From Sulfurimonas gotlandica GD1 (lineage in GTDB: Bacteria > Campylobacterota > Campylobacteria > Campylobacterales > Sulfurimonadaceae), in assembly GCF_000242915.1 (NCBI RefSeq), contig NZ_AFRZ01000001.1, positions 1,302,001 to 1,366,000 on the forward strand: a DNA stretch of 64,000 nucleotides. Reading direction: 5' to 3'. Shown one piece after another: positions 1 to 64,000 of the stretch. The notes beneath the pieces are model-generated. The model saw only the letters and a list, made by a program, of their open reading frames with translations. It ran no database searches and was not told the DNA's origin. Both the position numbers and the translations under genes were made by a program. Numbering within the stretch: the stretch's first letter is position 1; each line of letters begins with the position of its first letter.

Positions 1-482
1 AAACATTTCTTGCATCTCGTTTGGGAGGCTTGGGCATTAGTCCATCACTTGTTAGATTTTCTCAAGCACCAACTAATAAAAATACGCCACTTATTCAAAA
101 AAACACCCATAAAGACATGTGGGAACTAAGTTTGATCAAAACAGTTCTTGAGCATCCTGAGTTAGTTGACCAGATGTTAGACGTTCTTGACCCATCACTT
201 TTGCAGTTTCACTCACGAGAGTTTGCATTATCTCTACAAGGCAGATTGGACGAGCCTTCTTTGATGGCAATATCGATTGATGAACAGATACAGCCACTGA
301 GAGATGAAGAGGCCTTAAAAGCTGAACTTATTGCATTTTTAACTAAACATTATGAGAGAGAGTTAAGAAAGATAAACACACAAGCTTCTTTGTCGTTTGA
401 GCAAAAAGCTTTTTATATTCGTAAATTTCGTGGAAAAATATCAAAATTAAAACGCGGCGAGTTAGTAGCTTTCAAGGATTGA
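1..482 (+). CDS. dnaG: DNA primase DnaG, C-terminal part (5' end outside window)
   Basis: The reading frame is open from the left edge, so only the last ~159 residues are visible. Reading from base 3 gives TFLASRLGGLGISPSLVRF, which matches the end of the primase catalytic region, followed by a helical C-terminal domain of the kind that binds the DnaB helicase. The protein makes RNA primers at the replication fork. An in-frame TTG at 21 is not a real start because coding sequence continues upstream. The stop codon (480-482) overlaps the ATG of the downstream sensor kinase, so the two are translationally coupled, an odd pairing of replication and signalling genes. The family call comes from recognising the C-terminal sequence; the zinc-finger and TOPRIM parts cannot be checked here. 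Confidence 0.85.
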   Translation, partial: TFLASRLGGLGISPSLVRFSQAPTNKNTPLIQKNTHKDMWELSLIKTVLEHPELVDQMLDVLDPSLLQFHSREFALSLQGRLDEPSLMAISIDEQIQPLRDEEALKAELIAFLTKHYERELRKINTQASLSFEQKAFYIRKFRGKISKLKRGELVAFKD

Positions 483-2068
483 TGATGCGTATTTTATGGT
501 TAGCTATTTTAATAAGTTTAGAACTTTTATCGGCTAGCATAGATTTTAGCGAAGAAGAGAAACTTTGGATGGAGCAAAATAGAGTCGTAACTTATGTCGG
601 TGATCCTGATTGGCTTCCCTTTGAAGCGTTTGATGATAAAGGCAACTATGTAGGTATTGTTGCTGATTTACTAAAGCATATAGAAAAAATAACCCCTTTA
701 AAATTTAAAATCATGAGAACTAGCTCTTGGCAAGACTCCATAGAAACAATGAAGTCAAAGCAGGTAATGATGATGTCACAGAGTAAAGATTATAATACGC
801 AAACGACAGAGCTTCTTAGTGAGATCTACTATAAAAACCCAATAGTTATAGTAATGAATCATAAACAACGTTATGTCTCATCGCTTTATAATATTAAAGA
901 TAAAAAAATTGCGATTAGTTCTACAGAAGGTTTTTTTAAAAAAATAAAAGAAAAATATCCTGCTATAAAGTTCGTAGAGGTCAAATCAATAAAAGAAGGT
1001 CTGCAAAGTGTTGTATTTGGGAAAAGCGATGCCTTTGTAAATACACTAGCCCAAACTAGTTATGCTATAGCAAAGCGTCAGCTAAACGACTTGCGAATCG
1101 TAGGACGTACAGATATGTACACAGAATTAGGTTTTGGCATCTCATCAGAGCATCCACTCTTAAAGAGTATTATGAACAAGGCACTCAATAATATAGATCC
1201 AAATATTCAAAACGATATTTTATCAAAATGGATTCAGCAGAAGTATGTAGAAAAACCTGATTATACTGCTTTTTTTGTAGCCTTGGGTGTTTTTTTTGTT
1301 ATAGCTGTTATAGTCTTGATTCTTTATATAAAAGTTCAAAAAGAGACAGAGGCAAAGATTCATGCACAATATAAGATGCTAGAACAGCAGAGTAAAATGG
1401 CATCTATGGGTGAGATGCTCGACGCTGTTGCTCACCAGTGGAAGCAACCACTAAATGCTATTTCCATGTATCTTGATTTGATGAAAGAAGATTTCGATGA
1501 TGGAATTGTAGACCGTGCTTACATAGATGAGATGCAAAAAGCCACTCACTCTCAAATAACACATATGACAACTACTCTTAGTGAGTTTAGAAACTTTTTT
1601 CGTCCTAACGCAGATGTAGTAGAGTTTAATCTTTTACAAAATATAGAGTCTGTTTTACTTCTTACTAAAGATGAGTTTTTGAAAAACGATATAAATATAG
1701 AAGTTGATGTAGATGCGAATATAACTATCAAAGGTAATGAGAATGAGTTTAAGCATCTGGTGTTAAATATTATAAACAATTCAAAAGACGCTTTTAATGA
1801 AAATGATGTGAAGAATCGTAGTATATTTATCAGAGCAACCAAAAATGAAGAAGCTGTGAGTATGGAGATAGAAGATAGTGCAGGTGGAATTCCTGAGAAT
1901 GTTATAAAACGTATTTTTGAGGCTAATTTTACGACTAAATCAGCATCTAAAGGTACAGGAATAGGACTTTATATGAGCTCACAAATAGTAGAGAAAATGG
2001 GCGGTAAACTAAGTGTTGAAAATATCAATAATGGGGCATGTTTTTTCATTAATTTTAGTATTAGTTAA
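482..2068 (+). CDS. Sensor histidine kinase with periplasmic SBP_bac_3 domain
   Basis: Membrane sensor kinase of about 528 residues. After a short N-terminal hydrophobic segment comes a solute-binding-protein family 3 domain (roughly residues 25-250, with VTYVGDPDWLPFEAF). A transmembrane helix follows near 263-285, then a short linker and the kinase core. The phosphorylated His is about residue 318 in AHQWKQPLNAI, and the ATP-binding lid shows an N-box (NIINNSKDAF), DSAGGIP and GTGIGLYMS. It probably reads an amino-acid-like or other small ligand. TTG 479 is possible, but ATG 482 overlaps the dnaG stop (TGATG) and is preferred. No response regulator is adjacent, so its partner is unknown. 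The kinase core resembles that of the 12187 kinase. Confidence 0.85.
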   Translation: MMRILWLAILISLELLSASIDFSEEEKLWMEQNRVVTYVGDPDWLPFEAFDDKGNYVGIVADLLKHIEKITPLKFKIMRTSSWQDSIETMKSKQVMMMSQSKDYNTQTTELLSEIYYKNPIVIVMNHKQRYVSSLYNIKDKKIAISSTEGFFKKIKEKYPAIKFVEVKSIKEGLQSVVFGKSDAFVNTLAQTSYAIAKRQLNDLRIVGRTDMYTELGFGISSEHPLLKSIMNKALNNIDPNIQNDILSKWIQQKYVEKPDYTAFFVALGVFFVIAVIVLILYIKVQKETEAKIHAQYKMLEQQSKMASMGEMLDAVAHQWKQPLNAISMYLDLMKEDFDDGIVDRAYIDEMQKATHSQITHMTTTLSEFRNFFRPNADVVEFNLLQNIESVLLLTKDEFLKNDINIEVDVDANITIKGNENEFKHLVLNIINNSKDAFNENDVKNRSIFIRATKNEEAVSMEIEDSAGGIPENVIKRIFEANFTTKSASKGTGIGLYMSSQIVEKMGGKLSVENINNGACFFINFSIS

Positions 2069-2106
2069 TTTAATGATAAAATTTCAAAATTAGAACAAGG
2101 AAAAAA

Positions 2107-3084
2107 ATGAAAGCAATAGCACTTTTTAGTGGTGGGTTAGATTCAACTTTGGCTATGAAGTTAATCATAGATCAAGGAATTGATGTCTTGGCTGTAAATA
2201 TCTCTACAGGTTTTGGTAGTACAAAAGATAGACTTGAACATATGCAAAATATGTGTGACCAAGTTGGTGCAGAACTTAAAATTATTGATATTCAGAGTGA
2301 GTTCTTACAAGATGTATTGTTTGATCCAAAACATGGTTATGGAAAAAATTTCAATCCTTGCATAGATTGTCATGCTAAAATGTTTGCCGTTGCAAAAAGA
2401 ATCATGGAAGCGGAAGGTGCAAGCTTTTTGGTAAGTGGTGAAGTTATGGGACAACGTCCTATGAGTCAAAACAAAGAAGCTCTACAAACAGTTCTAAATG
2501 AGAGCAACTGTGAGGGTCTTCTTCTTCGTCCCATGTCTGCAAAGATGCTTGATCCAACTATAGCAGAGCAAAATGGCTGGGTAGACAGAGAGAAGCTAGA
2601 GGGCATCACTGGAAGAAGCCGCGACAGACAGTTAGAGTTAGCAAAAGAGATAGGTCTCGCTGATTTTGAATCTCCTGGTGGCGGATGTCTCTTAACTGAT
2701 GAGAACTTTGCTAAAAAAATGCTTGATTTTATCAAGTATGATAAGTTTGAAGTAAGAGATATTCCTGTAATGAAATTTGGTCGCCACCTTCGTCTGAGCG
2801 ATGGTGCCAAGCTTGTAGTAGGTAGGAACAAAGAAGAGAATGGTTACTTACAAGATATAGATAATGACAAGTTCTATCACGTAAAAACTATTGGAGTTCC
2901 AGGTCCACATGCACTACTGAGCAAAGATGCTAGTGATGAAGACAAAGAGTTGGCAAAAAAAGTGATTTTAACTTACTGTAAAGCAAAACCACAAAACAGT
3001 TATACTCTTAGTTTAGATGGTTCAGAGAGTCAAAGCTCCCCATATGCATCTAGAGATGAGATACAAGCTTTTACAATTTTATAA
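2107..3084 (+). CDS. PP-loop ATPase, MnmA-like, with NFACT-R-like C-terminus (probable RNA thiolation/modification)
   Basis: 325 residues. The N-terminus carries the PP-loop pyrophosphatase signature SGGLDSTLA (residues 8-16), which adenylates a substrate in thiouridine synthases and related enzymes. NPCIDCHAKMF near residue 83 resembles the NPC motif at the MnmA catalytic cysteine, and a second conserved stretch, SPGGGCLLTD, lies near residue 196. The last ~110 residues, with KFGRHLRL and VVGRNKEEN, resemble the small RNA-binding NFACT-R/DUF814 module. The likely role is ATP-dependent thiolation of tRNA, but it is shorter than MnmA and has a different C-terminus, so the substrate is uncertain. 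A ribosome site (AAGGAAAAAA) precedes ATG 2107. It is 38 bases after the kinase and may be co-transcribed. Confidence 0.7.
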   Translation: MKAIALFSGGLDSTLAMKLIIDQGIDVLAVNISTGFGSTKDRLEHMQNMCDQVGAELKIIDIQSEFLQDVLFDPKHGYGKNFNPCIDCHAKMFAVAKRIMEAEGASFLVSGEVMGQRPMSQNKEALQTVLNESNCEGLLLRPMSAKMLDPTIAEQNGWVDREKLEGITGRSRDRQLELAKEIGLADFESPGGGCLLTDENFAKKMLDFIKYDKFEVRDIPVMKFGRHLRLSDGAKLVVGRNKEENGYLQDIDNDKFYHVKTIGVPGPHALLSKDASDEDKELAKKVILTYCKAKPQNSYTLSLDGSESQSSPYASRDEIQAFTIL

Positions 3085-3098
3085 ATCTTTGTTATACT
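3070..3098 (+). promoter_or_regulatory. Putative sigma70-type promoter for the 3132 gene
   Basis: TTTACA (3070-3075), a 17-base spacer, then TATACT (3093-3098). The -35 lies inside the end of the upstream PP-loop gene. A transcript starting near 3105 would carry the AAGGAAC ribosome site of the next gene. Confidence 0.5.
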
Positions 3099-3131
3099 AA
3101 TGCAATTCGAAAAAAATTAAGGAACTTTATT

Positions 3132-3542
3132 ATGGCCGGTATTCATTTTCAATTTGAAGATTTTAAACAACTTCTTCGTTTAAATATAGGTATAGCAGAC
3201 AGACTTGATGAAAATCGCGCTGAGAGTTTTACAATATTGTATTGTGATTTGAGTGAAGTAGAAGATGAGAAAATCACTAGAGCCCTACAAAAAATACTTA
3301 GAACTTCCGATACTATAGCCAATCATGAGACAGACTATTTCTTTGTTCTTCCATACACAGATAAGTATGGTGCAGACATTGTTAAAAAACTGTTTGATAA
3401 ATTTTTTAACAAGTTCCTAAACTCTTTTTTAATCAGCTACCCGGTAGATGGAGAGAGTGGTGATGAACTGACAGAAATTCTGCAAACTAGTGTTAAACAC
3501 TTTTGTAAAAAAGATTTAGACTACTTAGATTTACTAAAGTAG
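3132..3542 (+). CDS. Small degenerate GGDEF-like protein, function unknown
   Basis: 136 residues, no signal peptide or membrane segment. The order of elements resembles a cyclase fold cut down to its core: FTILYCDLSEVEDEKI takes the place of the usual metal-binding strand and turn. LRTSDTIANHETDYFFVLP sits where a cyclase would have the R-x-x-D, the glycine-rich signature and its strand. The catalytic GG(D/E)EF is replaced by HETDYF, so no cyclase activity is expected. It could be a nucleotide-binding or protein-interaction remnant. This fold call is my reading of the pattern and is not certain. AAGGAACTTTATT precedes the ATG and a good promoter lies upstream. The 3' end overlaps the convergent 3521 gene by 22 bases. 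Confidence 0.55.
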   Translation: MAGIHFQFEDFKQLLRLNIGIADRLDENRAESFTILYCDLSEVEDEKITRALQKILRTSDTIANHETDYFFVLPYTDKYGADIVKKLFDKFFNKFLNSFLISYPVDGESGDELTEILQTSVKHFCKKDLDYLDLLK

Positions 3543-3772
3543 TCTTTAGAATTTTTGTAAAACTCTATCGCATCTGATATTTTCTGCTCTTTATAAATCT
3601 TTTTATCACATACTAACCTACATTTTATTTTTGGATTGTTCGCAGCTTTTTCATTCTCAATAGTTTTTTTTGTTTCATAAGCCGATAGCTCAAAACTATT
3701 TGATTCTGGAGATTCAAATGGACTAAATGCCAATAGCAGTGCTGGGAAAAAAGTAAAAAGCAGTTTATTCAT
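3521..3772 (-). CDS. Small secreted hypothetical protein
   Basis: About 83 residues from ATG 3772 (a GTG at 3778 is the alternative). The N-terminus MNKLLFTFFPALLLAFS looks like a signal peptide. The mature part is short and charged, with two cysteines in CRLVCDKK that could form a disulfide in the periplasm, and it ends in a lysine-rich tail. I do not recognise a family. It converges on the 3132 gene and overlaps its end. It lies just upstream of, and divergent from, the fliK promoter, so a role linked to motility is possible but unsupported. No strong ribosome site is visible. Confidence 0.45.
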   Translation of the reverse strand: MNKLLFTFFPALLLAFSPFESPESNSFELSAYETKKTIENEKAANNPKIKCRLVCDKKIYKEQKISDAIEFYKNSKDYFSKSK

Positions 3773-3825
3773 AGGCACAATATCGACGTAGTCCGAAATA
3801 TATTTAATCCATTATATGAAATATA

Positions 3826-3843
3826 TTGGAATAGTTAATGCTT
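3826..3843 (+). promoter_or_regulatory. Sigma54 (RpoN) promoter for fliK-flgD-flgE
   Basis: TTGGAATAGTTAATGCTT has the sigma54 layout GG (3828-3829), ten bases, GC (3840-3841), with the TTGG and TGCT context. The expected start is near 3852. Hook genes are RpoN-dependent in Campylobacter and Helicobacter, which agrees. It also shows that fliK must start downstream, at 3889. Confidence 0.75.
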
Positions 3844-3888
3844 TATTATATAAAAACTGCCTATTTTAGGCTATATAAGGAGCTCAAG

Positions 3889-5364
3889 ATGATTTCATTA
3901 GAAACAAAGACTGATGCGACACCATCTTCACCTCTCGGTTTGTCAACTCCTGAGAAAGAGCCAACACTTTCCTTCTCCCAACTCCTAAAAGGGGCAGGCA
4001 AAAAAGATGACAAAGTTATCCAAAATGGTGCTTTAGTCCTATCACTTGGCAATGAAAAAGATGTAAAGTCTAATGTAATAACATCTTCAAAAACAGATAC
4101 TCTTCTATCGCTTTTAAAAGGTAAAGACGCAAAAGAGGGTGACTCTATAAAGGTACTACAAGAGCCACTTGAACTAAACCCTAAAATCACACAAAATATG
4201 ACTCCAAAAGAGATAAAAGCTTTAATCTCAGATGCAAAACAATATTTAAAGTCAAAAATTTTAGACAGTGATGCATATAAACAATCACAAATAAAAGAAC
4301 TTCCAAAAACACTTAAAGGCTTGGCAACTCTAGCAAAAAATTATGGAATTGATATATCTAAAGTAAGTATAGAAGAAGTCCAAATTAAAGCTAGTCAACT
4401 CTCTAGTGCAAAAATAGATGTAAAAGCTGATAAAGCAGAAGCTAAGACAGCTCCAGTAGTTTTAAGTAGTGTTAAAGAGAGTGTTAAAGCACCAAAGATA
4501 GCTACTGAAACAGGAGTTGTAAAAGCTCAGAGTAAAATACAAGATCAAGAAATAGTAGAAGATAAAAAAATAAATACAAAAAAAGAAGTTGAATCTACAA
4601 AACAAACACCACTTTTTAAAGCTCAAAATATAAAAGAGCATACAACTGAGCAGATAGTTACAGCTAGAGAGTTCAAGATTGAAGAAAAAACACCAAAAGA
4701 AAAAGCCGATGAAACGCTAAAAATGCTTCTTCGCGGTGATAAACCATCTGTTTCCAGTAGTGGACTAACAGCAGATTTTTCTGTTGCAACAGCAAGAGTT
4801 ATTGCTCCTAATGCGACTTCAGATGCTTCAAGAAGTCTGGAAAAACTTCTTCATGGAGAGACTTCTAGTGAACATAATAATGGCTCTAATGCAAAACTTG
4901 AAAATTCTGCAACTCTAAAAGCTGATAGCTTCGAAGTGAAACTAAATGAAGCTAAGCAGATGATTAAGTATATTTCACAAGATGTGAAAACTGCTATAGA
5001 AGATTATAAGTCTCCATTTACTAGAGTAAAAGTTCAACTTAATCCTCAAAAACTTGGAGAAGTTGATTTGACAATTGTTCAAAGAGGTAAAAATTTACAT
5101 GTTAGTATCAGCTCAAACAACACAGCTATCAATACTCTTTCAATGAATGCAAATGAGTTAAAAGTTCAACTTAGTAATAATGGAATAAATAATGCTACAT
5201 TAAACTTTAACAGCAGCTCACAAAATGGTGATTCAAACCCTGGTCAACAGCAAAATCGCCAAAATGAAAAAAGAGCTGACGAAGAGTATAACTATTTTGA
5301 GAATGAAGAACAAAATGAAGAGGTTTTAAGCTCTTTAGAAATCGTAGTTCCGAACTACGCTTAA
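3889..5364 (+). CDS. fliK: Flagellar hook-length control protein FliK
   Basis: 491 residues from ATG 3889, chosen because AAGGAG (3877-3882) is correctly spaced. The longer frame from 3838 would start inside the sigma54 promoter. The long N-terminal and central part is rich in Lys, Ser, Thr and Glu with low complexity, as expected of the secreted ruler region. The compact C-terminal Flg_hook domain (about residues 365-450, with VKVQLNPQKLGEVDLTI) is the conserved part that switches export specificity when the hook is long enough. The tail is polar and acidic (DEEYNYFENEEQNEE). It sits first in a fliK-flgD-flgE-flgE run, the order known in Campylobacter, and is followed 10 bases later by flgD. 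Confidence 0.9.
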   Translation: MISLETKTDATPSSPLGLSTPEKEPTLSFSQLLKGAGKKDDKVIQNGALVLSLGNEKDVKSNVITSSKTDTLLSLLKGKDAKEGDSIKVLQEPLELNPKITQNMTPKEIKALISDAKQYLKSKILDSDAYKQSQIKELPKTLKGLATLAKNYGIDISKVSIEEVQIKASQLSSAKIDVKADKAEAKTAPVVLSSVKESVKAPKIATETGVVKAQSKIQDQEIVEDKKINTKKEVESTKQTPLFKAQNIKEHTTEQIVTAREFKIEEKTPKEKADETLKMLLRGDKPSVSSSGLTADFSVATARVIAPNATSDASRSLEKLLHGETSSEHNNGSNAKLENSATLKADSFEVKLNEAKQMIKYISQDVKTAIEDYKSPFTRVKVQLNPQKLGEVDLTIVQRGKNLHVSISSNNTAINTLSMNANELKVQLSNNGINNATLNFNSSSQNGDSNPGQQQNRQNEKRADEEYNYFENEEQNEEVLSSLEIVVPNYA

Positions 5365-5374
5365 AGGATACGAC

Positions 5375-6040
5375 ATGGCAATCACATCAACAGGCTTAAA
5401 TGCCGCAACAAACGTAGATACTGTAGCTTCAACAGCAGCAGTAGATAAAACAGTTTTAGGTAAAGATGACTTTATGACTCTTCTTTTGGTTGAGCTTCAG
5501 CATCAAGATCCGACTGAACCTATGGACAGTGAGAAAATTCTAACTCAGACCTCTCAACTAGCAGGTTTGGAGTCAGCAGAAAATACTAACAAAGCGTTAG
5601 AAAGCTTAGCAGCTTCTTTATCTGCTTCACAAAACTTTTCATCAATTTCAGCAATTGGTAAAACAGCTGATTTAGGTAGTAATGCTATCGCACATGATGA
5701 AGGTACGCCAAGTTCGTTTGAGGTTTATTTTCCACAAGAGATACAAGCAGGTACTTTAGAAATTCTAGATAGTGAAGGTACTATTGTTAGCACTATGAAT
5801 GTTGATCCAAATCCAGCAGGAACTTATCAGTTTGACTGGGACGGTACTCTTACAAATGGAAATGCCGCTGAAAGCGGAGTGTACTATGTAACTTCTAGTT
5901 ATACAAATCCAGCTGGAGAAGCACAAACAACAAGAATGGGAACTTATCCTATAGAAGCTGTAAGATTTGAGAATGGTAGTGCACTTGTAAAAGTTGGCTC
6001 AAACTATGTTCCATTAGAAAATATAGTAGAAGTTTACTAA
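5375..6040 (+). CDS. flgD: Flagellar hook assembly (capping) protein FlgD
   Basis: 221 residues. FlgD caps the growing hook and lets FlgE subunits polymerise beneath it. The N-terminal conserved region (about residues 25-80) has FMTLLLVELQHQDPTEPMDS and QLAGLESAENTNKAL, the family hallmark. The C-terminal half (about 110-221) fits the FlgD Ig-like/Tudor module with FDWDGTLTNGNAAESGVYYV. Length is normal for the family. AAAGGATACGAC precedes the ATG. It lies between fliK and flgE1 with about 10-base gaps, so one transcript from the upstream sigma54 promoter is expected. It is exported by the flagellar type III system, so no Sec signal peptide is expected. Confidence 0.93.
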   Translation: MAITSTGLNAATNVDTVASTAAVDKTVLGKDDFMTLLLVELQHQDPTEPMDSEKILTQTSQLAGLESAENTNKALESLAASLSASQNFSSISAIGKTADLGSNAIAHDEGTPSSFEVYFPQEIQAGTLEILDSEGTIVSTMNVDPNPAGTYQFDWDGTLTNGNAAESGVYYVTSSYTNPAGEAQTTRMGTYPIEAVRFENGSALVKVGSNYVPLENIVEVY

Positions 6041-6050
6041 AGGATTCATC

Positions 6051-7310
6051 ATGATGACTCAAGCTTTTTATACTGGAATATCCGGTCTTAAGTCTAACCA
6101 GGGCGGTATAAATATTATAACGGATAATCTGGCAAATATTTCAACAGTAGGTTTTCGTGGATATAACACAGAATTTGCTTCTATGTTTGAAGATAATTTA
6201 AATACTACATCTAAGAACTCTGCTACAAGTAGTACTATTGGTGCCGGTGTTAAGCTTCAAGCTGCTACTATGAATAGAGATCAAGGTGTAATTCAAATTT
6301 CAGATAAAAGTACAGATTTAGCAATAGTTGGAAATGGCTGGTTTGGTATTCAAGGTGAGAAAGATACTATGTATACTAGAGGAGGTAATTTTACTTTTGA
6401 TAGAGATAGTGATCTTATTACTCAAGATGGATTCTACGTTTTAGGTACAATGGGTGCTAATATTCAAGATGATGTACTAACTGGTATTTTAGATGAGGTT
6501 AAACTTGGGGATGTTAAATCTCAAGAAAAGCTTCGTTTTCCTCAAACTTTAACTTATCCATCAGTAGCATCAACAACAGCAAAATTTCTTGGTAACATCG
6601 GTACTGATGATGAAGCTAGAACTATAGGCGCGGGAGTTATTGATGGACTTAATAATAGAAATCACTTAAGACTATCTTTTACAAAAGTAGTTCCACAAGT
6701 TTTACCTGGCAGTCAGTGGGATGTAACAGCAACAACACAAACTCTTGATGGAACTACTATTTATGATACACAAACAGGTGGTGCAAGCTTTGATTCTAGA
6801 GGAGCTTTAATCTCTACTACACTAACAAGTATTGATAACAACGGTTCTCCTGTCGCAATAGATTTGGGAAGTGGTTTTGATGGTGTTGTAGCTATTTCTA
6901 ATATTCCTATTAGTGCTTCTAGTTTAGCAGATGGTACACAAGGTGGGGATTTAGAAGGCTATAGTGTAAATAAAAATGCAGAAGTAATTGCTACATTTAC
7001 GAACGGTCTACAAAGCAGTGTTGGAAAAATAGCAGTTTATCATTTTAGAAATGAGCAGGGACTTGATCGCGCAAGTGGAGCTAGATTTTTTGAAGGTAAA
7101 AATAGCGGAAGCCCACTTTTTTATCAAGATTCTAGTGGAGAAAATATTATAGGTACAGATATATTGAATTTTCACCTTGAGGGTTCAAACGTTCAAATGA
7201 CAACAGGATTGACGGATCTAATTATTTTTCAAAGAGCATATGATGCAAATTCTAAGTCTATAACAACGGCAGACCAGATGATGCAAAAAGCACTACAAAT
7301 GGATGCCTAG
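6051..7310 (+). CDS. Flagellar hook/basal-body protein, FlgE family (short paralogue)
   Basis: 419 residues. The N-terminus (FYTGISGLKSNQGGINIITD, then NLANISTVGF) is the rod/hook N-terminal helix motif, and the C-terminus (QMTTGLTDLIIFQRAYDANS) is the matching C-terminal helix that packs in the axial core. The middle is an FlgE-type D1 region without the large insert of the next gene. It is the last gene of the fliK-flgD run. The 705-residue flgE begins 121 bases later behind its own sigma54 promoter, so this protein may be a minor hook or hook-rod junction component and the longer one the main hook protein. That division is inference. It starts ATGATG after AAAGGATTC; either ATG is possible. 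Confidence 0.82.
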   Translation: MMTQAFYTGISGLKSNQGGINIITDNLANISTVGFRGYNTEFASMFEDNLNTTSKNSATSSTIGAGVKLQAATMNRDQGVIQISDKSTDLAIVGNGWFGIQGEKDTMYTRGGNFTFDRDSDLITQDGFYVLGTMGANIQDDVLTGILDEVKLGDVKSQEKLRFPQTLTYPSVASTTAKFLGNIGTDDEARTIGAGVIDGLNNRNHLRLSFTKVVPQVLPGSQWDVTATTQTLDGTTIYDTQTGGASFDSRGALISTTLTSIDNNGSPVAIDLGSGFDGVVAISNIPISASSLADGTQGGDLEGYSVNKNAEVIATFTNGLQSSVGKIAVYHFRNEQGLDRASGARFFEGKNSGSPLFYQDSSGENIIGTDILNFHLEGSNVQMTTGLTDLIIFQRAYDANSKSITTADQMMQKALQMDA

Positions 7311-7379
7311 AGCATCCACCCTTACCTCTCAACTAACACAACTAACTAACAAACACAATCTTTTCAATACTCTTAAAAG

Positions 7380-7397
7380 TTGGAACACTAAATGCTA
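7380..7397 (+). promoter_or_regulatory. Sigma54 (RpoN) promoter for the major hook gene flgE
   Basis: TTGGAACACTAAATGCTAT: GG at 7382-7383, ten bases, GC at 7394-7395, in the same context as the promoter before fliK. The expected start is near 7406, 26 bases before ATG 7432, which is preceded by AAAAGGATT. Confidence 0.75.
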
Positions 7398-7431
7398 TTT
7401 ATCTATACTATAAGATAAAAAAGGATTTACG

Positions 7432-9549
7432 ATGTTAAAATCACTTTTCTCCGGTGTATCCGGACTACAATCGCACCAAGTTGCGATGGATGTAGAGTCA
7501 AATAATATTGCGAATGTTAATACAACAGGTTTCAAATACTCTCGTGCAAATTTTTCAGACCTTTTAGCTCAAACAAAAGCAATCGCTACCGCTCCTCAAG
7601 GTGCACTTGGTGGTAAAAATCCAGTTCAAGTTGGACTAGGTTCCACTATTAGCTCAATGACTCGTATATTCTCACAAGGTTCAGTTCAGAACTCTGATAA
7701 AAATACGGATGTTGCAATCCAAGGAGATGGTTTTTATATCGTTTCTCCAGACGGTGGTAATACTTACAAATACACTCGTGCGGGTGACTTTAAGTTTGAT
7801 GCAGGTGGAAACTTCGTTGATAACAATGGATTTGTTACTCAAGGATGGTTAAGAGATCCTATTTCTGGAAAAGTTGATTCAACTGCCCCAATTACTGATA
7901 TTAATATTCCTCCAGGATTAACGACTCCGGCGAGTGCGAGTCAAGAGGTTGTTTTAAAGGCAAACTTAAACTCTGGTCCTAACGTTGAGAGTTTTTCTCC
8001 TGCTTATGAGATTAAAACAGGAACAACAAATGTACAACCTGCTGCAATTGACGCAAATGGAAATGCAATTTCAGCCGGTAATATTGGTGTAATGTTTAAC
8101 GAAGTTGGAGAAGCTTTTTCTCTGCAACAAGATCAAGGTGTCTGGGTTTCATTTCTAAGCTCTAGTTTAACAGCAGGTACAGTTATTGCAAATACAGCTA
8201 TGGATATAACTTTTAACATAGACCCAGAACTAGGTATAGCAGGTAATGCAGTTAATATCACAGCAGCGGCAGGAGCAACAGTAGCAGAGACGGCTAATAA
8301 TTATGTATCTGCTATCAATGCTCAAACTGCTATCACCGGTATTACAGCATCTGTTGATGCTTCTCAGGTTATAACTTTAATAAATAATAATGGATCATCA
8401 TCTGCTTCTCATAATATAAACCTTGCCACAGTTACTTCTGGTTCAGGCTTGGCAACAGGAACTAGTACTACAGCACATAGATACCAGTACAATACATCTT
8501 CTGCTGCAAGTCTTGCTGGTGGTGATAAAACTTTTACATCTATGGCTGATTTAAGAAAATGGATGGAAGACGAAGCTAACAATCAGGGTGGTGCTACTAA
8601 CGGTATTACTATTGCAGTTAATGATGCAGGAAAATTTGTCATTCAAAATCCAAACAGTGGCGTAGATGATTATGATATGAATCTAAAAGTTACAGCATAT
8701 ACTAATAAGACATCCGGGTCTGTTGTAACTTCAAACACTCGCTTTACTAGAAATATGGAAGCGATGAACTCAGTTTTACCAAAAGCTAGTGGTGGTCAAG
8801 CATTTTCACAAAGTTTTAATGCGGCTACTCACTCAAGCTCTATTGATATTTTTGATTCACTTGGTTCTAAGCATACACTTAGAATGGAGTTTAGAAAAAC
8901 TGCACTTGATACATCAACTGGTAGTTCATGGGCTATGCTCGTAAGTGTTCCAGCACCTGCAACAATTGATACAACTGCCCCGTTGGATGAAAAAACTGGT
9001 TCTATCCGTTTTAATAATGATGGTTCATTAGCAACTTATAATCCGCCAAATATCTCTTTCTCAGGAAACAATGGTTCTGCACCAGATCAGCAAGTATCAC
9101 TTAGTTTTGGTACTGCAAATTCATTTGATGGTATGACAAGTTTTGACAGTACATCTTCTACATCAGGAATAAGTCAAGATGGCTATACTGGTGGAGATTT
9201 AGTTGGTATTAGAATCGATCAGAGTGGTACTTTAGTTGGTTCATTCTCGAATGGTAGATCATTTGGTCTTGCTCAAATTGGTATGGCTAAGTTTACAAAT
9301 AATGAGGGTCTATCAGTTGAGGGTGGAAATATCTTTATTCAAACTGCCAACTCTGGTGACCCGATTATCGGTACAGCTGCAACAGCTGGTCGTGGATTTA
9401 TTCAGGCAGCAGCTCTAGAGGCTTCAAATGTTGACTTGTCACGTGCGCTTACTCAGCTGATTATTATTCAAAGAGGTTTCCAGGCAAATGGTAAAACAAT
9501 TACCACGTCTGACCAACTACTTCAGACACTGATTGGACTTAAAAACTAA
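7432..9549 (+). CDS. flgE: Flagellar hook protein FlgE (long form)
   Basis: 705 residues, the size expected for the main hook protein of Campylobacterota, which carries extra outer domains. The N-terminal helix motif (LFSGVSGLQSHQVAMDVESN, then NIANVNTTGFKYSR) and the C-terminal core motif (ALTQLIIIQRGFQANGKTI) are clear. The middle, about residues 170-480, is rich in Thr, Ser, Ala and Asn and would form surface domains. A second typical core motif, SFNAATHSSSIDIFDSLGS, occurs near residue 465. It is transcribed from its own sigma54 promoter and followed by a hairpin terminator, so it can be expressed as a single gene at high level. Confidence 0.92.
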   Translation: MLKSLFSGVSGLQSHQVAMDVESNNIANVNTTGFKYSRANFSDLLAQTKAIATAPQGALGGKNPVQVGLGSTISSMTRIFSQGSVQNSDKNTDVAIQGDGFYIVSPDGGNTYKYTRAGDFKFDAGGNFVDNNGFVTQGWLRDPISGKVDSTAPITDINIPPGLTTPASASQEVVLKANLNSGPNVESFSPAYEIKTGTTNVQPAAIDANGNAISAGNIGVMFNEVGEAFSLQQDQGVWVSFLSSSLTAGTVIANTAMDITFNIDPELGIAGNAVNITAAAGATVAETANNYVSAINAQTAITGITASVDASQVITLINNNGSSSASHNINLATVTSGSGLATGTSTTAHRYQYNTSSAASLAGGDKTFTSMADLRKWMEDEANNQGGATNGITIAVNDAGKFVIQNPNSGVDDYDMNLKVTAYTNKTSGSVVTSNTRFTRNMEAMNSVLPKASGGQAFSQSFNAATHSSSIDIFDSLGSKHTLRMEFRKTALDTSTGSSWAMLVSVPAPATIDTTAPLDEKTGSIRFNNDGSLATYNPPNISFSGNNGSAPDQQVSLSFGTANSFDGMTSFDSTSSTSGISQDGYTGGDLVGIRIDQSGTLVGSFSNGRSFGLAQIGMAKFTNNEGLSVEGGNIFIQTANSGDPIIGTAATAGRGFIQAAALEASNVDLSRALTQLIIIQRGFQANGKTITTSDQLLQTLIGLKN

Positions 9550-9573
9550 TATAGGTTTTTAATCCATATCCTC

Positions 9574-9596
9574 TTCCCACGCTGTGCGTGGGGATT
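9574..9596 (+). terminator. Probable rho-independent terminator of flgE
   Basis: Perfect 7-bp stem CCCACGC (9576-9582) / GCGTGGG (9586-9592) with loop TGT, GC-rich against an AT-rich background, 27 bases after the flgE stop. The T-run after it (ATTCTTTC) is short, so strength is uncertain. Confidence 0.6.
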
Positions 9597-9619
9597 CTTT
9601 CAACAAATAATTTTTTCGA

Positions 9620-9625
9620 TATAAT
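9620..9625 (+). promoter_or_regulatory. -10 element for purT
   Basis: TATAAT lies 27 bases before purT ATG 9653. AAGGAATTTTT is the ribosome site. The -35 (TTTCAA near 9598) is weak. It sits just after the flgE terminator, consistent with an independent unit. Confidence 0.45.
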
Positions 9626-9652
9626 TCCTTTAATATTTCACAAGGAATTTTT

Positions 9653-10816
9653 ATGCAATTCTCCGCTCCATTAAAATCAAACTCAAAAAAAGTAATGTTA
9701 CTAGGTTCAGGTGAACTTGGAAAAGAAGTAGCTATCGAAGCTCAAAGATTAGGTCTTGAAGTCGTAGCCGTTGACAGATACCAAAATGCACCCGCTCATC
9801 ACGTTGCTCACCGCTCGTATGTTGTAAATATGCAAGATAAAGATGCTCTTTTAGAGATTATTTACCGTGAAAAACCTGATTACATTTTACCTGAGATTGA
9901 AGCTATTTCTATAGATGCTTTATTTGCAGCTGAAGATAAAGGTTATAACGTAATACCAAACGCGAGTGCAGTTAGTAAGACTATGAACCGTAAAAATATT
10001 CGTACATTCGCAGCAGAAGTTCTTGGACTTAAAACTGGTCCTTATGAGTTTGTAACTACTGAAGATGGACTTAGAGAAGCATCTAAGCGAATGGGTTATC
10101 CTTGTGTTATCAAGCCTGTTATGAGTTCTTCTGGTCATGGACAAAGCGTGTTGAAGTGTGAAGAAGATGTTCCTAAGTCTTGGGAAATTGCAAAAGAAGC
10201 TCGTGGAGATGCTAGTGAGTTAATCGTTGAAGCATTTGTTGATTTTGATTATGAGATTACAATGCTTACAGCTAGAAACGGAAAAGAAACAGTTTATTGT
10301 GAGCCAATTGGTCATGAGCAAAGAGATGGTGACTATGTTTTCTCATGGCAACCAATGCAGATGAGCGAAATCGCAAAACAAAAATCACAAGAGATGGCTA
10401 AAACTATAACTGATGGTCTTGGCGGTCGCGGTCTTTTTGGAGTTGAACTATTCATCAAAGGGGACGATGTTTATTTCTCAGAAGTAAGCCCACGTCCACA
10501 TGATACCGGAATGGTTACTCTTATTACTCAGTCTCAAAGTGAATTTGCTCTGCATCTACGCGCTGTGCTTGGTCTCCCTTTAGGTTTTACATTTTATGGT
10601 GATGGCGCATCTGCAGCTTTTAAATCAGAAAAGCATAACTTCGCTCCTGTAGTTGATGTTGATGAGAGCCTCTTTAGTGATAACTCTTTTGTGAGAGTTT
10701 TCTCAAAACCAGAATCTCACAAAGGGAGAAGACTTGCAGTAGCACTTGTGTTTGATAAAGTTGAAAGTGCTTTGGAAAAAGCTCGTGAACTGATTAAAAA
10801 AGTAAGTGACGCATAA
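9653..10816 (+). CDS. purT: Formate-dependent GAR transformylase PurT
   Basis: 387 residues, normal for PurT. This ATP-grasp enzyme makes formyl-GAR from GAR, formate and ATP in purine synthesis, replacing the folate-dependent PurN step. The N-terminal nucleotide-binding start ([20 protein letters not shown]) is typical. The ATP-grasp core includes [31 protein letters not shown], and the metal-binding region [20 protein letters not shown] followed by HDTGMVT. It stands alone between the flgE terminator and the dehydrogenase gene 37 bases downstream, which may be co-transcribed. Use of formate fits an anaerobic or microaerobic autotroph, but that is inference. Confidence 0.95.
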
Positions 10817-10853
10817 GTGATAAGAACTAAAGTTCAATGCAGGGAGGCACTAA

Positions 10854-11786
10854 ATGCCGAGTCGTAAGATTGTTTTATTAGATGCGCTTACTTTTGGAGA
10901 TACGGACTTAAGTTCATTTGAGAGTTTAGGTGATGTTGAAGTTTATCAAACTACATCTCCAGGTGAGGTTCTAGAACGCATAACAGACGCAGATGTTATA
11001 GTAACAAACAAAGTAGTTATAGATGATAAGCTTATGGAATCTGCTACGAGTCTAAAACTTATCTGTATTGCTGCTACAGGCATGAACAATATTGACCTAG
11101 AAGCTGCGAAAAAGCGAAATATTGAAGTTAGAAATGTAGCTGGATATTCAACTGACTCAGTTATTCAACATACTTTTTCAATGCTTTTTTATCTAATGGC
11201 TCACTCTAGATATTATGATGAGTATGTAAAAAGTGGAGCATATTCAAAAAGTCCAGTTTTTACAGATGTGTCAAAATCATTTTTTCAGATCAAAGGTAAA
11301 AAGTGGGGAATCATAGGTCTTGGTTCAATCGGTCGTGGTGTTGCAAATATAGCTTCTGCATTTGGCGCGGAAGTTTCTTACTACTCAACTAGTGGAGTAA
11401 ATAGAACTGAGGACTATCAACGTGCCAGTATAGATGAACTTTTAAAGAGTTGCGATATCATCTCTATTCATGCACCGCTAAACGAGAAAACTAACAATCT
11501 TTTAGACTATGAACAGTTGTTAACTTGTAAAGATGGAGCCATAGTTTTAAACCTAGGACGAGGTGGAATCATCAATGAAGACGCTATTGCAAAGATTATT
11601 GATGAGAAAAATATATCTTTTGGTTTAGATGTTTTAAATCACGAACCAATGCTCCCTAATCATCCACTATCAAGTGTGAAGAACAAAGATAATCTTTATA
11701 TTACTCCTCATATCGCTTGGGCATCAGTTGAAGCTAGAGATACTCTTATCGCATCAGTTGTTGAGAATATTTCATCACTGAATTAG
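10854..11786 (+). CDS. D-2-hydroxyacid dehydrogenase (glycerate dehydrogenase/hydroxypyruvate reductase-like)
   Basis: 310 residues, the usual length of the short D-isomer-specific 2-hydroxyacid dehydrogenases. They interconvert a 2-oxoacid and D-2-hydroxyacid with NAD(P)H in the cytoplasm. The Rossmann motif GLGSIGRGVANIASAFGAEV begins near residue 155. The catalytic triad is visible as Arg in NLGRGGIINE, Glu in DVLNHEPML, and His in YITPHIAWAS. LICIAATGMNNIDLEAAKK is also typical of glycerate dehydrogenase-like members, so hydroxypyruvate or a related oxoacid is the likely substrate. GGGAGG precedes ATG 10854. The 3' end overlaps, in another frame, the beginning of the YqaA-like reading frame. 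Confidence 0.85.
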   Translation: MPSRKIVLLDALTFGDTDLSSFESLGDVEVYQTTSPGEVLERITDADVIVTNKVVIDDKLMESATSLKLICIAATGMNNIDLEAAKKRNIEVRNVAGYSTDSVIQHTFSMLFYLMAHSRYYDEYVKSGAYSKSPVFTDVSKSFFQIKGKKWGIIGLGSIGRGVANIASAFGAEVSYYSTSGVNRTEDYQRASIDELLKSCDIISIHAPLNEKTNNLLDYEQLLTCKDGAIVLNLGRGGIINEDAIAKIIDEKNISFGLDVLNHEPMLPNHPLSSVKNKDNLYITPHIAWASVEARDTLIASVVENISSLN

Positions 11787-12178
11787 CTCTTTTCTTCTCT
11801 GCATTCCTTGCAGCTACAATCTTTCCTTTTTCATCTGAAGTAGCATTTGTTGCTGCTTTGGCAAATGATATGCCTGTTTTAAATGCAATGGTTTTTGCAT
11901 CAAGCGGGAATGTGTTAGCTATCATAGTAAACTACTGGCTAGGGTTCTGGCTTTATGAGAAAACTAAAAACAAACTTTCATCTTCAAAAACCGGAACAAA
12001 GAGTTTAGAGTATGGACATAAGCATGGATATTTTATACTTTTGTTTACATGGCTTCCTGTCATAGGAGACCCGCTAACACTAGTTGCAGGTGTTCTTAGA
12101 CTCAAGTTTGTTTGGTTTCTTATAGTAGCCGGTAGCCTAAGAATTGCAAGGTATTACTTTCTAACTCTTGTGGTATAA
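11774..12178 (+). CDS. YqaA/DedA-like (SNARE-associated) membrane protein without a canonical start
   Basis: The open frame runs from just after a stop at 11762-11764 to 12178. Its translation includes FFSAFLAATIFPFSSEVAF upstream of the first TTG (11858), then GNVLAIIVNYWLGFWLYEK and the conserved PVIGDPLTLVAGVLRL of the YqaA/DedA membrane family, with about four hydrophobic segments. Because family sequence begins before 11858, that TTG would remove the first helix. Yet no ATG, GTG or TTG occurs between 11765 and 11857. I place the start nominally at ATC 11774. Alternatives are a -1 frameshift from the dehydrogenase, a degraded gene or a sequence error. Family members are inner-membrane proteins of ill-defined transport or membrane-maintenance role. 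Confidence 0.6.
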   Translation: MTELALFFSAFLAATIFPFSSEVAFVAALANDMPVLNAMVFASSGNVLAIIVNYWLGFWLYEKTKNKLSSSKTGTKSLEYGHKHGYFILLFTWLPVIGDPLTLVAGVLRLKFVWFLIVAGSLRIARYYFLTLVV

Positions 12179-12186
12179 TAAATATC

Positions 12187-14775
12187 ATGAAAGCTCTTTT
12201 ACTATTAGTAATCTTTATATTTACTCTCCTCAGTGCAGCCGAAAAGCCATCAGAGAAAGTATCTCTGCAACTTATGTGGTTAGATCAGTTCCAATTTGCC
12301 GGATACTACATGGCAAAAGAAAAAGGTTTCTATAAAGAAGTTGACTTAGATGTTGATATAAAAAAGTTCAAATATAGCATGGACTCGGTTGAAGAAGTTC
12401 TAAATGGAAGAGCTACTTATGGTATCGGTCGTTCAGGTCTCATCAAATCACGTTCTGAAGGTAAAAAGATAGTGCTTTTATCTGCTATTTTTCAATCCTC
12501 TCCTTTTATGTTAGTTAGTCTAGCATCCTCAAATATTAACAGTGTAAAAGACTTTGCAACCAAAAGACTAATGCTTACAAAGGATGCAGTTGAATCTGCA
12601 TCTATTCGTGCAATGATAATGTCAAGCGGTGCAGATGAAAGTGAGATGATTTTTAAAGAACATAATTTTGACTTTGAAGAGCTACTCGATGGAAGTGTTG
12701 ACCTTTATGCTGGATATACTTCAAATGAGATATATATATTAGAAAAAAGAGGCATACCATATAAGATTTTTTCCCCAAAAAATGAAGGTTTTGATTTTTA
12801 CAGTGACATACTCTTCACCTCAGAAAAAGAGTTTCAAGTTAACCCTCAAAGAGTAGAGAAGTTTAAAAAAGCTTCACTAAAAGGTTGGGAATATGCTTTT
12901 GACAATATTGATGAAACAGTTAAATTAATACATAAAAAATATAACCCACAAAACAAGACTATAGATGCACTTCTCTTTGAAGCGATAGAGTTGAAAAAAC
13001 TTGCCTACACAGATGAGAGTAAACTTGGAGATATTAGTGAAAAAAAAATACTAAGAATCTTTGATGTATACAAGATTATGGGACTTGCAAAAAATACTAT
13101 TGACGTCCATGAGTTGGTAATTTATAATAGTTCAAATGTTATTAGTGCAAAAGAGCAACAGTATTTAAAAAGTAAAAAAGAGATAAGGATATGTGTGTTG
13201 CCTTCATATTTGCCATATAGTGGCATTGAAGATGATAAATATGTCGGAATAGGTGCAGGAGTGCTCGAGATTGTAAGCAAACATATACCCGTTCCATTTA
13301 AGCTTGTAAAAACTAAATCATGGAAAGAATCAATTGAAAAAGCAAAAAATAGAGAGTGTGATTTACTTCCTGTTATGCAAGCTACTCCTTCTAGGGGGGA
13401 GTATTTTAAATTTACAGATGCCTACTATGAAGATCCGTTAGTCGTTGTAACTAACAAATCTCAAAACTACATACTAGATATAAAAACTGTTTTGGATAAA
13501 GAGTTTTCTGTTGTCTCCGGAGTCTCTTTTATAGAAGTTTTACGAGATAAATATCCAGGAATTAAACTAAATGTAGTTCCTTCCAGAAAAGAAGGTATTT
13601 TAGGTGTTAAGAATGGAAAATATTATGGACATATTGACCTAATGATGGCAGCTGCATACTATATGCAACATTACTCTAGTGTTGATTTGAAAATATCTGG
13701 ACAGTTTGAAGATAATGTTAAAATCAGTTTTGGTATTAGAAATGATGATGAAATGCTATTTGAAATATTTGAAAAAATTGTAAAAAATTTAAAGCCTAGT
13801 GATGTTCAAAAAGTTTTAAATGAATGGGTTTCCATAAACTATACAAATGGTTCAAACTATGAGTATATAAAAAAAATATTTATCCTTATGTTTGTCTTGA
13901 CAGCTGTATTTTTATATAGACAGTACCTTTTAAACAAGAAAAACCAAGAGTTGGAGAAACTACAGGGTGAGTTGGTAGAGTTAAATAAATCTCTTGAGTC
14001 TAAGATTGCAGATGCAGTTAGTGAGATAGTAAAAAAAGATGCCTATCTTCTTCATCAGTCTCGTTTGGCTCAAATGGGTGAGATGCTAAGTATGATTGCT
14101 CATCAGTGGAAACAACCACTTAGTTCCATATCTGCAATGCAGATAGCTATAAGGATGGCATTGGAGCTTGAAAAGTATGATTTAAATAACGAGAAGCAAA
14201 GAGCAGAATTTATAGAGTTTTTGCATCAAAAGCTAGATAAGATTGGTGCGAATACTCAGAATTTAAGTCAGATAATCTCAGATTTCAGTGATTTCTATAA
14301 ACCAAATAAAAAATCAGAAGTTATGCTTTTAGATAATGTGATTATTAAATCATGCAACCTCGTTCAAGACAATATGGATGTAAACAGCATCAGAATGTCT
14401 TTGGATTTACACTCTGAGTTATTACTAAGACTTCATGAAAATGAGTTTATGCAAGTGATACTGAATATTTTAAGTAACGCAAAAGATCAGTTGCTAAATA
14501 AAAATATAGAAAATGCACGTATTAAACTTAGAAGCTTTGATAAAGACAAGAGCGCTATTTTAGAGATTAGTGATAATGCAGGTGGAATTGATGAATCGAT
14601 AATCTCACATATATTTGACCCATATTTTTCTACAAAATTAGAAAAAAATGGTACAGGATTAGGACTATATATGTCAAAAAACATCATAGAGGACTATCAT
14701 AATGGTAGTATTAGTGTTAAAAATGATAAAGATGGTGCAGTCTTTGTTATAAAAATTCAATCTGAAGAGATATAG
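12187..14775 (+). CDS. Sensor histidine kinase with two periplasmic binding domains (NMT1-like and SBP_bac_3)
   Basis: 862 residues. A signal/anchor segment (ALLLLVIFIFTLLSAA) precedes an NMT1/thiamine-pyrimidine-type binding domain (about 22-290, with LQLMWLDQFQFAGYYMAKEK), then a family-3 binding domain (about 328-555, with IRICVLPSYLPYSGI). A transmembrane helix near 560-578 and a coiled coil lead to the kinase: His near residue 639 in IAHQWKQPLSSI, N-box NILSNAKDQL, DNAGGIDES, and GTGLGLYMS. It could compare two ligands or bind one ligand in tandem. No ribosome site is seen; TATAAT (12174-12179) lies seven bases before the ATG, so the message may be leaderless. The di-heme peroxidase begins at the base after its stop. 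Confidence 0.85.
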   Translation: MKALLLLVIFIFTLLSAAEKPSEKVSLQLMWLDQFQFAGYYMAKEKGFYKEVDLDVDIKKFKYSMDSVEEVLNGRATYGIGRSGLIKSRSEGKKIVLLSAIFQSSPFMLVSLASSNINSVKDFATKRLMLTKDAVESASIRAMIMSSGADESEMIFKEHNFDFEELLDGSVDLYAGYTSNEIYILEKRGIPYKIFSPKNEGFDFYSDILFTSEKEFQVNPQRVEKFKKASLKGWEYAFDNIDETVKLIHKKYNPQNKTIDALLFEAIELKKLAYTDESKLGDISEKKILRIFDVYKIMGLAKNTIDVHELVIYNSSNVISAKEQQYLKSKKEIRICVLPSYLPYSGIEDDKYVGIGAGVLEIVSKHIPVPFKLVKTKSWKESIEKAKNRECDLLPVMQATPSRGEYFKFTDAYYEDPLVVVTNKSQNYILDIKTVLDKEFSVVSGVSFIEVLRDKYPGIKLNVVPSRKEGILGVKNGKYYGHIDLMMAAAYYMQHYSSVDLKISGQFEDNVKISFGIRNDDEMLFEIFEKIVKNLKPSDVQKVLNEWVSINYTNGSNYEYIKKIFILMFVLTAVFLYRQYLLNKKNQELEKLQGELVELNKSLESKIADAVSEIVKKDAYLLHQSRLAQMGEMLSMIAHQWKQPLSSISAMQIAIRMALELEKYDLNNEKQRAEFIEFLHQKLDKIGANTQNLSQIISDFSDFYKPNKKSEVMLLDNVIIKSCNLVQDNMDVNSIRMSLDLHSELLLRLHENEFMQVILNILSNAKDQLLNKNIENARIKLRSFDKDKSAILEISDNAGGIDESIISHIFDPYFSTKLEKNGTGLGLYMSKNIIEDYHNGSISVKNDKDGAVFVIKIQSEEI

Positions 14776-15702
14776 ATGCTAAAGTTACTCATTATTCATA
14801 TATTATGCACAGTAATATTTGCAATTGATGATATTACACCAATCCCTCTAAGTATAGAGTATGATAAACAAAAAGCTGAGCTTGGAAAGAAAATATTTTT
14901 TGATCCAATCATATCAAAAGATGGAACTATCTCGTGCTCTACATGTCATAACCTCCCAGGTGGTGGAGCAAACAATACTCCATACTCATTTGGCGTAGAC
15001 TCACAAGAGGGTATTATAAATTCTCCAACAGTTCTCAACGCAGTGTTTAATTTTGCACAGTTTTGGGATGGAAGAGAGCGAAATCTTAAAGATCAATCTA
15101 GAGGACCTATAACAAATTCTCTTGAAATGGCTACAACGATGGAAGATGCCCTCAATAAGTTAAATAACTCATCATATAAAAAAGAGTTTTTTCAAATCTA
15201 TAGAACAAGAGCAACAGAGGAAAACCTTATGGAGGTTATTGCTGAGTTTGAAAAAGCCTTAATTACTCCAAACTCAAGATTTGATAAATATCTTAGAGGT
15301 GATAGAAAAGCTTTAAATGAACAAGAAAAAAGAGGTTATGAGAGCTTTAAATCAGTCGGTTGCATAAGTTGTCACAATGGAGTGAATATAGGCGGAAATA
15401 TGTACCAAAAACTTGGTGTTATACTTCCCTATAAACAAGATAAACCATCAAATGGAAGATATGATATAACTAAAAGAGAACGTGATAGAAATGTATTTAA
15501 AGTACCGACATTGCGTAATATAGAACTAACAGCACCTTATTTTCATGATGGAAGAGTAAAAACCTTAAAAGATGCAATCTTTGAGATGAGAGAGCATCAG
15601 CTTGGACTGGAATCAGACAAAGAAAACTTAGATGATATAGAGGCATTTCTTAGAACTTTAACGGGTGAGATGCCCTCTATTTTAAATGAGAAAAAGCAAT
15701 GA
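14776..15702 (+). CDS. Di-heme cytochrome c peroxidase (CcpA/MauG family)
   Basis: 308 residues with an N-terminal signal peptide (MLKLLIIHILCTVIFA). Two heme c sites are visible: CSTCH (residues 54-58) and CISCH (196-200). The body carries peroxidase hallmarks: SPTVLNAVFNFAQFWDGRE, GPITNSLEMA with a candidate Met ligand, and VPTLRNIELTAPYFHDGR. The enzyme reduces hydrogen peroxide to water in the periplasm with electrons from cytochrome c. It abuts the upstream sensor kinase and overlaps the hybrid kinase downstream (ATGA at 15699-15702). A peroxidase tightly coupled between two kinases is unusual and suggests a peroxide- or redox-linked signalling unit, though the coupling may only reflect shared expression. 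Confidence 0.92.
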   Translation: MLKLLIIHILCTVIFAIDDITPIPLSIEYDKQKAELGKKIFFDPIISKDGTISCSTCHNLPGGGANNTPYSFGVDSQEGIINSPTVLNAVFNFAQFWDGRERNLKDQSRGPITNSLEMATTMEDALNKLNNSSYKKEFFQIYRTRATEENLMEVIAEFEKALITPNSRFDKYLRGDRKALNEQEKRGYESFKSVGCISCHNGVNIGGNMYQKLGVILPYKQDKPSNGRYDITKRERDRNVFKVPTLRNIELTAPYFHDGRVKTLKDAIFEMREHQLGLESDKENLDDIEAFLRTLTGEMPSILNEKKQ

Positions 15703-17999
15703 AAAAATATATAATCATTGTACCTATATTTCTTATACTCCTTGGTGTAATCATTTTCTATTTAGTTAGGTGGAATGAGATAAAAGCTACAACAGACAAG
15801 AGTGCTACAATTAAAGAGTTGTCCTACGAGCTTGAGATACAAAATCAAAAACATAAATTGCTACTTAGCAGAGTCACTTTAGAAGTTAATTATGATGCGA
15901 TTATTGCATCTGGCAGATCTTTTAGAAGTGCTTTAGAAAAATATACTACGATTCTGAGTCGTAGTAATGATGAAGTTCTAAAAAAATTAGCAGCAAAGAT
16001 AGTAACAAAAAGTAAGAGATTGGAATATGTATATGAAGATATAAAGTCTGATACTGCGCTAATAAAAAACTCAAAAATGTGGTTATCAAAGAGTTATAAA
16101 AAATATTTAAAAGATATCAAAACATCCAAAGAGATTACGCCTGAGTTAATGAGATATATCTTTAATATTGTGAATGCAAACAATATCTATCAATTAGAAG
16201 AATTAGAGCCTCTTGATATAGATAGTAAAATTTTTAATCAAGATAAGTTGAGAGTACATTTAAACTTACTATATGCAAAGAGAAAAAGCCTTATAGAGTT
16301 AAATACAGAGCTTATAGAAAATGATATATATATTGATTTAGATGAAGTAACTTCCTATGTAAATGATGTAATTGAAGAACTAAAAAAAGAGACTTCATCA
16401 ATAGTAAAAGCTCTACTAATGAGCACCCTGTTTTTAATTATATTTGGTCTGATAGTATATGTAAAAGAGGTTTTAACCAGACAAGAGGCAGATAATCTTA
16501 AAAAAGAACTACAACAGTTTGTTGATGCCTTAAATGAGAGTGCTGTAGTCTCAAAAAGTGACACTCAAGGTCTAATCACATTTGTGAATGATAAGTTTTG
16601 TGAGATATCCGGATATTCAAGAGAAGAGTTGATTGGTCAGGGTCATAATATTATCCGTCACCCGGATATGCCAGCAGAACTCTTTAAAGAGTTATGGAAA
16701 ACTATTAGAAATAAAAAGATCTTCAAAGCGACGATTAAAAACTGTAAGAAATCCGGTGAAGCTTACTATGTCGATAGTGTAATTGTTCCTATGTTAGATG
16801 TTAATAATGAGATAGTTGAGTATTTAGCCGTTAGGTATGAAGTTACAGAGCTTATTAATAGTAGAGATGAAGCTCTGATGGCAGAAAAAGCTAAAGATGA
16901 GTTTTTATCAAATATGTCTCATGAGCTTCGTACCCCACTAAATGCTATAAATGGCTTTTCCAGTCTTTTAAAAAGACAGATAAAAGATGAAAAACAATCA
17001 AAGTATATAGAGCATATACTTGAGAGTTCTTCACAGCTTATAGGTTTAATAAATGATATTTTAGACCTTTCTAAGTTACAAAGTGGAAAGTTTATCTTAG
17101 ATTATCATAGATTTGAGCCTTACTCAAATATATATTCCTTAGTCGAGCGTTTTAGCCCAAACATAGAAACTGCAAGCCTCAATCTTGTTTTAGATTTAGA
17201 TGATAGTTTAAAAATAGTTGCTAATGGAGATTGGCTTAGAATCTCCCAAATCATTACAAACCTCTTATCAAACGCTATAAAGTTTACTCCAGCAGGTGGT
17301 GAAGTGCGTCTGAGTGCGAACCATAACGATGATAATCTAAGAATCATAGTCAGTGATAATGGCTTAGGTATAAGTAAAGAGGTTCAAGAAAAAATATTTA
17401 TGCCTTTTGAGCAAGCTGATAGTTCAACAACCAGAAAATTTGGTGGAACAGGCTTAGGACTTAGTATTGTCTCTAATTTACTAAAACAAATGGATGCCCA
17501 GATAAAGCTTGAGAGTGAAGATGGAAATGGTAGTACATTTGAGTTAAATATACCGATCAAAGAGTATGAAAATAAGGGTGAAAGCAAGAGTGAAAAGGTA
17601 GCGAGTATACAAGAGTCAAAAAGTATATTAAACGGGCATATCTTAGTAGCAGAAGATAACATAACAAACCAGTTGCTTATAGGTGTTTTGTTAGATGAGC
17701 TCGGATTAACATACAAGATGGCTAATGATGGTGTGGAAGCAGTTGAAATGTTTGGCAAAGAAGAGTATGACTTGGTCTTAATGGATGAGAATATGCCAAA
17801 GTTAAGTGGAGTGCTGGCAATGAATAAAATACGCAGTCTTTACAAGACAGATGTTCCTATAGTATCACTAACTGCAAATGTTATGAGTGGAGACAAAGAG
17901 AAATTTTTGAGAGCGGGCATGGATGGATATCTAGCAAAACCAATTGATAATAATGAACTATATGAAGTTTTACAATCTTTCTTAAGCCACAAAGAGTAG
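15699..17999 (+). CDS. Hybrid sensor kinase: periplasmic sensor, Aer-type PAS, HisKA, HATPase, receiver
   Basis: 766 residues. Two transmembrane segments (about 4-22 and 238-256) frame a helical periplasmic sensor of about 215 residues with no family I recognise. A PAS domain follows (about 285-390), with an Aer-like [12 protein letters not shown] motif that in Aer belongs to an FAD-binding fold. The kinase His is residue 408 in MSHELRTPLNAI, then NLLSNAIKFTP, DNGLGI and GTGLGLSI. A receiver domain (about 650-766) has its phospho-Asp at residue 696 in LVLMDENMP. No DNA-binding output exists in the protein or nearby, so phosphate may pass to a distant phosphotransfer protein. Its start overlaps the peroxidase stop, so it is translationally coupled. 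Confidence 0.88.
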   Translation: MKKYIIIVPIFLILLGVIIFYLVRWNEIKATTDKSATIKELSYELEIQNQKHKLLLSRVTLEVNYDAIIASGRSFRSALEKYTTILSRSNDEVLKKLAAKIVTKSKRLEYVYEDIKSDTALIKNSKMWLSKSYKKYLKDIKTSKEITPELMRYIFNIVNANNIYQLEELEPLDIDSKIFNQDKLRVHLNLLYAKRKSLIELNTELIENDIYIDLDEVTSYVNDVIEELKKETSSIVKALLMSTLFLIIFGLIVYVKEVLTRQEADNLKKELQQFVDALNESAVVSKSDTQGLITFVNDKFCEISGYSREELIGQGHNIIRHPDMPAELFKELWKTIRNKKIFKATIKNCKKSGEAYYVDSVIVPMLDVNNEIVEYLAVRYEVTELINSRDEALMAEKAKDEFLSNMSHELRTPLNAINGFSSLLKRQIKDEKQSKYIEHILESSSQLIGLINDILDLSKLQSGKFILDYHRFEPYSNIYSLVERFSPNIETASLNLVLDLDDSLKIVANGDWLRISQIITNLLSNAIKFTPAGGEVRLSANHNDDNLRIIVSDNGLGISKEVQEKIFMPFEQADSSTTRKFGGTGLGLSIVSNLLKQMDAQIKLESEDGNGSTFELNIPIKEYENKGESKSEKVASIQESKSILNGHILVAEDNITNQLLIGVLLDELGLTYKMANDGVEAVEMFGKEEYDLVLMDENMPKLSGVLAMNKIRSLYKTDVPIVSLTANVMSGDKEKFLRAGMDGYLAKPIDNNELYEVLQSFLSHKE

Positions 18000-18031
18000 A
18001 ATTTGGAAATTTTTTGATTAATGGTGTAAAT

Positions 18032-19651
18032 ATGAGAAGTGATGTTTTAATTATTGGAGCAGGTGGAGCAGGTTTAGTTGCTGCCATAAATGCTCACGAG
18101 AGTGGTGCTAAAGTTAGAGTGATAACAAAAGAGTACCCAACAAGAAGTCAAACTAGTATGGCTCAAGGCGGTATAAATGCTGCCTTAGGAAATGCTGGCG
18201 AAGACAGTGTTGAAGCACATGTTCAAAACACTCTCAAATCTGCACACGGAATCGCAAATGAAGAAGCTGTTAGACTTCTGTGTGAAAGTGCACCAGATGC
18301 AGTAGAATGGTTGGACAGCATCGGTGTATGTTTTTCTCGTACTAAAGATGCAAAGATAGCTCAAAGAACGCTAGGCGGTGCATCTGCTCCTCGTGCCTGT
18401 TATGCACAGGATTATACAGGTCTGAAAATTCTTCATACTCTATATGACAGATGTCTTAGTCTTGGCATCGAGATATTAAATGAGAGATATCTTTTAAACT
18501 TTATAACACAAGCACCTGAGAAAGCAGATACTTACATCGGCGGAGCTACAGTTTTAAATATCAGAACGGGAGAAGTTGAGACTTATGAGAGTGCATCAGT
18601 TATAGTTGCAACCGGTGGTTATGCCCGCATCTATGACAAGCACTCTACAAACTCAACCGGTTCAACTGGAGATGGCATTGCAGCAGCTATAAGAGCAGGA
18701 GCTAGACTCAGTGACATGGAGTTTGTACAGTTTCATCCAACTGCACTTAAAAACTCTTCTATCCTTATCTCTGAGAGTGCGAGAGGTGCAGGTGGTTTTC
18801 TTCTAAACTCAAAAGGTGAGAGATTCACAAATGAGTTAGCGCCTCGTGATGAGGTGGCTCGTGCTATTAATGATGAGATTCAAAAAGGTGAAGATGTCTT
18901 TTTAGATATTCGACATTTAGGTGAAGAGTTTATAGATGAAGAGCTTCCTCAAGAGAGAAAGCTTGCAAAGCTTTATGAAAATGTAGATCCTGTTTATGAC
19001 CTGATTCCTATTAAACCAGTTGCTCATTACACTATGGGTGGAATAGAGGTCGATAAAAACTCTCAAACTAAGATAAAAGGGCTATATGCTGTTGGAGAGT
19101 GTGCGAATCATAAAGTTCATGGAGCAAATCGTCTTGGTGGAAACTCTCTGCTTGAGCTTATTGTCTTTGGACGTGAAGCGGGTAAAAATGCGGCAGAGTA
19201 TGCAAAAACTTTTGACAAAAGCATAGACGCATCTAGCCAAACACAAAGTACTAACAACTTTGTTATGGGTGTAAAACATTTTACTAACGAGATAGACTTT
19301 TATGAAAAACGATCACTTATAGGAAATATTTTTTATAACAATGCAGGAATCTCAAGAGATGAGATGGGACTAAAAGAAGTTCTTGAAGCTATTCGTCAGA
19401 TTCAAAGAGAAGTTCCTTTTATGGGTCCAAAAGATAAGTCTAAAATATATAACACAAATCTTGTTGAATTTATAGAGTTTGGAAATATGGTTGAGCTTAG
19501 TGAGATTATCTTAGTCTGTGCAATCAGTAGAAATGAGAGCAGAGGCGCTCACTTTAGAAGTGACATACCAAAAGAGAATGATATGGCATACAAGGCTCAT
19601 ACAATAACTTGGAAAGAAGATAGTGTGCTTTGTGCAGACTTTATGGAGTAA
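18032..19651 (+). CDS. Succinate dehydrogenase/fumarate reductase flavoprotein subunit, atypical (lacks covalent-FAD His)
   Basis: 539 residues from ATG 18032; TTG 18014 would add six residues. The FAD-binding start is DVLIIGAGGAGLVAAINA. Substrate and FAD regions include RTLGGASAPRACYAQDYTG, SARGAGGFLLNSKGERF, HYTMGGIEVD and HGANRLGGNSLLELIVFG, all typical of SdhA/FrdA. The motif that normally reads RSHT, whose His carries covalent FAD, here reads RSQT (Gln40), so FAD is probably non-covalent. There is no Tat signal, so the site is cytoplasmic. It forms a two-gene unit with the iron-sulfur subunit three bases downstream; no membrane-anchor gene follows. The reaction is succinate/fumarate interconversion, direction unknown. 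It begins 32 bases after the hybrid kinase. Confidence 0.85.
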   Translation: MRSDVLIIGAGGAGLVAAINAHESGAKVRVITKEYPTRSQTSMAQGGINAALGNAGEDSVEAHVQNTLKSAHGIANEEAVRLLCESAPDAVEWLDSIGVCFSRTKDAKIAQRTLGGASAPRACYAQDYTGLKILHTLYDRCLSLGIEILNERYLLNFITQAPEKADTYIGGATVLNIRTGEVETYESASVIVATGGYARIYDKHSTNSTGSTGDGIAAAIRAGARLSDMEFVQFHPTALKNSSILISESARGAGGFLLNSKGERFTNELAPRDEVARAINDEIQKGEDVFLDIRHLGEEFIDEELPQERKLAKLYENVDPVYDLIPIKPVAHYTMGGIEVDKNSQTKIKGLYAVGECANHKVHGANRLGGNSLLELIVFGREAGKNAAEYAKTFDKSIDASSQTQSTNNFVMGVKHFTNEIDFYEKRSLIGNIFYNNAGISRDEMGLKEVLEAIRQIQREVPFMGPKDKSKIYNTNLVEFIEFGNMVELSEIILVCAISRNESRGAHFRSDIPKENDMAYKAHTITWKEDSVLCADFME

Positions 19652-19654
19652 ACT

Positions 19655-20392
19655 ATGAAAATCAGAGTAGCAAGATATACAACAGAACCACAAATTACAG
19701 AGGCTGTTTTAGAGTATGAAGTACAGATGCAAGATGCCACACTCCTAGAAGTTCTAAATGAGATTAAAACAAAACAGGACTCTTCACTAACATATGCAAG
19801 CGGATGTAGAAGTAGTGTTTGTGGAAGCTGTTCTATGAGAGTTAATGGCAGAGAAGTCTTAGCCTGTGCCTATAAAGTTCAAGACGGTGACTTAGTTGAA
19901 CCTATGAAGAACTCTCCGATTATTCGTGATTTAGTTGTAGATATGGACAAGGCTTACTCTTTTAACGCTAAAGCGAAAGCTTGGCAGAGCACACTGAGTC
20001 CATCGACTAATCTAACACAAGATAATGAGAAAATTAACGAGATACAGAGTGACTGTATTCTTTGTGGTTCATGTTACAGCGCTTGTCCTGTATATGCTGT
20101 AAATGAAGAGTTTATAGGACCGTTCTCTCTAACTCGTGTTTGGAGATATGTTAGTGACGTGAGAGAAGAAGATTCAAGCCAGAAGATAGAAACTATTCAA
20201 ACTAATGGCATCTGGGATTGTACTCTTTGTAATGAGTGTACTCTTGTTTGTCCGCAAGATATCTCAAGTAAAGCAGATATAGAAAAACTTCGTTCTAAAT
20301 CTGTGATGTCTGGATTTAGTGACCCTAATTTTGCTTCTTCTTTTGGTGGAGGATTCGGAGGTTCATCGTTTGATGGAAGTCCAAGCTTTTAA
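19655..20392 (+). CDS. Succinate dehydrogenase/fumarate reductase iron-sulfur subunit, extra-cysteine type
   Basis: 245 residues. The N-terminal ferredoxin domain binds a [2Fe-2S] cluster through CRSSVCGSC and a later Cys (EVLAC). The C-terminal domain has CILCGSCYSACP for a [4Fe-4S] cluster and CTLCNECTLVCP for the third. Classical SdhB lacks the second Cys in that last motif and holds [3Fe-4S]; here all four are present, so a second [4Fe-4S] cluster is expected, as in the non-classical (SdhE-type) enzymes. The C-terminus is an odd Gly/Ser/Phe-rich tail (FASSFGGGFGGSSF). No CCG-domain or cytochrome b subunit follows. The gene converges with a diguanylate cyclase, and the two stops overlap by four bases. 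Confidence 0.88.
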   Translation: MKIRVARYTTEPQITEAVLEYEVQMQDATLLEVLNEIKTKQDSSLTYASGCRSSVCGSCSMRVNGREVLACAYKVQDGDLVEPMKNSPIIRDLVVDMDKAYSFNAKAKAWQSTLSPSTNLTQDNEKINEIQSDCILCGSCYSACPVYAVNEEFIGPFSLTRVWRYVSDVREEDSSQKIETIQTNGIWDCTLCNECTLVCPQDISSKADIEKLRSKSVMSGFSDPNFASSFGGGFGGSSFDGSPSF

Positions 20393-21864
20393 GAGCTGCT
20401 TTTTATACAGTCTCTACCTGCATCTTTAGCATCGTACAAGAGCTTATCGGCTCTTTTTAAAACCATATCTAAATCATCAGGTCTATCAATCATCGTCACA
20501 CCAAAGCTACAAGTAACCGGAATGGAGTTATGAAAGAGAGTAGAGTGTATATTTTCTCTTATATTTTTAGTGATTTTAACTGCATTTTGTATAGAGTTTG
20601 TTTTTAAAACTATAACAAACTCTTCTCCTCCCCATCTAGCAAAAAAATCATCAAGCCTTATACTTTTTAAGATTATATTTGCAAGCTCTTTTAGTATTGT
20701 ATCTCCAACATCATGGCCATAAGTGTCATTAATATTTTTAAAATGGTCTATATCTAAAAATATAATCGCATACTTATTTTCATGTTTTACATTTGCTTTT
20801 AGAAATGAATCTAGTGATGTTCGGTTGTTGATTCCGGTTAGGGCATCTGTATCAACTGCGATTTCAAGCTCTTGTATATTTTCATATGCACTGATTAGTT
20901 TGTTAGAGTAGCGTGTGAAAATGAAATAGATAAGAAGATAACAAATAAATAAAATCATTATGTTGATAGAGTTTAGCATTATAAGGGAGTTTCTATTCTC
21001 AATGACTGTTTTTGTTATATCTTTTGCGATTATAACCTTTCCAACAATCTCATTATTGTAGTCTCTTAAGCATAAATCATTGAAGAGGATATATGTTTTA
21101 TTTTTGTCTTGTATGATTTGTTCTTTCTTATTTAGGTTTATTTTATCTCTAAAGTTTTTAAAGATAGAATTTTTTGAAATAACAGAGAAGTCTCCAATTC
21201 TATCGAAGTTTGTTTTATATGATAAGTTTTTCATTGTAGAAGTTTTTACTAAAATTTCTGACTCAACATGAAGTAAATTATCTAGTCTGTTAGCAAAATA
21301 TTGCGGTTTAATACCAAACTCTAAAACTCCTAAATGCTCATTTTTTCTAGTGATAAACGGAATAGTTACACGGTATGTTATACCATTCTTGCCAGTCTCA
21401 AATCCAAAGTTAGTTTTTTTATCTTTATTCGTTTTGGCAACTATAGGACGGATATTAGTAAGATCATCATCAAAACTAGAAGGCTTATGCATCCTAAGTA
21501 TAGTGGTGTTCTTTGTATCTAAAAAGTGCATTACATGTAAGTTTGGATTATGTTTTTTTAGTTTTTCATAGTCTTGTTCCAGGGAGTTGTACAGTTTGCC
21601 TCTGTCTCTATTTTTCAGAAGATCGTAAGTGTCATGTATGTTCATAAACTGGGCACCTACAGGGAGGTATTTGTCTTCTAGGTTCATAATCATATCTTCA
21701 TATTGCAAAAGAGCATTTTTATGAAGTTTACTCATTTTGGTACCAATCATAACCTCATGATGCTTTACATCATAATATGCTCTGACAATTAAGGCAATAA
21801 AAAAAATCACACCTATAAGGAGAAGATATTTTCTTTTTAACTTATTAGTATTTATAATATGCAT
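20389..21864 (-). CDS. Diguanylate cyclase with periplasmic Cache-type sensor
   Basis: 491 residues. Transmembrane helix near 13-30, then a periplasmic double-Cache-like sensor (about 40-280, with LHVMHFLDTKNTTILRMHKP and GITYRVTIPFITRK). A second helix near 295-320 leads to a GGDEF domain. The active site is intact, GGEEF near residue 408, with an inhibitory I-site RLDD nine residues before it and the motif DIDHFKNINDTYGHDVGD. It should make cyclic di-GMP in response to an extracytoplasmic ligand. TATAAT (complement of 21871-21876) lies six bases upstream of ATG 21864 with no ribosome site, so the message may be leaderless. It converges with the iron-sulfur subunit gene. Confidence 0.88.
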   Translation of the reverse strand: MHIINTNKLKRKYLLLIGVIFFIALIVRAYYDVKHHEVMIGTKMSKLHKNALLQYEDMIMNLEDKYLPVGAQFMNIHDTYDLLKNRDRGKLYNSLEQDYEKLKKHNPNLHVMHFLDTKNTTILRMHKPSSFDDDLTNIRPIVAKTNKDKKTNFGFETGKNGITYRVTIPFITRKNEHLGVLEFGIKPQYFANRLDNLLHVESEILVKTSTMKNLSYKTNFDRIGDFSVISKNSIFKNFRDKINLNKKEQIIQDKNKTYILFNDLCLRDYNNEIVGKVIIAKDITKTVIENRNSLIMLNSINIMILFICYLLIYFIFTRYSNKLISAYENIQELEIAVDTDALTGINNRTSLDSFLKANVKHENKYAIIFLDIDHFKNINDTYGHDVGDTILKELANIILKSIRLDDFFARWGGEEFVIVLKTNSIQNAVKITKNIRENIHSTLFHNSIPVTCSFGVTMIDRPDDLDMVLKRADKLLYDAKDAGRDCIKSSS

Positions 21865-21975
21865 GAGTGGATTATATCATATAAATAAATTTATGTGCAT
21901 TTTTGTTACATTGAAGTTCCTATAACAAGATTTTAATATGTTATAATCATTGTTATTATTTTAAAGGGCTTGGAA

Positions 21976-22473
21976 ATGGCAAAAGAATACTCATTTGATA
22001 TAAGTGCAAAGATAGATATGCAAAACTTTAAAAATGCTATAAATATGGTTGATAAAGAAGTAGCTAATCGTTATGACTTTAAAGGAACAACTTATGAAGT
22101 TAGTTATAAAGAGAAAGAAAAACTTTTAGTTTTAATCGCTTCTAGTGATAACAAACTAGATGCTTTAAAAGATATAGTCGTTGCTAAGTTTTTAAAGCAG
22201 GGACTCTCATCTAAAGTTCTAGAAGAGTTACGCGTAGAAGACTCATCTGGTAACAATAGAAAAATGACTTTTAAGATTGTTGATTATATAGAGTCAAAAG
22301 AAGCTAAGAAGATAACTGCAGAGATAAAAAAGATGAAGCTTAAGGTCAATGCTCAGATAGAAGGTGATTCAATCAGAGTTAAGGGTGCTAAACTTGATGA
22401 TCTGCAAAAAGTTATAAAAGAGATACGTGAACGTGAGTGGGAAGCTCCACTTGTTTTTGAAAATATGAGATAA
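21976..22473 (+). CDS. yajQ: YajQ-family nucleotide-binding protein
   Basis: 165 residues from ATG 21976, preferred over TTG 21970 because AAAGGG (21964-21969) is well spaced. The start MAKEYSFDISAKIDMQNF and the stretch NRYDFKGTTYEVSYKEKEK are hallmarks of YajQ/DUF520, and the end (EREWEAPLVFENMR) also fits. YajQ proteins have two ferredoxin-like domains and bind nucleotides; a homologue in Xanthomonas acts as a cyclic di-GMP receptor. That link is interesting among so many GGDEF genes, but function here is inferred only from family membership. A TATAAT at about 21942 is a likely -10. It is followed 11 bases later by the HTH gene and probably forms a two-gene unit. Confidence 0.9.
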   Translation: MAKEYSFDISAKIDMQNFKNAINMVDKEVANRYDFKGTTYEVSYKEKEKLLVLIASSDNKLDALKDIVVAKFLKQGLSSKVLEELRVEDSSGNNRKMTFKIVDYIESKEAKKITAEIKKMKLKVNAQIEGDSIRVKGAKLDDLQKVIKEIREREWEAPLVFENMR

Positions 22474-22484
22474 GGAGTTAGAAA

Positions 22485-23138
22485 ATGTCTAAGATGAGTA
22501 TAACAGATGTCGCGTTAAGACTTGGAGTTTCTAAAGAAGCGATTCACAATCGTATTAGAAGAGGTTCTTTGGAAAGTGTTGTAGAAGATGGTGTAAAGTA
22601 TGTTCTACTCGAAGAAGGCAGTGTTCCTGCTAACAAACAAGCTCCAAAAAGAACTAACACAAAGGTGGCATCTGAGCCAGACTCAAGATACTACAAACTC
22701 TTAGAAGAACAAAATGAGAAACTTCAACAAAAAGTTGATAAATTAGAGGGTGAGACAAAAACTCTAAGAGAGCAAAAAGAACAGATGCTTGTCTCCGAGA
22801 GAATCAGAATAGAAAAAATTTATAAAGATAAAGATGAGCAGTTAAAAAACATACTAAATGCCATATCTTCTAAGTTTTTACTAAATGCTCCAAGTGATGA
22901 GTTAATTGTTGAGAGTGAAGAGCTTGTTGAAGCAGAGATAGAAGTTGAAGAAAAGTCATCCGCTAATCTTATATCTTTAAAAAAATACCTAAAAGATGGT
23001 AATTATACAGATAAAAAGAGTCAAAAGATAAAAGATAGATTTAAAAAAGCAGCTAAAAAAGATAGTAGGATTGTAACTGTTGGGAATAAGTACTATATCA
23101 ATACAGCCAAGTTTGACTATAGTGATCTTATACATTAG
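22485..23138 (+). CDS. HTH plus coiled-coil protein (DUF3972-like), possible DNA-binding regulator
   Basis: 217 residues. The N-terminus, MSITDVALRLGVSKEAIHNR followed by IRRGSLESV, looks like a MerR/excisionase-type helix-turn-helix. Residues about 65-120 form a charged coiled coil (heptads around KLLEEQNEKLQQKVDKL). The C-terminal ~50 residues (KKYLKDGNYTDKKSQKIKDR, ending in KYYINTAKFDYSDLI) form a second small conserved-looking domain. The layout matches the Campylobacterota-restricted DUF3972 proteins as I remember them, of unknown role; DNA binding is inferred from the HTH. AAGGAG precedes the ATG. The gene converges with the CZB cyclase gene, 22 bases away. Confidence 0.65.
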   Translation: MSKMSITDVALRLGVSKEAIHNRIRRGSLESVVEDGVKYVLLEEGSVPANKQAPKRTNTKVASEPDSRYYKLLEEQNEKLQQKVDKLEGETKTLREQKEQMLVSERIRIEKIYKDKDEQLKNILNAISSKFLLNAPSDELIVESEELVEAEIEVEEKSSANLISLKKYLKDGNYTDKKSQKIKDRFKKAAKKDSRIVTVGNKYYINTAKFDYSDLIH

Positions 23139-23160
23139 TCTTTAGTAAGAGTAGTCCGTC

Positions 23161-24444
23161 TTAAGAGGACTCAACTCTATTTCTACCAGTGTGTTTAGCT
23201 GTGTAGAGTTTCTGATCGGCAATCATAATGTACTCATCTATAAAAGAGTTTTTAAACATTTTCTCCGGTCTTACTTCAATCATCCCAATACTTACTGTAG
23301 CATTCAAATCCTTGCCCTCAAACTCTAAGGTGTTATTCTCGAAATTTCTACAAATCTTTTCTAAAACTTCAAAACCTTTTTCTTTGCTTACAGTAGGAAG
23401 AATAATAACAAACTCTTCTCCTCCATAACGAATGATTACATCTGAATTACGAATATGTTTTTTTACTACATCCACAAAGCTTTTAAGAACTTTGTCTCCT
23501 GCAACATGACCTCGAGTATCATTTATCTTCTTGAAATGGTCAAGATCACAAATACCTAGAACAAAAGTGTTGTTAGTAGCCAGTGAGAGCTCGTACTGGC
23601 TTTCAAAAACATTTCTAAGACCATTTCTATTAAGTGCACCTGTTAGAGTGTCTTTAGTAACCCTTTTATTCATTATAACGTTATCTATTAGAGCTAACTC
23701 TGTGCCAATGCTAAGAGAGATAAGTTCACATTTTTCTAGATAAGTAATCTGTATATGATGCTCAGAATCACCTAGATGTGAATATATTTTTTTTGCAAAG
23801 AGATGCAGGTTGCTATGAAGAGCATCTATTGTTTTAAATTTTGAATTGTTTTGTATTACATTTTTAGCATCTGTATGTAACCACTTGCCAAAATCACACA
23901 ACTTGTCATCTAGCTGTGGAAAATCTTCTATTTTTTCATCTTTAATATGACGTGCAAGTGTTGTAAGCCATAACAGATGAGATTCATAGTGAGAGATGAT
24001 GTTTTTCTCTAACAAATCAGATAGAGATGTTATTCGTAGATTATTTAGTCTTAAAAGTTCATCTACGTATTCATGAAGATATATGTGTGCAACTTTGTCG
24101 TTAACATCTTTAAATAAAGAGAGAACATTAATGATATTAGAGCTTATCTCTTGTTCGCTCATTTTGCTTATTAAGATGGTTTTTAAAGCGTTAATCTCGT
24201 TTACCATTAAAATATAGGGAACGTCTAAAGATATTTTGTATTTTGCCAGTTTTTCAAACATTGTAAGAAGTTCATCTTTTTTGAAACCAGATTTCAATAT
24301 AGTCAGAATATCTTTGTAGTAATCACGAACAACAAATGCTTTTTCATCATTGTAAGTGTTTACACAAGAAGTATATTTATCTATAAACTCATCTAGGATC
24401 TCTTCACAGTCGCTGTGAAATATGTTTGAAAAACTGTATGTCAT
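23161..24444 (-). CDS. Zinc-sensing diguanylate cyclase: N-terminal helical domain, CZB domain, GGDEF
   Basis: 427 residues, soluble. Residues 1-130 are helical and unassigned. Residues about 150-220 carry all zinc ligands of a CZB domain: His156 in SHLLW, Cys183 in CDFGKW, and His210/His214 in HSNLH. E. coli DgcZ (YdeH) joins CZB to GGDEF and is inhibited by zinc, so the same logic is expected. The GGDEF domain is intact (GGEEF 341-345; I-site RNSD 332-335; [18 protein letters not shown]). The start overlaps the stop of the DUF1538-PII transporter gene (ATGA, 24441-24444), so the cyclase is translationally coupled to it. Zinc regulation is inferred from the conserved ligands. Confidence 0.88.
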
Positions 24445-26366
24445 AAATCGCTACTTTTTAAGGTTAACCCTTTAAGGTGTGAGATAGGATATGAATAAGA
24501 TATTCCATCTCCTCGACCGACAATATCAAGCTTATGCATAATGCTAAATATGATATTATCAACTTTTTTCGTTGGAACTATGAACATTAGGTTTACATCA
24601 GTAGGATCACTATGAAGACGGTTATAAAAGTTATCCATCTCTGTTAGCCCCATTCCGTGCGCATCCATGATAGTTACGCCACCGGCACCTGCATCACGAG
24701 CGGCAATAAGAGCTTTATCCTGATTTTTTCTAGGTACTATGATGTGAACAGCAGAGAAAGGCATTTTGTATGAGTGTCTCTGCCCTGTTCCGTGAATCTG
24801 TACAGTTGAGAGCCCCATATCGTTAGCATGCTCAATAGCCTGACGAAGCTCATCCATGTGTAACTCTTCAAGCTCATGCTCACCTTTAACACCCATTCTA
24901 TCTGTAATAATCCCATAGAGCATTACTGTTAGCATCGGGAAAAGTGAAGCAAAGGCAATAAGACCAAATCCATCAATAAGCGGATCACGACCAGGTATGT
25001 TTGTCGCCAGACCAAGACCAAGTGCAGCAACTAAAGGAACTGTTACAGTTGAAGTTGTAACTCCGCCACTATCATAAGCAATAGGTACGATATATTTTGG
25101 TGCCATAAAAGTAAGGACTATAACAAACAGATAACCAGACATGATGTAGTAAACAATCTCTCCACCAACAACGATTCTGTATGCACCCAAAGAGATACCG
25201 ATAGCAACACCTAGTGCAACAAATAGACGAAGTACGAAATCATTTATCTTGCCATCACTAATCTCTTTGGCTTTTTTTGCAATAGCAGTCAGAGAAGGTT
25301 CAGCCATAGTAGTTGAGAAGCCTATTAGAAAACCAAACGAGTATATGATGATGTTGTTATCATACTGAGTCAGCTCAAAAGCCATAGTCTCACCGACTGA
25401 GAATAGACCCATCTCTAAACCGACGATAAATGCATCCAGTCCAATAATAACAAGCCCAAAACCAATGACTACTTCTTTTAGATTATCTATTGGTTTCTTT
25501 AAAATAGCGTACTGAAAAAATAAAATTACTGCCAAAATAGGAACAACATCTATTACTACGCCAACAAAACCTTTTAAAATATCAAGAATCTTAAAGTCAA
25601 AAACAGCAGGAGTCTTGGCTGCTTCCACAACAGGAGCAACAATAGAGGTACTTACATCAATAAATTCATATACAAAAATTCCATAAAACTGAACAAATAT
25701 CATAGGAGTCAGAGATGCAAAAGCGATAAGTCCAAAACCATCTAAAACAGGGTTTCTGCCTTTAATAGTAGACGCCAGACCAATACCAAGAGCAGCGACC
25801 AGAGGAACCGTCACCGTTGAAGTAGTAACACCACCTAAGTCATAAGCAAGTCCTACAATTTCTTTAGGTGAAAAAGCTGTTGCTGCAACAACCATAACGT
25901 AACCGGCAATGATATAATAGTGTATAGGATGACCTTTGATAATCCTCCAAACACCTAAAACAATGGCAAAACCGACAGAAAATGCGACAACTATTCTAAG
26001 TGTGTTAGCATCGATTCTACCATTACTGATACTAGCCGCTTTTTGTGCGATAACTATTAGTGCAGGTTCAGCTACAGTTGTACCAAAACCTATCATAAAG
26101 GCGAAAATGATTATCCATTTTGTTGAGCCTTTTCTAGCAAACTCACTTGCAAGACCCTCTCCAACAGGAAAGATACCGATCTCTAGACCTAGAAGAAATA
26201 CAGCAAGACCAACACCGACTATTCCAAGTCCGATAGCTGTACTTAACCAGTTTTCCGGCACACTTTGAATGATTGCTAACTGAAAAAACATAATAACAAG
26301 AATGATAGGTAATAAGTCTCTAAAAGACTCTCTTAACAGTTTTAAAAACGAAGCAATGCTTAACAC
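24441..26366 (-). CDS. DUF1538 membrane transporter-like protein with C-terminal PII-like domain
   Basis: 641 residues starting at GTG 26366 (AAAGGG ribosome site five bases upstream). It contains two homologous membrane halves, about 1-245 and 260-490. Both contain a STTMAEP/GTTVAEP-type loop ([19 protein letters not shown], then [19 protein letters not shown]) and [20 protein letters not shown] / [20 protein letters not shown]. This is a DUF1538 inverted-topology-like permease. The last ~130 residues (from about 510) have the ferredoxin-like pattern of a PII signal protein, with [35 protein letters not shown] and [16 protein letters not shown] domains bind nucleotides and gate transporters. 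Substrate is unknown. It is the first gene of a two-gene unit with the CZB cyclase. Confidence 0.8.
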
Positions 26367-26589
26367 TTAAACCCTTTATAAAAATTATAATCAAATATTA
26401 TCTTAATATTGTTAAAAGTAACGTGAAATATGGAAATGGGCTACTTTACATAGAATTTATTCTACATAATTGTTTCTATGCTTTAGCTTATGGGAATTTA
26501 TTGAAATATATTAATATGAAACTTATAAAAAAAGAAGATGATATAGTGTACTTTTAAGAATGATAAAGGTAAAATCTCACCCTACAAAT

Positions 26590-26677
26590 GGACAGCTGGC
26601 CGAGTGGCCGAAGGCGCTCGCCTGGAACGCGGGTATAGGGTAACCTATCTAGGGTTCGAATCCCTAGCTGTCCACCA
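26590..26677 (+). tRNA. tRNA-Ser (anticodon GGA)
   Basis: Class II tRNA. Acceptor arm GGACAGC (26590-26596) pairs with GCTGTCC (26667-26673). The anticodon stem CTCGC/GCGGG encloses loop CTGGAAC with anticodon GGA. A long variable arm follows (ATAGG GTAA CCTAT), and the T arm TAGGG-TTCGAAT-CCCTA is intact. CCA is encoded at 26675-26677. The base before CCA is A; most bacterial tRNA-Ser have G there. Confidence 0.95.
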
Positions 26678-26743
26678 TTTAAAGTCAAAACTAGTTTTTA
26701 CCGATATAATACTTGAATAAACTAATTAATAAGGCCATGAGTC

Positions 26744-27193
26744 ATGGAGATAACGTTACTTCTTAAATCTATTATGGGATTAGTTATAATTTTAGCCCTT
26801 TTAATATTTTTATTATTTTTACCGTCTAATCAAAAAAAAGAAAAAGAAAAGAATGCACCTAAAAATATTACTCCCACACAGCAAAGACCTCCAAACACAG
26901 ATTTAGAATATCTTAGATCAATTATAAAAAAGAAAAAATCAACAACACAAGAACTTAAAGAAGCTTTGGAAATGGTTATAAGATATCATGGCATTGTTCA
27001 CGAAAAACTTGGTCTTAGAACACATCCTGATTTTGATATATATATGGATATACTTTTTACAATATGCAGACACCCAAATACAAATAAAGATATAGTTGTT
27101 AAGTTTGACAGAGAGTTAGCTAGACTAAATCCAGATTATAAGCAAGAGATAAATGAGGCTATTACAAAAGGACTAAACTCAAGAAGAGTTTAG
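26744..27193 (+). CDS. Membrane-anchored hypothetical protein
   Basis: 149 residues. One N-terminal transmembrane helix ([16 protein letters not shown], about 12-27) is followed by a basic, proline-rich linker (about 28-52) and a soluble helical domain (about 53-145, with [19 protein letters not shown] and [13 protein letters not shown]). The soluble part faces the cytoplasm if the positive linker follows the positive-inside rule. I do not recognise a named family; proteins of this shape are common in Campylobacterota. AAGG lies about nine bases before the ATG and a TATAAT at 26705-26710 could be the -10. It follows tRNA-Ser by 66 bases and converges with the chemoreceptor gene, overlapping by four bases. 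Confidence 0.6.
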
Positions 27194-28314
27194 TTTTTAC
27201 CCTTGTGTCGAGTAGCTTTTTCTTCTTGAAGCATATTAGATAGTAGTTCTACGACCTGTTGGCTGGCTTTTTCTGCATTGTTAAAGTAAGTCATTACATT
27301 TTGAGACTCTTGTGTACATGTGTTAGCTTTAACACATTCAACTGCTTTTTTGATGTTGTCATGAACTGCTTTATGAGGCTCAGCCATTTTAGAGTAGCTT
27401 GAGCAGTTGCCGAACTTTTCTTTACCGGCTCCCTCAAAGTACCATTTACCAAGTCTACATTCTGTATCTGCAGCAAAGTGACCTTGAGCCTCACCGCTAA
27501 AGACTGTTTTGTAGCCATTTGCTTTAAAGAGCAGGTGATCAAGTTTACTAAGAACCATAAAGATAGCGTAAGTTACATCTTTATTTTCTATCGAGATCAT
27601 TTGTGAATTTTGTGAAAGCTCTCGCATTCTATCTTGAAAAATATCCATTTGTTCATTTGAGCTTGTAGACAACTCTTCCATAGCTTTAGAGTGTTCATGA
27701 ACTTCTTGAGTATTTTGTTTTAGACTCTGTACTGTAATCTCTACTTCACTTGTAGCTTTTTGAGTGCGTTCTGCAAGTTTTCTTACTTCATCGGCAACAA
27801 CAGCAAAACCACGACCATGTTCACCAGCTCTTGCAGCTTCAATAGCAGCATTAAGTGCAAGAAGATTTGTCTGGTCTGAGATATCTTTAATAAGATTAAT
27901 AACATCAGAGATGCTTCCAACATTTTCATTCAGAGTGTTAACCTGATCAAATGTACTTGTGATATGTTCAAGCAGGGAAGTCATAGTATTTGAGAGTATA
28001 TCTACATCAGTAGAACAATTGTCAGTATGATTGTTGTTAGTGGAGTTTCTGGCATCAACATCTTCAAGTGCATTAAGATTGTCACTTAAGTCCTGTTGTA
28101 AGATTTTAAGATCTCTGTTACAAGCATCAGTCAGGCTATGTGTTAGTGATTTAATCAGTTCATTCATCTGATTACTATTATCTATGTGGCTGACTTCTTT
28201 CTCTAGCTGAGATATTTTGTCCTTAGCAGTCGTGAGTTCATTTTGAAGAGAGTTTATCTCTTCTTCTTTTGCTTTTAGCTCAGCCTCAAGCTTCTTGTTG
28301 TTTCCAAATAACAT
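27190..28314 (-). CDS. Soluble chemoreceptor (TlpD-like) with C-terminal CZB zinc domain
   Basis: 374 residues with no transmembrane segment. A long N-terminal coiled coil (about 5-110) leads to the methyl-accepting signalling hairpin, with the conserved tip region [20 protein letters not shown]. The C-terminus (about 265-360) is a CZB domain: [17 protein letters not shown] and PHKAVHDNI supply the His, Cys and His/His zinc ligands. Helicobacter TlpD has the same plan and is linked to energy, oxidant and zinc-related responses. It signals to CheA/CheW in the cytoplasm. A 294-bp part of the signalling domain is repeated with one mismatch in inverted orientation in the 31111 gene. The two proteins differ in their N-termini and part of the CZB. 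Confidence 0.92.
27667..27960 (-). repeat. Left copy of a 294-bp inverted repeat (chemoreceptor signalling domain)
   Basis: The reverse complement of this stretch matches 31465-31758 at 293 of 294 bases by direct reading; the one difference is a synonymous ATT/ATA Ile codon. Matching stops at both ends (flanks differ in GAACATATC versus GAGCATATT and in CTAC versus CTCA). The copies are 3.5 kb apart and bracket lapD-lapG. Confidence 0.9.
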
Positions 28315-28441
28315 AATATAATATCCTTAGTTTGGCATCGTTTAGATGTATATTACAGCGTAGAATATTACAGAGACATTAAAGTACTGAATTTGTATTC
28401 ATAAAGATATGTTTATTACATTTATTTATAAAATGATAGAG

Positions 28442-30367
28442 CTACACTAGCTCTATCATCTCTGTAGCTCTACCTTGGATTATATGAATGTCTTTTTCAT
28501 GAAGTTTATTTAGAGTCTCCATATCCATAACGCCTGCAGCTATAAGTGAGATGCCAACTGTATCTGTTATAAGTCTAAGAGCAGATAGTGCCTGATCACT
28601 TTGACTTAGGAAATAATCGGTTTCACCTTTTATATATACCGGTCGTAAATCTTGTAAGTACTGATAATCAACACTCTCGCCAATAAACTCAAATACACCC
28701 ATATCTATATTGTATTTTTCAAATAGGGCTTTATACTTTTTAATAAGAACAGAGTTTTGACGAACAAGTTTATCTGGCATCTCTATGATAAGCTTAAATG
28801 GAAGATCTGAAGCGTAGATGCTAAAAATATTACTCATGTTTTCATAAGTGCCTTCAAGAGTTAAGTAGTCATAAGGAAGTCTAAGTGAACAAGCAGAACC
28901 TTTTAGCCTCATATCCGGAGTTTTGAACATCATGTTTAGAACATTCTCATAGATTTTAAAGCTTAGCCCGGCTTGATTAGCAGGAGCCATGAATTGACCG
29001 TAGTAGTATGTAGTATCCTTATCAACTTTAAGTGTAAGGCTAAGGACATTGTGTGCAATTTTTCTCATTTTTGCATCTACTGCTGTCCATGAAACAAAGT
29101 TGAAACTATTTTTTTCAATAGCGTCATTGATTATTTTTCTCCACGCTTCTTTCCCCATAACTTCTACAGTGTCTTCAGCTTTTGCCAAATAAATATTATC
29201 TTCACTGAATTTTGCTTGTGCAAGAGCATTGTCTGAATGAGAAAGAAGTTGACCAATATTTTCTTTGTAGTTATATGAATATAAGCCAAGAGATATAAAT
29301 GTCTCAGACGAATCAAGATTAAAACCTTTCGCAATCTTCTTACAAGAAGAGTAGATGCCTTTTGCCAAGTTTATTCCTTCTTTATCTGAACAATCTGGAA
29401 GTAAAATAGAAAACTCTGTGCCATTCATTCTAGCGACTATAGAGTTATCATAGTTACTAGCATGCGCATCAAAAATATTTGCAATAGCTAAAAAGAATTT
29501 ATCAACTTGCTGGTGACCAATCTTCTCATTAGCTTCAATGATACCGCTAAGTGCAATCATCATATTGATACCACCTTTTGAAGTAGCATCAATTTTTAAA
29601 TATTCAGGTAGTTTATCAATAAGGTATTTACGGTTTCTTAGTTTTGTAGCTTTATCTATATACTCAAGCTCTTTTTGGCGTTTAAGCTCTTCATTACCCT
29701 TGTCAAACATGGCTTTTACTTTTGAGACCATATTATTCATACCAAGAACAACATCTTTGAACTCTTTTGTATAAGGGATATTATCTTGAATAATAAACTC
29801 ATTTCTAGTAACAGCTTCAGCTTGTTTTTGAACTTCTTTTAGTGGTTTTAAGATAATTACTAGAAGTAGATTTAGTATTGCTAAACCTATTACTGCGATG
29901 ATGCCAAAAGATATTAGAAGATTTATCAAGATTGTATATAACTGCTTATAAGCATAGCCGGCATCACTTTGAACATTTAACACCCCCACTTGAGACCATC
30001 CTGCAGAAACATTTGCAGATGCTACAGGTGCTGTAATACTAAGAGCATCTATAAACCATTGCGGTACATCAATGATTTTTTGTTCTACTTCTCTGTTGTA
30101 TATAAGGTTGTTCTCAATATCCACAAGAGTGATATAGCGATAATAACCACTATCAAAGCTTGCATTGATCATTGTAGTCATTATGCTGATGTCACCTTGT
30201 GAAGTTCCAAGAGATAGACTAAGTGAAGAAGCAGTGTTTTTAGCATCTGTGTATAATCTGTCTCGTACAGACTCATTGGCACTTTTAAAGTTTAAAACAA
30301 GAACAGTTGTTAAGATGATGATTAAAAACGTGGACAGCATTAATGCTATTTGCTTAAAGAGTGTCAT
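28442..30367 (-). CDS. lapD: LapD-like cyclic di-GMP receptor (degenerate GGDEF-EAL, inner membrane)
   Basis: 641 residues from ATG 30367, which overlaps the lapG stop (ATGA) and has AAAGGA upstream; an in-frame ATG at 30406 lies inside lapG. Order: transmembrane helix (about 5-25), periplasmic LapD/MoxY-type domain (about 28-138, with YYRYITLVDIENNLIYNREV), second helix (about 145-175), HAMP, then degenerate GGDEF (signature reads MNGTEF) and degenerate EAL (EAL replaced in WTAVDAKMRKIAHNVL). It is therefore a receptor rather than an enzyme. In Pseudomonas, LapD bound to cyclic di-GMP sequesters the protease LapG and keeps a surface adhesin attached. Co-expression with lapG supports the same role; the adhesin is not in this window. 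Confidence 0.87.
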   Translation of the reverse strand: MTLFKQIALMLSTFLIIILTTVLVLNFKSANESVRDRLYTDAKNTASSLSLSLGTSQGDISIMTTMINASFDSGYYRYITLVDIENNLIYNREVEQKIIDVPQWFIDALSITAPVASANVSAGWSQVGVLNVQSDAGYAYKQLYTILINLLISFGIIAVIGLAILNLLLVIILKPLKEVQKQAEAVTRNEFIIQDNIPYTKEFKDVVLGMNNMVSKVKAMFDKGNEELKRQKELEYIDKATKLRNRKYLIDKLPEYLKIDATSKGGINMMIALSGIIEANEKIGHQQVDKFFLAIANIFDAHASNYDNSIVARMNGTEFSILLPDCSDKEGINLAKGIYSSCKKIAKGFNLDSSETFISLGLYSYNYKENIGQLLSHSDNALAQAKFSEDNIYLAKAEDTVEVMGKEAWRKIINDAIEKNSFNFVSWTAVDAKMRKIAHNVLSLTLKVDKDTTYYYGQFMAPANQAGLSFKIYENVLNMMFKTPDMRLKGSACSLRLPYDYLTLEGTYENMSNIFSIYASDLPFKLIIEMPDKLVRQNSVLIKKYKALFEKYNIDMGVFEFIGESVDYQYLQDLRPVYIKGETDYFLSQSDQALSALRLITDTVGISLIAAGVMDMETLNKLHEKDIHIIQGRATEMIELV

Positions 30368-31002
30368 ATTTTTTTCCTTTCGATGTTTTTTATAAGTTGA
30401 TCCCATTGGCGACCAACTTTTTCACTTTTCACCTTTTTACCAGTTGATATTTTCTCAACTTGTCCAGCTTGAAGCCTGTAAATAGGTTGTAAATCTTTTC
30501 TTTTGTCAGCTGCTAGAACTTTAAAATTGTTATTATCCAATATAAGTGGCATTGCTGATGGTTTCTCATAGTATGCTAAAACCATGTGAGCTTCTTTGAA
30601 TTTTGTAGATTTAACATAGAAGAAAAATAGTTTTTTCATATCCATTCCCAGATATTGTAATGCAAAATATTTCGCAATTACATAATCTTCACAGTCACCT
30701 CTATCTCTGCCTAAAAATTCATACGGAGTAGCCCAATAGTCACTCATGCCGTATGTATTTTGATCGCTTGAGTACCTGACATCATTGTAAAATTTATTTA
30801 CAGCATCCAACTTTTCAAAGTCACTACTATCTTTTAGTGAATCAAAAGTTTTTTGTTGAAAAAAAAATCTTTTTTTAGCAAATACTTTATACTCTTCCCC
30901 AATCCTCTCTAGTAACTCCTTATCTACATAAGGCTCAGCCAAAGCGTATGAGATATTGACAAATAGTAGTGATATAAAAAAAAGCAGCTTAAATTTACTC
31001 AT
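30364..31002 (-). CDS. lapG: LapG-like periplasmic cysteine protease (transglutaminase-like)
   Basis: 212 residues from ATG 31002; a GTG at 31032 is possible. The N-terminus (FKLLFFISLLFVNISYALA) is a signal peptide. The bacterial transglutaminase-like cysteine protease core shows Cys in GRDRGDCEDYVIAKYFAL, His in AHMVLAYY and Asp in LILDNNN, the expected triad. LapG cleaves the N-terminal retention region of a giant adhesin when cyclic di-GMP is low. It is directly upstream of and overlaps lapD. No ribosome site is visible; TATAAT (complement of 31009-31014) lies six bases before the ATG, hinting at a leaderless message. A lapA-like adhesin with its type I export system is expected elsewhere in the genome. 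Confidence 0.87.
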   Translation of the reverse strand: MSKFKLLFFISLLFVNISYALAEPYVDKELLERIGEEYKVFAKKRFFFQQKTFDSLKDSSDFEKLDAVNKFYNDVRYSSDQNTYGMSDYWATPYEFLGRDRGDCEDYVIAKYFALQYLGMDMKKLFFFYVKSTKFKEAHMVLAYYEKPSAMPLILDNNNFKVLAADKRKDLQPIYRLQAGQVEKISTGKKVKSEKVGRQWDQLIKNIERKKI

Positions 31003-31110
31003 GGAATGATTATAACTAAAATTATCTGACACAAATCTAACATTTATCTTTAGATAATTTAAGCTTATGTTTAATATAATTCATTATGTGATTATTATAT
31101 AGGTTGAAAA

Positions 31111-32223
31111 ATGTTATTTAACAAAAATAAAGAGATATTATTAAAGCTAAAAGAGAGAGACGAACGCATTGCTTCTTTGGAATCAGAAGTGCAGATGTTA
31201 GGCTCACAAATAGAAGAGTTAAGAAGAGAAAACTCTTCACATCGTGATGACACGGTGATGGCTGATCTGACAAAAGCACTTACAAATGGGCTTATAACTG
31301 GCTGTGACAGTGATCTTGTAGAGATAAGAGGTGATTTGGAAAATAATCTAAGAACTTTAGAGCTATTGGATTCAAATGAAGATAAAAATAAAGAGTTTAC
31401 TCTGAAAGTAAATGATGAGTTAGACAAGTTACATAATACTTCAGATGCACTTCTTGAGCATATTACAAGTACATTTGATCAGGTTAACACTCTGAATGAA
31501 AATGTTGGAAGCATCTCTGATGTTATAAATCTTATTAAAGATATCTCAGACCAGACAAATCTTCTTGCACTTAATGCTGCTATTGAAGCTGCAAGAGCTG
31601 GTGAACATGGTCGTGGTTTTGCTGTTGTTGCCGATGAAGTAAGAAAACTTGCAGAACGCACTCAAAAAGCTACAAGTGAAGTAGAGATTACAGTACAGAG
31701 TCTAAAACAAAATACTCAAGAAGTTCATGAACACTCTAAAGCTATGGAAGAGTTGTCTCAAAGCTCGATAGGTTCAATGGATCTATTTAGTACAGAGATG
31801 CACGCATTGGCGGACAATGCTACAGCAATAGAGCAAGAGAGTAAAGATATTGGGAACTCTATATTTATTATTCTTAGTAAGTTAGATCATCTTATCTTTA
31901 AAGCAAACGGTTACAAAACTGTTTTTAGAGGTGAGGTAACTAGTGACTTTAAAAGTGATACAGAGTGTCGTTTAGGTAAGTGGTACCATACAGGAAAAGG
32001 TAAAGAGAACTTTAGCGGATGTTCTAGTTATAGTAGACTAGCAACGCCTCACAAAGAAGTTCATGATAATATCCAAAAAGCTGTAGATTGTGTGAAAAAA
32101 GGCAGTTGTTCTAAAGAGAGTGATAATGTAATGACTTACTTTAATAGAGCCGAAGAAGCTTCTAGAAAAGTTGTAGCACTTCTTAGTTCAATGCTGGTAG
32201 AGGAAAAAGCACAAAGACACTAG
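31111..32223 (+). CDS. Soluble chemoreceptor (TlpD-like) with C-terminal CZB zinc domain, paralogue
   Basis: 370 residues, no transmembrane segment. N-terminal coiled coil (about 1-110), signalling hairpin (about 120-255) and C-terminal CZB domain with [18 protein letters not shown] and PHKEVHDNI ligands. It has the same plan as the 27190 receptor on the other strand, and 98 codons of the signalling region are almost identical in DNA, while the N-terminal coiled coil differs strongly and CZB moderately. Such near identity at synonymous sites implies recent gene conversion or recombination. AGGTTG precedes the ATG. It is divergent from lapG and converges with the radical SAM gene, overlapping by four bases. 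Confidence 0.92.
31465..31758 (+). repeat. Right copy of the 294-bp inverted repeat (chemoreceptor signalling domain)
   Basis: Partner of 27667-27960, opposite orientation, one mismatch in 294 bases. Recombination between the copies would invert lapD-lapG and exchange the 5' parts of the two receptor genes. Confidence 0.9.
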
Positions 32224-33719
32224 CCCTGTCTTTTGTTAAATCCTGCTGTTCCGCTTTTAGCATCTGTAGTAAAGTTTTTACTGAAAGGCTTTAAGTAAGC
32301 TGGAATAGCTCTTCCCTTTAGTTTCATCATATCTTCTAGCATTACAGATGCTATAAACTCAGGCTCAAGTTTTTTTACATCTTTTAAGTATGAAAAGAGA
32401 AGTTCTCCAAGTCTTTGAAGTGATATCTTCCATGTAGAATCTGTTTGAGAATACATCCATGCACTAAAATCATAAAAGTTTTTAAAAACTTCTGTAGAAT
32501 CTTTCCAAAGCAGAGGTGCACTCTTTTTGAAGTTTCCACTGTTGTATGTCAAATCCCAAAATCTTGCAAACCTCTTCATAATCTGAATGTCATTAAAACT
32601 AAGCTTTGAATTTTTAAGTATGTCATAGGGTGGTACATCGCTATAGACCATACCGTGTTCTATATCATGTCTATTGATGAATGTTCCAGATAGTTTTTTT
32701 AATATGCCTATTTGTATCTCACAACTACTCAGACTTACCAGCTCATCCAAGTTCGCTCCAAAGCTATCTTGTGACTCACCTGGAAGACCGACTATGAGAT
32801 CTAAGTGGATATGTGCATGAGTCTCATTTTCTAAAAATCTAATGTTCTCTTTAATCTTATCGAGCTTTAGTTGTCTTGAGATATTTTTTGCTATCTCAGG
32901 ATTTAGTGTCTGGATGCCAATCTCTAGTTGCAGTGCTCCCTCGGAAAACTGTTTTATCTTCTCTTTTATAGATGAAGGAAAATGATCTGGGATTACTTCA
33001 AAGTGTGCAAAATATTGTTCGTCTTTTTCTAAGAAAAAATCTAGAATTTTGTTTGCAGTAAGCATATTAAGGTTGAAAGTTCTATCTACAAACTTGAAGT
33101 TTCTAGCTCCTCTTTGCCACAGTTTTTCAAACTCTATCAAGACTGCATCTAAGTCAAAAGCCCTAACTTTTTCATCCATTGAAGAGAGACAAAACTCACA
33201 TTCAAAAGGACAACCTCTTGATACTTCCACATAGAGGTAGCGATTTTTTATATCATCATCTGTATAGTACTCATAGGGTAGAGCAATTTCTTTTAATGAG
33301 GGAAGAGCCATTTTAATGATTTTATTTTGTATAGGAGTATCGTTTATTATATCTCTACACAGTTCGTAAAAAGCTATATCTCCCTCACCTTGGATGATAA
33401 AGTCTGCTTCGTCAAAGTTAACTCTAAAAGGCTCATGTGTGACTTCAGGTCCGCCAAGTATTACTTTAGTCTGAGGAGATATTTTTTTAATTATATGTAA
33501 AAGTTCTTGTACCTCTCTGGCATTCCAGATATAAACTCCGATACCAATTATCTTTGGAGAGTGTATGAGTAGCTTTTCTGCTATAGTTTGAACGGCATCA
33601 TTGATACTGAATTCTAGTATTTTTGAGGCATTTTGTAGTTCATTTAAATTTGCATATAGATATCTAAGACCGATAGAGCTATGTGTAAATCTTGAGTTAA
33701 GAGTTGTTAGGATTATCAT
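32220..33719 (-). CDS. B12-binding-domain radical SAM protein (DUF4080-like C-terminus)
   Basis: 499 residues. The N-terminal ~140 residues fit a cobalamin-binding fold ([49 protein letters not shown]). A radical SAM domain follows, with CPFECEFC (CxxxCxxC) near residue 172 and [10 protein letters not shown]. The C-terminal ~130 residues match the helical region often named DUF4080. Such proteins use a 4Fe-4S cluster and SAM, often with B12, for methylation or other radical reactions; the substrate here is unknown. The window also holds the B12 genes cobD and cobQ, but far away. It has no clear ribosome site and lies 30 bases downstream of a hairpin on the same strand. Confidence 0.82.
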
Positions 33720-33749
33720 TTTAGAATTTTATCATAAAGGTGGAGGATA

Positions 33750-33794
33750 AAACAGACCAAGGTAAAAAAAAGGGGGAAGTAACCTGGTCTGTTT
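33750..33794 (-). terminator. Long hairpin between chemoreceptor and radical SAM gene (possible terminator)
   Basis: AAACAGACCAAGGT (33750-33763) pairs with ACCTGGTCTGTTT (33782-33794): 13 base pairs with one bulged A and an 18-base purine-rich loop containing AGGGGGAAG. Read from the chemoreceptor the stem is followed only by TATCC, so termination is uncertain. A similar AAAGGGGGAA tract occurs near 33826. Confidence 0.4.
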
Positions 33795-33895
33795 AAAATT
33801 TATAGGAGTATATTTTCTCTCTCATGAAAGGGGGAAACACAATTGAGATATACAATTATATTAATTATAAGTTAATGTCAAGTAAATATAAAATA

Positions 33896-35338
33896 TTAGC
33901 TCTTGGCATTAAACTCTTCTATCATATTATCTAGTTTTATATATAGCTCTTTAGAAGCATTTTCCATCACTGTAAAGTTTTTAACAATAGTTTTTGGATT
34001 TTCAAATTTCAGAGTTGAATTATTTTTAACAAACTCTAGATTTTGGAATACTGAGTCGTGAACAAGAGCATGAGGTGCGTCCATCTCTTGAAAGGCTTTA
34101 GTATGTCCAAATCTTTCTTTCCCTATACCTAAGTACCATTTACCCATACGACAATTCTTATGATCTGCAAATACTTTAGTCTTATCTGATTCTAAAACGC
34201 TTGAGTAAGCATTTGATTTAAAGATAATATGGTCAACTTTTACAAGTGTTGTGAATAGACGGTTTTGAATCTGTATCGCTGAATGTGACGAGTGTTCAGC
34301 TAAAGAATTAAGTTCTGAGAAAGTGCTTTCAAACTCATGTATAACATTAGTTGAGCTTTGTGCGATTTCGGAGATGTTGTCTGAGTTAGTTCTCATATCA
34401 TTTGCATCTTGTTGAAGTGTGGAGATATTTATCTCTATCTCGTTTGTTGCTTTTTGTGTACGTTCTGCAAGTTTACGAACTTCATCGGCAACAACAGCAA
34501 AGCCGCGTCCATGTTCACCCGCACGAGCAGCTTCAATGGCAGCATTAAGAGCAAGCAGGTTTGTCTGGTCTGCAATGTCTTTAATGAGATTAACAACTTC
34601 TGAAATTTCTTTTGAACGATGCTCCAGACTAACGATTCCTTCATGACTTGATGAGATAAGCTCAACCAAGTTGCTTAATCTTTCTCCAATCTCTACAACA
34701 CTGTCTAAGCTTTTTGATGATTCTTGGGCTGTTTTTTTAGCAACTTCAACAATCTCTGTAGCATTACTTTGAGAAGCATTAATATCTTCTTGAATTACAA
34801 CTAGTCCGGAGCTTACCCCACCACCTAAAGTGCTTAAGTTATGAGCAAGTTCACCTCTGATTTTAGTCTCATAACCACTGGCAATAGATGAGATAGCATT
34901 ATTTAGACTCTCAGAAGTTTTACGGAATATTCCGTGAAGACCTGCAGGATAAGTTCTTCTATAAGTTTTCCCAACAGCAGCATACTCTATAGTTGTCTCA
35001 GTATCTCTCATAAAGGCTTCGAGTTGATCTAGGAGATCATTTAGAGCCCATGCACGAGTTGAAAGAGGTGAGTTGTCATTAGGTATATGTGTAACACGGT
35101 CTTCTAAATTACCGGATGCTGCATTCATAATAACCCTAAACATTGATTTTGATAATTCTGATTCAGATTTTCCTGCTGAAGCTGAAGCAGAGGGAACAAA
35201 AAGTGAAATTATTAAAACAACAACTATAGCACCACTAAAAATATAGTTTGCACTAACTACACCAAATATTGCCACGCCAACAAGTGCAGCAAAAAGTAAA
35301 ACAGCCTGATTATTCTTGAATAGCGATAATAAGTTCAT
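33896..35338 (-). CDS. Membrane chemoreceptor with CZB domain (CetA-like partner of PAS protein)
   Basis: 480 residues. Two adjacent transmembrane helices (about 12-50) with almost no periplasmic loop, then a HAMP-like linker, the signalling hairpin ([20 protein letters not shown]) and a C-terminal CZB domain ([27 protein letters not shown]). A receptor without a periplasmic sensor needs a cytoplasmic input. The gene just upstream encodes an Aer-type PAS protein and overlaps this start by 29 bases. The pair matches the split Aer receptor CetA/CetB of Campylobacter jejuni used in energy taxis. The added CZB domain suggests zinc or oxidant input too; that is inference. Start ATG 35338 has GGGTAGG upstream. 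Confidence 0.88.
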
Positions 35339-35795
35339 CGTAGCCTACCCCTTTCTCTTGTAAAATATCTGTTAAAATTTTAAATGAAGCATCAACGCCA
35401 CTGCTTTTTTCAACTTCTAGCATCTTTTTATATAGAGGTATGATGATGTCGAGAGCTTTAGGATTAGGTCTTCTTCTAACAGAGTAATAACCTATAATCT
35501 TCCCTTTTGCATCTAATGAAGCTGTCACATTTGCATATACCCAATATGCATTGCCATCTTTTGTTTTGTTGATAACAAAGGCAAAAACTTCCTCTTTATT
35601 CTCTATCGTATCCCATAGATAGCGAAAAACGGCTTTTGGCATATCAGGATGACGAATAATACTGTGAGGCTTGCCAAGTAGCTCCGCTTCACTGTATTCC
35701 GCCATATCCATAAATATCTTGTTTGTGTATGTTATACGTCCCTTTAGGTCCGTTTTAGAGACGATAAAATCATCTTCTTTCATTTCTTTGAGCAT
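35310..35795 (-). CDS. Aer/CetB-like PAS domain protein
   Basis: 161 residues: one PAS domain (about 8-115) and a short helical tail. The PAS has the Aer-type sequence [16 protein letters not shown] and [10 protein letters not shown]; in Aer and CetB this fold binds FAD and reports cellular redox or electron transport. It has no output domain and its gene overlaps the CZB chemoreceptor gene downstream by 29 bases, so the two should act together as a bipartite energy-taxis receptor. AAAGGGAC lies seven bases before ATG 35795. FAD binding is inferred from similarity to Aer. A likely -10 (TATACT, complement of 35847-35852) sits upstream in the divergent region shared with the MFS gene. Confidence 0.85.
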
Positions 35796-35866
35796 GAAAT
35801 GTCCCTTTCGAATGTTATTGTGTGTGCTGTGTTATTCTGTTGCATTAGTATAACACATTTGTCTGC

Positions 35867-35872
35867 TATAAT
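35867..35872 (+). promoter_or_regulatory. -10 element for the MFS gene
   Basis: TATAAT 30 bases before ATG 35903, with AAGGAG in between. No clear -35 was seen. The region (35796-35902) is shared with the divergent PAS gene. Confidence 0.4.
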
Positions 35873-35902
35873 TCTTGAATCATATCAAGGAGTTATCACT
35901 AA

Positions 35903-37015
35903 ATGCCAATACTCTTAGCTTCTTTTTACTTCTTTTATTTTGCCATTGTTGGTGTTTACATAATCTTCATGCCGAAAGTTTTGTCAATGGTTGGCTACTC
36001 TGCCAGTGATATTGGAATGATTTTCGCAGCCGGACCATTGGTTAGGTTTATACTCCCGTTTGCATTTACAAGAGGTATGAAACTTAATATAAAAAGTTTT
36101 AATACTGCAATAGTTATCATGCTTTTAAGCAGTGTTTCTTTTTATTTTTCTATAGATAACTTTTACAAACTTTTGTTTTCAAATATAGGTCTTGGAATAG
36201 GTTTAAGTCTAATACTTCCCTACATAGAAGTCATTTCTTTAAAGACTATAGGAAAAGAGAGATATGGAAAGATAAGACTCTTTGGCTCTGTCGGCTTTGT
36301 CCTTGTTGCCCTTGTTTTAGTTAAGTTCTTAAGTAGTGCTGATATTGCTCTGAGCTACCTTCTAGTCTTGACATTTTTAACTGCTATGGTAGCTTTTGTG
36401 ATTGCGAAAAATGCAGATGCCAGTAGTGAAAAAGCTGAGGAGGTAGACAACGATATCAGCCTTTTATCAGACTGGAAGTTGTGGGCTGGTCTTACTCTGA
36501 TGCAGGTTAGCTTTGGAGCTTTTTACAATTTTTTTACCATCTATGAAACAGATTATGGCATAAGCATGGATATGACTATATATCTGTGGAGCTTTGGTGT
36601 TATAGCAGAGATATTTATGCTTTTTTTTCAAGGCAGACTTCTACGTGGAAATCTTCTTTTGATTTTACAGATAACAACTTTTGTAACAGCCATAAGATGG
36701 TTTTTACTATTTCTATTTCCAGAAAATCTTATGATACTGTTTTTCTCACAGACGCTTCACGCACTTAGCTTTGCACTGTTTCACTCTGCTGCAATCAGCT
36801 ATTTGTATTATCTATACAAACATAAATCCTTGGCACAGCAGTTTTTCTCTGGAATTACTTATGGACTAGGTGGGTTTGTTGGAGCCATCTATGCAGGTTA
36901 CGTCTATGAGTTGTTCCCAAGATACCTCTTTTTAAGCGCGGCTTTTATCGCGTTTATGGCATCTTGGTCTTTATATCTTTGGAGTCAAAAGTTAAAAAGA
37001 AATGTAGTTGTTTGA
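35903..37015 (+). CDS. Major facilitator superfamily transporter
   Basis: 370 residues with about ten to twelve hydrophobic helices and a charged central loop (KNADASSEKAEEVDND) between the two halves. The start (LLASFYFFYFAIVGVYIIFM) and the loop GKERYGKIRLFGSVGFVLVA resemble the MFS_1-like group that includes nucleoside and phenylpropionate permeases. It is shorter than typical 400-residue members but appears complete. Substrate cannot be told from sequence. AAGGAG precedes the ATG. It stands alone, divergent from the PAS-chemoreceptor pair, and its 3' end overlaps the convergent DUF481 gene by 31 bases. Confidence 0.82.
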   Translation: MPILLASFYFFYFAIVGVYIIFMPKVLSMVGYSASDIGMIFAAGPLVRFILPFAFTRGMKLNIKSFNTAIVIMLLSSVSFYFSIDNFYKLLFSNIGLGIGLSLILPYIEVISLKTIGKERYGKIRLFGSVGFVLVALVLVKFLSSADIALSYLLVLTFLTAMVAFVIAKNADASSEKAEEVDNDISLLSDWKLWAGLTLMQVSFGAFYNFFTIYETDYGISMDMTIYLWSFGVIAEIFMLFFQGRLLRGNLLLILQITTFVTAIRWFLLFLFPENLMILFFSQTLHALSFALFHSAAISYLYYLYKHKSLAQQFFSGITYGLGGFVGAIYAGYVYELFPRYLFLSAAFIAFMASWSLYLWSQKLKRNVVV

Positions 37016-37740
37016 GTAAAATCATCTTTTTTTACACCAACGGGTGGATTACTGTCTTCACTCCATGAAACATTGAATTTTAAAAATAGTTTTTTTATTA
37101 TATTTAGTTTTAGCTCAAGTTGATTTGAGAATACATAATCTGAATAATCATCCATTTTTGGTTGATAATATAGAACATATGAAAATGTTGATATGTCTAT
37201 AACAGAAACACTGTAAGCGAGATACGAGTTTAATCTTGCGTTGTCTTCCGAAGGGTCTATTTGCGGATCAGTATATTTTATATCTTCATATAATCCGCCA
37301 AGGCCAAAAAAACCTTTACCATTTTTTGGAGAGTTGAATATTCTATATCTTAGCCCACAGCCACCTAAGATTCTGCTGTTTATTCGTCTAAACTCATCAC
37401 TTTCAAGCTGTCCAAAGAGCTCATATCTTAAGTCTTCATCATTAGTAAGAGAGTGAATATACCTGACATGTGAAAAGGCTTTGTTTGTGTCCTTTACATA
37501 GTTTGACTCTCCGTATTCACCGGAAAATTCTCCCCACATTGCATAGCTTGAATTGTTGTCGTATGTAAGTCTGAAGGAAGCTTTGTAATTGTCTTTATCA
37601 GTATTTCCTCTTTTTGTCTCAAGTCCTGCTTCAAATTTCCCTGATATTCCAGGTTTCTCACCAAGTTCCACAGGAGCAATAGAAATAAGAGCAAAAAGAT
37701 ATTGTGTTGTTATGATGCCGATTAGTAGAATTTTTTTCAT
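36985..37740 (-). CDS. DUF481-like outer-membrane beta-barrel protein
   Basis: 251 residues with a signal peptide (MKKILLIGIITTQYLFALIS). The mature protein is made of alternating beta strands (KFEAGLETKRGNTDKDNYKA, then FRLTYDN) and ends in FLFNF, with a C-terminal aromatic residue as in outer-membrane barrels. The GNTDKDN strand matches the start of DUF481/YdiY barrels. It follows a longer DUF481 protein by two bases and an MscS gene, all on the same strand, so one operon is likely. Function is unknown; the link to a mechanosensitive channel suggests envelope or osmotic stress. Its end overlaps the MFS gene. Confidence 0.72.
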   Translation of the reverse strand: MKKILLIGIITTQYLFALISIAPVELGEKPGISGKFEAGLETKRGNTDKDNYKASFRLTYDNNSSYAMWGEFSGEYGESNYVKDTNKAFSHVRYIHSLTNDEDLRYELFGQLESDEFRRINSRILGGCGLRYRIFNSPKNGKGFFGLGGLYEDIKYTDPQIDPSEDNARLNSYLAYSVSVIDISTFSYVLYYQPKMDDYSDYVFSNQLELKLNIIKKLFLKFNVSWSEDSNPPVGVKKDDFTQTTTFLFNF

Positions 37741-37742
37741 TG

Positions 37743-38630
37743 TTAATAGTCGATTATCAAGTTAGCAGTAAAAGTTTTGTCTGTGTTCTCTTTCCCTGTT
37801 GGAGGAGTATTAACATAGTCAACTTTGTAGCTGATACCTGCAGAAAATGTGCTGTTTATCTTGCTTGAAAATGCTGTCTTAGATGTAACAAAAAATATAG
37901 TTGAATCCTTAAACTGTGATCTATAAGAAAGATCTTGAGCAAATTTTAGGTTTGTTAGCATTTGCCAAGCATATACACCTTTAACTCTGTAAGAACCATA
38001 GTTATTGATTGCTCCATTAGTCGTGCTTGCAGTAGCGAGATTATTTGGGTTTGGATACGCGATAATAGTACCAGTTGCATCATAGTTTGTATCTTCTATG
38101 TCATCTTGAGAATATAAAATACTTCCATCAAGAGTTAGATTATGATTTGTGGTCTTTACCAGAAGATATTTAATACCTGGACCTGTGTAAGCCTGGTAAT
38201 CATAACCTGAGAACTTATCTTGTTTAAAACCAATTAGATATGTAGCAGATAACCTGTCTGTTAACGAGTAACCATACTCTAACTCTGTAGCATATTTGTT
38301 TTTAGTCTCGTTTGCACTATCTTGCGCATATTGAGCATCAAATAAGAATTTTATAAGATGCTTTCCCCAACCTTTTTTCGCATCTAGCTCTAGGTTGAAA
38401 GTGTCAGTTTTAGTATTACCTTGAGTCTGGATAAAACCCAACTCTGTGTGAGTCATCAGTTTCTCATTTGGAGGAAGTTGTGCTTCTAGTTTTTTTATCT
38501 TTGCACTTAAGGCTTTAGCCTCCGCTTTACTTTGTGCTATATCTTTTTTTAGTTGCTCTTGGTCTATTGCTACTTCTGCTGCCATTAGCAGTGAGCTTGC
38601 CACTACTAGACTTAGTACTATCTTGTTCAA
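37743..38630 (-). CDS. DUF481 (YdiY-like) outer-membrane protein with coiled-coil N-terminus
   Basis: 295 residues. Signal peptide (MNKIVLSLVVASSLLMAA), then a short coiled coil (about 25-55, AKALSAKIKKLEAQL), then a DUF481 beta-barrel from residue ~60 (HTELGFIQTQGNTKTDTFNL, followed by ELDAKKGWG) ending in LIIDY. The barrel pattern and terminal Tyr fit the outer membrane; the coiled coil may sit in the periplasm and contact peptidoglycan or a partner. It is two bases after mscS and two bases before the second, shorter DUF481 gene. The two DUF481 proteins are related in plan but not near-identical. Function unknown. Confidence 0.78.
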   Translation of the reverse strand: MNKIVLSLVVASSLLMAAEVAIDQEQLKKDIAQSKAEAKALSAKIKKLEAQLPPNEKLMTHTELGFIQTQGNTKTDTFNLELDAKKGWGKHLIKFLFDAQYAQDSANETKNKYATELEYGYSLTDRLSATYLIGFKQDKFSGYDYQAYTGPGIKYLLVKTTNHNLTLDGSILYSQDDIEDTNYDATGTIIAYPNPNNLATASTTNGAINNYGSYRVKGVYAWQMLTNLKFAQDLSYRSQFKDSTIFFVTSKTAFSSKINSTFSAGISYKVDYVNTPPTGKENTDKTFTANLIIDY

Positions 38631-38632
38631 TT

Positions 38633-39454
38633 CTATCCTTCTATTTTGTTTGTATGAATATCCATTTGAGGGTAAGGAATAGAAATGCCTTTTTCATCAA
38701 ATGTAAGTTTGACTTTTTCGAGCATGTCAAAATGTACATCCCAGTAGTCATCTACATTTACCCATGCACGAAACACAAAGTTTACACTGCTATCACCTAG
38801 CTCACTTACTGCTACAAGTGGGGCAGGCTCACTAAGAACTCTTTCGTCTGAGAGGATGATTTGCATTAAAGTCTCTTTTGCAAGTTTCAGGTCATCGTCA
38901 TATCCAATACTAAAAACATGTTCGACACGACGTTGTGTTCTTTGTGAAAAGTTTGTAATATTTCCATTGATAATAGATGAGTTTGGCACTATGACTATAC
39001 TTTTGTCTATAGGTTCCAAGATGGTTGAAAAGAGATTTATGTCTTTTACTGTTCCTATAGTCCCGGCAGCTTCTATTGTATCTCCAACTTTAAATGGACG
39101 AAATATGATTATTAAAACGGCTGCACCTATATTTGATAGAGAATCTTTTAGAGCTAAACCAATAGCTAAGCCAGCTGCACCAAAAATAGCTAAAAAAGAC
39201 GTTGTGTTAATACCCAAAGTATTTAATGAAGCTAAAATAACAACAATCATTAAAACAAAATAAACAATACTCTCTAAGAACTCAACAAATGTGTTGTCAA
39301 CTTTTGCCTTAAGCATTAGATCTTTAGAAAGAGCAGTGATTTTTTTGACAGCCCACCTACCAATTATAAAAATAAGTATTGCAGCAATAATCTTCAGTCC
39401 ATATTGACTTACATATAGCAGAGCCATATCTGTATATTTTGACATTTCCATCAT
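38633..39454 (-). CDS. mscS: Small-conductance mechanosensitive channel MscS
   Basis: 273 residues from ATG 39454 (AAAGAGG five bases upstream; GTG 39460 is possible). Three N-terminal transmembrane helices end in the pore-lining TM3 motif GAAGLAIGLALKDSLSNIGA. The cytoplasmic domain has FRPFKVGDTIEAAGTIGTV and VPNSSIINGNITNFS, the standard beta domain of MscS. It opens under membrane tension to release solutes after osmotic downshock. Size matches E. coli MscS. It heads a three-gene run with two DUF481 outer-membrane proteins, suggesting a shared envelope-stress role. Confidence 0.93.
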   Translation of the reverse strand: MMEMSKYTDMALLYVSQYGLKIIAAILIFIIGRWAVKKITALSKDLMLKAKVDNTFVEFLESIVYFVLMIVVILASLNTLGINTTSFLAIFGAAGLAIGLALKDSLSNIGAAVLIIIFRPFKVGDTIEAAGTIGTVKDINLFSTILEPIDKSIVIVPNSSIINGNITNFSQRTQRRVEHVFSIGYDDDLKLAKETLMQIILSDERVLSEPAPLVAVSELGDSSVNFVFRAWVNVDDYWDVHFDMLEKVKLTFDEKGISIPYPQMDIHTNKIEG

Positions 39455-39563
39455 AAACACCTCTTTAAAAAATTTGTGTAATTATAACAAAATAGGCATA
39501 AAGATTTTGTGAATTCTAGTTGGTGTATAATGCACTATACTCAAATGATAACAAGAGGTAATA

Positions 39564-40832
39564 ATGAGATTATTGTTTTTACTATTTTTCACTGTCCTTA
39601 GACTCTTGGCAAGTGATGATTTATTTAAGGTAAGCGGTGATGTGCGATTAGCTTACATAGATTACAAATATGATGATAGTTTTTTTCCAGATTCATACGC
39701 AGGTGTAGCTAGTGCTAAACTCTCTATTGAAACAAAGAAGTATAGAGATATTTATGCAAAAGTCTCTTTTACAACTGTGCAAGGTATTGATCACGATTCA
39801 AATAAGCAGGCTATGACTTATATCTTTTCTGAAACATGGAAAGGGGTTAATGACTCTTATACGCTTTTGCAAGAGTCTTACATAGGGTATGAAAGCTCTC
39901 TTCTATCTTTGAAAATCGGACGACAAGAGATGCTGACACCATATATTGATACAGACGATTATTATATATCTCCAAATAGCTTTGAGGCAATAACTTTGCA
40001 ATTGAGACCATTAAAAGAAGTCATTTTACACGCGGGTTATGTTGATAAGATGAGTGGTCCATGGGATGCTTCTTATGATGGAGCAGATTTTCATTCTATG
40101 AGTAGGCAGGCATGGATTCATTATAGTGATGGTACTAAAGATACCTACCCGGTTGATGCTGTTTATGCGATTGTTGGAGATCAGGGTATTAGCTATCTTG
40201 GTGCTAGTTATGAAAAAGATGCTCATAAACTACAGCTATGGGATAATTACGCTCATGAGATGTTTAATACTATTATGGCTCAGTATAATTATAAAAACAA
40301 GTATTTCGATGCAGCGGTTCAATATAGTACAAAACGTGAGGTTGGAAAGCTCAAAGATGCTTCAGCCTATAGAGTTCATTATGATGTTTATGGTGCTAGA
40401 GTTGGCGGCAATATTAATGATAAATGGAATTTAGATTTGGCCTATACCGGTGTAAGTGATGATGACAGTCTTCACTTTTTTGGTTCATGGGGTGGATATC
40501 CGGAGTTTGCATCTGGGATGGCAGTGAGTTATTTCGATACATATTTAAGAGATGCTAATATTTATGCCTTAACAAGCAAGCATGACTTATCAACTATGAT
40601 AAATGGTCTGCGTATAAAACTAAAGTATGCTTATTATGATTTAAATTCTGATTATACGATAAATGTTAAAAAGAATACGCCTAATGGTGATGGTTATATG
40701 CATGCCTATGGGATTCAGACTGATTATGATTATAACAAGCAACTCAGTTTTAAGGTGATTATAGCCGGCAGAGAGTTAGAGTCAGGAAATCAATCCCAAC
40801 TGTTTCGTAGTATTTTGAAGTATAAGTTCTAG
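39564..40832 (+). CDS. Outer-membrane porin, OprD-like
   Basis: 422 residues. Signal peptide (LLFLLFFTVLRLLAS), then a 16-18-strand-type barrel with alternating hydrophobic strands, ending in RSILKYKF with a terminal Phe. IGRQEMLTPYIDTDDYYISP and AITLQLRPLKEVILHAGYVD are typical of Campylobacterota/OprD-type specific porins, where the first segment leads to the constriction loop. It probably mediates diffusion of a small solute; substrate unknown. AGAGGT precedes the ATG. It is divergent from mscS and converges with the DUF309 gene, overlapping by four bases. Confidence 0.75.
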   Translation: MRLLFLLFFTVLRLLASDDLFKVSGDVRLAYIDYKYDDSFFPDSYAGVASAKLSIETKKYRDIYAKVSFTTVQGIDHDSNKQAMTYIFSETWKGVNDSYTLLQESYIGYESSLLSLKIGRQEMLTPYIDTDDYYISPNSFEAITLQLRPLKEVILHAGYVDKMSGPWDASYDGADFHSMSRQAWIHYSDGTKDTYPVDAVYAIVGDQGISYLGASYEKDAHKLQLWDNYAHEMFNTIMAQYNYKNKYFDAAVQYSTKREVGKLKDASAYRVHYDVYGARVGGNINDKWNLDLAYTGVSDDDSLHFFGSWGGYPEFASGMAVSYFDTYLRDANIYALTSKHDLSTMINGLRIKLKYAYYDLNSDYTINVKKNTPNGDGYMHAYGIQTDYDYNKQLSFKVIIAGRELESGNQSQLFRSILKYKF

Positions 40833-41146
40833 ATTTTCACACTATCTATATATCTTGCTATAGAATGATACATATTTAAGTGAGGAGAGTCTACTTTATA
40901 CAAAAGTTGTCTATATTTTATATAATTTTTCCATACTTTTTTACTAGATTCTTCTCTTCCTTTCATTTCTAACTCAAAACTAACAGAGGCATTTATAAAG
41001 CCTTTTAAGAGTCTAATTTCATCACTGTCTTCAAAACGTCTAGGAAACCATATATGCTCTAAAGCTTCGTGTGCATCGTAGTATCTTTTACTATTCAAAC
41101 ACTCTATAAACTCTTCTAAAAATTCAGCATGTTTTTGTTCGTTCAT
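40829..41146 (-). CDS. DUF309 family protein
   Basis: 105 residues from ATG 41146, chosen because GGGTAC lies just upstream and the longer frame to 41242 adds an unrelated hydrophobic leader. The hallmark is RYYDAHEALEHIWF near residue 20, with LLKGFINASVSFELEMKG after it. This is the small helical DUF309 fold, whose conserved His/Glu residues suggest a metal or ligand site. Its function is unknown. It converges with the porin gene and is divergent from the PAS-GGDEF gene, whose start lies 94 bases away. Confidence 0.83.
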   Translation of the reverse strand: MNEQKHAEFLEEFIECLNSKRYYDAHEALEHIWFPRRFEDSDEIRLLKGFINASVSFELEMKGREESSKKVWKNYIKYRQLLYKVDSPHLNMYHSIARYIDSVKI

Positions 41147-41240
41147 TTTGTACCCAAAGTTTCTCATATTATATGAAATAATTATAATATGTAGTTGAAG
41201 GATTAAAGTAAATTTATGATTATAAGCTGTAGAATACAGC

Positions 41241-42266
41241 ATGAGAATATATGATTATATGTTGAAATCAATACCATTACTACTTATTTTAACTCCTCTG
41301 TATGCATATAACTTCCAAGAAGCACCAGTAGAGCTTCACTGGTTCACTTTAACTGCTCTTAGCTTTATTCTATTTCTAGTACTTTACAGATATAAAATAA
41401 TTGATAAATATAGTCAAAACCTTCAAAAAAATATAAATATAATAGATGAGCACGTACTTATCTCACATAGTGATAAGCATGGTAAGATTACTGATGTAAG
41501 TGAAGCACTCTGTAGATTTACAGGATACAAAAAAGAAGAATTAATCGGGAAAAATCATAAGGTTTTTAAGCATCCAGACACTCCAAAAGAAGTTTTTACG
41601 GAGTTATGGGACACTATTACAAGAGGTGAGACTTTTAAAGGTGAGATCAAAAACCGAAGTAAAGACGGTTCAGAGTATTGGATAGAAGCAACTATAACTC
41701 CTCTTATAAATAAGAAGGGTGATGTTGAAGGATATACTGCAATACGTCAAGATATTACAGATAAAAAATGTGCTCAAAAACTTTCCATAACTGACAAACT
41801 AACACAAACATATAACAGACTTCATTTAGAAAACATATTTGCACAAGAGACACACAAAGCAAAAAGGTATGGAGATACATACTCTATAATTATTATGGAT
41901 ATAGATTTTTTTAAACCTATAAATGATAATTATGGCCATGATGTAGGCGATCAGGTCTTAATAGATATAGTTCAGGTATTAAAATCCCATATTAGAGATA
42001 TAGATGTCTTGGGACGCTGGGGAGGAGAAGAGTTTCTTATTATCTGTACAAAGACTAATATCGATCAAGCATACACTGTAGCTGAAAAACTTAGAGTTGC
42101 TATAGAAAGGTATGAGTTTGACGTCATTGGAAAGATAACAGGCAGTTTTGGTGTCTCAGAATATAAGCAGAGTGATTCAAATTCAGATGTGGCTGTGAAA
42201 AGAGCAGATGACGCCCTCTACACATCTAAAGATGCAGGTAGAAACCTCGTAACTTCAAAAATCTAG
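41241..42266 (+). CDS. Membrane PAS-GGDEF diguanylate cyclase
   Basis: 341 residues. Two hydrophobic segments (about 8-24 and 36-50) with a short loop, then an Aer-type PAS domain (about 68-175, GKNHKVFKHPDTPKEVF) and a GGDEF domain. The catalytic motif GGEEF is intact, I-site RDID lies nine residues before it, and DIDFFKPINDNYGHDVGD is present. The PAS may bind FAD, giving redox control of cyclic di-GMP synthesis; that is inference. No ribosome site precedes the ATG; TAGAAT lies five bases upstream, so the message might be leaderless. The stop overlaps the convergent rhodanese-like gene by four bases. Confidence 0.88.
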   Translation: MRIYDYMLKSIPLLLILTPLYAYNFQEAPVELHWFTLTALSFILFLVLYRYKIIDKYSQNLQKNINIIDEHVLISHSDKHGKITDVSEALCRFTGYKKEELIGKNHKVFKHPDTPKEVFTELWDTITRGETFKGEIKNRSKDGSEYWIEATITPLINKKGDVEGYTAIRQDITDKKCAQKLSITDKLTQTYNRLHLENIFAQETHKAKRYGDTYSIIIMDIDFFKPINDNYGHDVGDQVLIDIVQVLKSHIRDIDVLGRWGGEEFLIICTKTNIDQAYTVAEKLRVAIERYEFDVIGKITGSFGVSEYKQSDSNSDVAVKRADDALYTSKDAGRNLVTSKI

Positions 42267-42568
42267 AGTAACATCATATTTTTGCGCCAGTAGCCACGAC
42301 CGCCTTTGAGCGAGATGCAGTGGTGATTTGGAAACTTTGCTTTGTACTCTTTTAATCTGTCAAGTGTAGCTTTTCCGCTATCGCAATAAAATACAAAGAC
42401 ACTTCCCTCAGGCTCTTTTGAAAGCTCATAAGGGTTATATACAACAGTGTCAGCTTTTTCTATAGGAGAGAGTATAGTATCTACCAGAATGACTTTGATG
42501 CCTTCTTTCTCTAGGTCTCTCTTATTTTCTAGAAACTCTTTTTGTGTCCACTCGTTCGCAAACTGCAT
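42263..42568 (-). CDS. Small rhodanese-like protein
   Basis: 101 residues, cytoplasmic. FVFYCDSGKATLDRLKEY places a Cys in a loop that matches the active-site loop of rhodanese domains (CxxGxR/K), and the end LKGGRGYWRKN resembles the rhodanese C-terminal LxGGxxxW. It is shorter than a full rhodanese domain and its N-terminal half is divergent. It may bind or move sulfur, or only keep the fold. It follows znuB by two bases on the same strand, so it is probably the last gene of the metal-uptake unit. Confidence 0.65.
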   Translation of the reverse strand: MQFANEWTQKEFLENKRDLEKEGIKVILVDTILSPIEKADTVVYNPYELSKEPEGSVFVFYCDSGKATLDRLKEYKAKFPNHHCISLKGGRGYWRKNMMLL

Positions 42569-42570
42569 AT

Positions 42571-43314
42571 CTATCCTACTTTTTTTGAAGTAAACAATAC
42601 TATTATCGAACTAAGAAGCGCACCTAAAAATACTATGGTGTAGCCAGTTGGAAGATCAAAATAGTAAGATATTATAATGGCACTTATACTAAAAAACCAT
42701 CCAAAAACAAAACTACTTAGAAGTGATTTGTTTAGTTTAAGTGAAGTAGATACAAGTGCCGGAGCGATAAGAAGTACAAAAACTACAAGTACACCTGCTA
42801 AGGCTACAGATGAAGTAACTGTCAGTGCTAACAAAGAGAAGAACATCAGCTCTTTTAAAAAACCTGTTAGTTTTGGATAGACTTTCCAAAGAATCAAAGC
42901 TATAAAAGCGTAGATAACAGCACTCTTTATTACATCATCGGCAGGGGTGAAAAGTATATCACTTGCTAGTAGTGATTTGAAGTGCTCCATACCTTCAGCT
43001 GAGTGAGATAAGACCATCATGATTCCACTTGCACCCAGAACATATAAAAGCCCTATAAAGGCTTCTAGTTTTATATTCCTCTGAGATGCTATTGCGATGA
43101 TAAAAGCACTAAAAAGAGCAAAGACAAGAGTTATAGCGTAAAAGTACTCGGAATGAAAATAACCAAGACTAATAGCAGAACCAAGAGCTGCAAACTGCGC
43201 AATTGCTAGATCTGTAAAGATGATTCCTTTTTGAAGAATTCTTATCCCAAACCACGCGTGCATCATAACAAGTATGATAACTAGAGCGATTGGTACTAAA
43301 AGAATATCCATCAT
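42571..43314 (-). CDS. znuB: Metal ABC transporter permease (ZnuB family)
   Basis: 247 residues with about seven or eight membrane helices. It has the family motifs AIAQFAALGSAISLGY and SSVALAGVLVVFVLLIAPAL of ABC-3 permeases for zinc, manganese or iron. It forms the inner-membrane channel that takes metal from the ZnuA-type binding protein. It overlaps the znuA stop by four bases. No ZnuC ATPase gene lies in the locus, although the usual arrangement places it beside these two, so the ATPase must be supplied from elsewhere. Confidence 0.88.
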   Translation of the reverse strand: MMDILLVPIALVIILVMMHAWFGIRILQKGIIFTDLAIAQFAALGSAISLGYFHSEYFYAITLVFALFSAFIIAIASQRNIKLEAFIGLLYVLGASGIMMVLSHSAEGMEHFKSLLASDILFTPADDVIKSAVIYAFIALILWKVYPKLTGFLKELMFFSLLALTVTSSVALAGVLVVFVLLIAPALVSTSLKLNKSLLSSFVFGWFFSISAIIISYYFDLPTGYTIVFLGALLSSIIVLFTSKKVG

Positions 43315-44186
43315 TTTATAGCTCCAGTCAGATAGTCAAACAGAGAAGTAAGGTCTTCTATATTATCTAAAGCTCCGATGTCATGAGGCATTAGAACGAT
43401 TTTTATACCTGTCTTTTCACGAATAAACTCAGCTGTTTTTGTAGAGTGATAAACATCATGTAAGACACAGCAAGGCTTCTCATCATTTATGAGTTTGATA
43501 GTATCAATGATGTGTCTTGATGATGGCGGAATACCAGGTAATGGCTCAATTGTCCCGATGTTATTAAGAGAGTAAGCCTTGTTAAAGTAGGCTAGGTTAT
43601 TATGAAACTGTATAACTTTCATACCTTTTTTATTAGCCATCTTCTCTTGCCAGACTTTCATATTCTCTTTCCAAGATGCAGAAAATTGCTCATAATTTTT
43701 GTTATAAACATCGGCATGCTCACTATCGAGTGAGATAAGAAATTTTTGTATTGTTTTTGCCAAAACTATAATATTTTGCGGATCAAGATGAAAGTGAGGA
43801 TTCCCATCTGGGTGGATATCTCCATTTGCGCGATCAACGCTTGATGGTTTGTTTATGAGTTCAACATGATGAGAGAGATTTAAAAAACTATTAGACCCAA
43901 CATTTGTTTTTGGATTTCCTGCTCTGCGAAGCAAGGCGGGCAACCAACCGATCTCTAGCTGACCACCATTCATAATAAGAGCATCTGCATTTCTCATCTT
44001 AGAGATTAGCGAAGGACGGGGAACCACAAAGTGTGGATCCCAGTTTCCTTTTGCCAAAACTACAGTGTTGATATGCTCACCACCGATGCTCTTTGTAATA
44101 GCACCGATGTAAGGATAACTAACAGCTATGTTCATGTGAGCAAAGAGTGTTAGCGGTAAAAGTAATAATATTAAAAATTTATTCAT
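43311..44186 (-). CDS. znuA: Metal ABC transporter substrate-binding protein (ZnuA family)
   Basis: 291 residues. Signal peptide (MNKFLILLLLPLTLFAHMNI). Candidate ligands of the cluster A-I metal site are visible: HFVVPRPSL, GNPHFHLDPQN, QFHNNLAYF and the C-terminal HDVYHSTKT region. The long His-rich loop common in zinc-specific ZnuA is missing, so manganese or another divalent metal is possible. It works in the periplasm with the permease encoded next, whose start overlaps its stop. It follows the outer-membrane protein gene by 25 bases and so probably belongs to one unit with it. Confidence 0.88.
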   Translation of the reverse strand: MNKFLILLLLPLTLFAHMNIAVSYPYIGAITKSIGGEHINTVVLAKGNWDPHFVVPRPSLISKMRNADALIMNGGQLEIGWLPALLRRAGNPKTNVGSNSFLNLSHHVELINKPSSVDRANGDIHPDGNPHFHLDPQNIIVLAKTIQKFLISLDSEHADVYNKNYEQFSASWKENMKVWQEKMANKKGMKVIQFHNNLAYFNKAYSLNNIGTIEPLPGIPPSSRHIIDTIKLINDEKPCCVLHDVYHSTKTAEFIREKTGIKIVLMPHDIGALDNIEDLTSLFDYLTGAIK

Positions 44187-44211
44187 ATTTGTTCTTCCTT
44201 TTGCGGACTAT

Positions 44212-45474
44212 TTAAAAACTATGAGCTCCATGAGCCCCGATTGATATATTTGCTTGAAGAATCACAGTGCTTATATCTTGTCTGTTTCCATCTTCATCAT
44301 ATAGAGAGTTGTTATGATTATACTGTAATCTAAATCTTGCAAACTCGCTTGTGTGGTACTCAACCATCGCTGAGTACTTATCAAAGTTATTTCCTTTATC
44401 TACCGTTACACCGTTTGAAGTGATGTCATTTATAAAAATAGTATCATATCTTAGACCCATCTGCCAGCTTTTGTTAAGAGCGTAAACAAGTTGAGCGTAA
44501 GCACCTGTCTGTTTTTTGTTAATAGCCGGACTTGTTAAGACTACTGTTGTATTAGCAGGGTTTAGATTGTACTGCGTTCCATCTATCTCTCTACTAAGTA
44601 GTTCACTTTGGAATTTTAAAAAGCTGTATGAATCAAAATAGTGTTTTATAACTAAGTCTGCACCGTAAAGCTTTGAATCACCACTTACTACATGAGGTGC
44701 TTCATCCCCTGAGTGGTCGATTCTTGTACTTCCTTGAGCGTAAGAGAGTCCACCTAAGATAGTCGTGTCATCTATGTCAAAAGATGTTTTAATGTAACCG
44801 ACAAAGAGTGCTGGAGCGTCTGCTTGAGTGGTATATGTACCTATCTTGTCTTTTCCAAACATTTGAGTATTTTCGCCTTGAAGGATCTCTGCACCTATCA
44901 TAAGATACGTGTCAGTTGGAGCAACCCACTGTAACTGAAGACCAGTCTCGTTGATACCGTGCATCCCTAAAAATGCTTCATAAACTAAAGGCATATCGGC
45001 AAAGTCCCAAGCATGGTGATGTTGTTCATTTAAGTAACCGAAATTTGAGCTAAATTTACCGCCTTTAACTCTAGCACCATGTCCCAGAGCTGTAGTAGTA
45101 AAGTAAAGTTCTTCTATCTCAACGCTATCTTCACTAAAGTGAAAAACACCATCCATAGTAAAGAAAGGATCAACTGAGCTAGAGAGTACAAGCTCTGCAT
45201 AGTTTAGGTTAAAACCGTTCTTTGCATTGTTTGGAGTGTGAGTTTTCCCATTGTGTGTATGACTTCCTAAAAGACCGTGAGCAACTCCAGGAACTTCTAA
45301 GTGAGCTACTTTATCATCAGCAATGTTTCTATTTACATAAGATGCATCCATAACTAAAGAGATATCAGGCATGAATTTTGACTGGGCAAAAGTTCTATTT
45401 TCTGGCTGAAGCACATCTGCTCCACCAAAGGCTATAGTCGCACAAAATGTGCTTGTTAGTAATATTTTTTTCAT
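44212..45474 (-). CDS. Outer-membrane protein of the metal-uptake locus
   Basis: 420 residues. Signal peptide (MKKILLTSTFCATIAFGGA), beta-barrel strand pattern, and C-terminus ending in HGAHSF with a terminal Phe. It is unusually rich in His at exposed-looking loops: LLGSHTHNGKTHTPNN, YLNEQHHHAWDF and GAHGAHSF. The size is too small for a TonB-dependent receptor and no plug domain is seen, so a metal-facilitating porin is more likely. Its place directly before znuA supports a role in zinc or other metal passage across the outer membrane. AGGATAATT precedes the ATG. Metal specificity is inferred from the His loops and neighbours. Confidence 0.68.
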   Translation of the reverse strand: MKKILLTSTFCATIAFGGADVLQPENRTFAQSKFMPDISLVMDASYVNRNIADDKVAHLEVPGVAHGLLGSHTHNGKTHTPNNAKNGFNLNYAELVLSSSVDPFFTMDGVFHFSEDSVEIEELYFTTTALGHGARVKGGKFSSNFGYLNEQHHHAWDFADMPLVYEAFLGMHGINETGLQLQWVAPTDTYLMIGAEILQGENTQMFGKDKIGTYTTQADAPALFVGYIKTSFDIDDTTILGGLSYAQGSTRIDHSGDEAPHVVSGDSKLYGADLVIKHYFDSYSFLKFQSELLSREIDGTQYNLNPANTTVVLTSPAINKKQTGAYAQLVYALNKSWQMGLRYDTIFINDITSNGVTVDKGNNFDKYSAMVEYHTSEFARFRLQYNHNNSLYDEDGNRQDISTVILQANISIGAHGAHSF

Positions 45475-45532
45475 AATTATCCTAAATAATATTTTTATAT
45501 TTGTAATAGTTGTTTGTTGTATTTTTGAGTAT

Positions 45533-45799
45533 TTAGGAAATGAAAGGCGGTGCGCGGTTTTGGTAAGAGTGATCTTTTTTGTGAAGTGAGTAAACTATGT
45601 TGGTTACTGCTATTTGTTCAAATCTGAAAACTACTATCTCTTTAAAGTCATCTACAATATCCGCAGATACTGAGTGATCATCTACTATACATACTTGACA
45701 TGAAGAACTGTCGCTTCCATGAATGTGCTCTAGTTCATGTATAGCTGTAGCAGTTGTAGCAATGATAAATAGTATAGATATCAGCAGTCTTAGTTTCAT
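45533..45799 (-). CDS. Small exported Cys/His protein at head of metal locus
   Basis: 88 residues from ATG 45799 (an in-frame ATG at 45835 is the alternative). Signal peptide (LRLLISILFIIATTATA), then a His/Asp/Cys-containing segment, IHELEHIHGSDSSSCQVC, and a second His near the end (LHKKDHSYQ). The ligand-like residues suggest metal binding in the periplasm. I do not know a family name. No ribosome site is seen before 45799, while TATAAT (complement of 45807-45812) lies seven bases upstream, so it may be leaderless. It appears to be the first gene of the metal locus and lies next to a perfect palindrome. Confidence 0.6.
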   Translation of the reverse strand: MKLRLLISILFIIATTATAIHELEHIHGSDSSSCQVCIVDDHSVSADIVDDFKEIVVFRFEQIAVTNIVYSLHKKDHSYQNRAPPFIS

Positions 45800-45826
45800 A
45801 AGTGCAATTATATCAAATTTAGATTT

Positions 45827-45839
45827 AGATATCATATCT
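45827..45839. promoter_or_regulatory. Perfect palindrome AGATATCATATCT, candidate metal-regulator operator
   Basis: A 6-1-6 inverted repeat placed at the -35 position of the TATAAT that precedes the small exported gene. Position suits a Fur/Zur-type repressor of the metal locus. The binding protein is not known. Confidence 0.4.
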
Positions 45840-45850
45840 AAGTAAGGTTC

Positions 45851-46054
45851 TTAAGTTTTAGCTAACTCTTCTAAAGCCTTTTCAATCGCTAGAGGGAGAG
45901 GTAAATCTACTTTGTCACACTCAACTTCCAAGCAACACTCACAAACAGTTCCGGCTTCAGTCTCTTCCATGATAGCTTCTTGATTGTTACCATGCTTTTT
46001 TACAGCCTCTTTTATAACGTCATACATTACATCATTGCAATCACATACTAGCAT
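45851..46054 (-). CDS. BFD-like [2Fe-2S]-binding protein
   Basis: 67 residues from ATG 46054 (ATG 46057 is also possible), with AAGGAG upstream. Cysteines are arranged as MLVCDCNDVMYDVI and GTVCECC, matching the bacterioferritin-associated ferredoxin/NirB-middle fold that binds one [2Fe-2S] cluster. The C-terminus is acidic and helical. Such small proteins pass electrons to ferritin-like stores or flavoproteins. It lies between ppsA and the metal-uptake locus on the same strand. The partner is unknown. Confidence 0.78.
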   Translation of the reverse strand: MLVCDCNDVMYDVIKEAVKKHGNNQEAIMEETEAGTVCECCLEVECDKVDLPLPLAIEKALEELAKT

Positions 46055-46104
46055 CATAGACTCCTTTTTGAAAATATTTTATCTTTCTTGTACTTAAATG
46101 TTTA

Positions 46105-48492
46105 TTATTGTTCTAATCTACTTTCTAAGTCCGTTACAACCTTATGCATCTTGTAAATAGAATCAGGGTTTAGTGAGATGGAATCTATGCCGTGTTTTAC
46201 TAAAAACTCTGTTATCTCAGGATAATCAGATGGAGCCTGCCCACAGATGCCGATGTATTTGTCAGCTTTTTTACAAGCCTCTATAGCCATCTGTAACATA
46301 CGCTTAACCGCTTCGTTTCTCTCATCAAATATGTGGGCTATTTTTGCACTCTCTCTATCTACACCTAGTGTTAGCTGAGTTAAATCATTTGAGCCGATGC
46401 TATAGCCGTCAAAGACTTTTAAAAACTCATCAGCCAAGATAACATTTGCAGGTATTTCACACATAGCGTAGATTTCAAGTCCGTTTACTCCTTGCACTAG
46501 TCCTTGTTTGTTCATAATCTCGATGACTTTTTTGCCTTCCTCTGGAGTCCTGACAAAAGGAAGCATTATTTTTATGTTTGTCATACCCATCTCATCTCTA
46601 GCCCGCTTAAGTGCTTCACACTCCCACTCAAATGCTTCTTTATAGCTATCATCGTAGTAACGGCTTGCACCTCTGAAACCTATCATCGGGTTTTCTTCAA
46701 CTGCTTCATACTTAAGACCGCCGGGCATATTTCTATACTCATTACTTTTGAAGTCACTTGTTCTGATGATGACAGGTCTTGGGTAAAAAGCAGCTGCAAT
46801 TGTGCTGACACCTTCGCTTAGTTTTTCTAGAAAAAACTCTTTTGCATCTACGTGTGGAGACATGAAAGAGCGGATACTTTGCTCATCTTTTACTGAGTTT
46901 TCTTTTTGCATATTAACAAGAGCCATCGGGTGAGCATTTATGGAGTGACTCATAATAAACTCCATACGTGCAAGTCCAACACCGTCATTTGGCATCTTGG
47001 CAAAGTTAAATGCTTCTGCTGGATTTCCTACATTCATGTAGAGTTTTGTTTTGGTTGGTTTTAGTTTACTCATATCTATAGTCTCAGTTTCGTAAGAAAG
47101 CTCACCATCATAGATATAACCCTCATCTCCCTGAACACAGCTAACAGTAACACTAACACCATTTTGCAAAACATCTGTAGCGTTAGTACATCCGACAACA
47201 GCAGGCACTCCAATCTCACGTGCGACTATGGCTGCATGACAGGTACGACTCCCTCGGTTTGTAACAACTGCAGAAGCCTTTTTCATGATTGGTTCCCAGT
47301 CAGGGTTTGTAGTGTCCGCGACTAAGACATCGCCTGCTTTAAAAAACTCAAACTCTGAGGTGTCCTTTATTATATTGACTTTACCAATGCCTATCTTCTC
47401 CCCAACTGCTCTTCCTTGTGTTAAAATTTTGGCATCTGAGCTGATTTTTAGAGAGTATTTTTTTATTGTCGTTGAGTTTTGCTCTTTACTTTGAACAGTC
47501 TCAGGGCGCGCTTGGACAATGTATAGTTTTCCATCAAGCGCATCTTTTGCCCACTCTATGTCCATAGGACGTTTGTAATGATCTTCTATGATGAGGGCTT
47601 GTTTTGCGAGTTCTATAACTTCTTTATCTGTTATAGAGAAGTTATTTTGTTCCTGTTGTGATGTTTCTACATTGAGAGTGCTTGTTTCATCATTAGCATA
47701 TAGCATCTTCTCTTTTTTACTACCGAGTGAGCGTTTTAAAATAGTGTTGAGTCCATTTCTCAGAGTAGGTTTAAAGACAAAAAACTCATCTGCATTTACT
47801 CGTCCACTAACAACATTCTCACCAAGACCCCAGATTGAGTTTATAAGAACTAAATCTTCTGAACCGCTTTCAGTATCGATGCTAAACATGATACCGCTTG
47901 ATGATTTGTCACTTCTCACCATCTTCTGCACACCTACGGAAAGAGCAACTTTAAAGTGGTTAAATCCACGGCTCTCTCTGTAACTGATGGCGCGGTCTGT
48001 AAAGAGTGAAGCAAAACACTCTTTTACACTTTGAAGCAAAGCATCAGGCGAAGAGATGTTTAAAAAAGTCTCTTGCTGTCCTGCAAATGAAGCATCAGGT
48101 AAATCCTCTGCCGTTCCTGATGAGCGTACTGCAACATCAACTGCATCTGAAGCATACTCTTTTGAGAGGGTTGTATATGCTTTCCGGAGTTCATCTTCAA
48201 GTATTTTAGGGAGTGTTGAGTCTAAGATAAGCGTGCGAACAGCAAGCCCACGCTCTTGAAGGTTCTTGGTGTCTGAGATATCTAGACCGCTAAGAGAAGT
48301 TTCAATCTTCTCTTTAATGCTATTTTCTTTCAATAGCAACCAGTAAGCGTCACTCGTAGTAGCAAAACCATTTGGAATATTAATGCCTTTAGGCGTGAGC
48401 ACCTGATGCATCTCACCAAGAGAAGCATTTTTACCGCCGACAATAGCTATGTCATTTATAGTAAGTGAGTTGAAAAAACGTATATATTTCAT
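46105..48492 (-). CDS. ppsA: Phosphoenolpyruvate synthase PpsA
   Basis: 795 residues from ATG 48492 (GGAGATAAAATC upstream; the longer frame to 48555 covers the promoter). The N-terminal ATP-binding domain has VGGKNASLGEMHQVL and RSSGTAEDLPDASFAGQQET. The swivelling phospho-His domain has SRTCHAAIVAREIGVPAVVG with the catalytic His, and the C-terminal PEP/pyruvate barrel has SIGSNDLTQLTLGVDRES and GICGQAPSDYPE. It converts pyruvate and ATP to PEP, AMP and phosphate, the entry to gluconeogenesis, which an autotroph using the reductive TCA cycle would need. It is divergent from the PAS-PP2C gene. Confidence 0.96.
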   Translation of the reverse strand: MKYIRFFNSLTINDIAIVGGKNASLGEMHQVLTPKGINIPNGFATTSDAYWLLLKENSIKEKIETSLSGLDISDTKNLQERGLAVRTLILDSTLPKILEDELRKAYTTLSKEYASDAVDVAVRSSGTAEDLPDASFAGQQETFLNISSPDALLQSVKECFASLFTDRAISYRESRGFNHFKVALSVGVQKMVRSDKSSSGIMFSIDTESGSEDLVLINSIWGLGENVVSGRVNADEFFVFKPTLRNGLNTILKRSLGSKKEKMLYANDETSTLNVETSQQEQNNFSITDKEVIELAKQALIIEDHYKRPMDIEWAKDALDGKLYIVQARPETVQSKEQNSTTIKKYSLKISSDAKILTQGRAVGEKIGIGKVNIIKDTSEFEFFKAGDVLVADTTNPDWEPIMKKASAVVTNRGSRTCHAAIVAREIGVPAVVGCTNATDVLQNGVSVTVSCVQGDEGYIYDGELSYETETIDMSKLKPTKTKLYMNVGNPAEAFNFAKMPNDGVGLARMEFIMSHSINAHPMALVNMQKENSVKDEQSIRSFMSPHVDAKEFFLEKLSEGVSTIAAAFYPRPVIIRTSDFKSNEYRNMPGGLKYEAVEENPMIGFRGASRYYDDSYKEAFEWECEALKRARDEMGMTNIKIMLPFVRTPEEGKKVIEIMNKQGLVQGVNGLEIYAMCEIPANVILADEFLKVFDGYSIGSNDLTQLTLGVDRESAKIAHIFDERNEAVKRMLQMAIEACKKADKYIGICGQAPSDYPEITEFLVKHGIDSISLNPDSIYKMHKVVTDLESRLEQ

Positions 48493-48590
48493 GATTTTAT
48501 CTCCATAACAAACCTTGTTTATGTAGATATTATATATGCAGTTGTTATAATTCAATATTAAACTACAAATGCAGATGGAGTTATAGTTAA

Positions 48591-49721
48591 ATGGAAGAAA
48601 GTTCTAAAGAGAAAAACAACACTATTTACTGTATTACTGATGATATGCTGATTAATGAACGTTCTTTAAAAAATCAGTACCGACATATCGTAGATGCAAC
48701 AAATATTGTTTCCAAGACAGATATCCACGGTGTTATAACATACGCAAACAGTAAGTTTGTAGAGATATCAGGTTACTCAGAAGAAGAACTTATTGGAAAG
48801 CATCACAACATCTTAAGAAATCCGGATATTGATGCTTCTTTTTTTAAAGAGCTTTGGGAGACCATAAAATCTAAGCAGATTTGGAACGGTGTTATAACAA
48901 ATGTTCATAAAAATGGCAGCAAGTATACTGTTGAAGCTTCTATTTTTCCAATATTAGATGCCAAAGGTGATGTAGTAGAATATATAGCTATCCGTCATGA
49001 TATTACGCGGCTTCAAGAGTTAAATGATGAGATAAATGCTCTTCATAGTTATGATATGCAGCAGCAGCATATTGCCCGTGAAAAACTTGAGATGGGCATT
49101 GTAAATGACTTTGATGACAAAGAGTGCAAAGTCCTTTATGCTCCTTCTGATATTATTAGCGGTGACTTTTACTCGCTCTATAGAGGTAAAGACGGTTCCA
49201 GGTTTTTGTACATTATAGACGGTCAAGGGCATGGCGTATCTCCCGCTCTAACAGTCTTCGCTGTATCATCTACTATGAATCAGCTCATTAAGCAAGCAAG
49301 TGATTTACAAGAGTTGACAGATCAGCTCTTTCCAACGATAAAATCTTTTTTGGGTGAGATAGAACAACTCTCATACATCATGATTAAGATATGTCCCGAT
49401 TCTAAAAAACTCTCTTATGTTTCTGCGGGAATGTATCCATTTTTGATAAAAGAAAAAGGGATGAAGATTAAAGAAGTCAAGGCAAACAATATACCGTTTA
49501 TGAACTTTTCAGAGCCACCAAAAGTGAGCAATATGGATATTGAAGATGCTGAGTCTATCCTGCTTTATAGTGATGGTCTTGTTGAACATGAACACAGTGA
49601 GCTAAATATGTTTTCGCCTCAAAATATGATATTAGAGCCACTCCTGATAGATAGTGCCAAGAGTACTATGAGTGCGATGAAACTCGAAGATGACGTGACG
49701 CTTCTTTACTTAAAGATATAA
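48591..49721 (+). CDS. PAS domain plus PP2C (SpoIIE-type) serine phosphatase
   Basis: 376 residues, cytoplasmic. An Aer-type PAS (about 30-145, GKHHNILRNPDIDASFF) is joined by a helix to a SpoIIE/PP2C phosphatase (about 175-376). Metal and catalytic motifs are present: DIISGDFYSLYR, YIIDGQGHGVSPALT, VSAGMYPF, LLYSDGLVEH and DDVTLLYL. Such phosphatases usually dephosphorylate an anti-sigma-factor antagonist (STAS) protein in a partner-switching pathway. No STAS or anti-sigma gene is nearby, so its target is unknown. GGAGTTA precedes the ATG and TATAAT lies near 48547. It ends 20 bases before the helicase gene. Confidence 0.88.
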   Translation: MEESSKEKNNTIYCITDDMLINERSLKNQYRHIVDATNIVSKTDIHGVITYANSKFVEISGYSEEELIGKHHNILRNPDIDASFFKELWETIKSKQIWNGVITNVHKNGSKYTVEASIFPILDAKGDVVEYIAIRHDITRLQELNDEINALHSYDMQQQHIAREKLEMGIVNDFDDKECKVLYAPSDIISGDFYSLYRGKDGSRFLYIIDGQGHGVSPALTVFAVSSTMNQLIKQASDLQELTDQLFPTIKSFLGEIEQLSYIMIKICPDSKKLSYVSAGMYPFLIKEKGMKIKEVKANNIPFMNFSEPPKVSNMDIEDAESILLYSDGLVEHEHSELNMFSPQNMILEPLLIDSAKSTMSAMKLEDDVTLLYLKI

Positions 49722-49741
49722 ACTTTTAGCTACAATTTCAC

Positions 49742-52534
49742 ATGGGACATAAAAATAAAAAAAATAGCAAACTAAATCATAGAATTAAACAATATTTTGA
49801 CGGTGATCCTTTTGATGTTGGGGTTGAGAGAGTAAGCGCTGAGACTCTTAGCGAGATGTTCTCAACACTCGGTATCTACGATATAGAACACTCTAAAGAG
49901 GTGCTGGTCAAAGCAGCTCGTATGATTTGGAGTGAAGCAGATGCAGGTTATCGTTCAGACATATTAAACTTTTTTGCAAGAGATAACAAGTTTTACAAAT
50001 TAGATAGAGAAAAAGAACCAAACTTAGATAGGTCAGAGAAGATAGATGCTATGCTCGAAGAGCTCGACGCTAGTTCAGAAGAAGCAGTTTTACTTCATGA
50101 TGCTTTTATGGAAGTTAGAAGTAAAAAGATTTCCGTTGCTAAACTAGAATCAAAACTCAAACATATAAGATTTGAGCAAAAAAGAATGAGACTGGAAAAG
50201 GCTCTAGATGGTATTTTTGACACAGATGATACTCTGGAGTTCAATGCATCTTTGCACTATATCCTTTATGGACAAAGCTTTTACAAGATATTAACACTTA
50301 GCACAAAAGCATACGGTGATGAATACATACAAAATAATGAAGATGATGAACTTATTGCAAAGATTTCAGATGACAAAGAAAAAATTGTAAAAGCTAAACA
50401 AGATGAGATAAATGCTTTTATAAAAAATCTTCCCCAAAAACATGAATACCTTACTCACAAAGAGATAGCAACAGCCTTGCGTGCATCTCCTCCAAAGGCT
50501 AAGACAGCTTACCCTCTTATCAAAGAAAGTGTCTTAGAGTCCATTATGTCAACGGCTCTCGATGTCATAGATATGGAATTGCATGATGAGGAGCTATTGG
50601 TTCGTATTGATCATAATTTTTTGCTCCCCCACTCAGATATAAACCATAACTATATTTTAGAACTTCACATAGAGTTAAATGGACTTTTACAAGATATCTG
50701 GGAGTCTAAAACACTTAACTTTAGCGCAGTTATAGAAGATGCCCAAAAACATCAGGAAGAGGATTTTTTACTTGCCTTGGATGATCTTGTAAAAGAGTGT
50801 GAACACTACGCAACACTTCTGCATTTAAGCGATAAAGAGTTGCACAAAAAAGTTTATGTGGCTCTTCTTGATAGACTTGGGGCAACTCTAAATCTTACTC
50901 CAAAAATAGCTAGAAAGACAGTTAGAACTTTTGTAAGAGATACTCACGATGAGATCATCAAAAAGCAAAGACAGGCACTTCTCGCTAGAACTATCCGCGA
51001 TTTTAAAAATCTCTTTCCAATAGCTAGAGATATGAGAAGAAAACTAACTCTTCACATAGGTCCGACAAACAGCGGTAAGACATATAGTGCCATGAAGAGA
51101 CTAGAGCAAGCCGATACGGGTTATTACCTCGCACCCCTTAGACTTTTAGCGCTTGAAGGTTATGAGGGCTTAAAAGCTGAGGGTATAGAAGCATCTCTTA
51201 TAACAGGAGAAGAACAACTCATAAATGAAGATGCTACTCACATAAGCTCGACTATAGAGATGCTAAACTTTGATGTGGATGTAGATGTTTGTGTTATAGA
51301 TGAGGTGCAGATGCTAGATGACCGTGACCGTGGTTGGGCATGGGCAAATGCTATCATCGGAGCACCTGCAAAAGAGATAATCATGACAGGCTCTTCAAAT
51401 GTGAAGGCAGCAGTTATTGCTCTTGCTGAGTATCTTGGAGAAGAGCTTGAAATCATCGAGTTTGAGAGAAAAAATCCTTTAACCCTTTTAGAATTTCCAA
51501 TAAGTTCAAAAGATGTAGAAGAGTCAACTGCGATAATCGCTTTTAGCAGAAAAGATGTACTTAGGCTAAAACAGGACTTCTCCCGTTTTTTCAGTGTTAG
51601 CGTTGTTTATGGAAATCTCTCTCCGGAGGTTAGACGTGAAGAGGCTAGAAGATTTAGAGAGGGTGATACGCAGATCTTAATAGCGACAGATGCTATTGCT
51701 ATGGGTATGAACCTGCCAATCAAAACCATACTTTTTTCAAAAGCTGAGAAGTTTGACGGCATCACTCAAAGAAATCTTTTTCCATCTGAGATTCTTCAAA
51801 TATCAGGTCGTGCAGGTCGCTATGGTATGAAAGAAGAAGGGTTTGTCGGAGCTTTGGATATGGACACCCTTCGCATCATAAAAAAGAACTTTTTTAAAGA
51901 GCCAAGAGAGATTAGCATACCGTTTAACGTAATGGCAAACTTAGAACATATCAAGCTAGTCTCTAGCATCTTGGAAGAGAACTCTCTTAGTGAAATACTA
52001 AAGTTCTTTGTAGAAAATATGGAGTTCAACGGGCCTTTTCGTGCATCTAACCTGGATGATATGCTTGAAGCTGCTCTGATAGTTGATGGTTTTGATTTGG
52101 ATATTGCTACAAAGTATCACTTGGCGTGTGCTCCGCTAACTCTTAAGTCTCCATATATTGTTGCATCATTTGAGAGTTACATCTTAGCTTTAGAGAAAAA
52201 ACTGCCCGTTATCTATACTCCTCCATTTTTGGTTGGAAGCTTCGCAGGTACAACAGATGAGCTTTTAAGAGCAGAAGATATGGTTAAAGAGATATCTCTT
52301 TATCTATGGCTTAGTTACCGTTTTAAAGATTACTTTATAGATGATGAAAAAGCTCGTCAAGCAAGAGGTGTTTTAAACAAATATATAGAAGAGTCACTAC
52401 AGCAAAGCCATTTTGTGCAGAGATGTAGAATCTGTACAGCACCGCTTCCAACAAACTCAAAATATAGCATCTGTCAATCTTGTTTTAAAAAGAACTACAC
52501 AGGTGGTGGTTACAGACGAGGAAAAAGAAACTAA
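49742..52534 (+). CDS. SUV3-like DExH-box RNA helicase with C-terminal zinc ribbon
   Basis: 930 residues. The helicase core starts near residue 430, with Walker A HIGPTNSGKTYSAMK, motif II VIDEVQMLDD (about 517), motif III MTGSSN, and motif VI LQISGRAGRYGM (about 688). The GPTNSGKTY wording and the downstream C-terminal region are those of SUV3, the helicase of the mitochondrial RNA degradosome, also found in some bacteria. The first 420 residues are helical and charged and match nothing I know. The protein ends in a four-Cys zinc ribbon (CRIC and CQSC) and a Gly/Arg-rich basic tail, both suited to RNA binding. It probably unwinds RNA for decay. No ribosome site is visible. Confidence 0.82.
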   Translation: MGHKNKKNSKLNHRIKQYFDGDPFDVGVERVSAETLSEMFSTLGIYDIEHSKEVLVKAARMIWSEADAGYRSDILNFFARDNKFYKLDREKEPNLDRSEKIDAMLEELDASSEEAVLLHDAFMEVRSKKISVAKLESKLKHIRFEQKRMRLEKALDGIFDTDDTLEFNASLHYILYGQSFYKILTLSTKAYGDEYIQNNEDDELIAKISDDKEKIVKAKQDEINAFIKNLPQKHEYLTHKEIATALRASPPKAKTAYPLIKESVLESIMSTALDVIDMELHDEELLVRIDHNFLLPHSDINHNYILELHIELNGLLQDIWESKTLNFSAVIEDAQKHQEEDFLLALDDLVKECEHYATLLHLSDKELHKKVYVALLDRLGATLNLTPKIARKTVRTFVRDTHDEIIKKQRQALLARTIRDFKNLFPIARDMRRKLTLHIGPTNSGKTYSAMKRLEQADTGYYLAPLRLLALEGYEGLKAEGIEASLITGEEQLINEDATHISSTIEMLNFDVDVDVCVIDEVQMLDDRDRGWAWANAIIGAPAKEIIMTGSSNVKAAVIALAEYLGEELEIIEFERKNPLTLLEFPISSKDVEESTAIIAFSRKDVLRLKQDFSRFFSVSVVYGNLSPEVRREEARRFREGDTQILIATDAIAMGMNLPIKTILFSKAEKFDGITQRNLFPSEILQISGRAGRYGMKEEGFVGALDMDTLRIIKKNFFKEPREISIPFNVMANLEHIKLVSSILEENSLSEILKFFVENMEFNGPFRASNLDDMLEAALIVDGFDLDIATKYHLACAPLTLKSPYIVASFESYILALEKKLPVIYTPPFLVGSFAGTTDELLRAEDMVKEISLYLWLSYRFKDYFIDDEKARQARGVLNKYIEESLQQSHFVQRCRICTAPLPTNSKYSICQSCFKKNYTGGGYRRGKRN

Positions 52535-54903
52535 CTAGAACGATATTTATTAATATCAATCTCATCTATTTGTTCAGGTTTGAGATGTTTTTTGGCATAA
52601 TCTAAGTAGATGCCAGACTCTAAAAACAGGTCAAACAGGTCAGAATCTATGTGCTCATCTTTAACCATAAAAGTCATGATTTTTAGAGACTCAGATAGTG
52701 TTTTTGCTTTTTTATAAGGTCTGTCAGATGCAGTTAATGCTTCAAAAATATCAGCAATCGCCATGATTCTAGCCGGAATAGAGAGTTCATTTTTTGTAAG
52801 ACGTCTAGGATATCCTGTCCCTATAAGAGTTTCATGGTGAGTTCCCGCATACTCTGGAATCTTCGTTAAGTGTGATGGGAAGGGGAGTTGCTCTAACATT
52901 TTAATACTCATGATCACATGTTCATTTATTTTAAATCGTTCTTCATGAGTCAGAGTTCCTTTTTCAAGACAGAGATTGTAAAGTTCTCCATAGTTATATA
53001 GATGCTCAGGCACTTCATCTTTAAATCCATCAGCTTCATAACTCTCAAAGTCAAAGTTTTCTCTTTTTACTAGGTGCTCTTTTTTATCACTTAGGAGCTT
53101 TTCTTTGTACGGTGCAGGTTTTTCTTCAATGCCTTCATATCTTAGAAGTTCAACATCGGATAGCCCAAGTCTCTCGTCAAAATTTCTTATCCACTCTTTT
53201 TTGCCAATAATTCGGATGCGCTCTTGTTTGTCAGCACTCATATATTCTCCGCCAATATTAGAAGTGGCAATGAAGTTGAAATCTCCCATGAGTTGTTTTT
53301 GAGTGTTTTGCATTTTTTCTAAGGCTTCTTCTTTGTTCTCGCCTTTTAGCTGAGACTCTAGGTAAGTTATCTGTGTATCTCTAAAGAGTACTTCAAAACG
53401 AGTTCTTATCTCATGGATGCGGTTGTTTATCGTCTCTAGTTTTGTTGCCTTGTCTACAACATATTCAGGTGTTGTAACCTTTCCACAATCATGTAACCAT
53501 GCACCTAAGTGAAACTCTCTCCACTCATCTTCTGTGTTAAATGAGAACTCTTTAAAAACACCATCATTAGTCTCAGATGCTACTCTTGTGAGCATTTCGG
53601 CTATCTCAGGAACACGTTTACAATGCCCTCCTGTGTATGGAGATTTTGCATCAATCGCATCTGCTATTATTTGTATTATTGAGTCAAGTAGTTTCTCTTG
53701 TGCTTTTTGATATTCTTGGATACTTTGAGACATATTTACAAAGGATGTTGAGAGTTCATCTAGCTCTGTAATGTTTGTCTTTATGTGAATAACTTCACCA
53801 AACTTTCTCTCTATAATTTTTTCATTTTCAGCCATAAGAGCACGGATCGGCTTAACTATTAAAGAGGTAGAGTAAAGTACTAGAGGTATAGTGAGTAGAA
53901 CAAAAGCTATTGCTGCATAAATAGAGTATGTAATCATCTTCATATAAGGTGCTAGAAGATCATCTCTTGGAATTACTATGCCTATGTGCATGTTATTGTT
54001 TTCGTCTATATTTGAGAGTGTATGGTATACAAAGTAGTCTATATTTTTTTCATTTATGGTATGAGTCTTATTTGCAGGTAGCGTTTTAAATATAGAAAAT
54101 ACTTTATTCCAAATATTTATCTCTAAAGCTCTCGAACTAGCAATTTTTTCTCCATTGTTGTCATATAACATGATGTAAGAATTTTTATCAAAGTTTTGGG
54201 TACTTAAAAACTGACTCAGTCTCTCAAGTGTAAAATCTGTGGAAAGAACTATTCCTGTGTCTCTGACACGTTTACTAAATGTTAGACCATAAGTTTTTGT
54301 AGAGTTAAATTTATAAACATCAGTTCTTATGACTTCATCACTGGCCATCGCAGTTTTATACCAATCACGTGTAGTTGGCCTTAAAGTAGCTTTTACTGAG
54401 CGAGTAGAGAGTATGTTTAGGTTTTTATCTAGGAACTCTGCAGACTTGACTCTACTATCTCCTTCTCCAATAGCACTAACGACTGCCCAATGTGAATCTT
54501 TAGGTGAATTGTGAAGTTTTTTGAGTAACTCATTATCTTTTAGATTTATAACTTGGTAATACTCATCATTTGCAAAACCTAGATAGATACTATTCATATT
54601 TTTTGCATTATTCATTATCTTGATAAAGTCATTTAGAGCGGGGTGAGTTTCGTTTGCCTTGGGAGGCTTACTCAAATCTGAATTCAATGAGACTATGTCG
54701 AGTGTTTGTTTTAGAGATCTTTCAGAATGTTCTATAAAGTTTACAATCTTATTAGAAGTCTGAAGAAAGCTTTTATTAACGGCTGCGATAGCTAGTTTAT
54801 CACTAAAGTAGTATTGAAGTCCCAGTAACAGAGTTGTTACCAGGAGTATTAGGATTATGAAGTTTGTTAAAATGTTTATGCGAATAGATGTACGAGAGAT
54901 CAT
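52531..54903 (-). CDS. HD-GYP cyclic di-GMP phosphodiesterase with periplasmic Cache sensor
   Basis: 790 residues. Two transmembrane helices (about 12-30 and 310-335) flank a double-Cache-like periplasmic domain (with RPTTRDWYKTAMASDEVIRT). HAMP (about 336-390) and the HD-GYP domain follow. Catalytic signatures are GAWLHDCGKVTTPEYV and HHETLIGTGYPRRL. The segment between them is about 215 residues, against ~60 in standard HD-GYP, so there is an insertion of ~155 residues. The Asp of HHExxDGxGYP is Ile here. It probably hydrolyses cyclic di-GMP, balancing the four cyclases of the window. GGAG precedes the ATG. It converges with the helicase gene, overlapping by four bases. Confidence 0.85.
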   Translation of the reverse strand: MISRTSIRINILTNFIILILLVTTLLLGLQYYFSDKLAIAAVNKSFLQTSNKIVNFIEHSERSLKQTLDIVSLNSDLSKPPKANETHPALNDFIKIMNNAKNMNSIYLGFANDEYYQVINLKDNELLKKLHNSPKDSHWAVVSAIGEGDSRVKSAEFLDKNLNILSTRSVKATLRPTTRDWYKTAMASDEVIRTDVYKFNSTKTYGLTFSKRVRDTGIVLSTDFTLERLSQFLSTQNFDKNSYIMLYDNNGEKIASSRALEINIWNKVFSIFKTLPANKTHTINEKNIDYFVYHTLSNIDENNNMHIGIVIPRDDLLAPYMKMITYSIYAAIAFVLLTIPLVLYSTSLIVKPIRALMAENEKIIERKFGEVIHIKTNITELDELSTSFVNMSQSIQEYQKAQEKLLDSIIQIIADAIDAKSPYTGGHCKRVPEIAEMLTRVASETNDGVFKEFSFNTEDEWREFHLGAWLHDCGKVTTPEYVVDKATKLETINNRIHEIRTRFEVLFRDTQITYLESQLKGENKEEALEKMQNTQKQLMGDFNFIATSNIGGEYMSADKQERIRIIGKKEWIRNFDERLGLSDVELLRYEGIEEKPAPYKEKLLSDKKEHLVKRENFDFESYEADGFKDEVPEHLYNYGELYNLCLEKGTLTHEERFKINEHVIMSIKMLEQLPFPSHLTKIPEYAGTHHETLIGTGYPRRLTKNELSIPARIMAIADIFEALTASDRPYKKAKTLSESLKIMTFMVKDEHIDSDLFDLFLESGIYLDYAKKHLKPEQIDEIDINKYRSS

Positions 54904-54930
54904 GAGCTCTCCTTTTTAATTCTTTATTTT

Positions 54931-56520
54931 TTAACTTTTAAACTCATCAATTGTAGATTGAAGTGACTGAGCTACAGAAACAAGTTTCTTAAGATCGTTC
55001 TCGATACTTAAGATGCTAGTGTTGTTCGCTGTAGAAAGTACATCAATATTATGAATATCTTCAATAATCTCTTCAATATTAGATGATATCTCTATTGTAT
55101 CACGCGCTGATTTGTCTGCAACTTTAGTTGAGTTGCTGATAGCATCTGAAGTTGCACTGATCTTTTGCTCAACCTCATCAGAGATGTTTAATAAGCTCTC
55201 AATATTTTTTGCATTTATATGCATCTTGTCACTAACATCGTTGATAGACTGAACAATAGTACCAACACTGATATCTATCTCTGTTAAAGATTTTTGTGTT
55301 CTCTCAGCAAGCTTTCTTACTTCATCGGCAACAACGGCAAAACCACGTCCATGTTCACCTGCACGAGCAGCTTCAATAGCAGCATTAAGTGCTAGAAGGT
55401 TTGTTTGTTCAGCAATATCTTTTATAACATTTAGAACACCTTTAACTTGGTCAGCATCATTTTTAAGACCAACTAGCTCACTTGATAGTTCATTCTCAAT
55501 CTCTACAAAAGCATTTACTTCATTGCTTAGCGCACTTAGTGAATCTTTTGCTGTGCTTAGTTCATCGTGAGCAACTTTAACATTTTTCTGCGTCTCTTCA
55601 GATGCTTCCATATTTTCACGAAGAAGATCTTTGATAGATACACTTTTTGCATTTGTTTTAGCAACAATCTCACGCTCTTGATTTGTGCTTTCACGTATAA
55701 CATGGCTAGACTGTTCAATCTCAGATGCAATAGATGAGTTTTTGGCACCCAGTGATTTTACTTCATTTACGGTGCCTTGAACCATCTCTATAAATTTGTT
55801 TACTTCTTTTGCTGCATCACCAAACTCGTTGTCATGTTTATGCGATAACCTTTTAGTTAAATCTTTATCACCACCAACAAGTTCAGATATGCGAGATTTT
55901 AAGTTTCCAAGAGGAGTGAAGATCTCTTTTGTGAAAAATACACTTGCACCTATAGTAAATAAAATAGCGCCAATAATTAATACTATAAGAAGAGTCGCTT
56001 CAGTTGCTTCATTATCTGCGTCATTTTTATCGAGTGATATTACTAAATCCATAGCCCCCAGAACATAACCCTCTTTTACATTGTAGTGACAAGCAAGACA
56101 TTTTGCCTCTGCAATCATAGGTTTGATCAGACGGATTGTATGATGATCATTTTCATTAGTCTCTATAACTTTAGTTGCTTTGGTGTTGATAACCTCTTTA
56201 ATAAGATCATCTGTTGTAAAGGCTTGAGTTGGTGAGTATACTTCAATAACTGCTTTTGATCTAGCAATTTGCAGACTCTCGATCCCTTCTATCTTTCTCG
56301 CTGCTTTAAATGCATCTTGAACTATAGCAGCATCACCCATCATCATACTTCCAGTCATAGTCTGAAAGATTGATTCACTTAGCATCGCAAGAGATTGTTT
56401 AGCTGTTTTTTCTGATAGTTGCTGAAGAGTATTAGATAGATAGTATGTTATGCTTATTAGACCGATTATACTTAAAGAAATAATGGAAGTAATTACTTTT
56501 GACTTGACTGTTTTGAGCAT
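54931..56520 (-). CDS. Chemoreceptor with periplasmic heme c-binding domain
   Basis: 529 residues. Transmembrane helices at about 9-28 and 175-198 enclose a periplasmic domain of ~145 residues containing CLACH (141-145), a single covalent heme c site just before the second half of the sensor ([13 protein letters not shown]). This fits the Tll0287/DUF3365-type heme sensors. HAMP (about 199-250) and a normal signalling hairpin ([20 protein letters not shown]) follow; there is no CZB domain. A heme c chemoreceptor would report periplasmic redox state, oxygen or nitric oxide. It lies 27 bases upstream of the HD-GYP gene on the same strand, so a shared transcript is likely. Confidence 0.87.
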
Positions 56521-56702
56521 TGCAGATTCTAATAAATAGTTTAATCTAAGATTATAGCAGAAGAATCACTTAAATTCCCTTTATGGTTGTTTAATATTAT
56601 TATGTTTATTCTATTTTTGTGAATATATATTCGTTATATGTTATTATTAGTTCTAATGATAACACTAAGGCCGATTTTTTATAGAATTATAAGGAGGAAA
56701 AA

Positions 56703-57728
56703 ATGTCTCAAACAGCATGGCTAAGCAAAGAACTCTCAAGCGGAAAAATCTTATGTCAGGCATGTGCGCAAGCTTGCAAGCTTGATGATGGAGAGTACGG
56801 TATATGCGGTGTTAGGCGAGTAGAAGATGGTGAGTTGAAACTACTTGTCTATGGACTTGCTGCTGCTGTAAATGTTGACCCTGTAGAGAAGAAGCCTATG
56901 TTTCATTTCCTACCAAAAAGCAGAGCATTTTCAGTTGGGACAGTTGGCTGTAATCTTTCTTGTAAATTTTGTCAAAATCATGAAATTTCTCAATATTCCA
57001 AAGAAAATAATCACAAAATCGCCGGTCATGAACTTCCTCCTGAGCAGATTGTCGCGCTAGCGATTGAAAATAAGTGTGATTCCATAGCCTACACATATAA
57101 TGAACCAATTGTCTTTTTTGAGTACACATATGACACTGCAAAACTTGCACATGAAAAGGGCATAAAAAACATATATGTGACCAGCGGATATGAGACAAAA
57201 AAAGCTATTGACCTTTTACAGCCATATATAGATGGAATGAACATAGACATAAAAAGCTTTAGTGATGAGTTTTATAAAGAGATATGCGGAGCAAGATTAA
57301 AACCTGTCTTAGAAGCTGTAAAGTATGCACATGAAAAAGGCATCTGGGTGGAGATAACAACTCTGCTAATTTCAGGAAAAAATGACTCAGATGAAGAAAT
57401 ACGAAGCATCGCAAGGTTTATTGCAGATCTCGATACTTCCATACCTTGGCATCTATCTGCTTTTCATCCTATGTATAAGATGCTTGACGTTGAGCGAACA
57501 CCAGAGTCAACTCTGCTTCGTGCTTATAAGATAGGACAAGAAGAGGGACTTAAGTATCTCTACGTAGGTAATATTGACAATGAAGACCATGAATCTACCT
57601 ACTGTCCAAGTTGCAAAACGAGAGTAATAGACAGAAGTGGCAATATCGGTCAGTTTGTAACAAATGAGTTAGATGCTGAGGGAACTTGTCCTAAGTGTGG
57701 CTATAAGCTAGAGGGTGTCTGGAAGTAA
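56703..57728 (+). CDS. amrS: AmmeMemoRadiSam system radical SAM enzyme AmrS
   Basis: 341 residues. An N-terminal Cys motif (CQACAQACKLDDGEYGICGV) is followed by the radical SAM signature CNLSCKFCQNHEISQ near residue 84, YTYNEPIVFFEY, and a C-terminal zinc-ribbon-like pair (CPSC, CPKCG). These are the landmarks of the PflA-like AmrS subgroup, which usually occurs with AmmeMemoRadiSam proteins A and B. Neither is adjacent here. The reaction is not established. AAGGAGGAAAAA gives a strong ribosome site. It stands alone, divergent from the heme chemoreceptor, and converges with rnz (two-base gap). Confidence 0.92.
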   Translation: MSQTAWLSKELSSGKILCQACAQACKLDDGEYGICGVRRVEDGELKLLVYGLAAAVNVDPVEKKPMFHFLPKSRAFSVGTVGCNLSCKFCQNHEISQYSKENNHKIAGHELPPEQIVALAIENKCDSIAYTYNEPIVFFEYTYDTAKLAHEKGIKNIYVTSGYETKKAIDLLQPYIDGMNIDIKSFSDEFYKEICGARLKPVLEAVKYAHEKGIWVEITTLLISGKNDSDEEIRSIARFIADLDTSIPWHLSAFHPMYKMLDVERTPESTLLRAYKIGQEEGLKYLYVGNIDNEDHESTYCPSCKTRVIDRSGNIGQFVTNELDAEGTCPKCGYKLEGVWK

Positions 57729-57730
57729 GT

Positions 57731-58678
57731 CTAGACTTTGACAAGGGAGTCTCTGTTTAAATGGTAAACATCAAAGTCATTTGCTATAAATAGCTCTCCC
57801 TTGTAGTTACTCTTTATCTCATTATATACGACATCTATATCCATATGAGAGCTTTTGTTAAATCTAGGATTGATGTGATTAGCTATGAGATGCTTGACTT
57901 GCATCTGCTCTGCTGCAAGACCTAACTCTTTTGCCGTCGTGTGTAAAACCTTTACCGCCAAGTTGTCATAGACTTCTTGCGTGTAGGTACACTCATGTAC
58001 TAAGAGGTCAAGGTCTCGTAGATATTCACCCAGTATATCAGGCTGTGAGTTGTCTCCTGCGATGATAATTTTTCTACCAATAGTAGGCTCATGCATAAAC
58101 TCTTTTGGCTCTAATGTTTTACCATCAAACACAATACTGTTTCCTCTTTTTAGCTCACCGTATAGTTTTGATGGTTCTGCTCCAAGTGCTCTTAGTTTCT
58201 CTTCATTTATCTTATTAGTTATATCATCTTCTTTGATATAAAAAGCAAAACTATCTATGGAGTGAACAAGAGGCAGTACTTTTAGGGAAAACTTATCAAA
58301 CTTAAACTCATCCCCACTTTTAAACTCGACTATATCTAGCTTAAACCCGAGCTTTTCTTCTGAAGTTCCAACTGAACACTCTAAAAATTTTCGTATACCT
58401 ACAGGTCCATAGATGCTAAGAGGTTTAAAGCAGGTATCTAGTTTTTTTGAAGAGATAAGCCCAGGAAGACCGTAGTAGTGATCGCCGTGAAGATGAGTGA
58501 TGAAGATAGTGTCGAGTTTTGCGACGGAGAGATGGCTGTGTAGTAGTTGATGCTGTGTGGCTTCCCCACAGTCAAAAAGATACCATTTGTTGTCTTGGTC
58601 TAGCTCAAATCCAAGAGCAGAAACATTTCTCTCTTTTGTAGGTTTTCCAGCACTAGTACCCAGAAATGTCAACTTCAT
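57731..58678 (-). CDS. rnz: Ribonuclease Z
   Basis: 315 residues, the normal length of the short form. Metallo-beta-lactamase fold with FLGTSAGKPTKERNVSAL, the zinc motif FITHLHGDHYYGLPGL, a later Asp (IIAGDNSQPDIL), and His residues in VHECTYTQEV and LIANHINPRF. The enzyme removes the 3' trailer of tRNA precursors. It matters because not all tRNAs may encode CCA. It is followed on the opposite strand by amrS and is divergent from ald. Confidence 0.94.
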   Translation of the reverse strand: MKLTFLGTSAGKPTKERNVSALGFELDQDNKWYLFDCGEATQHQLLHSHLSVAKLDTIFITHLHGDHYYGLPGLISSKKLDTCFKPLSIYGPVGIRKFLECSVGTSEEKLGFKLDIVEFKSGDEFKFDKFSLKVLPLVHSIDSFAFYIKEDDITNKINEEKLRALGAEPSKLYGELKRGNSIVFDGKTLEPKEFMHEPTIGRKIIIAGDNSQPDILGEYLRDLDLLVHECTYTQEVYDNLAVKVLHTTAKELGLAAEQMQVKHLIANHINPRFNKSSHMDIDVVYNEIKSNYKGELFIANDFDVYHLNRDSLVKV

Positions 58679-58708
58679 ACTCTATCCTTTTAGAGAAATA
58701 TTTTCATA

Positions 58709-58737
58709 TTGAATATTATAGTCATAAATAGTATACT
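58709..58737 (+). promoter_or_regulatory. Sigma70-type promoter for ald
   Basis: TTGAAT (58709-58714), 17-base spacer, TATACT (58732-58737), then about 36 bases to ATG 58774 with AGAGG as ribosome site. Confidence 0.6.
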
Positions 58738-58773
58738 ACCTAAATAATGCATCACAAATATAGAGGTTAAAAT

Positions 58774-59886
58774 ATGACAATTGGTATTGTAAAAGAGCAA
58801 AAAACTGATGAGTTTCGTGTTGGACTAACTCCACAAAATGTTGCATCTCTTGTTGATGAGGGACATGGCGTCGTAGTTGAAAGTGGTGCGGGAGAAGGTA
58901 GCGGTTTTTCTGATAAAGACTACATAGATGCCGGTGCAAAGATAGTCCCAACTGCAAAAGAACTCTACGCAAGTGCAACCTTAATAGTTAAAGTAAAAGA
59001 ACCGCAGCCAGCAGAGTATGAGTTGCTAAATGAGACGCATACCCTCTTCTGTTTTCTGCATCTTGCCCCTGTTCCTAAACTTGTCTCTGCTTTGGTAAAG
59101 AATGGTGTTTGTGCTATCGCCTATGAGACAGTGGCAGTGAATAATGAACTTCCTTTACTAAAACCTATGAGTGAGATAGCCGGAAAAATGGCACCTATGG
59201 TTGGTGCACAGCATCTGAGTCGCTATGAGGGAGGAGAGGGCATCTTGATAAGCGGTGCAGATGGAGTTCCGCCTGCAAATGTCTTAGTCATTGGTGCTGG
59301 AAATGCGGGATATAACGCGGCAAAAATAGCATCTGGAATGGGTGCAAATGTTACTGTGTTAAACCGCTCAACACCAAAGCTAATAAAACTCTTAGAGACT
59401 CTGCCTGATGTGAAAACTGAAATCTACTCTGATCAAAAACTTCGTGACTTGCTTAGAGATGCAGACATAGTTATAAGTACTGTACTTATTCACGGTGGAG
59501 CAAGTGCGCCAAAACTTATAACACGTGACATGCTTCGTGAAATGAAAAATGGCAGTATCATGGTAGATGTAGCCATAGATCAAGGTGGCATCGCTGAAAC
59601 ATCTCGACCTACAACTCACACAGATTCAACATTTGTGCAAGAGGGTGTTATTCACTACTGTGTAGCAAATATGCCTGGAGCTTACCCAAAGACTGCAACG
59701 CTTGCCCTTAGTAATGCAACCTTTTCTTATGTGCGAAAATTGGCAAATGAAGGAACTGTAGAAGCTTTAAAAAGTAGTCCATCACTCGCTCTTGGTGTAA
59801 ATGTTTATAAAGGCAGTGTGACTAATAGGGCTGTTGCTGAAGTTTTGGGCTTGGAGTTTATAGGACTTGAAGAGTTACTAAAATAG
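58774..59886 (+). CDS. ald: Alanine dehydrogenase
   Basis: 370 residues, as expected. It interconverts L-alanine and pyruvate plus ammonia with NAD(H). Motifs: MTIGIVKEQKTDEFRVGLTP at the N-terminus with the substrate Arg, LIVKVKEP, the catalytic His region (FCFLHLAP), and the Rossmann motif VLVIGAGNAGYNAAKIASGM near residue 170. The tail NVYKGSVTNRAVAEVLG is typical. It stands as a single gene with a good promoter and could serve nitrogen assimilation or alanine use. Its 3' end overlaps the convergent cobD gene by 29 bases. Confidence 0.96.
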   Translation: MTIGIVKEQKTDEFRVGLTPQNVASLVDEGHGVVVESGAGEGSGFSDKDYIDAGAKIVPTAKELYASATLIVKVKEPQPAEYELLNETHTLFCFLHLAPVPKLVSALVKNGVCAIAYETVAVNNELPLLKPMSEIAGKMAPMVGAQHLSRYEGGEGILISGADGVPPANVLVIGAGNAGYNAAKIASGMGANVTVLNRSTPKLIKLLETLPDVKTEIYSDQKLRDLLRDADIVISTVLIHGGASAPKLITRDMLREMKNGSIMVDVAIDQGGIAETSRPTTHTDSTFVQEGVIHYCVANMPGAYPKTATLALSNATFSYVRKLANEGTVEALKSSPSLALGVNVYKGSVTNRAVAEVLGLEFIGLEELLK

Positions 59887-60763
59887 CAAGTAGCAAAACG
59901 GCTACCGTAGAATCTACCTTACCTCTTAAAGAGAGAGCTTTTCTAACATCACTCTCTTTTATCTCAATGCGTCCACTTCCAAAATAGGGTTTCTCTTTTA
60001 ACTTACCAAAGTAGTAAGTATCTCCGCCAAGAGAGATATCCAAACTCATAGCCATAGCAGTTATAGGGTGTCCTGCATTTGGTGAGTCGTGTTTCGCTCC
60101 ATTCTCATAAAAAGAAAATATATCTTTTTGTTTAAAAAGAAGCATAATCAAAACAGCAGTCACTCTTGAAGGGATGTAGTTTGCAATATCATCTAGTTTA
60201 GCTGCAACTTTTCCGTAGTTCTCGTATTTGTCATTTCTGTAGCCTACCATAGAGTCCATAGTGTTAATGGCTTTATAGATGATGATGCCGGGAAGTCCAA
60301 AGAGTAAGAGATAAAAAAGAGGAGCGATAACTCCATCACTTAGGTTTTCAGCATATGTTTCTATGGAAGCTTTATAAATATCACTTTCACTCATCTGCTC
60401 TACATCACGAGAAACTAACTTTGCTATAACCTCTTGTTTGTTTTGGCTAACTAAAACATCTTTTACAGAGTCATAAAGCATTCTATGAGCTAGAAACATA
60501 GATGCTATAAATGAAGATATGATTATGTTTACAGCATCGTTCATCTCACTCAGATATAGATAGATGCTAATAGATATAAAACTAACCAAACTCAAAACAA
60601 ACAAAACAAGTAACAAACCTCTGAGGATACTGTTTTTGTAAAATCTCTTCTCAAAAAAAGTAATCATCTCACCTATGATAATAATCGGATGTTTGATAAA
60701 CCTAAACTCACCAAAGAGTTTGTCTGTGAAGTAGGCGAAAAGGGATATTAAAATATTACTCAT
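59858..60763 (-). CDS. cobD: Adenosylcobinamide-phosphate synthase CobD/CbiB
   Basis: 301 residues, an integral membrane protein with about five hydrophobic helices. Family motifs are RFIKHPIIIIGEMITFFEKR near the start, LSDGVIAPLFYLLLFGLPG in the middle, and GAKHDSPNAGHPITAMAMSL. It attaches aminopropanol phosphate to adenosylcobyric acid in B12 synthesis. A GGDEF gene separates it from cobQ, all on one strand with gaps of 11 and 63 bases, so a B12 unit interrupted by a cyclase gene is implied. The Gly/Asp-rich PNAGHP motif is intact. Confidence 0.92.
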   Translation of the reverse strand: MSNILISLFAYFTDKLFGEFRFIKHPIIIIGEMITFFEKRFYKNSILRGLLLVLFVLSLVSFISISIYLYLSEMNDAVNIIISSFIASMFLAHRMLYDSVKDVLVSQNKQEVIAKLVSRDVEQMSESDIYKASIETYAENLSDGVIAPLFYLLLFGLPGIIIYKAINTMDSMVGYRNDKYENYGKVAAKLDDIANYIPSRVTAVLIMLLFKQKDIFSFYENGAKHDSPNAGHPITAMAMSLDISLGGDTYYFGKLKEKPYFGSGRIEIKESDVRKALSLRGKVDSTVAVLLLAILVTLQVL

Positions 60764-60774
60764 ATAGTTTGTTG

Positions 60775-62709
60775 CTAACAGCTTTGGGAAATAGCTTGAT
60801 TTCGTCCACCTTCTTTAGCACTGTAGAGTAACTCATCAATACGTTTTAAAACAGTGTCTTCATCCATACTGCATGAAAGTGTTAAGACTAAAAGGCCTAA
60901 AGAAATAGTTACAAAATCACTCACTTCACTTGTTTTATGTTCAAGCCCAATATCTTCAACTGATTTAACTATTTTAGAAGAAAAGGTTTTGGCTTCTTCG
61001 AAGTTTTTCATCCCTGAACAAATAATTATAAACTCTTCTCCCCCGACTCTAAAAAGGTAATCACCTGCACGTTGTAGTCTCCTAGAGACCTGTTTAACAA
61101 CTTTTTGCAGAGCTTCATCTCCTTTTATATGTCCATAAGTATCATTATATTTTTTAAAGTAATCAATATCTAGCATCGCAATAGAAAATATATCGCCTTT
61201 ACGTCTTGCACGCTTGAGTTCTTTTGTAAATATTTGGTTGAAGAAACGACGATTATAAGCCCCAGTCAACTCATCTTTTATAGAAATCTCTTCGATTAGT
61301 TTTTGGTCTGTTATATTTTCTCTGATTGATGTATACCCGACAATATTACCATCATCAAGTATGGGAGATATATGAGCTATGATACAAAACACTTCTCCAT
61401 TTTTACGAATATTTCTTATCTCACCAGACCAACTCTTACCATTTAAAATAGTAAGCCACATCTTTTTATAAAATGAATCAGGAGTATTTGGGTCTTTTAA
61501 AATTCTGTGATTTTCTCCTATAAGCTCATCTTTGGAATAACCGGAGAGTTTTGTATAGGCCGTACTGATATCAGTAATATTACCATCTAAATCTGTACTT
61601 GTCATATAAACATATTTATCAATAATCTTTAGTTGTTCTTCTAGCTCATCCTTGAATATTTTTAATTCGTCATGTAGTCTTAGTGGATAGCGAGAGAGTA
61701 TTATAGCAATAGGCAAAGATACAAGAAGAATGATTAAGCTCATTACTATCATGTAATCTACTATATCTTTTGTATACTCCATAAGCTTTTCTGTTTTCTC
61801 TTCGAGGAGAATTTTTAAGCCTTCATCATTTTTAATGATGTCAGAGAGCTCAATATTAGAATGTTGTTTTTGAAAAAATAGGTTAAAAAGAAAGGTGTAT
61901 TCATCTTGATCGGTTGCGTATCTTACATCTTTTGCACTATTAAGGTATCGTGTCCATTCTCCATGATTTTCTTTATATCCTCTAAGATTATTGGTAAGTA
62001 TATGAGCATCTTTGTCTATTATGGCTACATGGAAAAGTTCAGATTCCATAACTTCTTCTAAAATTTTCTCCATAAAAATATTGATTATTAGCATACCTCT
62101 GAATTCATCATTAAAGTAATATGGCTTAGCTATACGTAATGTTGGTTTAATCGGCTGTACAATTTCCCCACGTTCCATATTTAAATCTATCTTTGAAAAC
62201 CATATTGTCCCTTTAGTCATCTTTTTAACATCTTTAAAGTAATAACGATCTGCTTTATTTTGAAGATCTTTTTCATCTACTTGATAAGGAGAATCAGCAA
62301 TGGAGTCTCGGTCAATTCTTATAGCTTCACATCCATGTTTACCAAGAAATCTAAACTGCATAATATTTGAATCGGAGTGAGCTATAGCCATCATAATGCT
62401 AGTAATTTGTTTTTTTTCTTGTGTAGAATCTGTTGGATTGCTTTGTATAAAACGTTCGAATTCTATTGTTCTATCCACAGCCCTAAGATAATTTCTGAAA
62501 TTATCAGTTTGTGTGTGTATAAAGTCTTTTTTGTAAGCAAGAGTTCTCTTTGCTGAAACATCAAACTCTTTATGAATCGTATTTAACTGGTAATATCCAC
62601 TAACAACTATTGAGATAGTCGAAATAATAAAACCGACAGCCACAAATAGCATGATAAGGACTAAACGGTAGTGATATTTACTTGTTTTAGGAATCAGTTT
62701 TGATAACAA
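60775..62709 (-). CDS. Cache-PAS-GGDEF diguanylate cyclase
   Basis: 644 residues, with TTG as apparent start (62709; GAGGGG upstream). Two transmembrane helices (about 15-38 and 315-340) enclose a Cache-type sensor of ~275 residues (with DSNIMQFRFLGKHGCEAIRI and RGMLIINIFMEK). An Aer-type PAS domain follows (about 360-470, GENHRILKDPNTPDSFY) and then GGDEF. The signature GGEEF is intact with I-site RAGD nine residues before it and DIDYFKKYNDTYGHIKGD. It should synthesise cyclic di-GMP under control of both a periplasmic ligand and the PAS. Its place between cobD and cobQ is unexpected; co-transcription would tie it to B12 genes. Confidence 0.88.
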   Translation of the reverse strand: MLSKLIPKTSKYHYRLVLIMLFVAVGFIISTISIVVSGYYQLNTIHKEFDVSAKRTLAYKKDFIHTQTDNFRNYLRAVDRTIEFERFIQSNPTDSTQEKKQITSIMMAIAHSDSNIMQFRFLGKHGCEAIRIDRDSIADSPYQVDEKDLQNKADRYYFKDVKKMTKGTIWFSKIDLNMERGEIVQPIKPTLRIAKPYYFNDEFRGMLIINIFMEKILEEVMESELFHVAIIDKDAHILTNNLRGYKENHGEWTRYLNSAKDVRYATDQDEYTFLFNLFFQKQHSNIELSDIIKNDEGLKILLEEKTEKLMEYTKDIVDYMIVMSLIILLVSLPIAIILSRYPLRLHDELKIFKDELEEQLKIIDKYVYMTSTDLDGNITDISTAYTKLSGYSKDELIGENHRILKDPNTPDSFYKKMWLTILNGKSWSGEIRNIRKNGEVFCIIAHISPILDDGNIVGYTSIRENITDQKLIEEISIKDELTGAYNRRFFNQIFTKELKRARRKGDIFSIAMLDIDYFKKYNDTYGHIKGDEALQKVVKQVSRRLQRAGDYLFRVGGEEFIIICSGMKNFEEAKTFSSKIVKSVEDIGLEHKTSEVSDFVTISLGLLVLTLSCSMDEDTVLKRIDELLYSAKEGGRNQAISQSC

Positions 62710-62772
62710 AAGAACACCCCTCTTTGTAGCTATATAAGTATATTATATATCAAGAAAGCTGATTTTACAATC

Positions 62773-64000
62773 TTAGCTATTTAACTCTTTGACTATTTTG
62801 TCCATATCTATATGCTCCTCAATATGAGATGCAAACTCTTTTATGGCTTTGGCTTTGAACTTTTTAAAGTTGTAGCCTTTGTAGTTAGGATTTATCTCGC
62901 TAAAGAGCATCTCTCTTATTTCATCGCTATCAAACAGACCGTGGATGAAAGTTCCATAGAGATTTTCTTTAGACTTGCATCTCTTCTTTGCGATGCCGTT
63001 ATGAATCTCATAGCCATCGACTATACATTTAAAGATTCTGTAACTACCTTTTTTTACAATCTTTTCTTTCTGGAAAGTCACATCGCCTTTTAGTCGTCCG
63101 AAGCCTTTTGTAATCTCTGCATCTGACTCAACTTTATCTGGGTCTAAAATACGCTCAAACATCATCTCGTAACCACCACAGATAGCAACTACTTTTTGCT
63201 CCGTAGAACTAAGTTTCTCTTCAAAACCACGCTCACGTAACCAAGCCAAATCATCCACAACTCTTTTACTTCCTGGAAGAACAACTAAGTCACAAGTCGC
63301 CATATCTCCAGCGTTTGAGATGAAAGAGAGTTCTACTTCTCTATCAACTACGAGAGGCTCAAAATCTGTAAAGTTACTGATGTGAGGAAGCTTGATAACT
63401 CCGACTTTGATGATAGCATCTCTAGTATCCTGAACATAGTTCATAATCGACTCGCTGTCTTCAAACCCAAGGTTAAAAGGTTTAAAAGGAACAACTCCAA
63501 GAACAGGAATCTTAAACTTTTTTTCTATGATTTTAACACCCTTATCAAAAAGGCTCATATCTCCCTGAAACTTGTTTACGATGACACCAATGACATTCTT
63601 CTGCAGTTTTTTTGGAAGTAGGTGATATACCCCATAGATGGACGCAAAAACACCACCTCTTTGTATGTCGGCAACTAAGATGATTTTTGTGTTAAACTCA
63701 TCTGCAATGTAAATGTTAGATAGGTCTTTATCCATCAAGTTTAGCTCAACTGGACTACCTGCACCTTCAGCTACGATGCAACCGTATTGCTTTTGAAGTT
63801 TTAAAAATGCACGTTTGACATGTGGCCGAAGAGTTTTGATATCACGGTAATAATCCCAAACATCTTTGTCCCCAACACTCTTACCATTTACAATCATGTG
63901 GGCTTTTGACTTTCCACCTGACTTTAGTAAAATAGGATTCATATCCGGAGTAGTTTTCAGTCCAATCGCTCGTGCGGCAAAATACTGAGGAATAGCAATC
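62773..64000 (-). CDS. cobQ: Cobyric acid synthase CobQ (5' end outside window)
   Basis: About 409 residues visible; the frame is open through the right edge, where IAIPQYFAARAIGLKTTPD leads into MNPILLKSGG, so the N-terminal P-loop part is missing. An in-frame ATG at 63942 is internal. Visible landmarks: GCIVAEGAGSPVELNLMDKD, VADIQRGGVFASIYG, the glutaminase region LVVLPGSKRVVDDLAWLRER, the Cys in VVAICGGYEMMF, and the C-terminal His in GTFIHGLF. The enzyme amidates four side chains of adenosylcobyrinic diamide using glutamine and ATP. It is upstream of the GGDEF gene and cobD on the same strand. Confidence 0.94.
   Translation of the reverse strand, partial: IAIPQYFAARAIGLKTTPDMNPILLKSGGKSKAHMIVNGKSVGDKDVWDYYRDIKTLRPHVKRAFLKLQKQYGCIVAEGAGSPVELNLMDKDLSNIYIADEFNTKIILVADIQRGGVFASIYGVYHLLPKKLQKNVIGVIVNKFQGDMSLFDKGVKIIEKKFKIPVLGVVPFKPFNLGFEDSESIMNYVQDTRDAIIKVGVIKLPHISNFTDFEPLVVDREVELSFISNAGDMATCDLVVLPGSKRVVDDLAWLRERGFEEKLSSTEQKVVAICGGYEMMFERILDPDKVESDAEITKGFGRLKGDVTFQKEKIVKKGSYRIFKCIVDGYEIHNGIAKKRCKSKENLYGTFIHGLFDSDEIREMLFSEINPNYKGYNFKKFKAKAIKEFASHIEEHIDMDKIVKELNS

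Follow-up and report, generated by a model that had tools for sequence, protein, structure and literature searches.

A DUF1538–PII fusion gene, a putative PII-gated antiporter, and the CZB-GGDEF cyclase gene that overlaps it in Sulfurimonas gotlandica

Results

Two overlapping genes in a c-di-GMP neighbourhood

The window, a stretch of 64,000 nucleotides from Sulfurimonas gotlandica GD1, was revisited at a pair of genes on its reverse strand that a first-pass annotation had singled out. The two open reading frames lie where that annotation had placed them, and share the four bases ATGA at the stop of one and the start of the other. The features of the locus are as follows.

24441-26366, reverse strand: DUF1538-DUF1538-PII fusion gene, 641 residues, GTG start; putative UmpAB-type antiporter with a C-terminal PII-like domain
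25674-26354, reverse strand: first DUF1538 half, UmpA-like, residues 5-231 (Pfam, NCBIfam, half-against-half alignment)
24897-25580, reverse strand: second DUF1538 half, UmpB-like, residues 263-490 (Pfam, NCBIfam, half-against-half alignment)
24477-24767, reverse strand: PII-like domain, residues ~534-630 (Pfam P-II, profile search against the PDB, structural matches)
24441-24444, reverse strand: ATGA stop/start overlap of the antiporter and cyclase genes
23161-24444, reverse strand: CZB-GGDEF protein, predicted diguanylate cyclase, 427 residues, ATG start (Pfam, alignment, model)
24010-24444, reverse strand: all-helical N-terminal domain of the cyclase, residues 1-145 (model helices 33-51, 56-72, 77-97 and 101-142)
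23785-23979, reverse strand: CZB zinc-binding domain, residues 156-220, with H156, C183, H210 and H214 (Pfam, alignment)
23176-23655, reverse strand: GGDEF domain with GGEEF and I-site RxxD (Pfam, alignment, structure match)
21970-22473, forward strand: YajQ-family protein (DUF520), a frequent neighbour and possible c-di-GMP effector
22485-23138, forward strand: helix-turn-helix-like protein, a frequent neighbour beside yajQ (weak Pfam matches only)
28442-30406, reverse strand: LapD (LapD_MoxY_N, GGDEF, EAL), candidate c-di-GMP receptor nearby
30364-31032, reverse strand: LapG-type protease (Peptidase_C93)

With LapD/LapG and YajQ at hand, the antiporter–cyclase pair sits in a c-di-GMP neighbourhood; the possible effector role of the YajQ family is taken from PMC4199771. 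In some relatives ClC, TrkH and TrkA genes adjoin the antiporter locus. These Trk and ClC neighbours have a convergent orientation, and most of those in the named loci belong to one clade.

The fused protein resembles the UmpAB antiporter

The fused protein matched DUF1538 (PF07556) in two stretches, with 455.5 bits against a cut-off of 22.6 (E 2.4e-137), and its two halves were 54% identical over 214 ungapped residues, bearing out the earlier proposal of two homologous membrane halves. The top NCBIfam stretches placed UmpA on the first half and UmpB on the second. Of this model pair (NF041627/NF041628), UmpA scored 490.1 against an equivalog cut-off of 490, a margin of 0.1 bit obtained with both halves summed, while UmpB scored 440, below its cut-off of 500; on these scores the substrate of the fused protein is one that we infer.

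The first-pass annotation had drawn no link from DUF1538 to the characterised UmpAB antiporter; we draw it here. UmpAB of Halomonas zhaodongensis has been shown to be a Na+(Li+,K+)/H+ antiporter; it is of DUF1538 type and forms a homologous pair (PMC5484666). The DUF1538 halves of the fused protein follow the same order, A then B, although here both halves and a PII-like domain form one chain and the UmpB score falls short. Judged by sequence, the fused protein is likely an ion-exchange pump of the DUF1538 family, and monovalent cations and protons would be its substrates.

The Lys/Arg bias switched between equivalent loops of the two halves at eight places. Such alternation is expected of seven-transmembrane halves with opposite topology, which would leave the PII domain in the cytosol. 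A hydropathy scan of the protein gave no clean transmembrane count, and a phmmer search with the whole chain returned no PDB match up to E 10. Likewise, no fold match to the membrane part appeared in the Foldseek or VIA-align listings, both of which were filled by PII matches.

A C-terminal PII-like domain

The PII superfamily consists of homotrimers that bind nucleotides at the clefts between subunits. Residues 539-618 of the fused protein matched P-II (PF00543) at 33.3 bits against a cut-off of 25, and a profile search of the C-terminal domain against the PDB gave a best E of 1.3e-7, to a P-II protein. All 50 VIA-align matches listed for the domain were PII or PII-like; SbtB came first (6n4a; Z 12.0, rmsd 1.9 Å, 84 residues). 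Foldseek assigned a probability of 1.00, with a best E of only 1.4e-3. The PII identity that had been assigned to residues 510-641 thus stands, but the start does not: residues 495-533 are a linker with a helix at its beginning, and the domain starts at about residue 534.

DUF1538 and PII genes are linked across phyla

In 56 of 59 Campylobacterota loci, DUF1538 had a PII domain fused to it or a PII gene adjacent or one gene off; 13 of the 56 had themselves supplied the profile. Two of the three misses were cut at contig ends; the third, L082, had no PII downstream. In plasmid loci of Bacillota and Alphaproteobacteria PII was adjacent in all cases (9/9), and in other phyla the linked PII occurred as separate genes or as tandem PII pairs. 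The proximity of DUF1538 and PII genes, mentioned in passing in the first-pass annotation, reaches far wider than was stated there. We conclude that PII is a near-constant partner of DUF1538. The pairing of antiporter and sensor looks like a general partnership of which the fused gene is one example. No description of the link was found in the literature searched (open-licence PMC papers), and the term 'PII' has no occurrence in PMC5484666.

The cyclase carries intact zinc and catalytic motifs

The second protein matched CZB (PF13682) at 43.6 bits against a cut-off of 29.4 and GGDEF at E 4.2e-37. The zinc-site residues H156, C183, H210 and H214 (3His/1Cys), the GGEEF motif (341-345) and the I-site RxxD (R332, D335) were identical in all 17 aligned sequences, the window's included, so that the complete CZB site and intact GGEEF reported earlier hold up. 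The protein would thus be an active diguanylate cyclase.

Like DgcZ (YdeH), it joins a CZB domain with a 3His/1Cys site to a GGDEF domain. It differs in having an extra N-terminal helical domain of ~145 residues, and its score with NF007380 (PRK09894), which we take to be the DgcZ model, was 199.2, below the curated cut-off of 256. Against 4h54 the cyclase model gave Z 23.1 over residues 147-427 with an rmsd of 15.5 Å, indicating that the two cyclase domains do not align together as a single body; the VIA-align listing for this model covers essentially the GGDEF part. For the N-terminal domain, neither the PDB nor Pfam offered a convincing match. A PDB profile search yielded three matches with unrelated names at E 0.016 or worse. 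When 16 members were compared with Pfam, almost all of the families listed hit just a single member (ACT_phage, E 1.8e-4, and Rsbr_N, E 0.032, among them).

The gene overlap is mostly kept where the cyclase is present

The cyclase start overlapped the antiporter stop in 7 of 10 junctions, window included. Shine-Dalgarno strengths ranged from -0.3 to -6.3 kcal/mol at the seven overlapping starts and from -3.8 to -7.1 kcal/mol at the three spaced ones, compared with +0.8 to -7.4 kcal/mol for ten other genes of the window. Ribosome-site strength thus gives no clear support for coupling; the overlap itself suggests that the two genes may be translated in a coupled manner.

The cyclase is patchily distributed behind the antiporter gene

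Of 73 related loci that could be tested, 9 had the cyclase behind the fused gene, seven further loci near contig ends lying outside this count. The cyclase was absent from the closest relative, L088 (96% identical). The absence is clean, the next gene ending no more than 15 bases from the antiporter stop, and shows that the antiporter does without the cyclase. In three genomes (G007, G011, G034) full-length cyclase orthologues (E 1e-140 or better) were not placed behind the antiporter gene, and one was found in a genome without the antiporter gene (G022). Within the genus they occurred in 7 of the 27 genomes whose antiporter match was strong and in 1 of the 10 that lacked such a match, a weak co-occurrence in which G032, which has the antiporter gene and a cyclase copy split in two open reading frames, was not counted.

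On the antiporter tree, cyclase presence needed at least seven gains or losses, five of them forced by supported branches. With the cyclase in so few loci and so many changes on the tree, a conserved transporter–cyclase module is rejected as a general rule, and the expectation that the pair would be conserved in relatives largely failed. Where present, the cyclase seems to be old, inherited along with the antiporter gene and repeatedly lost.

Discussion

Transporters of ammonium and of bicarbonate are among the known targets of PII-type proteins. The reading that we favour, and to which we give an even chance, is that of a PII-gated cation/proton antiporter which in some Sulfurimonas is co-translated with a cyclase that senses zinc or redox state independently. 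The fused gene would encode an UmpAB-type antiporter that exchanges monovalent cations for protons, with UmpA-like half, UmpB-like half and PII-like regulator in one chain. The PII domain, most likely cytosolic, would bind adenyl nucleotides and gate the transporter through its T-loop, by analogy with the action proposed for SbtB on SbtA and for GlnK on AmtB. Coupled translation of the same message would, in the minority of Sulfurimonas that carry the pair, yield an active diguanylate cyclase, which would sense zinc or redox state through CZB and feed local c-di-GMP receptors (LapD, perhaps YajQ). Antiporter and cyclase would be co-expressed, probably to meet one common condition (a redox, ion or pH change, for example), and no direct signal would pass from PII to the cyclase.

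Known systems match parts of this arrangement. SbtA-SbtB likewise pairs a membrane transporter with a PII-like protein, SbtB being the best structural match to the PII domain described here, but our transporter is DUF1538 by profile and its regulator is fused. AmtB is similarly gated by a PII protein, GlnK (mentioned in PMC10117731), although the transporter belongs to another family and the PII is canonical and unfused. The chains of three ammonium-transporter entries (8qj3, 8qj4, 8qpf), compared by entry name and GGDEF match only, match GGDEF; there transporter and cyclase share one chain, whereas here they are two genes.

The cyclase may instead be a neutral neighbour that landed behind the antiporter gene and shares only its message. 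A cyclase as neighbour is not rare in a genome with 113 GGDEF and 15 CZB matches, and the many tree changes and the clean absence in L088 agree with such a history. However, copies 55–63% identical to the window's (L089, at 89%, and the broken L094 left aside) retain this gene position and, for the most part, the overlapping junction, for longer than an accident would be expected to last, and loci with the cyclase group together on the tree more than they do when the label is shuffled (4 of 500 shuffles reached so low a value). We regard this account as rather unlikely. An integrated signalling module, in which the cyclase is under direct control of PII or transport state and c-di-GMP is set jointly by nucleotide, ion and zinc status, is unlikely. 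It draws on the overlap kept in those divergent copies, on signs of joint inheritance in two subclades and on Azospirillum, where GlnZ, a PII protein, binds a diguanylate cyclase as well as TrkA, and c-di-GMP is altered in a glnZ mutant (PMC7646526). PII, cation transport and c-di-GMP are thereby linked in one system, albeit by a soluble PII acting through protein interaction, with neither fusion nor operon. Against such a module stand the scarcity of the cyclase behind the antiporter gene and the orthologues found away from it; a drive of PII or transport state on the cyclase is not supported. The most far-reaching version holds that DUF1538 proteins are PII-gated cation/proton antiporters bacteria-wide and that in Sulfurimonas the fused PII docks on the co-translated cyclase, one membrane complex reading adenyl-nucleotide/ion status and zinc/redox and writing c-di-GMP; we consider it distinctly unlikely.

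Two further alternatives concern the PII domain. That it is a structural assembly domain which has lost ligand sensing would fit its mean conservation across fused proteins, 0.68 as against 0.86–0.88 for the membrane halves, yet ten residues (G560, G563, T565, G571, G573, G619, G621, P627, K632 and G633) are 96–100% conserved in 76 fused proteins, and the separate and tandem PII genes of other phyla also speak against this very unlikely reading. Least credible, to the point of near dismissal, is a c-di-AMP receptor for potassium homeostasis, as c-di-AMP serves elsewhere in bacteria. SbtB binds c-di-AMP (PMC10117731), and structure 7obj is among the PII-domain matches, but the genome (one contig) contains no diadenylate cyclase domain (PF02457), which the same search found in 11 of 14 control genomes. 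A PII ligand of c-di-AMP made in this cell is rejected for this genome.

The near-constant linkage of PII to DUF1538 in the loci examined, with outright fusion among them, suggests that PII control extends to an antiporter family that is widespread but has received little study, and that this may couple the homeostasis of ions and pH to energy charge. The neighbouring cyclase poses a narrower question, confined to its lineage: whether c-di-GMP can be steered by PII or ion state, as is hinted in Azospirillum.

A DUF1538 protein with a C-terminal PII-like domain

ORF positions confirmed the two minus-strand genes of the first-pass annotation, which share an ATGA overlap at 24441-24444:

24441-26366, minus strand: DUF1538-DUF1538-PII fusion gene, 641-aa product
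23161-24444, minus strand: CZB-GGDEF cyclase gene, 427-aa product

The 641-aa protein matched DUF1538 at 455.5 bits (Pfam), and its two DUF1538 halves, 54% identical to each other over 214 ungapped residues, correspond to the homologous membrane halves proposed earlier. Its two NCBIfam matches were the UmpA and UmpB subunits of an Na,Li,K/H+ antiporter, with the best UmpA stretch in the first half and the best UmpB stretch in the second; the UmpA cut-off was passed by 0.1 bit when the scores of the two halves were added together, and the UmpB cut-off was not reached. UmpAB of Halomonas zhaodongensis is reported to exchange Na+(Li+,K+) for H+ as a hetero-dimer, each subunit having seven predicted TM segments (PMC5484666), and a table of families important for predicting optimal growth pH includes DUF1538 (PMC13255231). 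If the halves have opposite topology, alternating Lys/Arg is expected. Across 76 fused proteins, Lys/Arg alternated between equivalent loops, favouring the first half at 12/16, 78-79, 144 and 202, and the second at 290/291/297, 364/367, 424 and 490; the bias at 424 was partial, its counterpart 168 being basic in 0.53 of the proteins, and at 9/265 Lys/Arg were about equal in both halves. With halves of opposite topology, the PII domain at the C-terminus would be cytosolic.

The PII-like sensor that had been claimed at the C-terminus was supported by sequence and by structure. The Pfam P-II score was 33.3 bits (cut-off 25), and a profile (A2) of 13 fused and separate PII sequences ranked P-II proteins first in the PDB (best E 1.3e-7); the single PII-region sequence again found PII proteins, with a best E of 0.37. 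In the predicted structure (mean pLDDT 79.9; 61-67 in the PII T-loop region), residues 534-641 matched PII or PII-like proteins in all of the 50 best rows listed, SbtB (6n4a) aligning with the PII domain over 84 residues (Z 12.0, rmsd 1.9 A). Foldseek likewise gave PII proteins in all 50 rows listed, at probability 1.00, none with an E-value below 0.001. The PII glycines, T565, K632 and, in the T-loop region, R583 (95%) are conserved in the 76 fused proteins. A stronger P-II match, at 2171818 of the genome, is probably a canonical PII. Because a domain search of this genome found no diadenylate cyclase domain, endogenous c-di-AMP is an unlikely ligand of the fused domain.

PII is a near-constant partner of DUF1538

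DUF1538 was present in 29 of the 200 genomes of a phylum sample. Fifty-nine DUF1538 loci of Campylobacterota were surveyed, drawn from a relatives search and from this sample, leaving out five of the 29 genomes (G062, G088, G175, G189, G232) and locus L085, a DUF1538 scrap of only 30 residues. A six-frame profile search found a fused PII in 28 loci and a separate same-strand PII no more than 1 kb away in another 28, while three had none. The profile was built from 13 of the 56 PII-positive loci, which therefore match it necessarily; 43 of the other 46 loci are independent matches. Separate PII genes lay directly or nearly directly downstream, except in L184 and L185 (upstream, one gene apart), and a CBS-domain gene came next in several of these loci (Pfam-checked in L078 and L081, by eye in others). 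In two of the three loci lacking PII (L073, L080), a contig end cuts the PII side. The third, L082, has no PII downstream of its DUF1538 gene (3668-5393), which has lost its start at a contig end and whose upstream side lies outside the contig; it is the sole exception, real or possible. The gene that follows it resembles a radical-SAM protein by eye.

The same arrangement was seen on plasmids. Nine of 72,556 plasmid records had a match to the fused protein (E 1e-10), located in every case within the DUF1538 part, and all nine loci (two same-species pairs included) had a PII-profile match directly downstream, annotated P-II in seven, the other two records (H5, H8) carrying no annotation. Six are from Bacillota, with PII domains as a tandem pair, and three from Alphaproteobacteria. 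Clostridial DUF1538 genes (L191, L192, L195-L198) were each followed by a protein of two tandem PII domains. The own genome has two more, more distantly related DUF1538 genes (L086, 950000-961000; L087, 1598000-1609000), and behind each come two PII-like genes, one clear and one weak.

The fused form was found in Sulfurimonas, Sulfuricurvum, Arcobacteraceae and others. Among the 80 best of 567 confirmed loci, a list biased toward fusion since the fused protein led the query, the alignment reached at least residue 637 in 76, the other four ending at contig ends. Five gammaproteobacterial MAG loci (L135, L139, L141, L144, L163) form one long branch amid campylobacterial rows of the antiporter tree, which suggests transfer or mis-binning.

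Neighbouring genes fit ion homeostasis. An opposite-strand ClC gene follows the fusion in seven named loci, with TrkH and TrkA too in four (identities from Pfam on L066); these loci belong to a single clade of the tree. Independently of that clade, TrkH-like genes lie behind the fusion in L163, and ClC near DUF1538 in Peptoclostridium. frdAB-like genes also occur near the antiporter gene (window 18014-20392; L136 2756-4917; L145 1011-3229; L148 2743-4892), in the last three directly upstream on the same strand, operon-like.

The cyclase is a minority partner

Both CZB and GGDEF exceeded the Pfam cut-off in the 427-aa product. The complete zinc site and intact GGEEF claimed for it held at the residue level: H156, C183, H210 and H214, which we take to be the zinc ligands from their DgcZ-like spacing, were invariant in 17/17 aligned sequences, as were GGEEF and I-site R332/D335. 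A 3His/1Cys motif is described for CZB domains (PMC8262984). The predicted structure (mean pLDDT 91.3) matched DgcZ (4h54) over 147-427 (Z 23.1, rmsd 15.5 A); individual domains fit, but their relative placement differs. Neither profile-PDB nor Pfam searches convincingly placed the N-terminal domain in a known family:

24010-24444, minus strand: N-terminal helical domain of the cyclase, about 145 residues

It also aligns with paralogues L046-L048 (16-19% identity) and is possibly an undescribed sensor domain.

The gene-neighbourhood survey did not support general conservation of the pair in relatives. Seven of the 80 named loci were untestable; in the 73 with enough downstream sequence, a cyclase lay directly behind the fused gene on the same strand in nine and not in 64, among the latter the closest relative, L088 (96% identical). 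The pair was present in four of 60 genomes of the relatives set (G000, the own genome, G016, G019 and G029); the two sets overlap, three pair-bearing contigs being L095, L100 and L150. Six of ten junctions have the ATGA overlap (window, L089, L093, L095, L098, L120; for L093 as read off the junction sequence). L091 overlaps as TAATG, and in L094, whose cyclase is frameshifted, L100 and L150 the two genes are 11-15 bases apart. Full-length cyclase orthologues in other positions occur in G011, in G007 and G034, where cyclase and antiporter genes are on different contigs, and in G022, where the antiporter gene is absent. In G034 the cyclase adjoins HTH and yajQ genes, a block also found after the pair in the window. 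In L161, from Arcobacter, a CZB-GGDEF gene of 46% identity precedes the fusion on its upstream side.

On a quick antiporter tree (76 rows; five named loci omitted as incomplete), cyclase presence required at least seven changes, of which supported branches force five. Shuffling gave a mean of 9.6, and 4 of 500 shuffles were as low. The cyclase tree, mostly unresolved, supports a window-L089 pair and an L120/L095/L098 trio; the antiporter tree also recovers the trio (support 94) and supports a group of the window, L088 and L089. The pair thus looks old, largely co-inherited and repeatedly lost, re-acquisition being another possibility. At the sequence level, coupling of the cyclase to the fused gene is real but lineage-limited. 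With 113 GGDEF and 15 CZB matches in the 2.95 Mb of the own genome, having a cyclase next door is by itself weak evidence. So many GGDEF matches amount to a very large c-di-GMP network.

Further genes of these kinds surround the pair:

28442-31032, same strand as the pair, upstream: LapG-LapD genes (Pfam; adhesion control by c-di-GMP)
27190-28314, 31111-32223 and 33896-35338: three CZB chemoreceptors (Pfam)

Homologues of both LapD and LapG are found close to the antiporter gene in L090, L092 and L095, and of LapD in L097. The chemoreceptors, the first two closely alike by eye, and the CZB-GGDEF gene fall within about 10.5 kb and account for four of the genome's 15 CZB matches. A zinc-uptake-like ABC-3 permease and ZnuA (42571-44186) lie about 18 kb from the cyclase gene. 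On the other side of the pair are a dCache-GGDEF gene and a YajQ-family gene, whose product is by family a putative c-di-GMP binder; YajQ proteins of Xanthomonas, Pseudomonas aeruginosa and Stenotrophomonas are reported to bind c-di-GMP (PMC4199771).

Proposed mechanism

To our knowledge, a direct PII-to-cyclase link has one precedent, in Azospirillum, where GlnZ is reported to bind both a cyclase and TrkA. The source is PMC7646526. Most likely, the PII domain would gate the antiporter through nucleotide-dependent T-loop movement, with SbtA-SbtB as the model (PMC10117731) and AmtB-GlnK as a second analogy. Control of the cyclase would most likely come from the enzyme's own CZB domain, in the manner of DgcZ, where zinc is inhibitory and oxidation of the zinc cysteine alters zinc occupancy (PMC8262984), or from zinc availability acting as a proxy for redox state, which has been proposed for a CZB chemoreceptor (PMC13370339).

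Searches of open-licence papers found no earlier description of the DUF1538-PII partnership. We conclude that this partnership across phyla is a more useful result than the cyclase coupling, and that the fusion is a fresh form of the known pairing of PII with a transporter.
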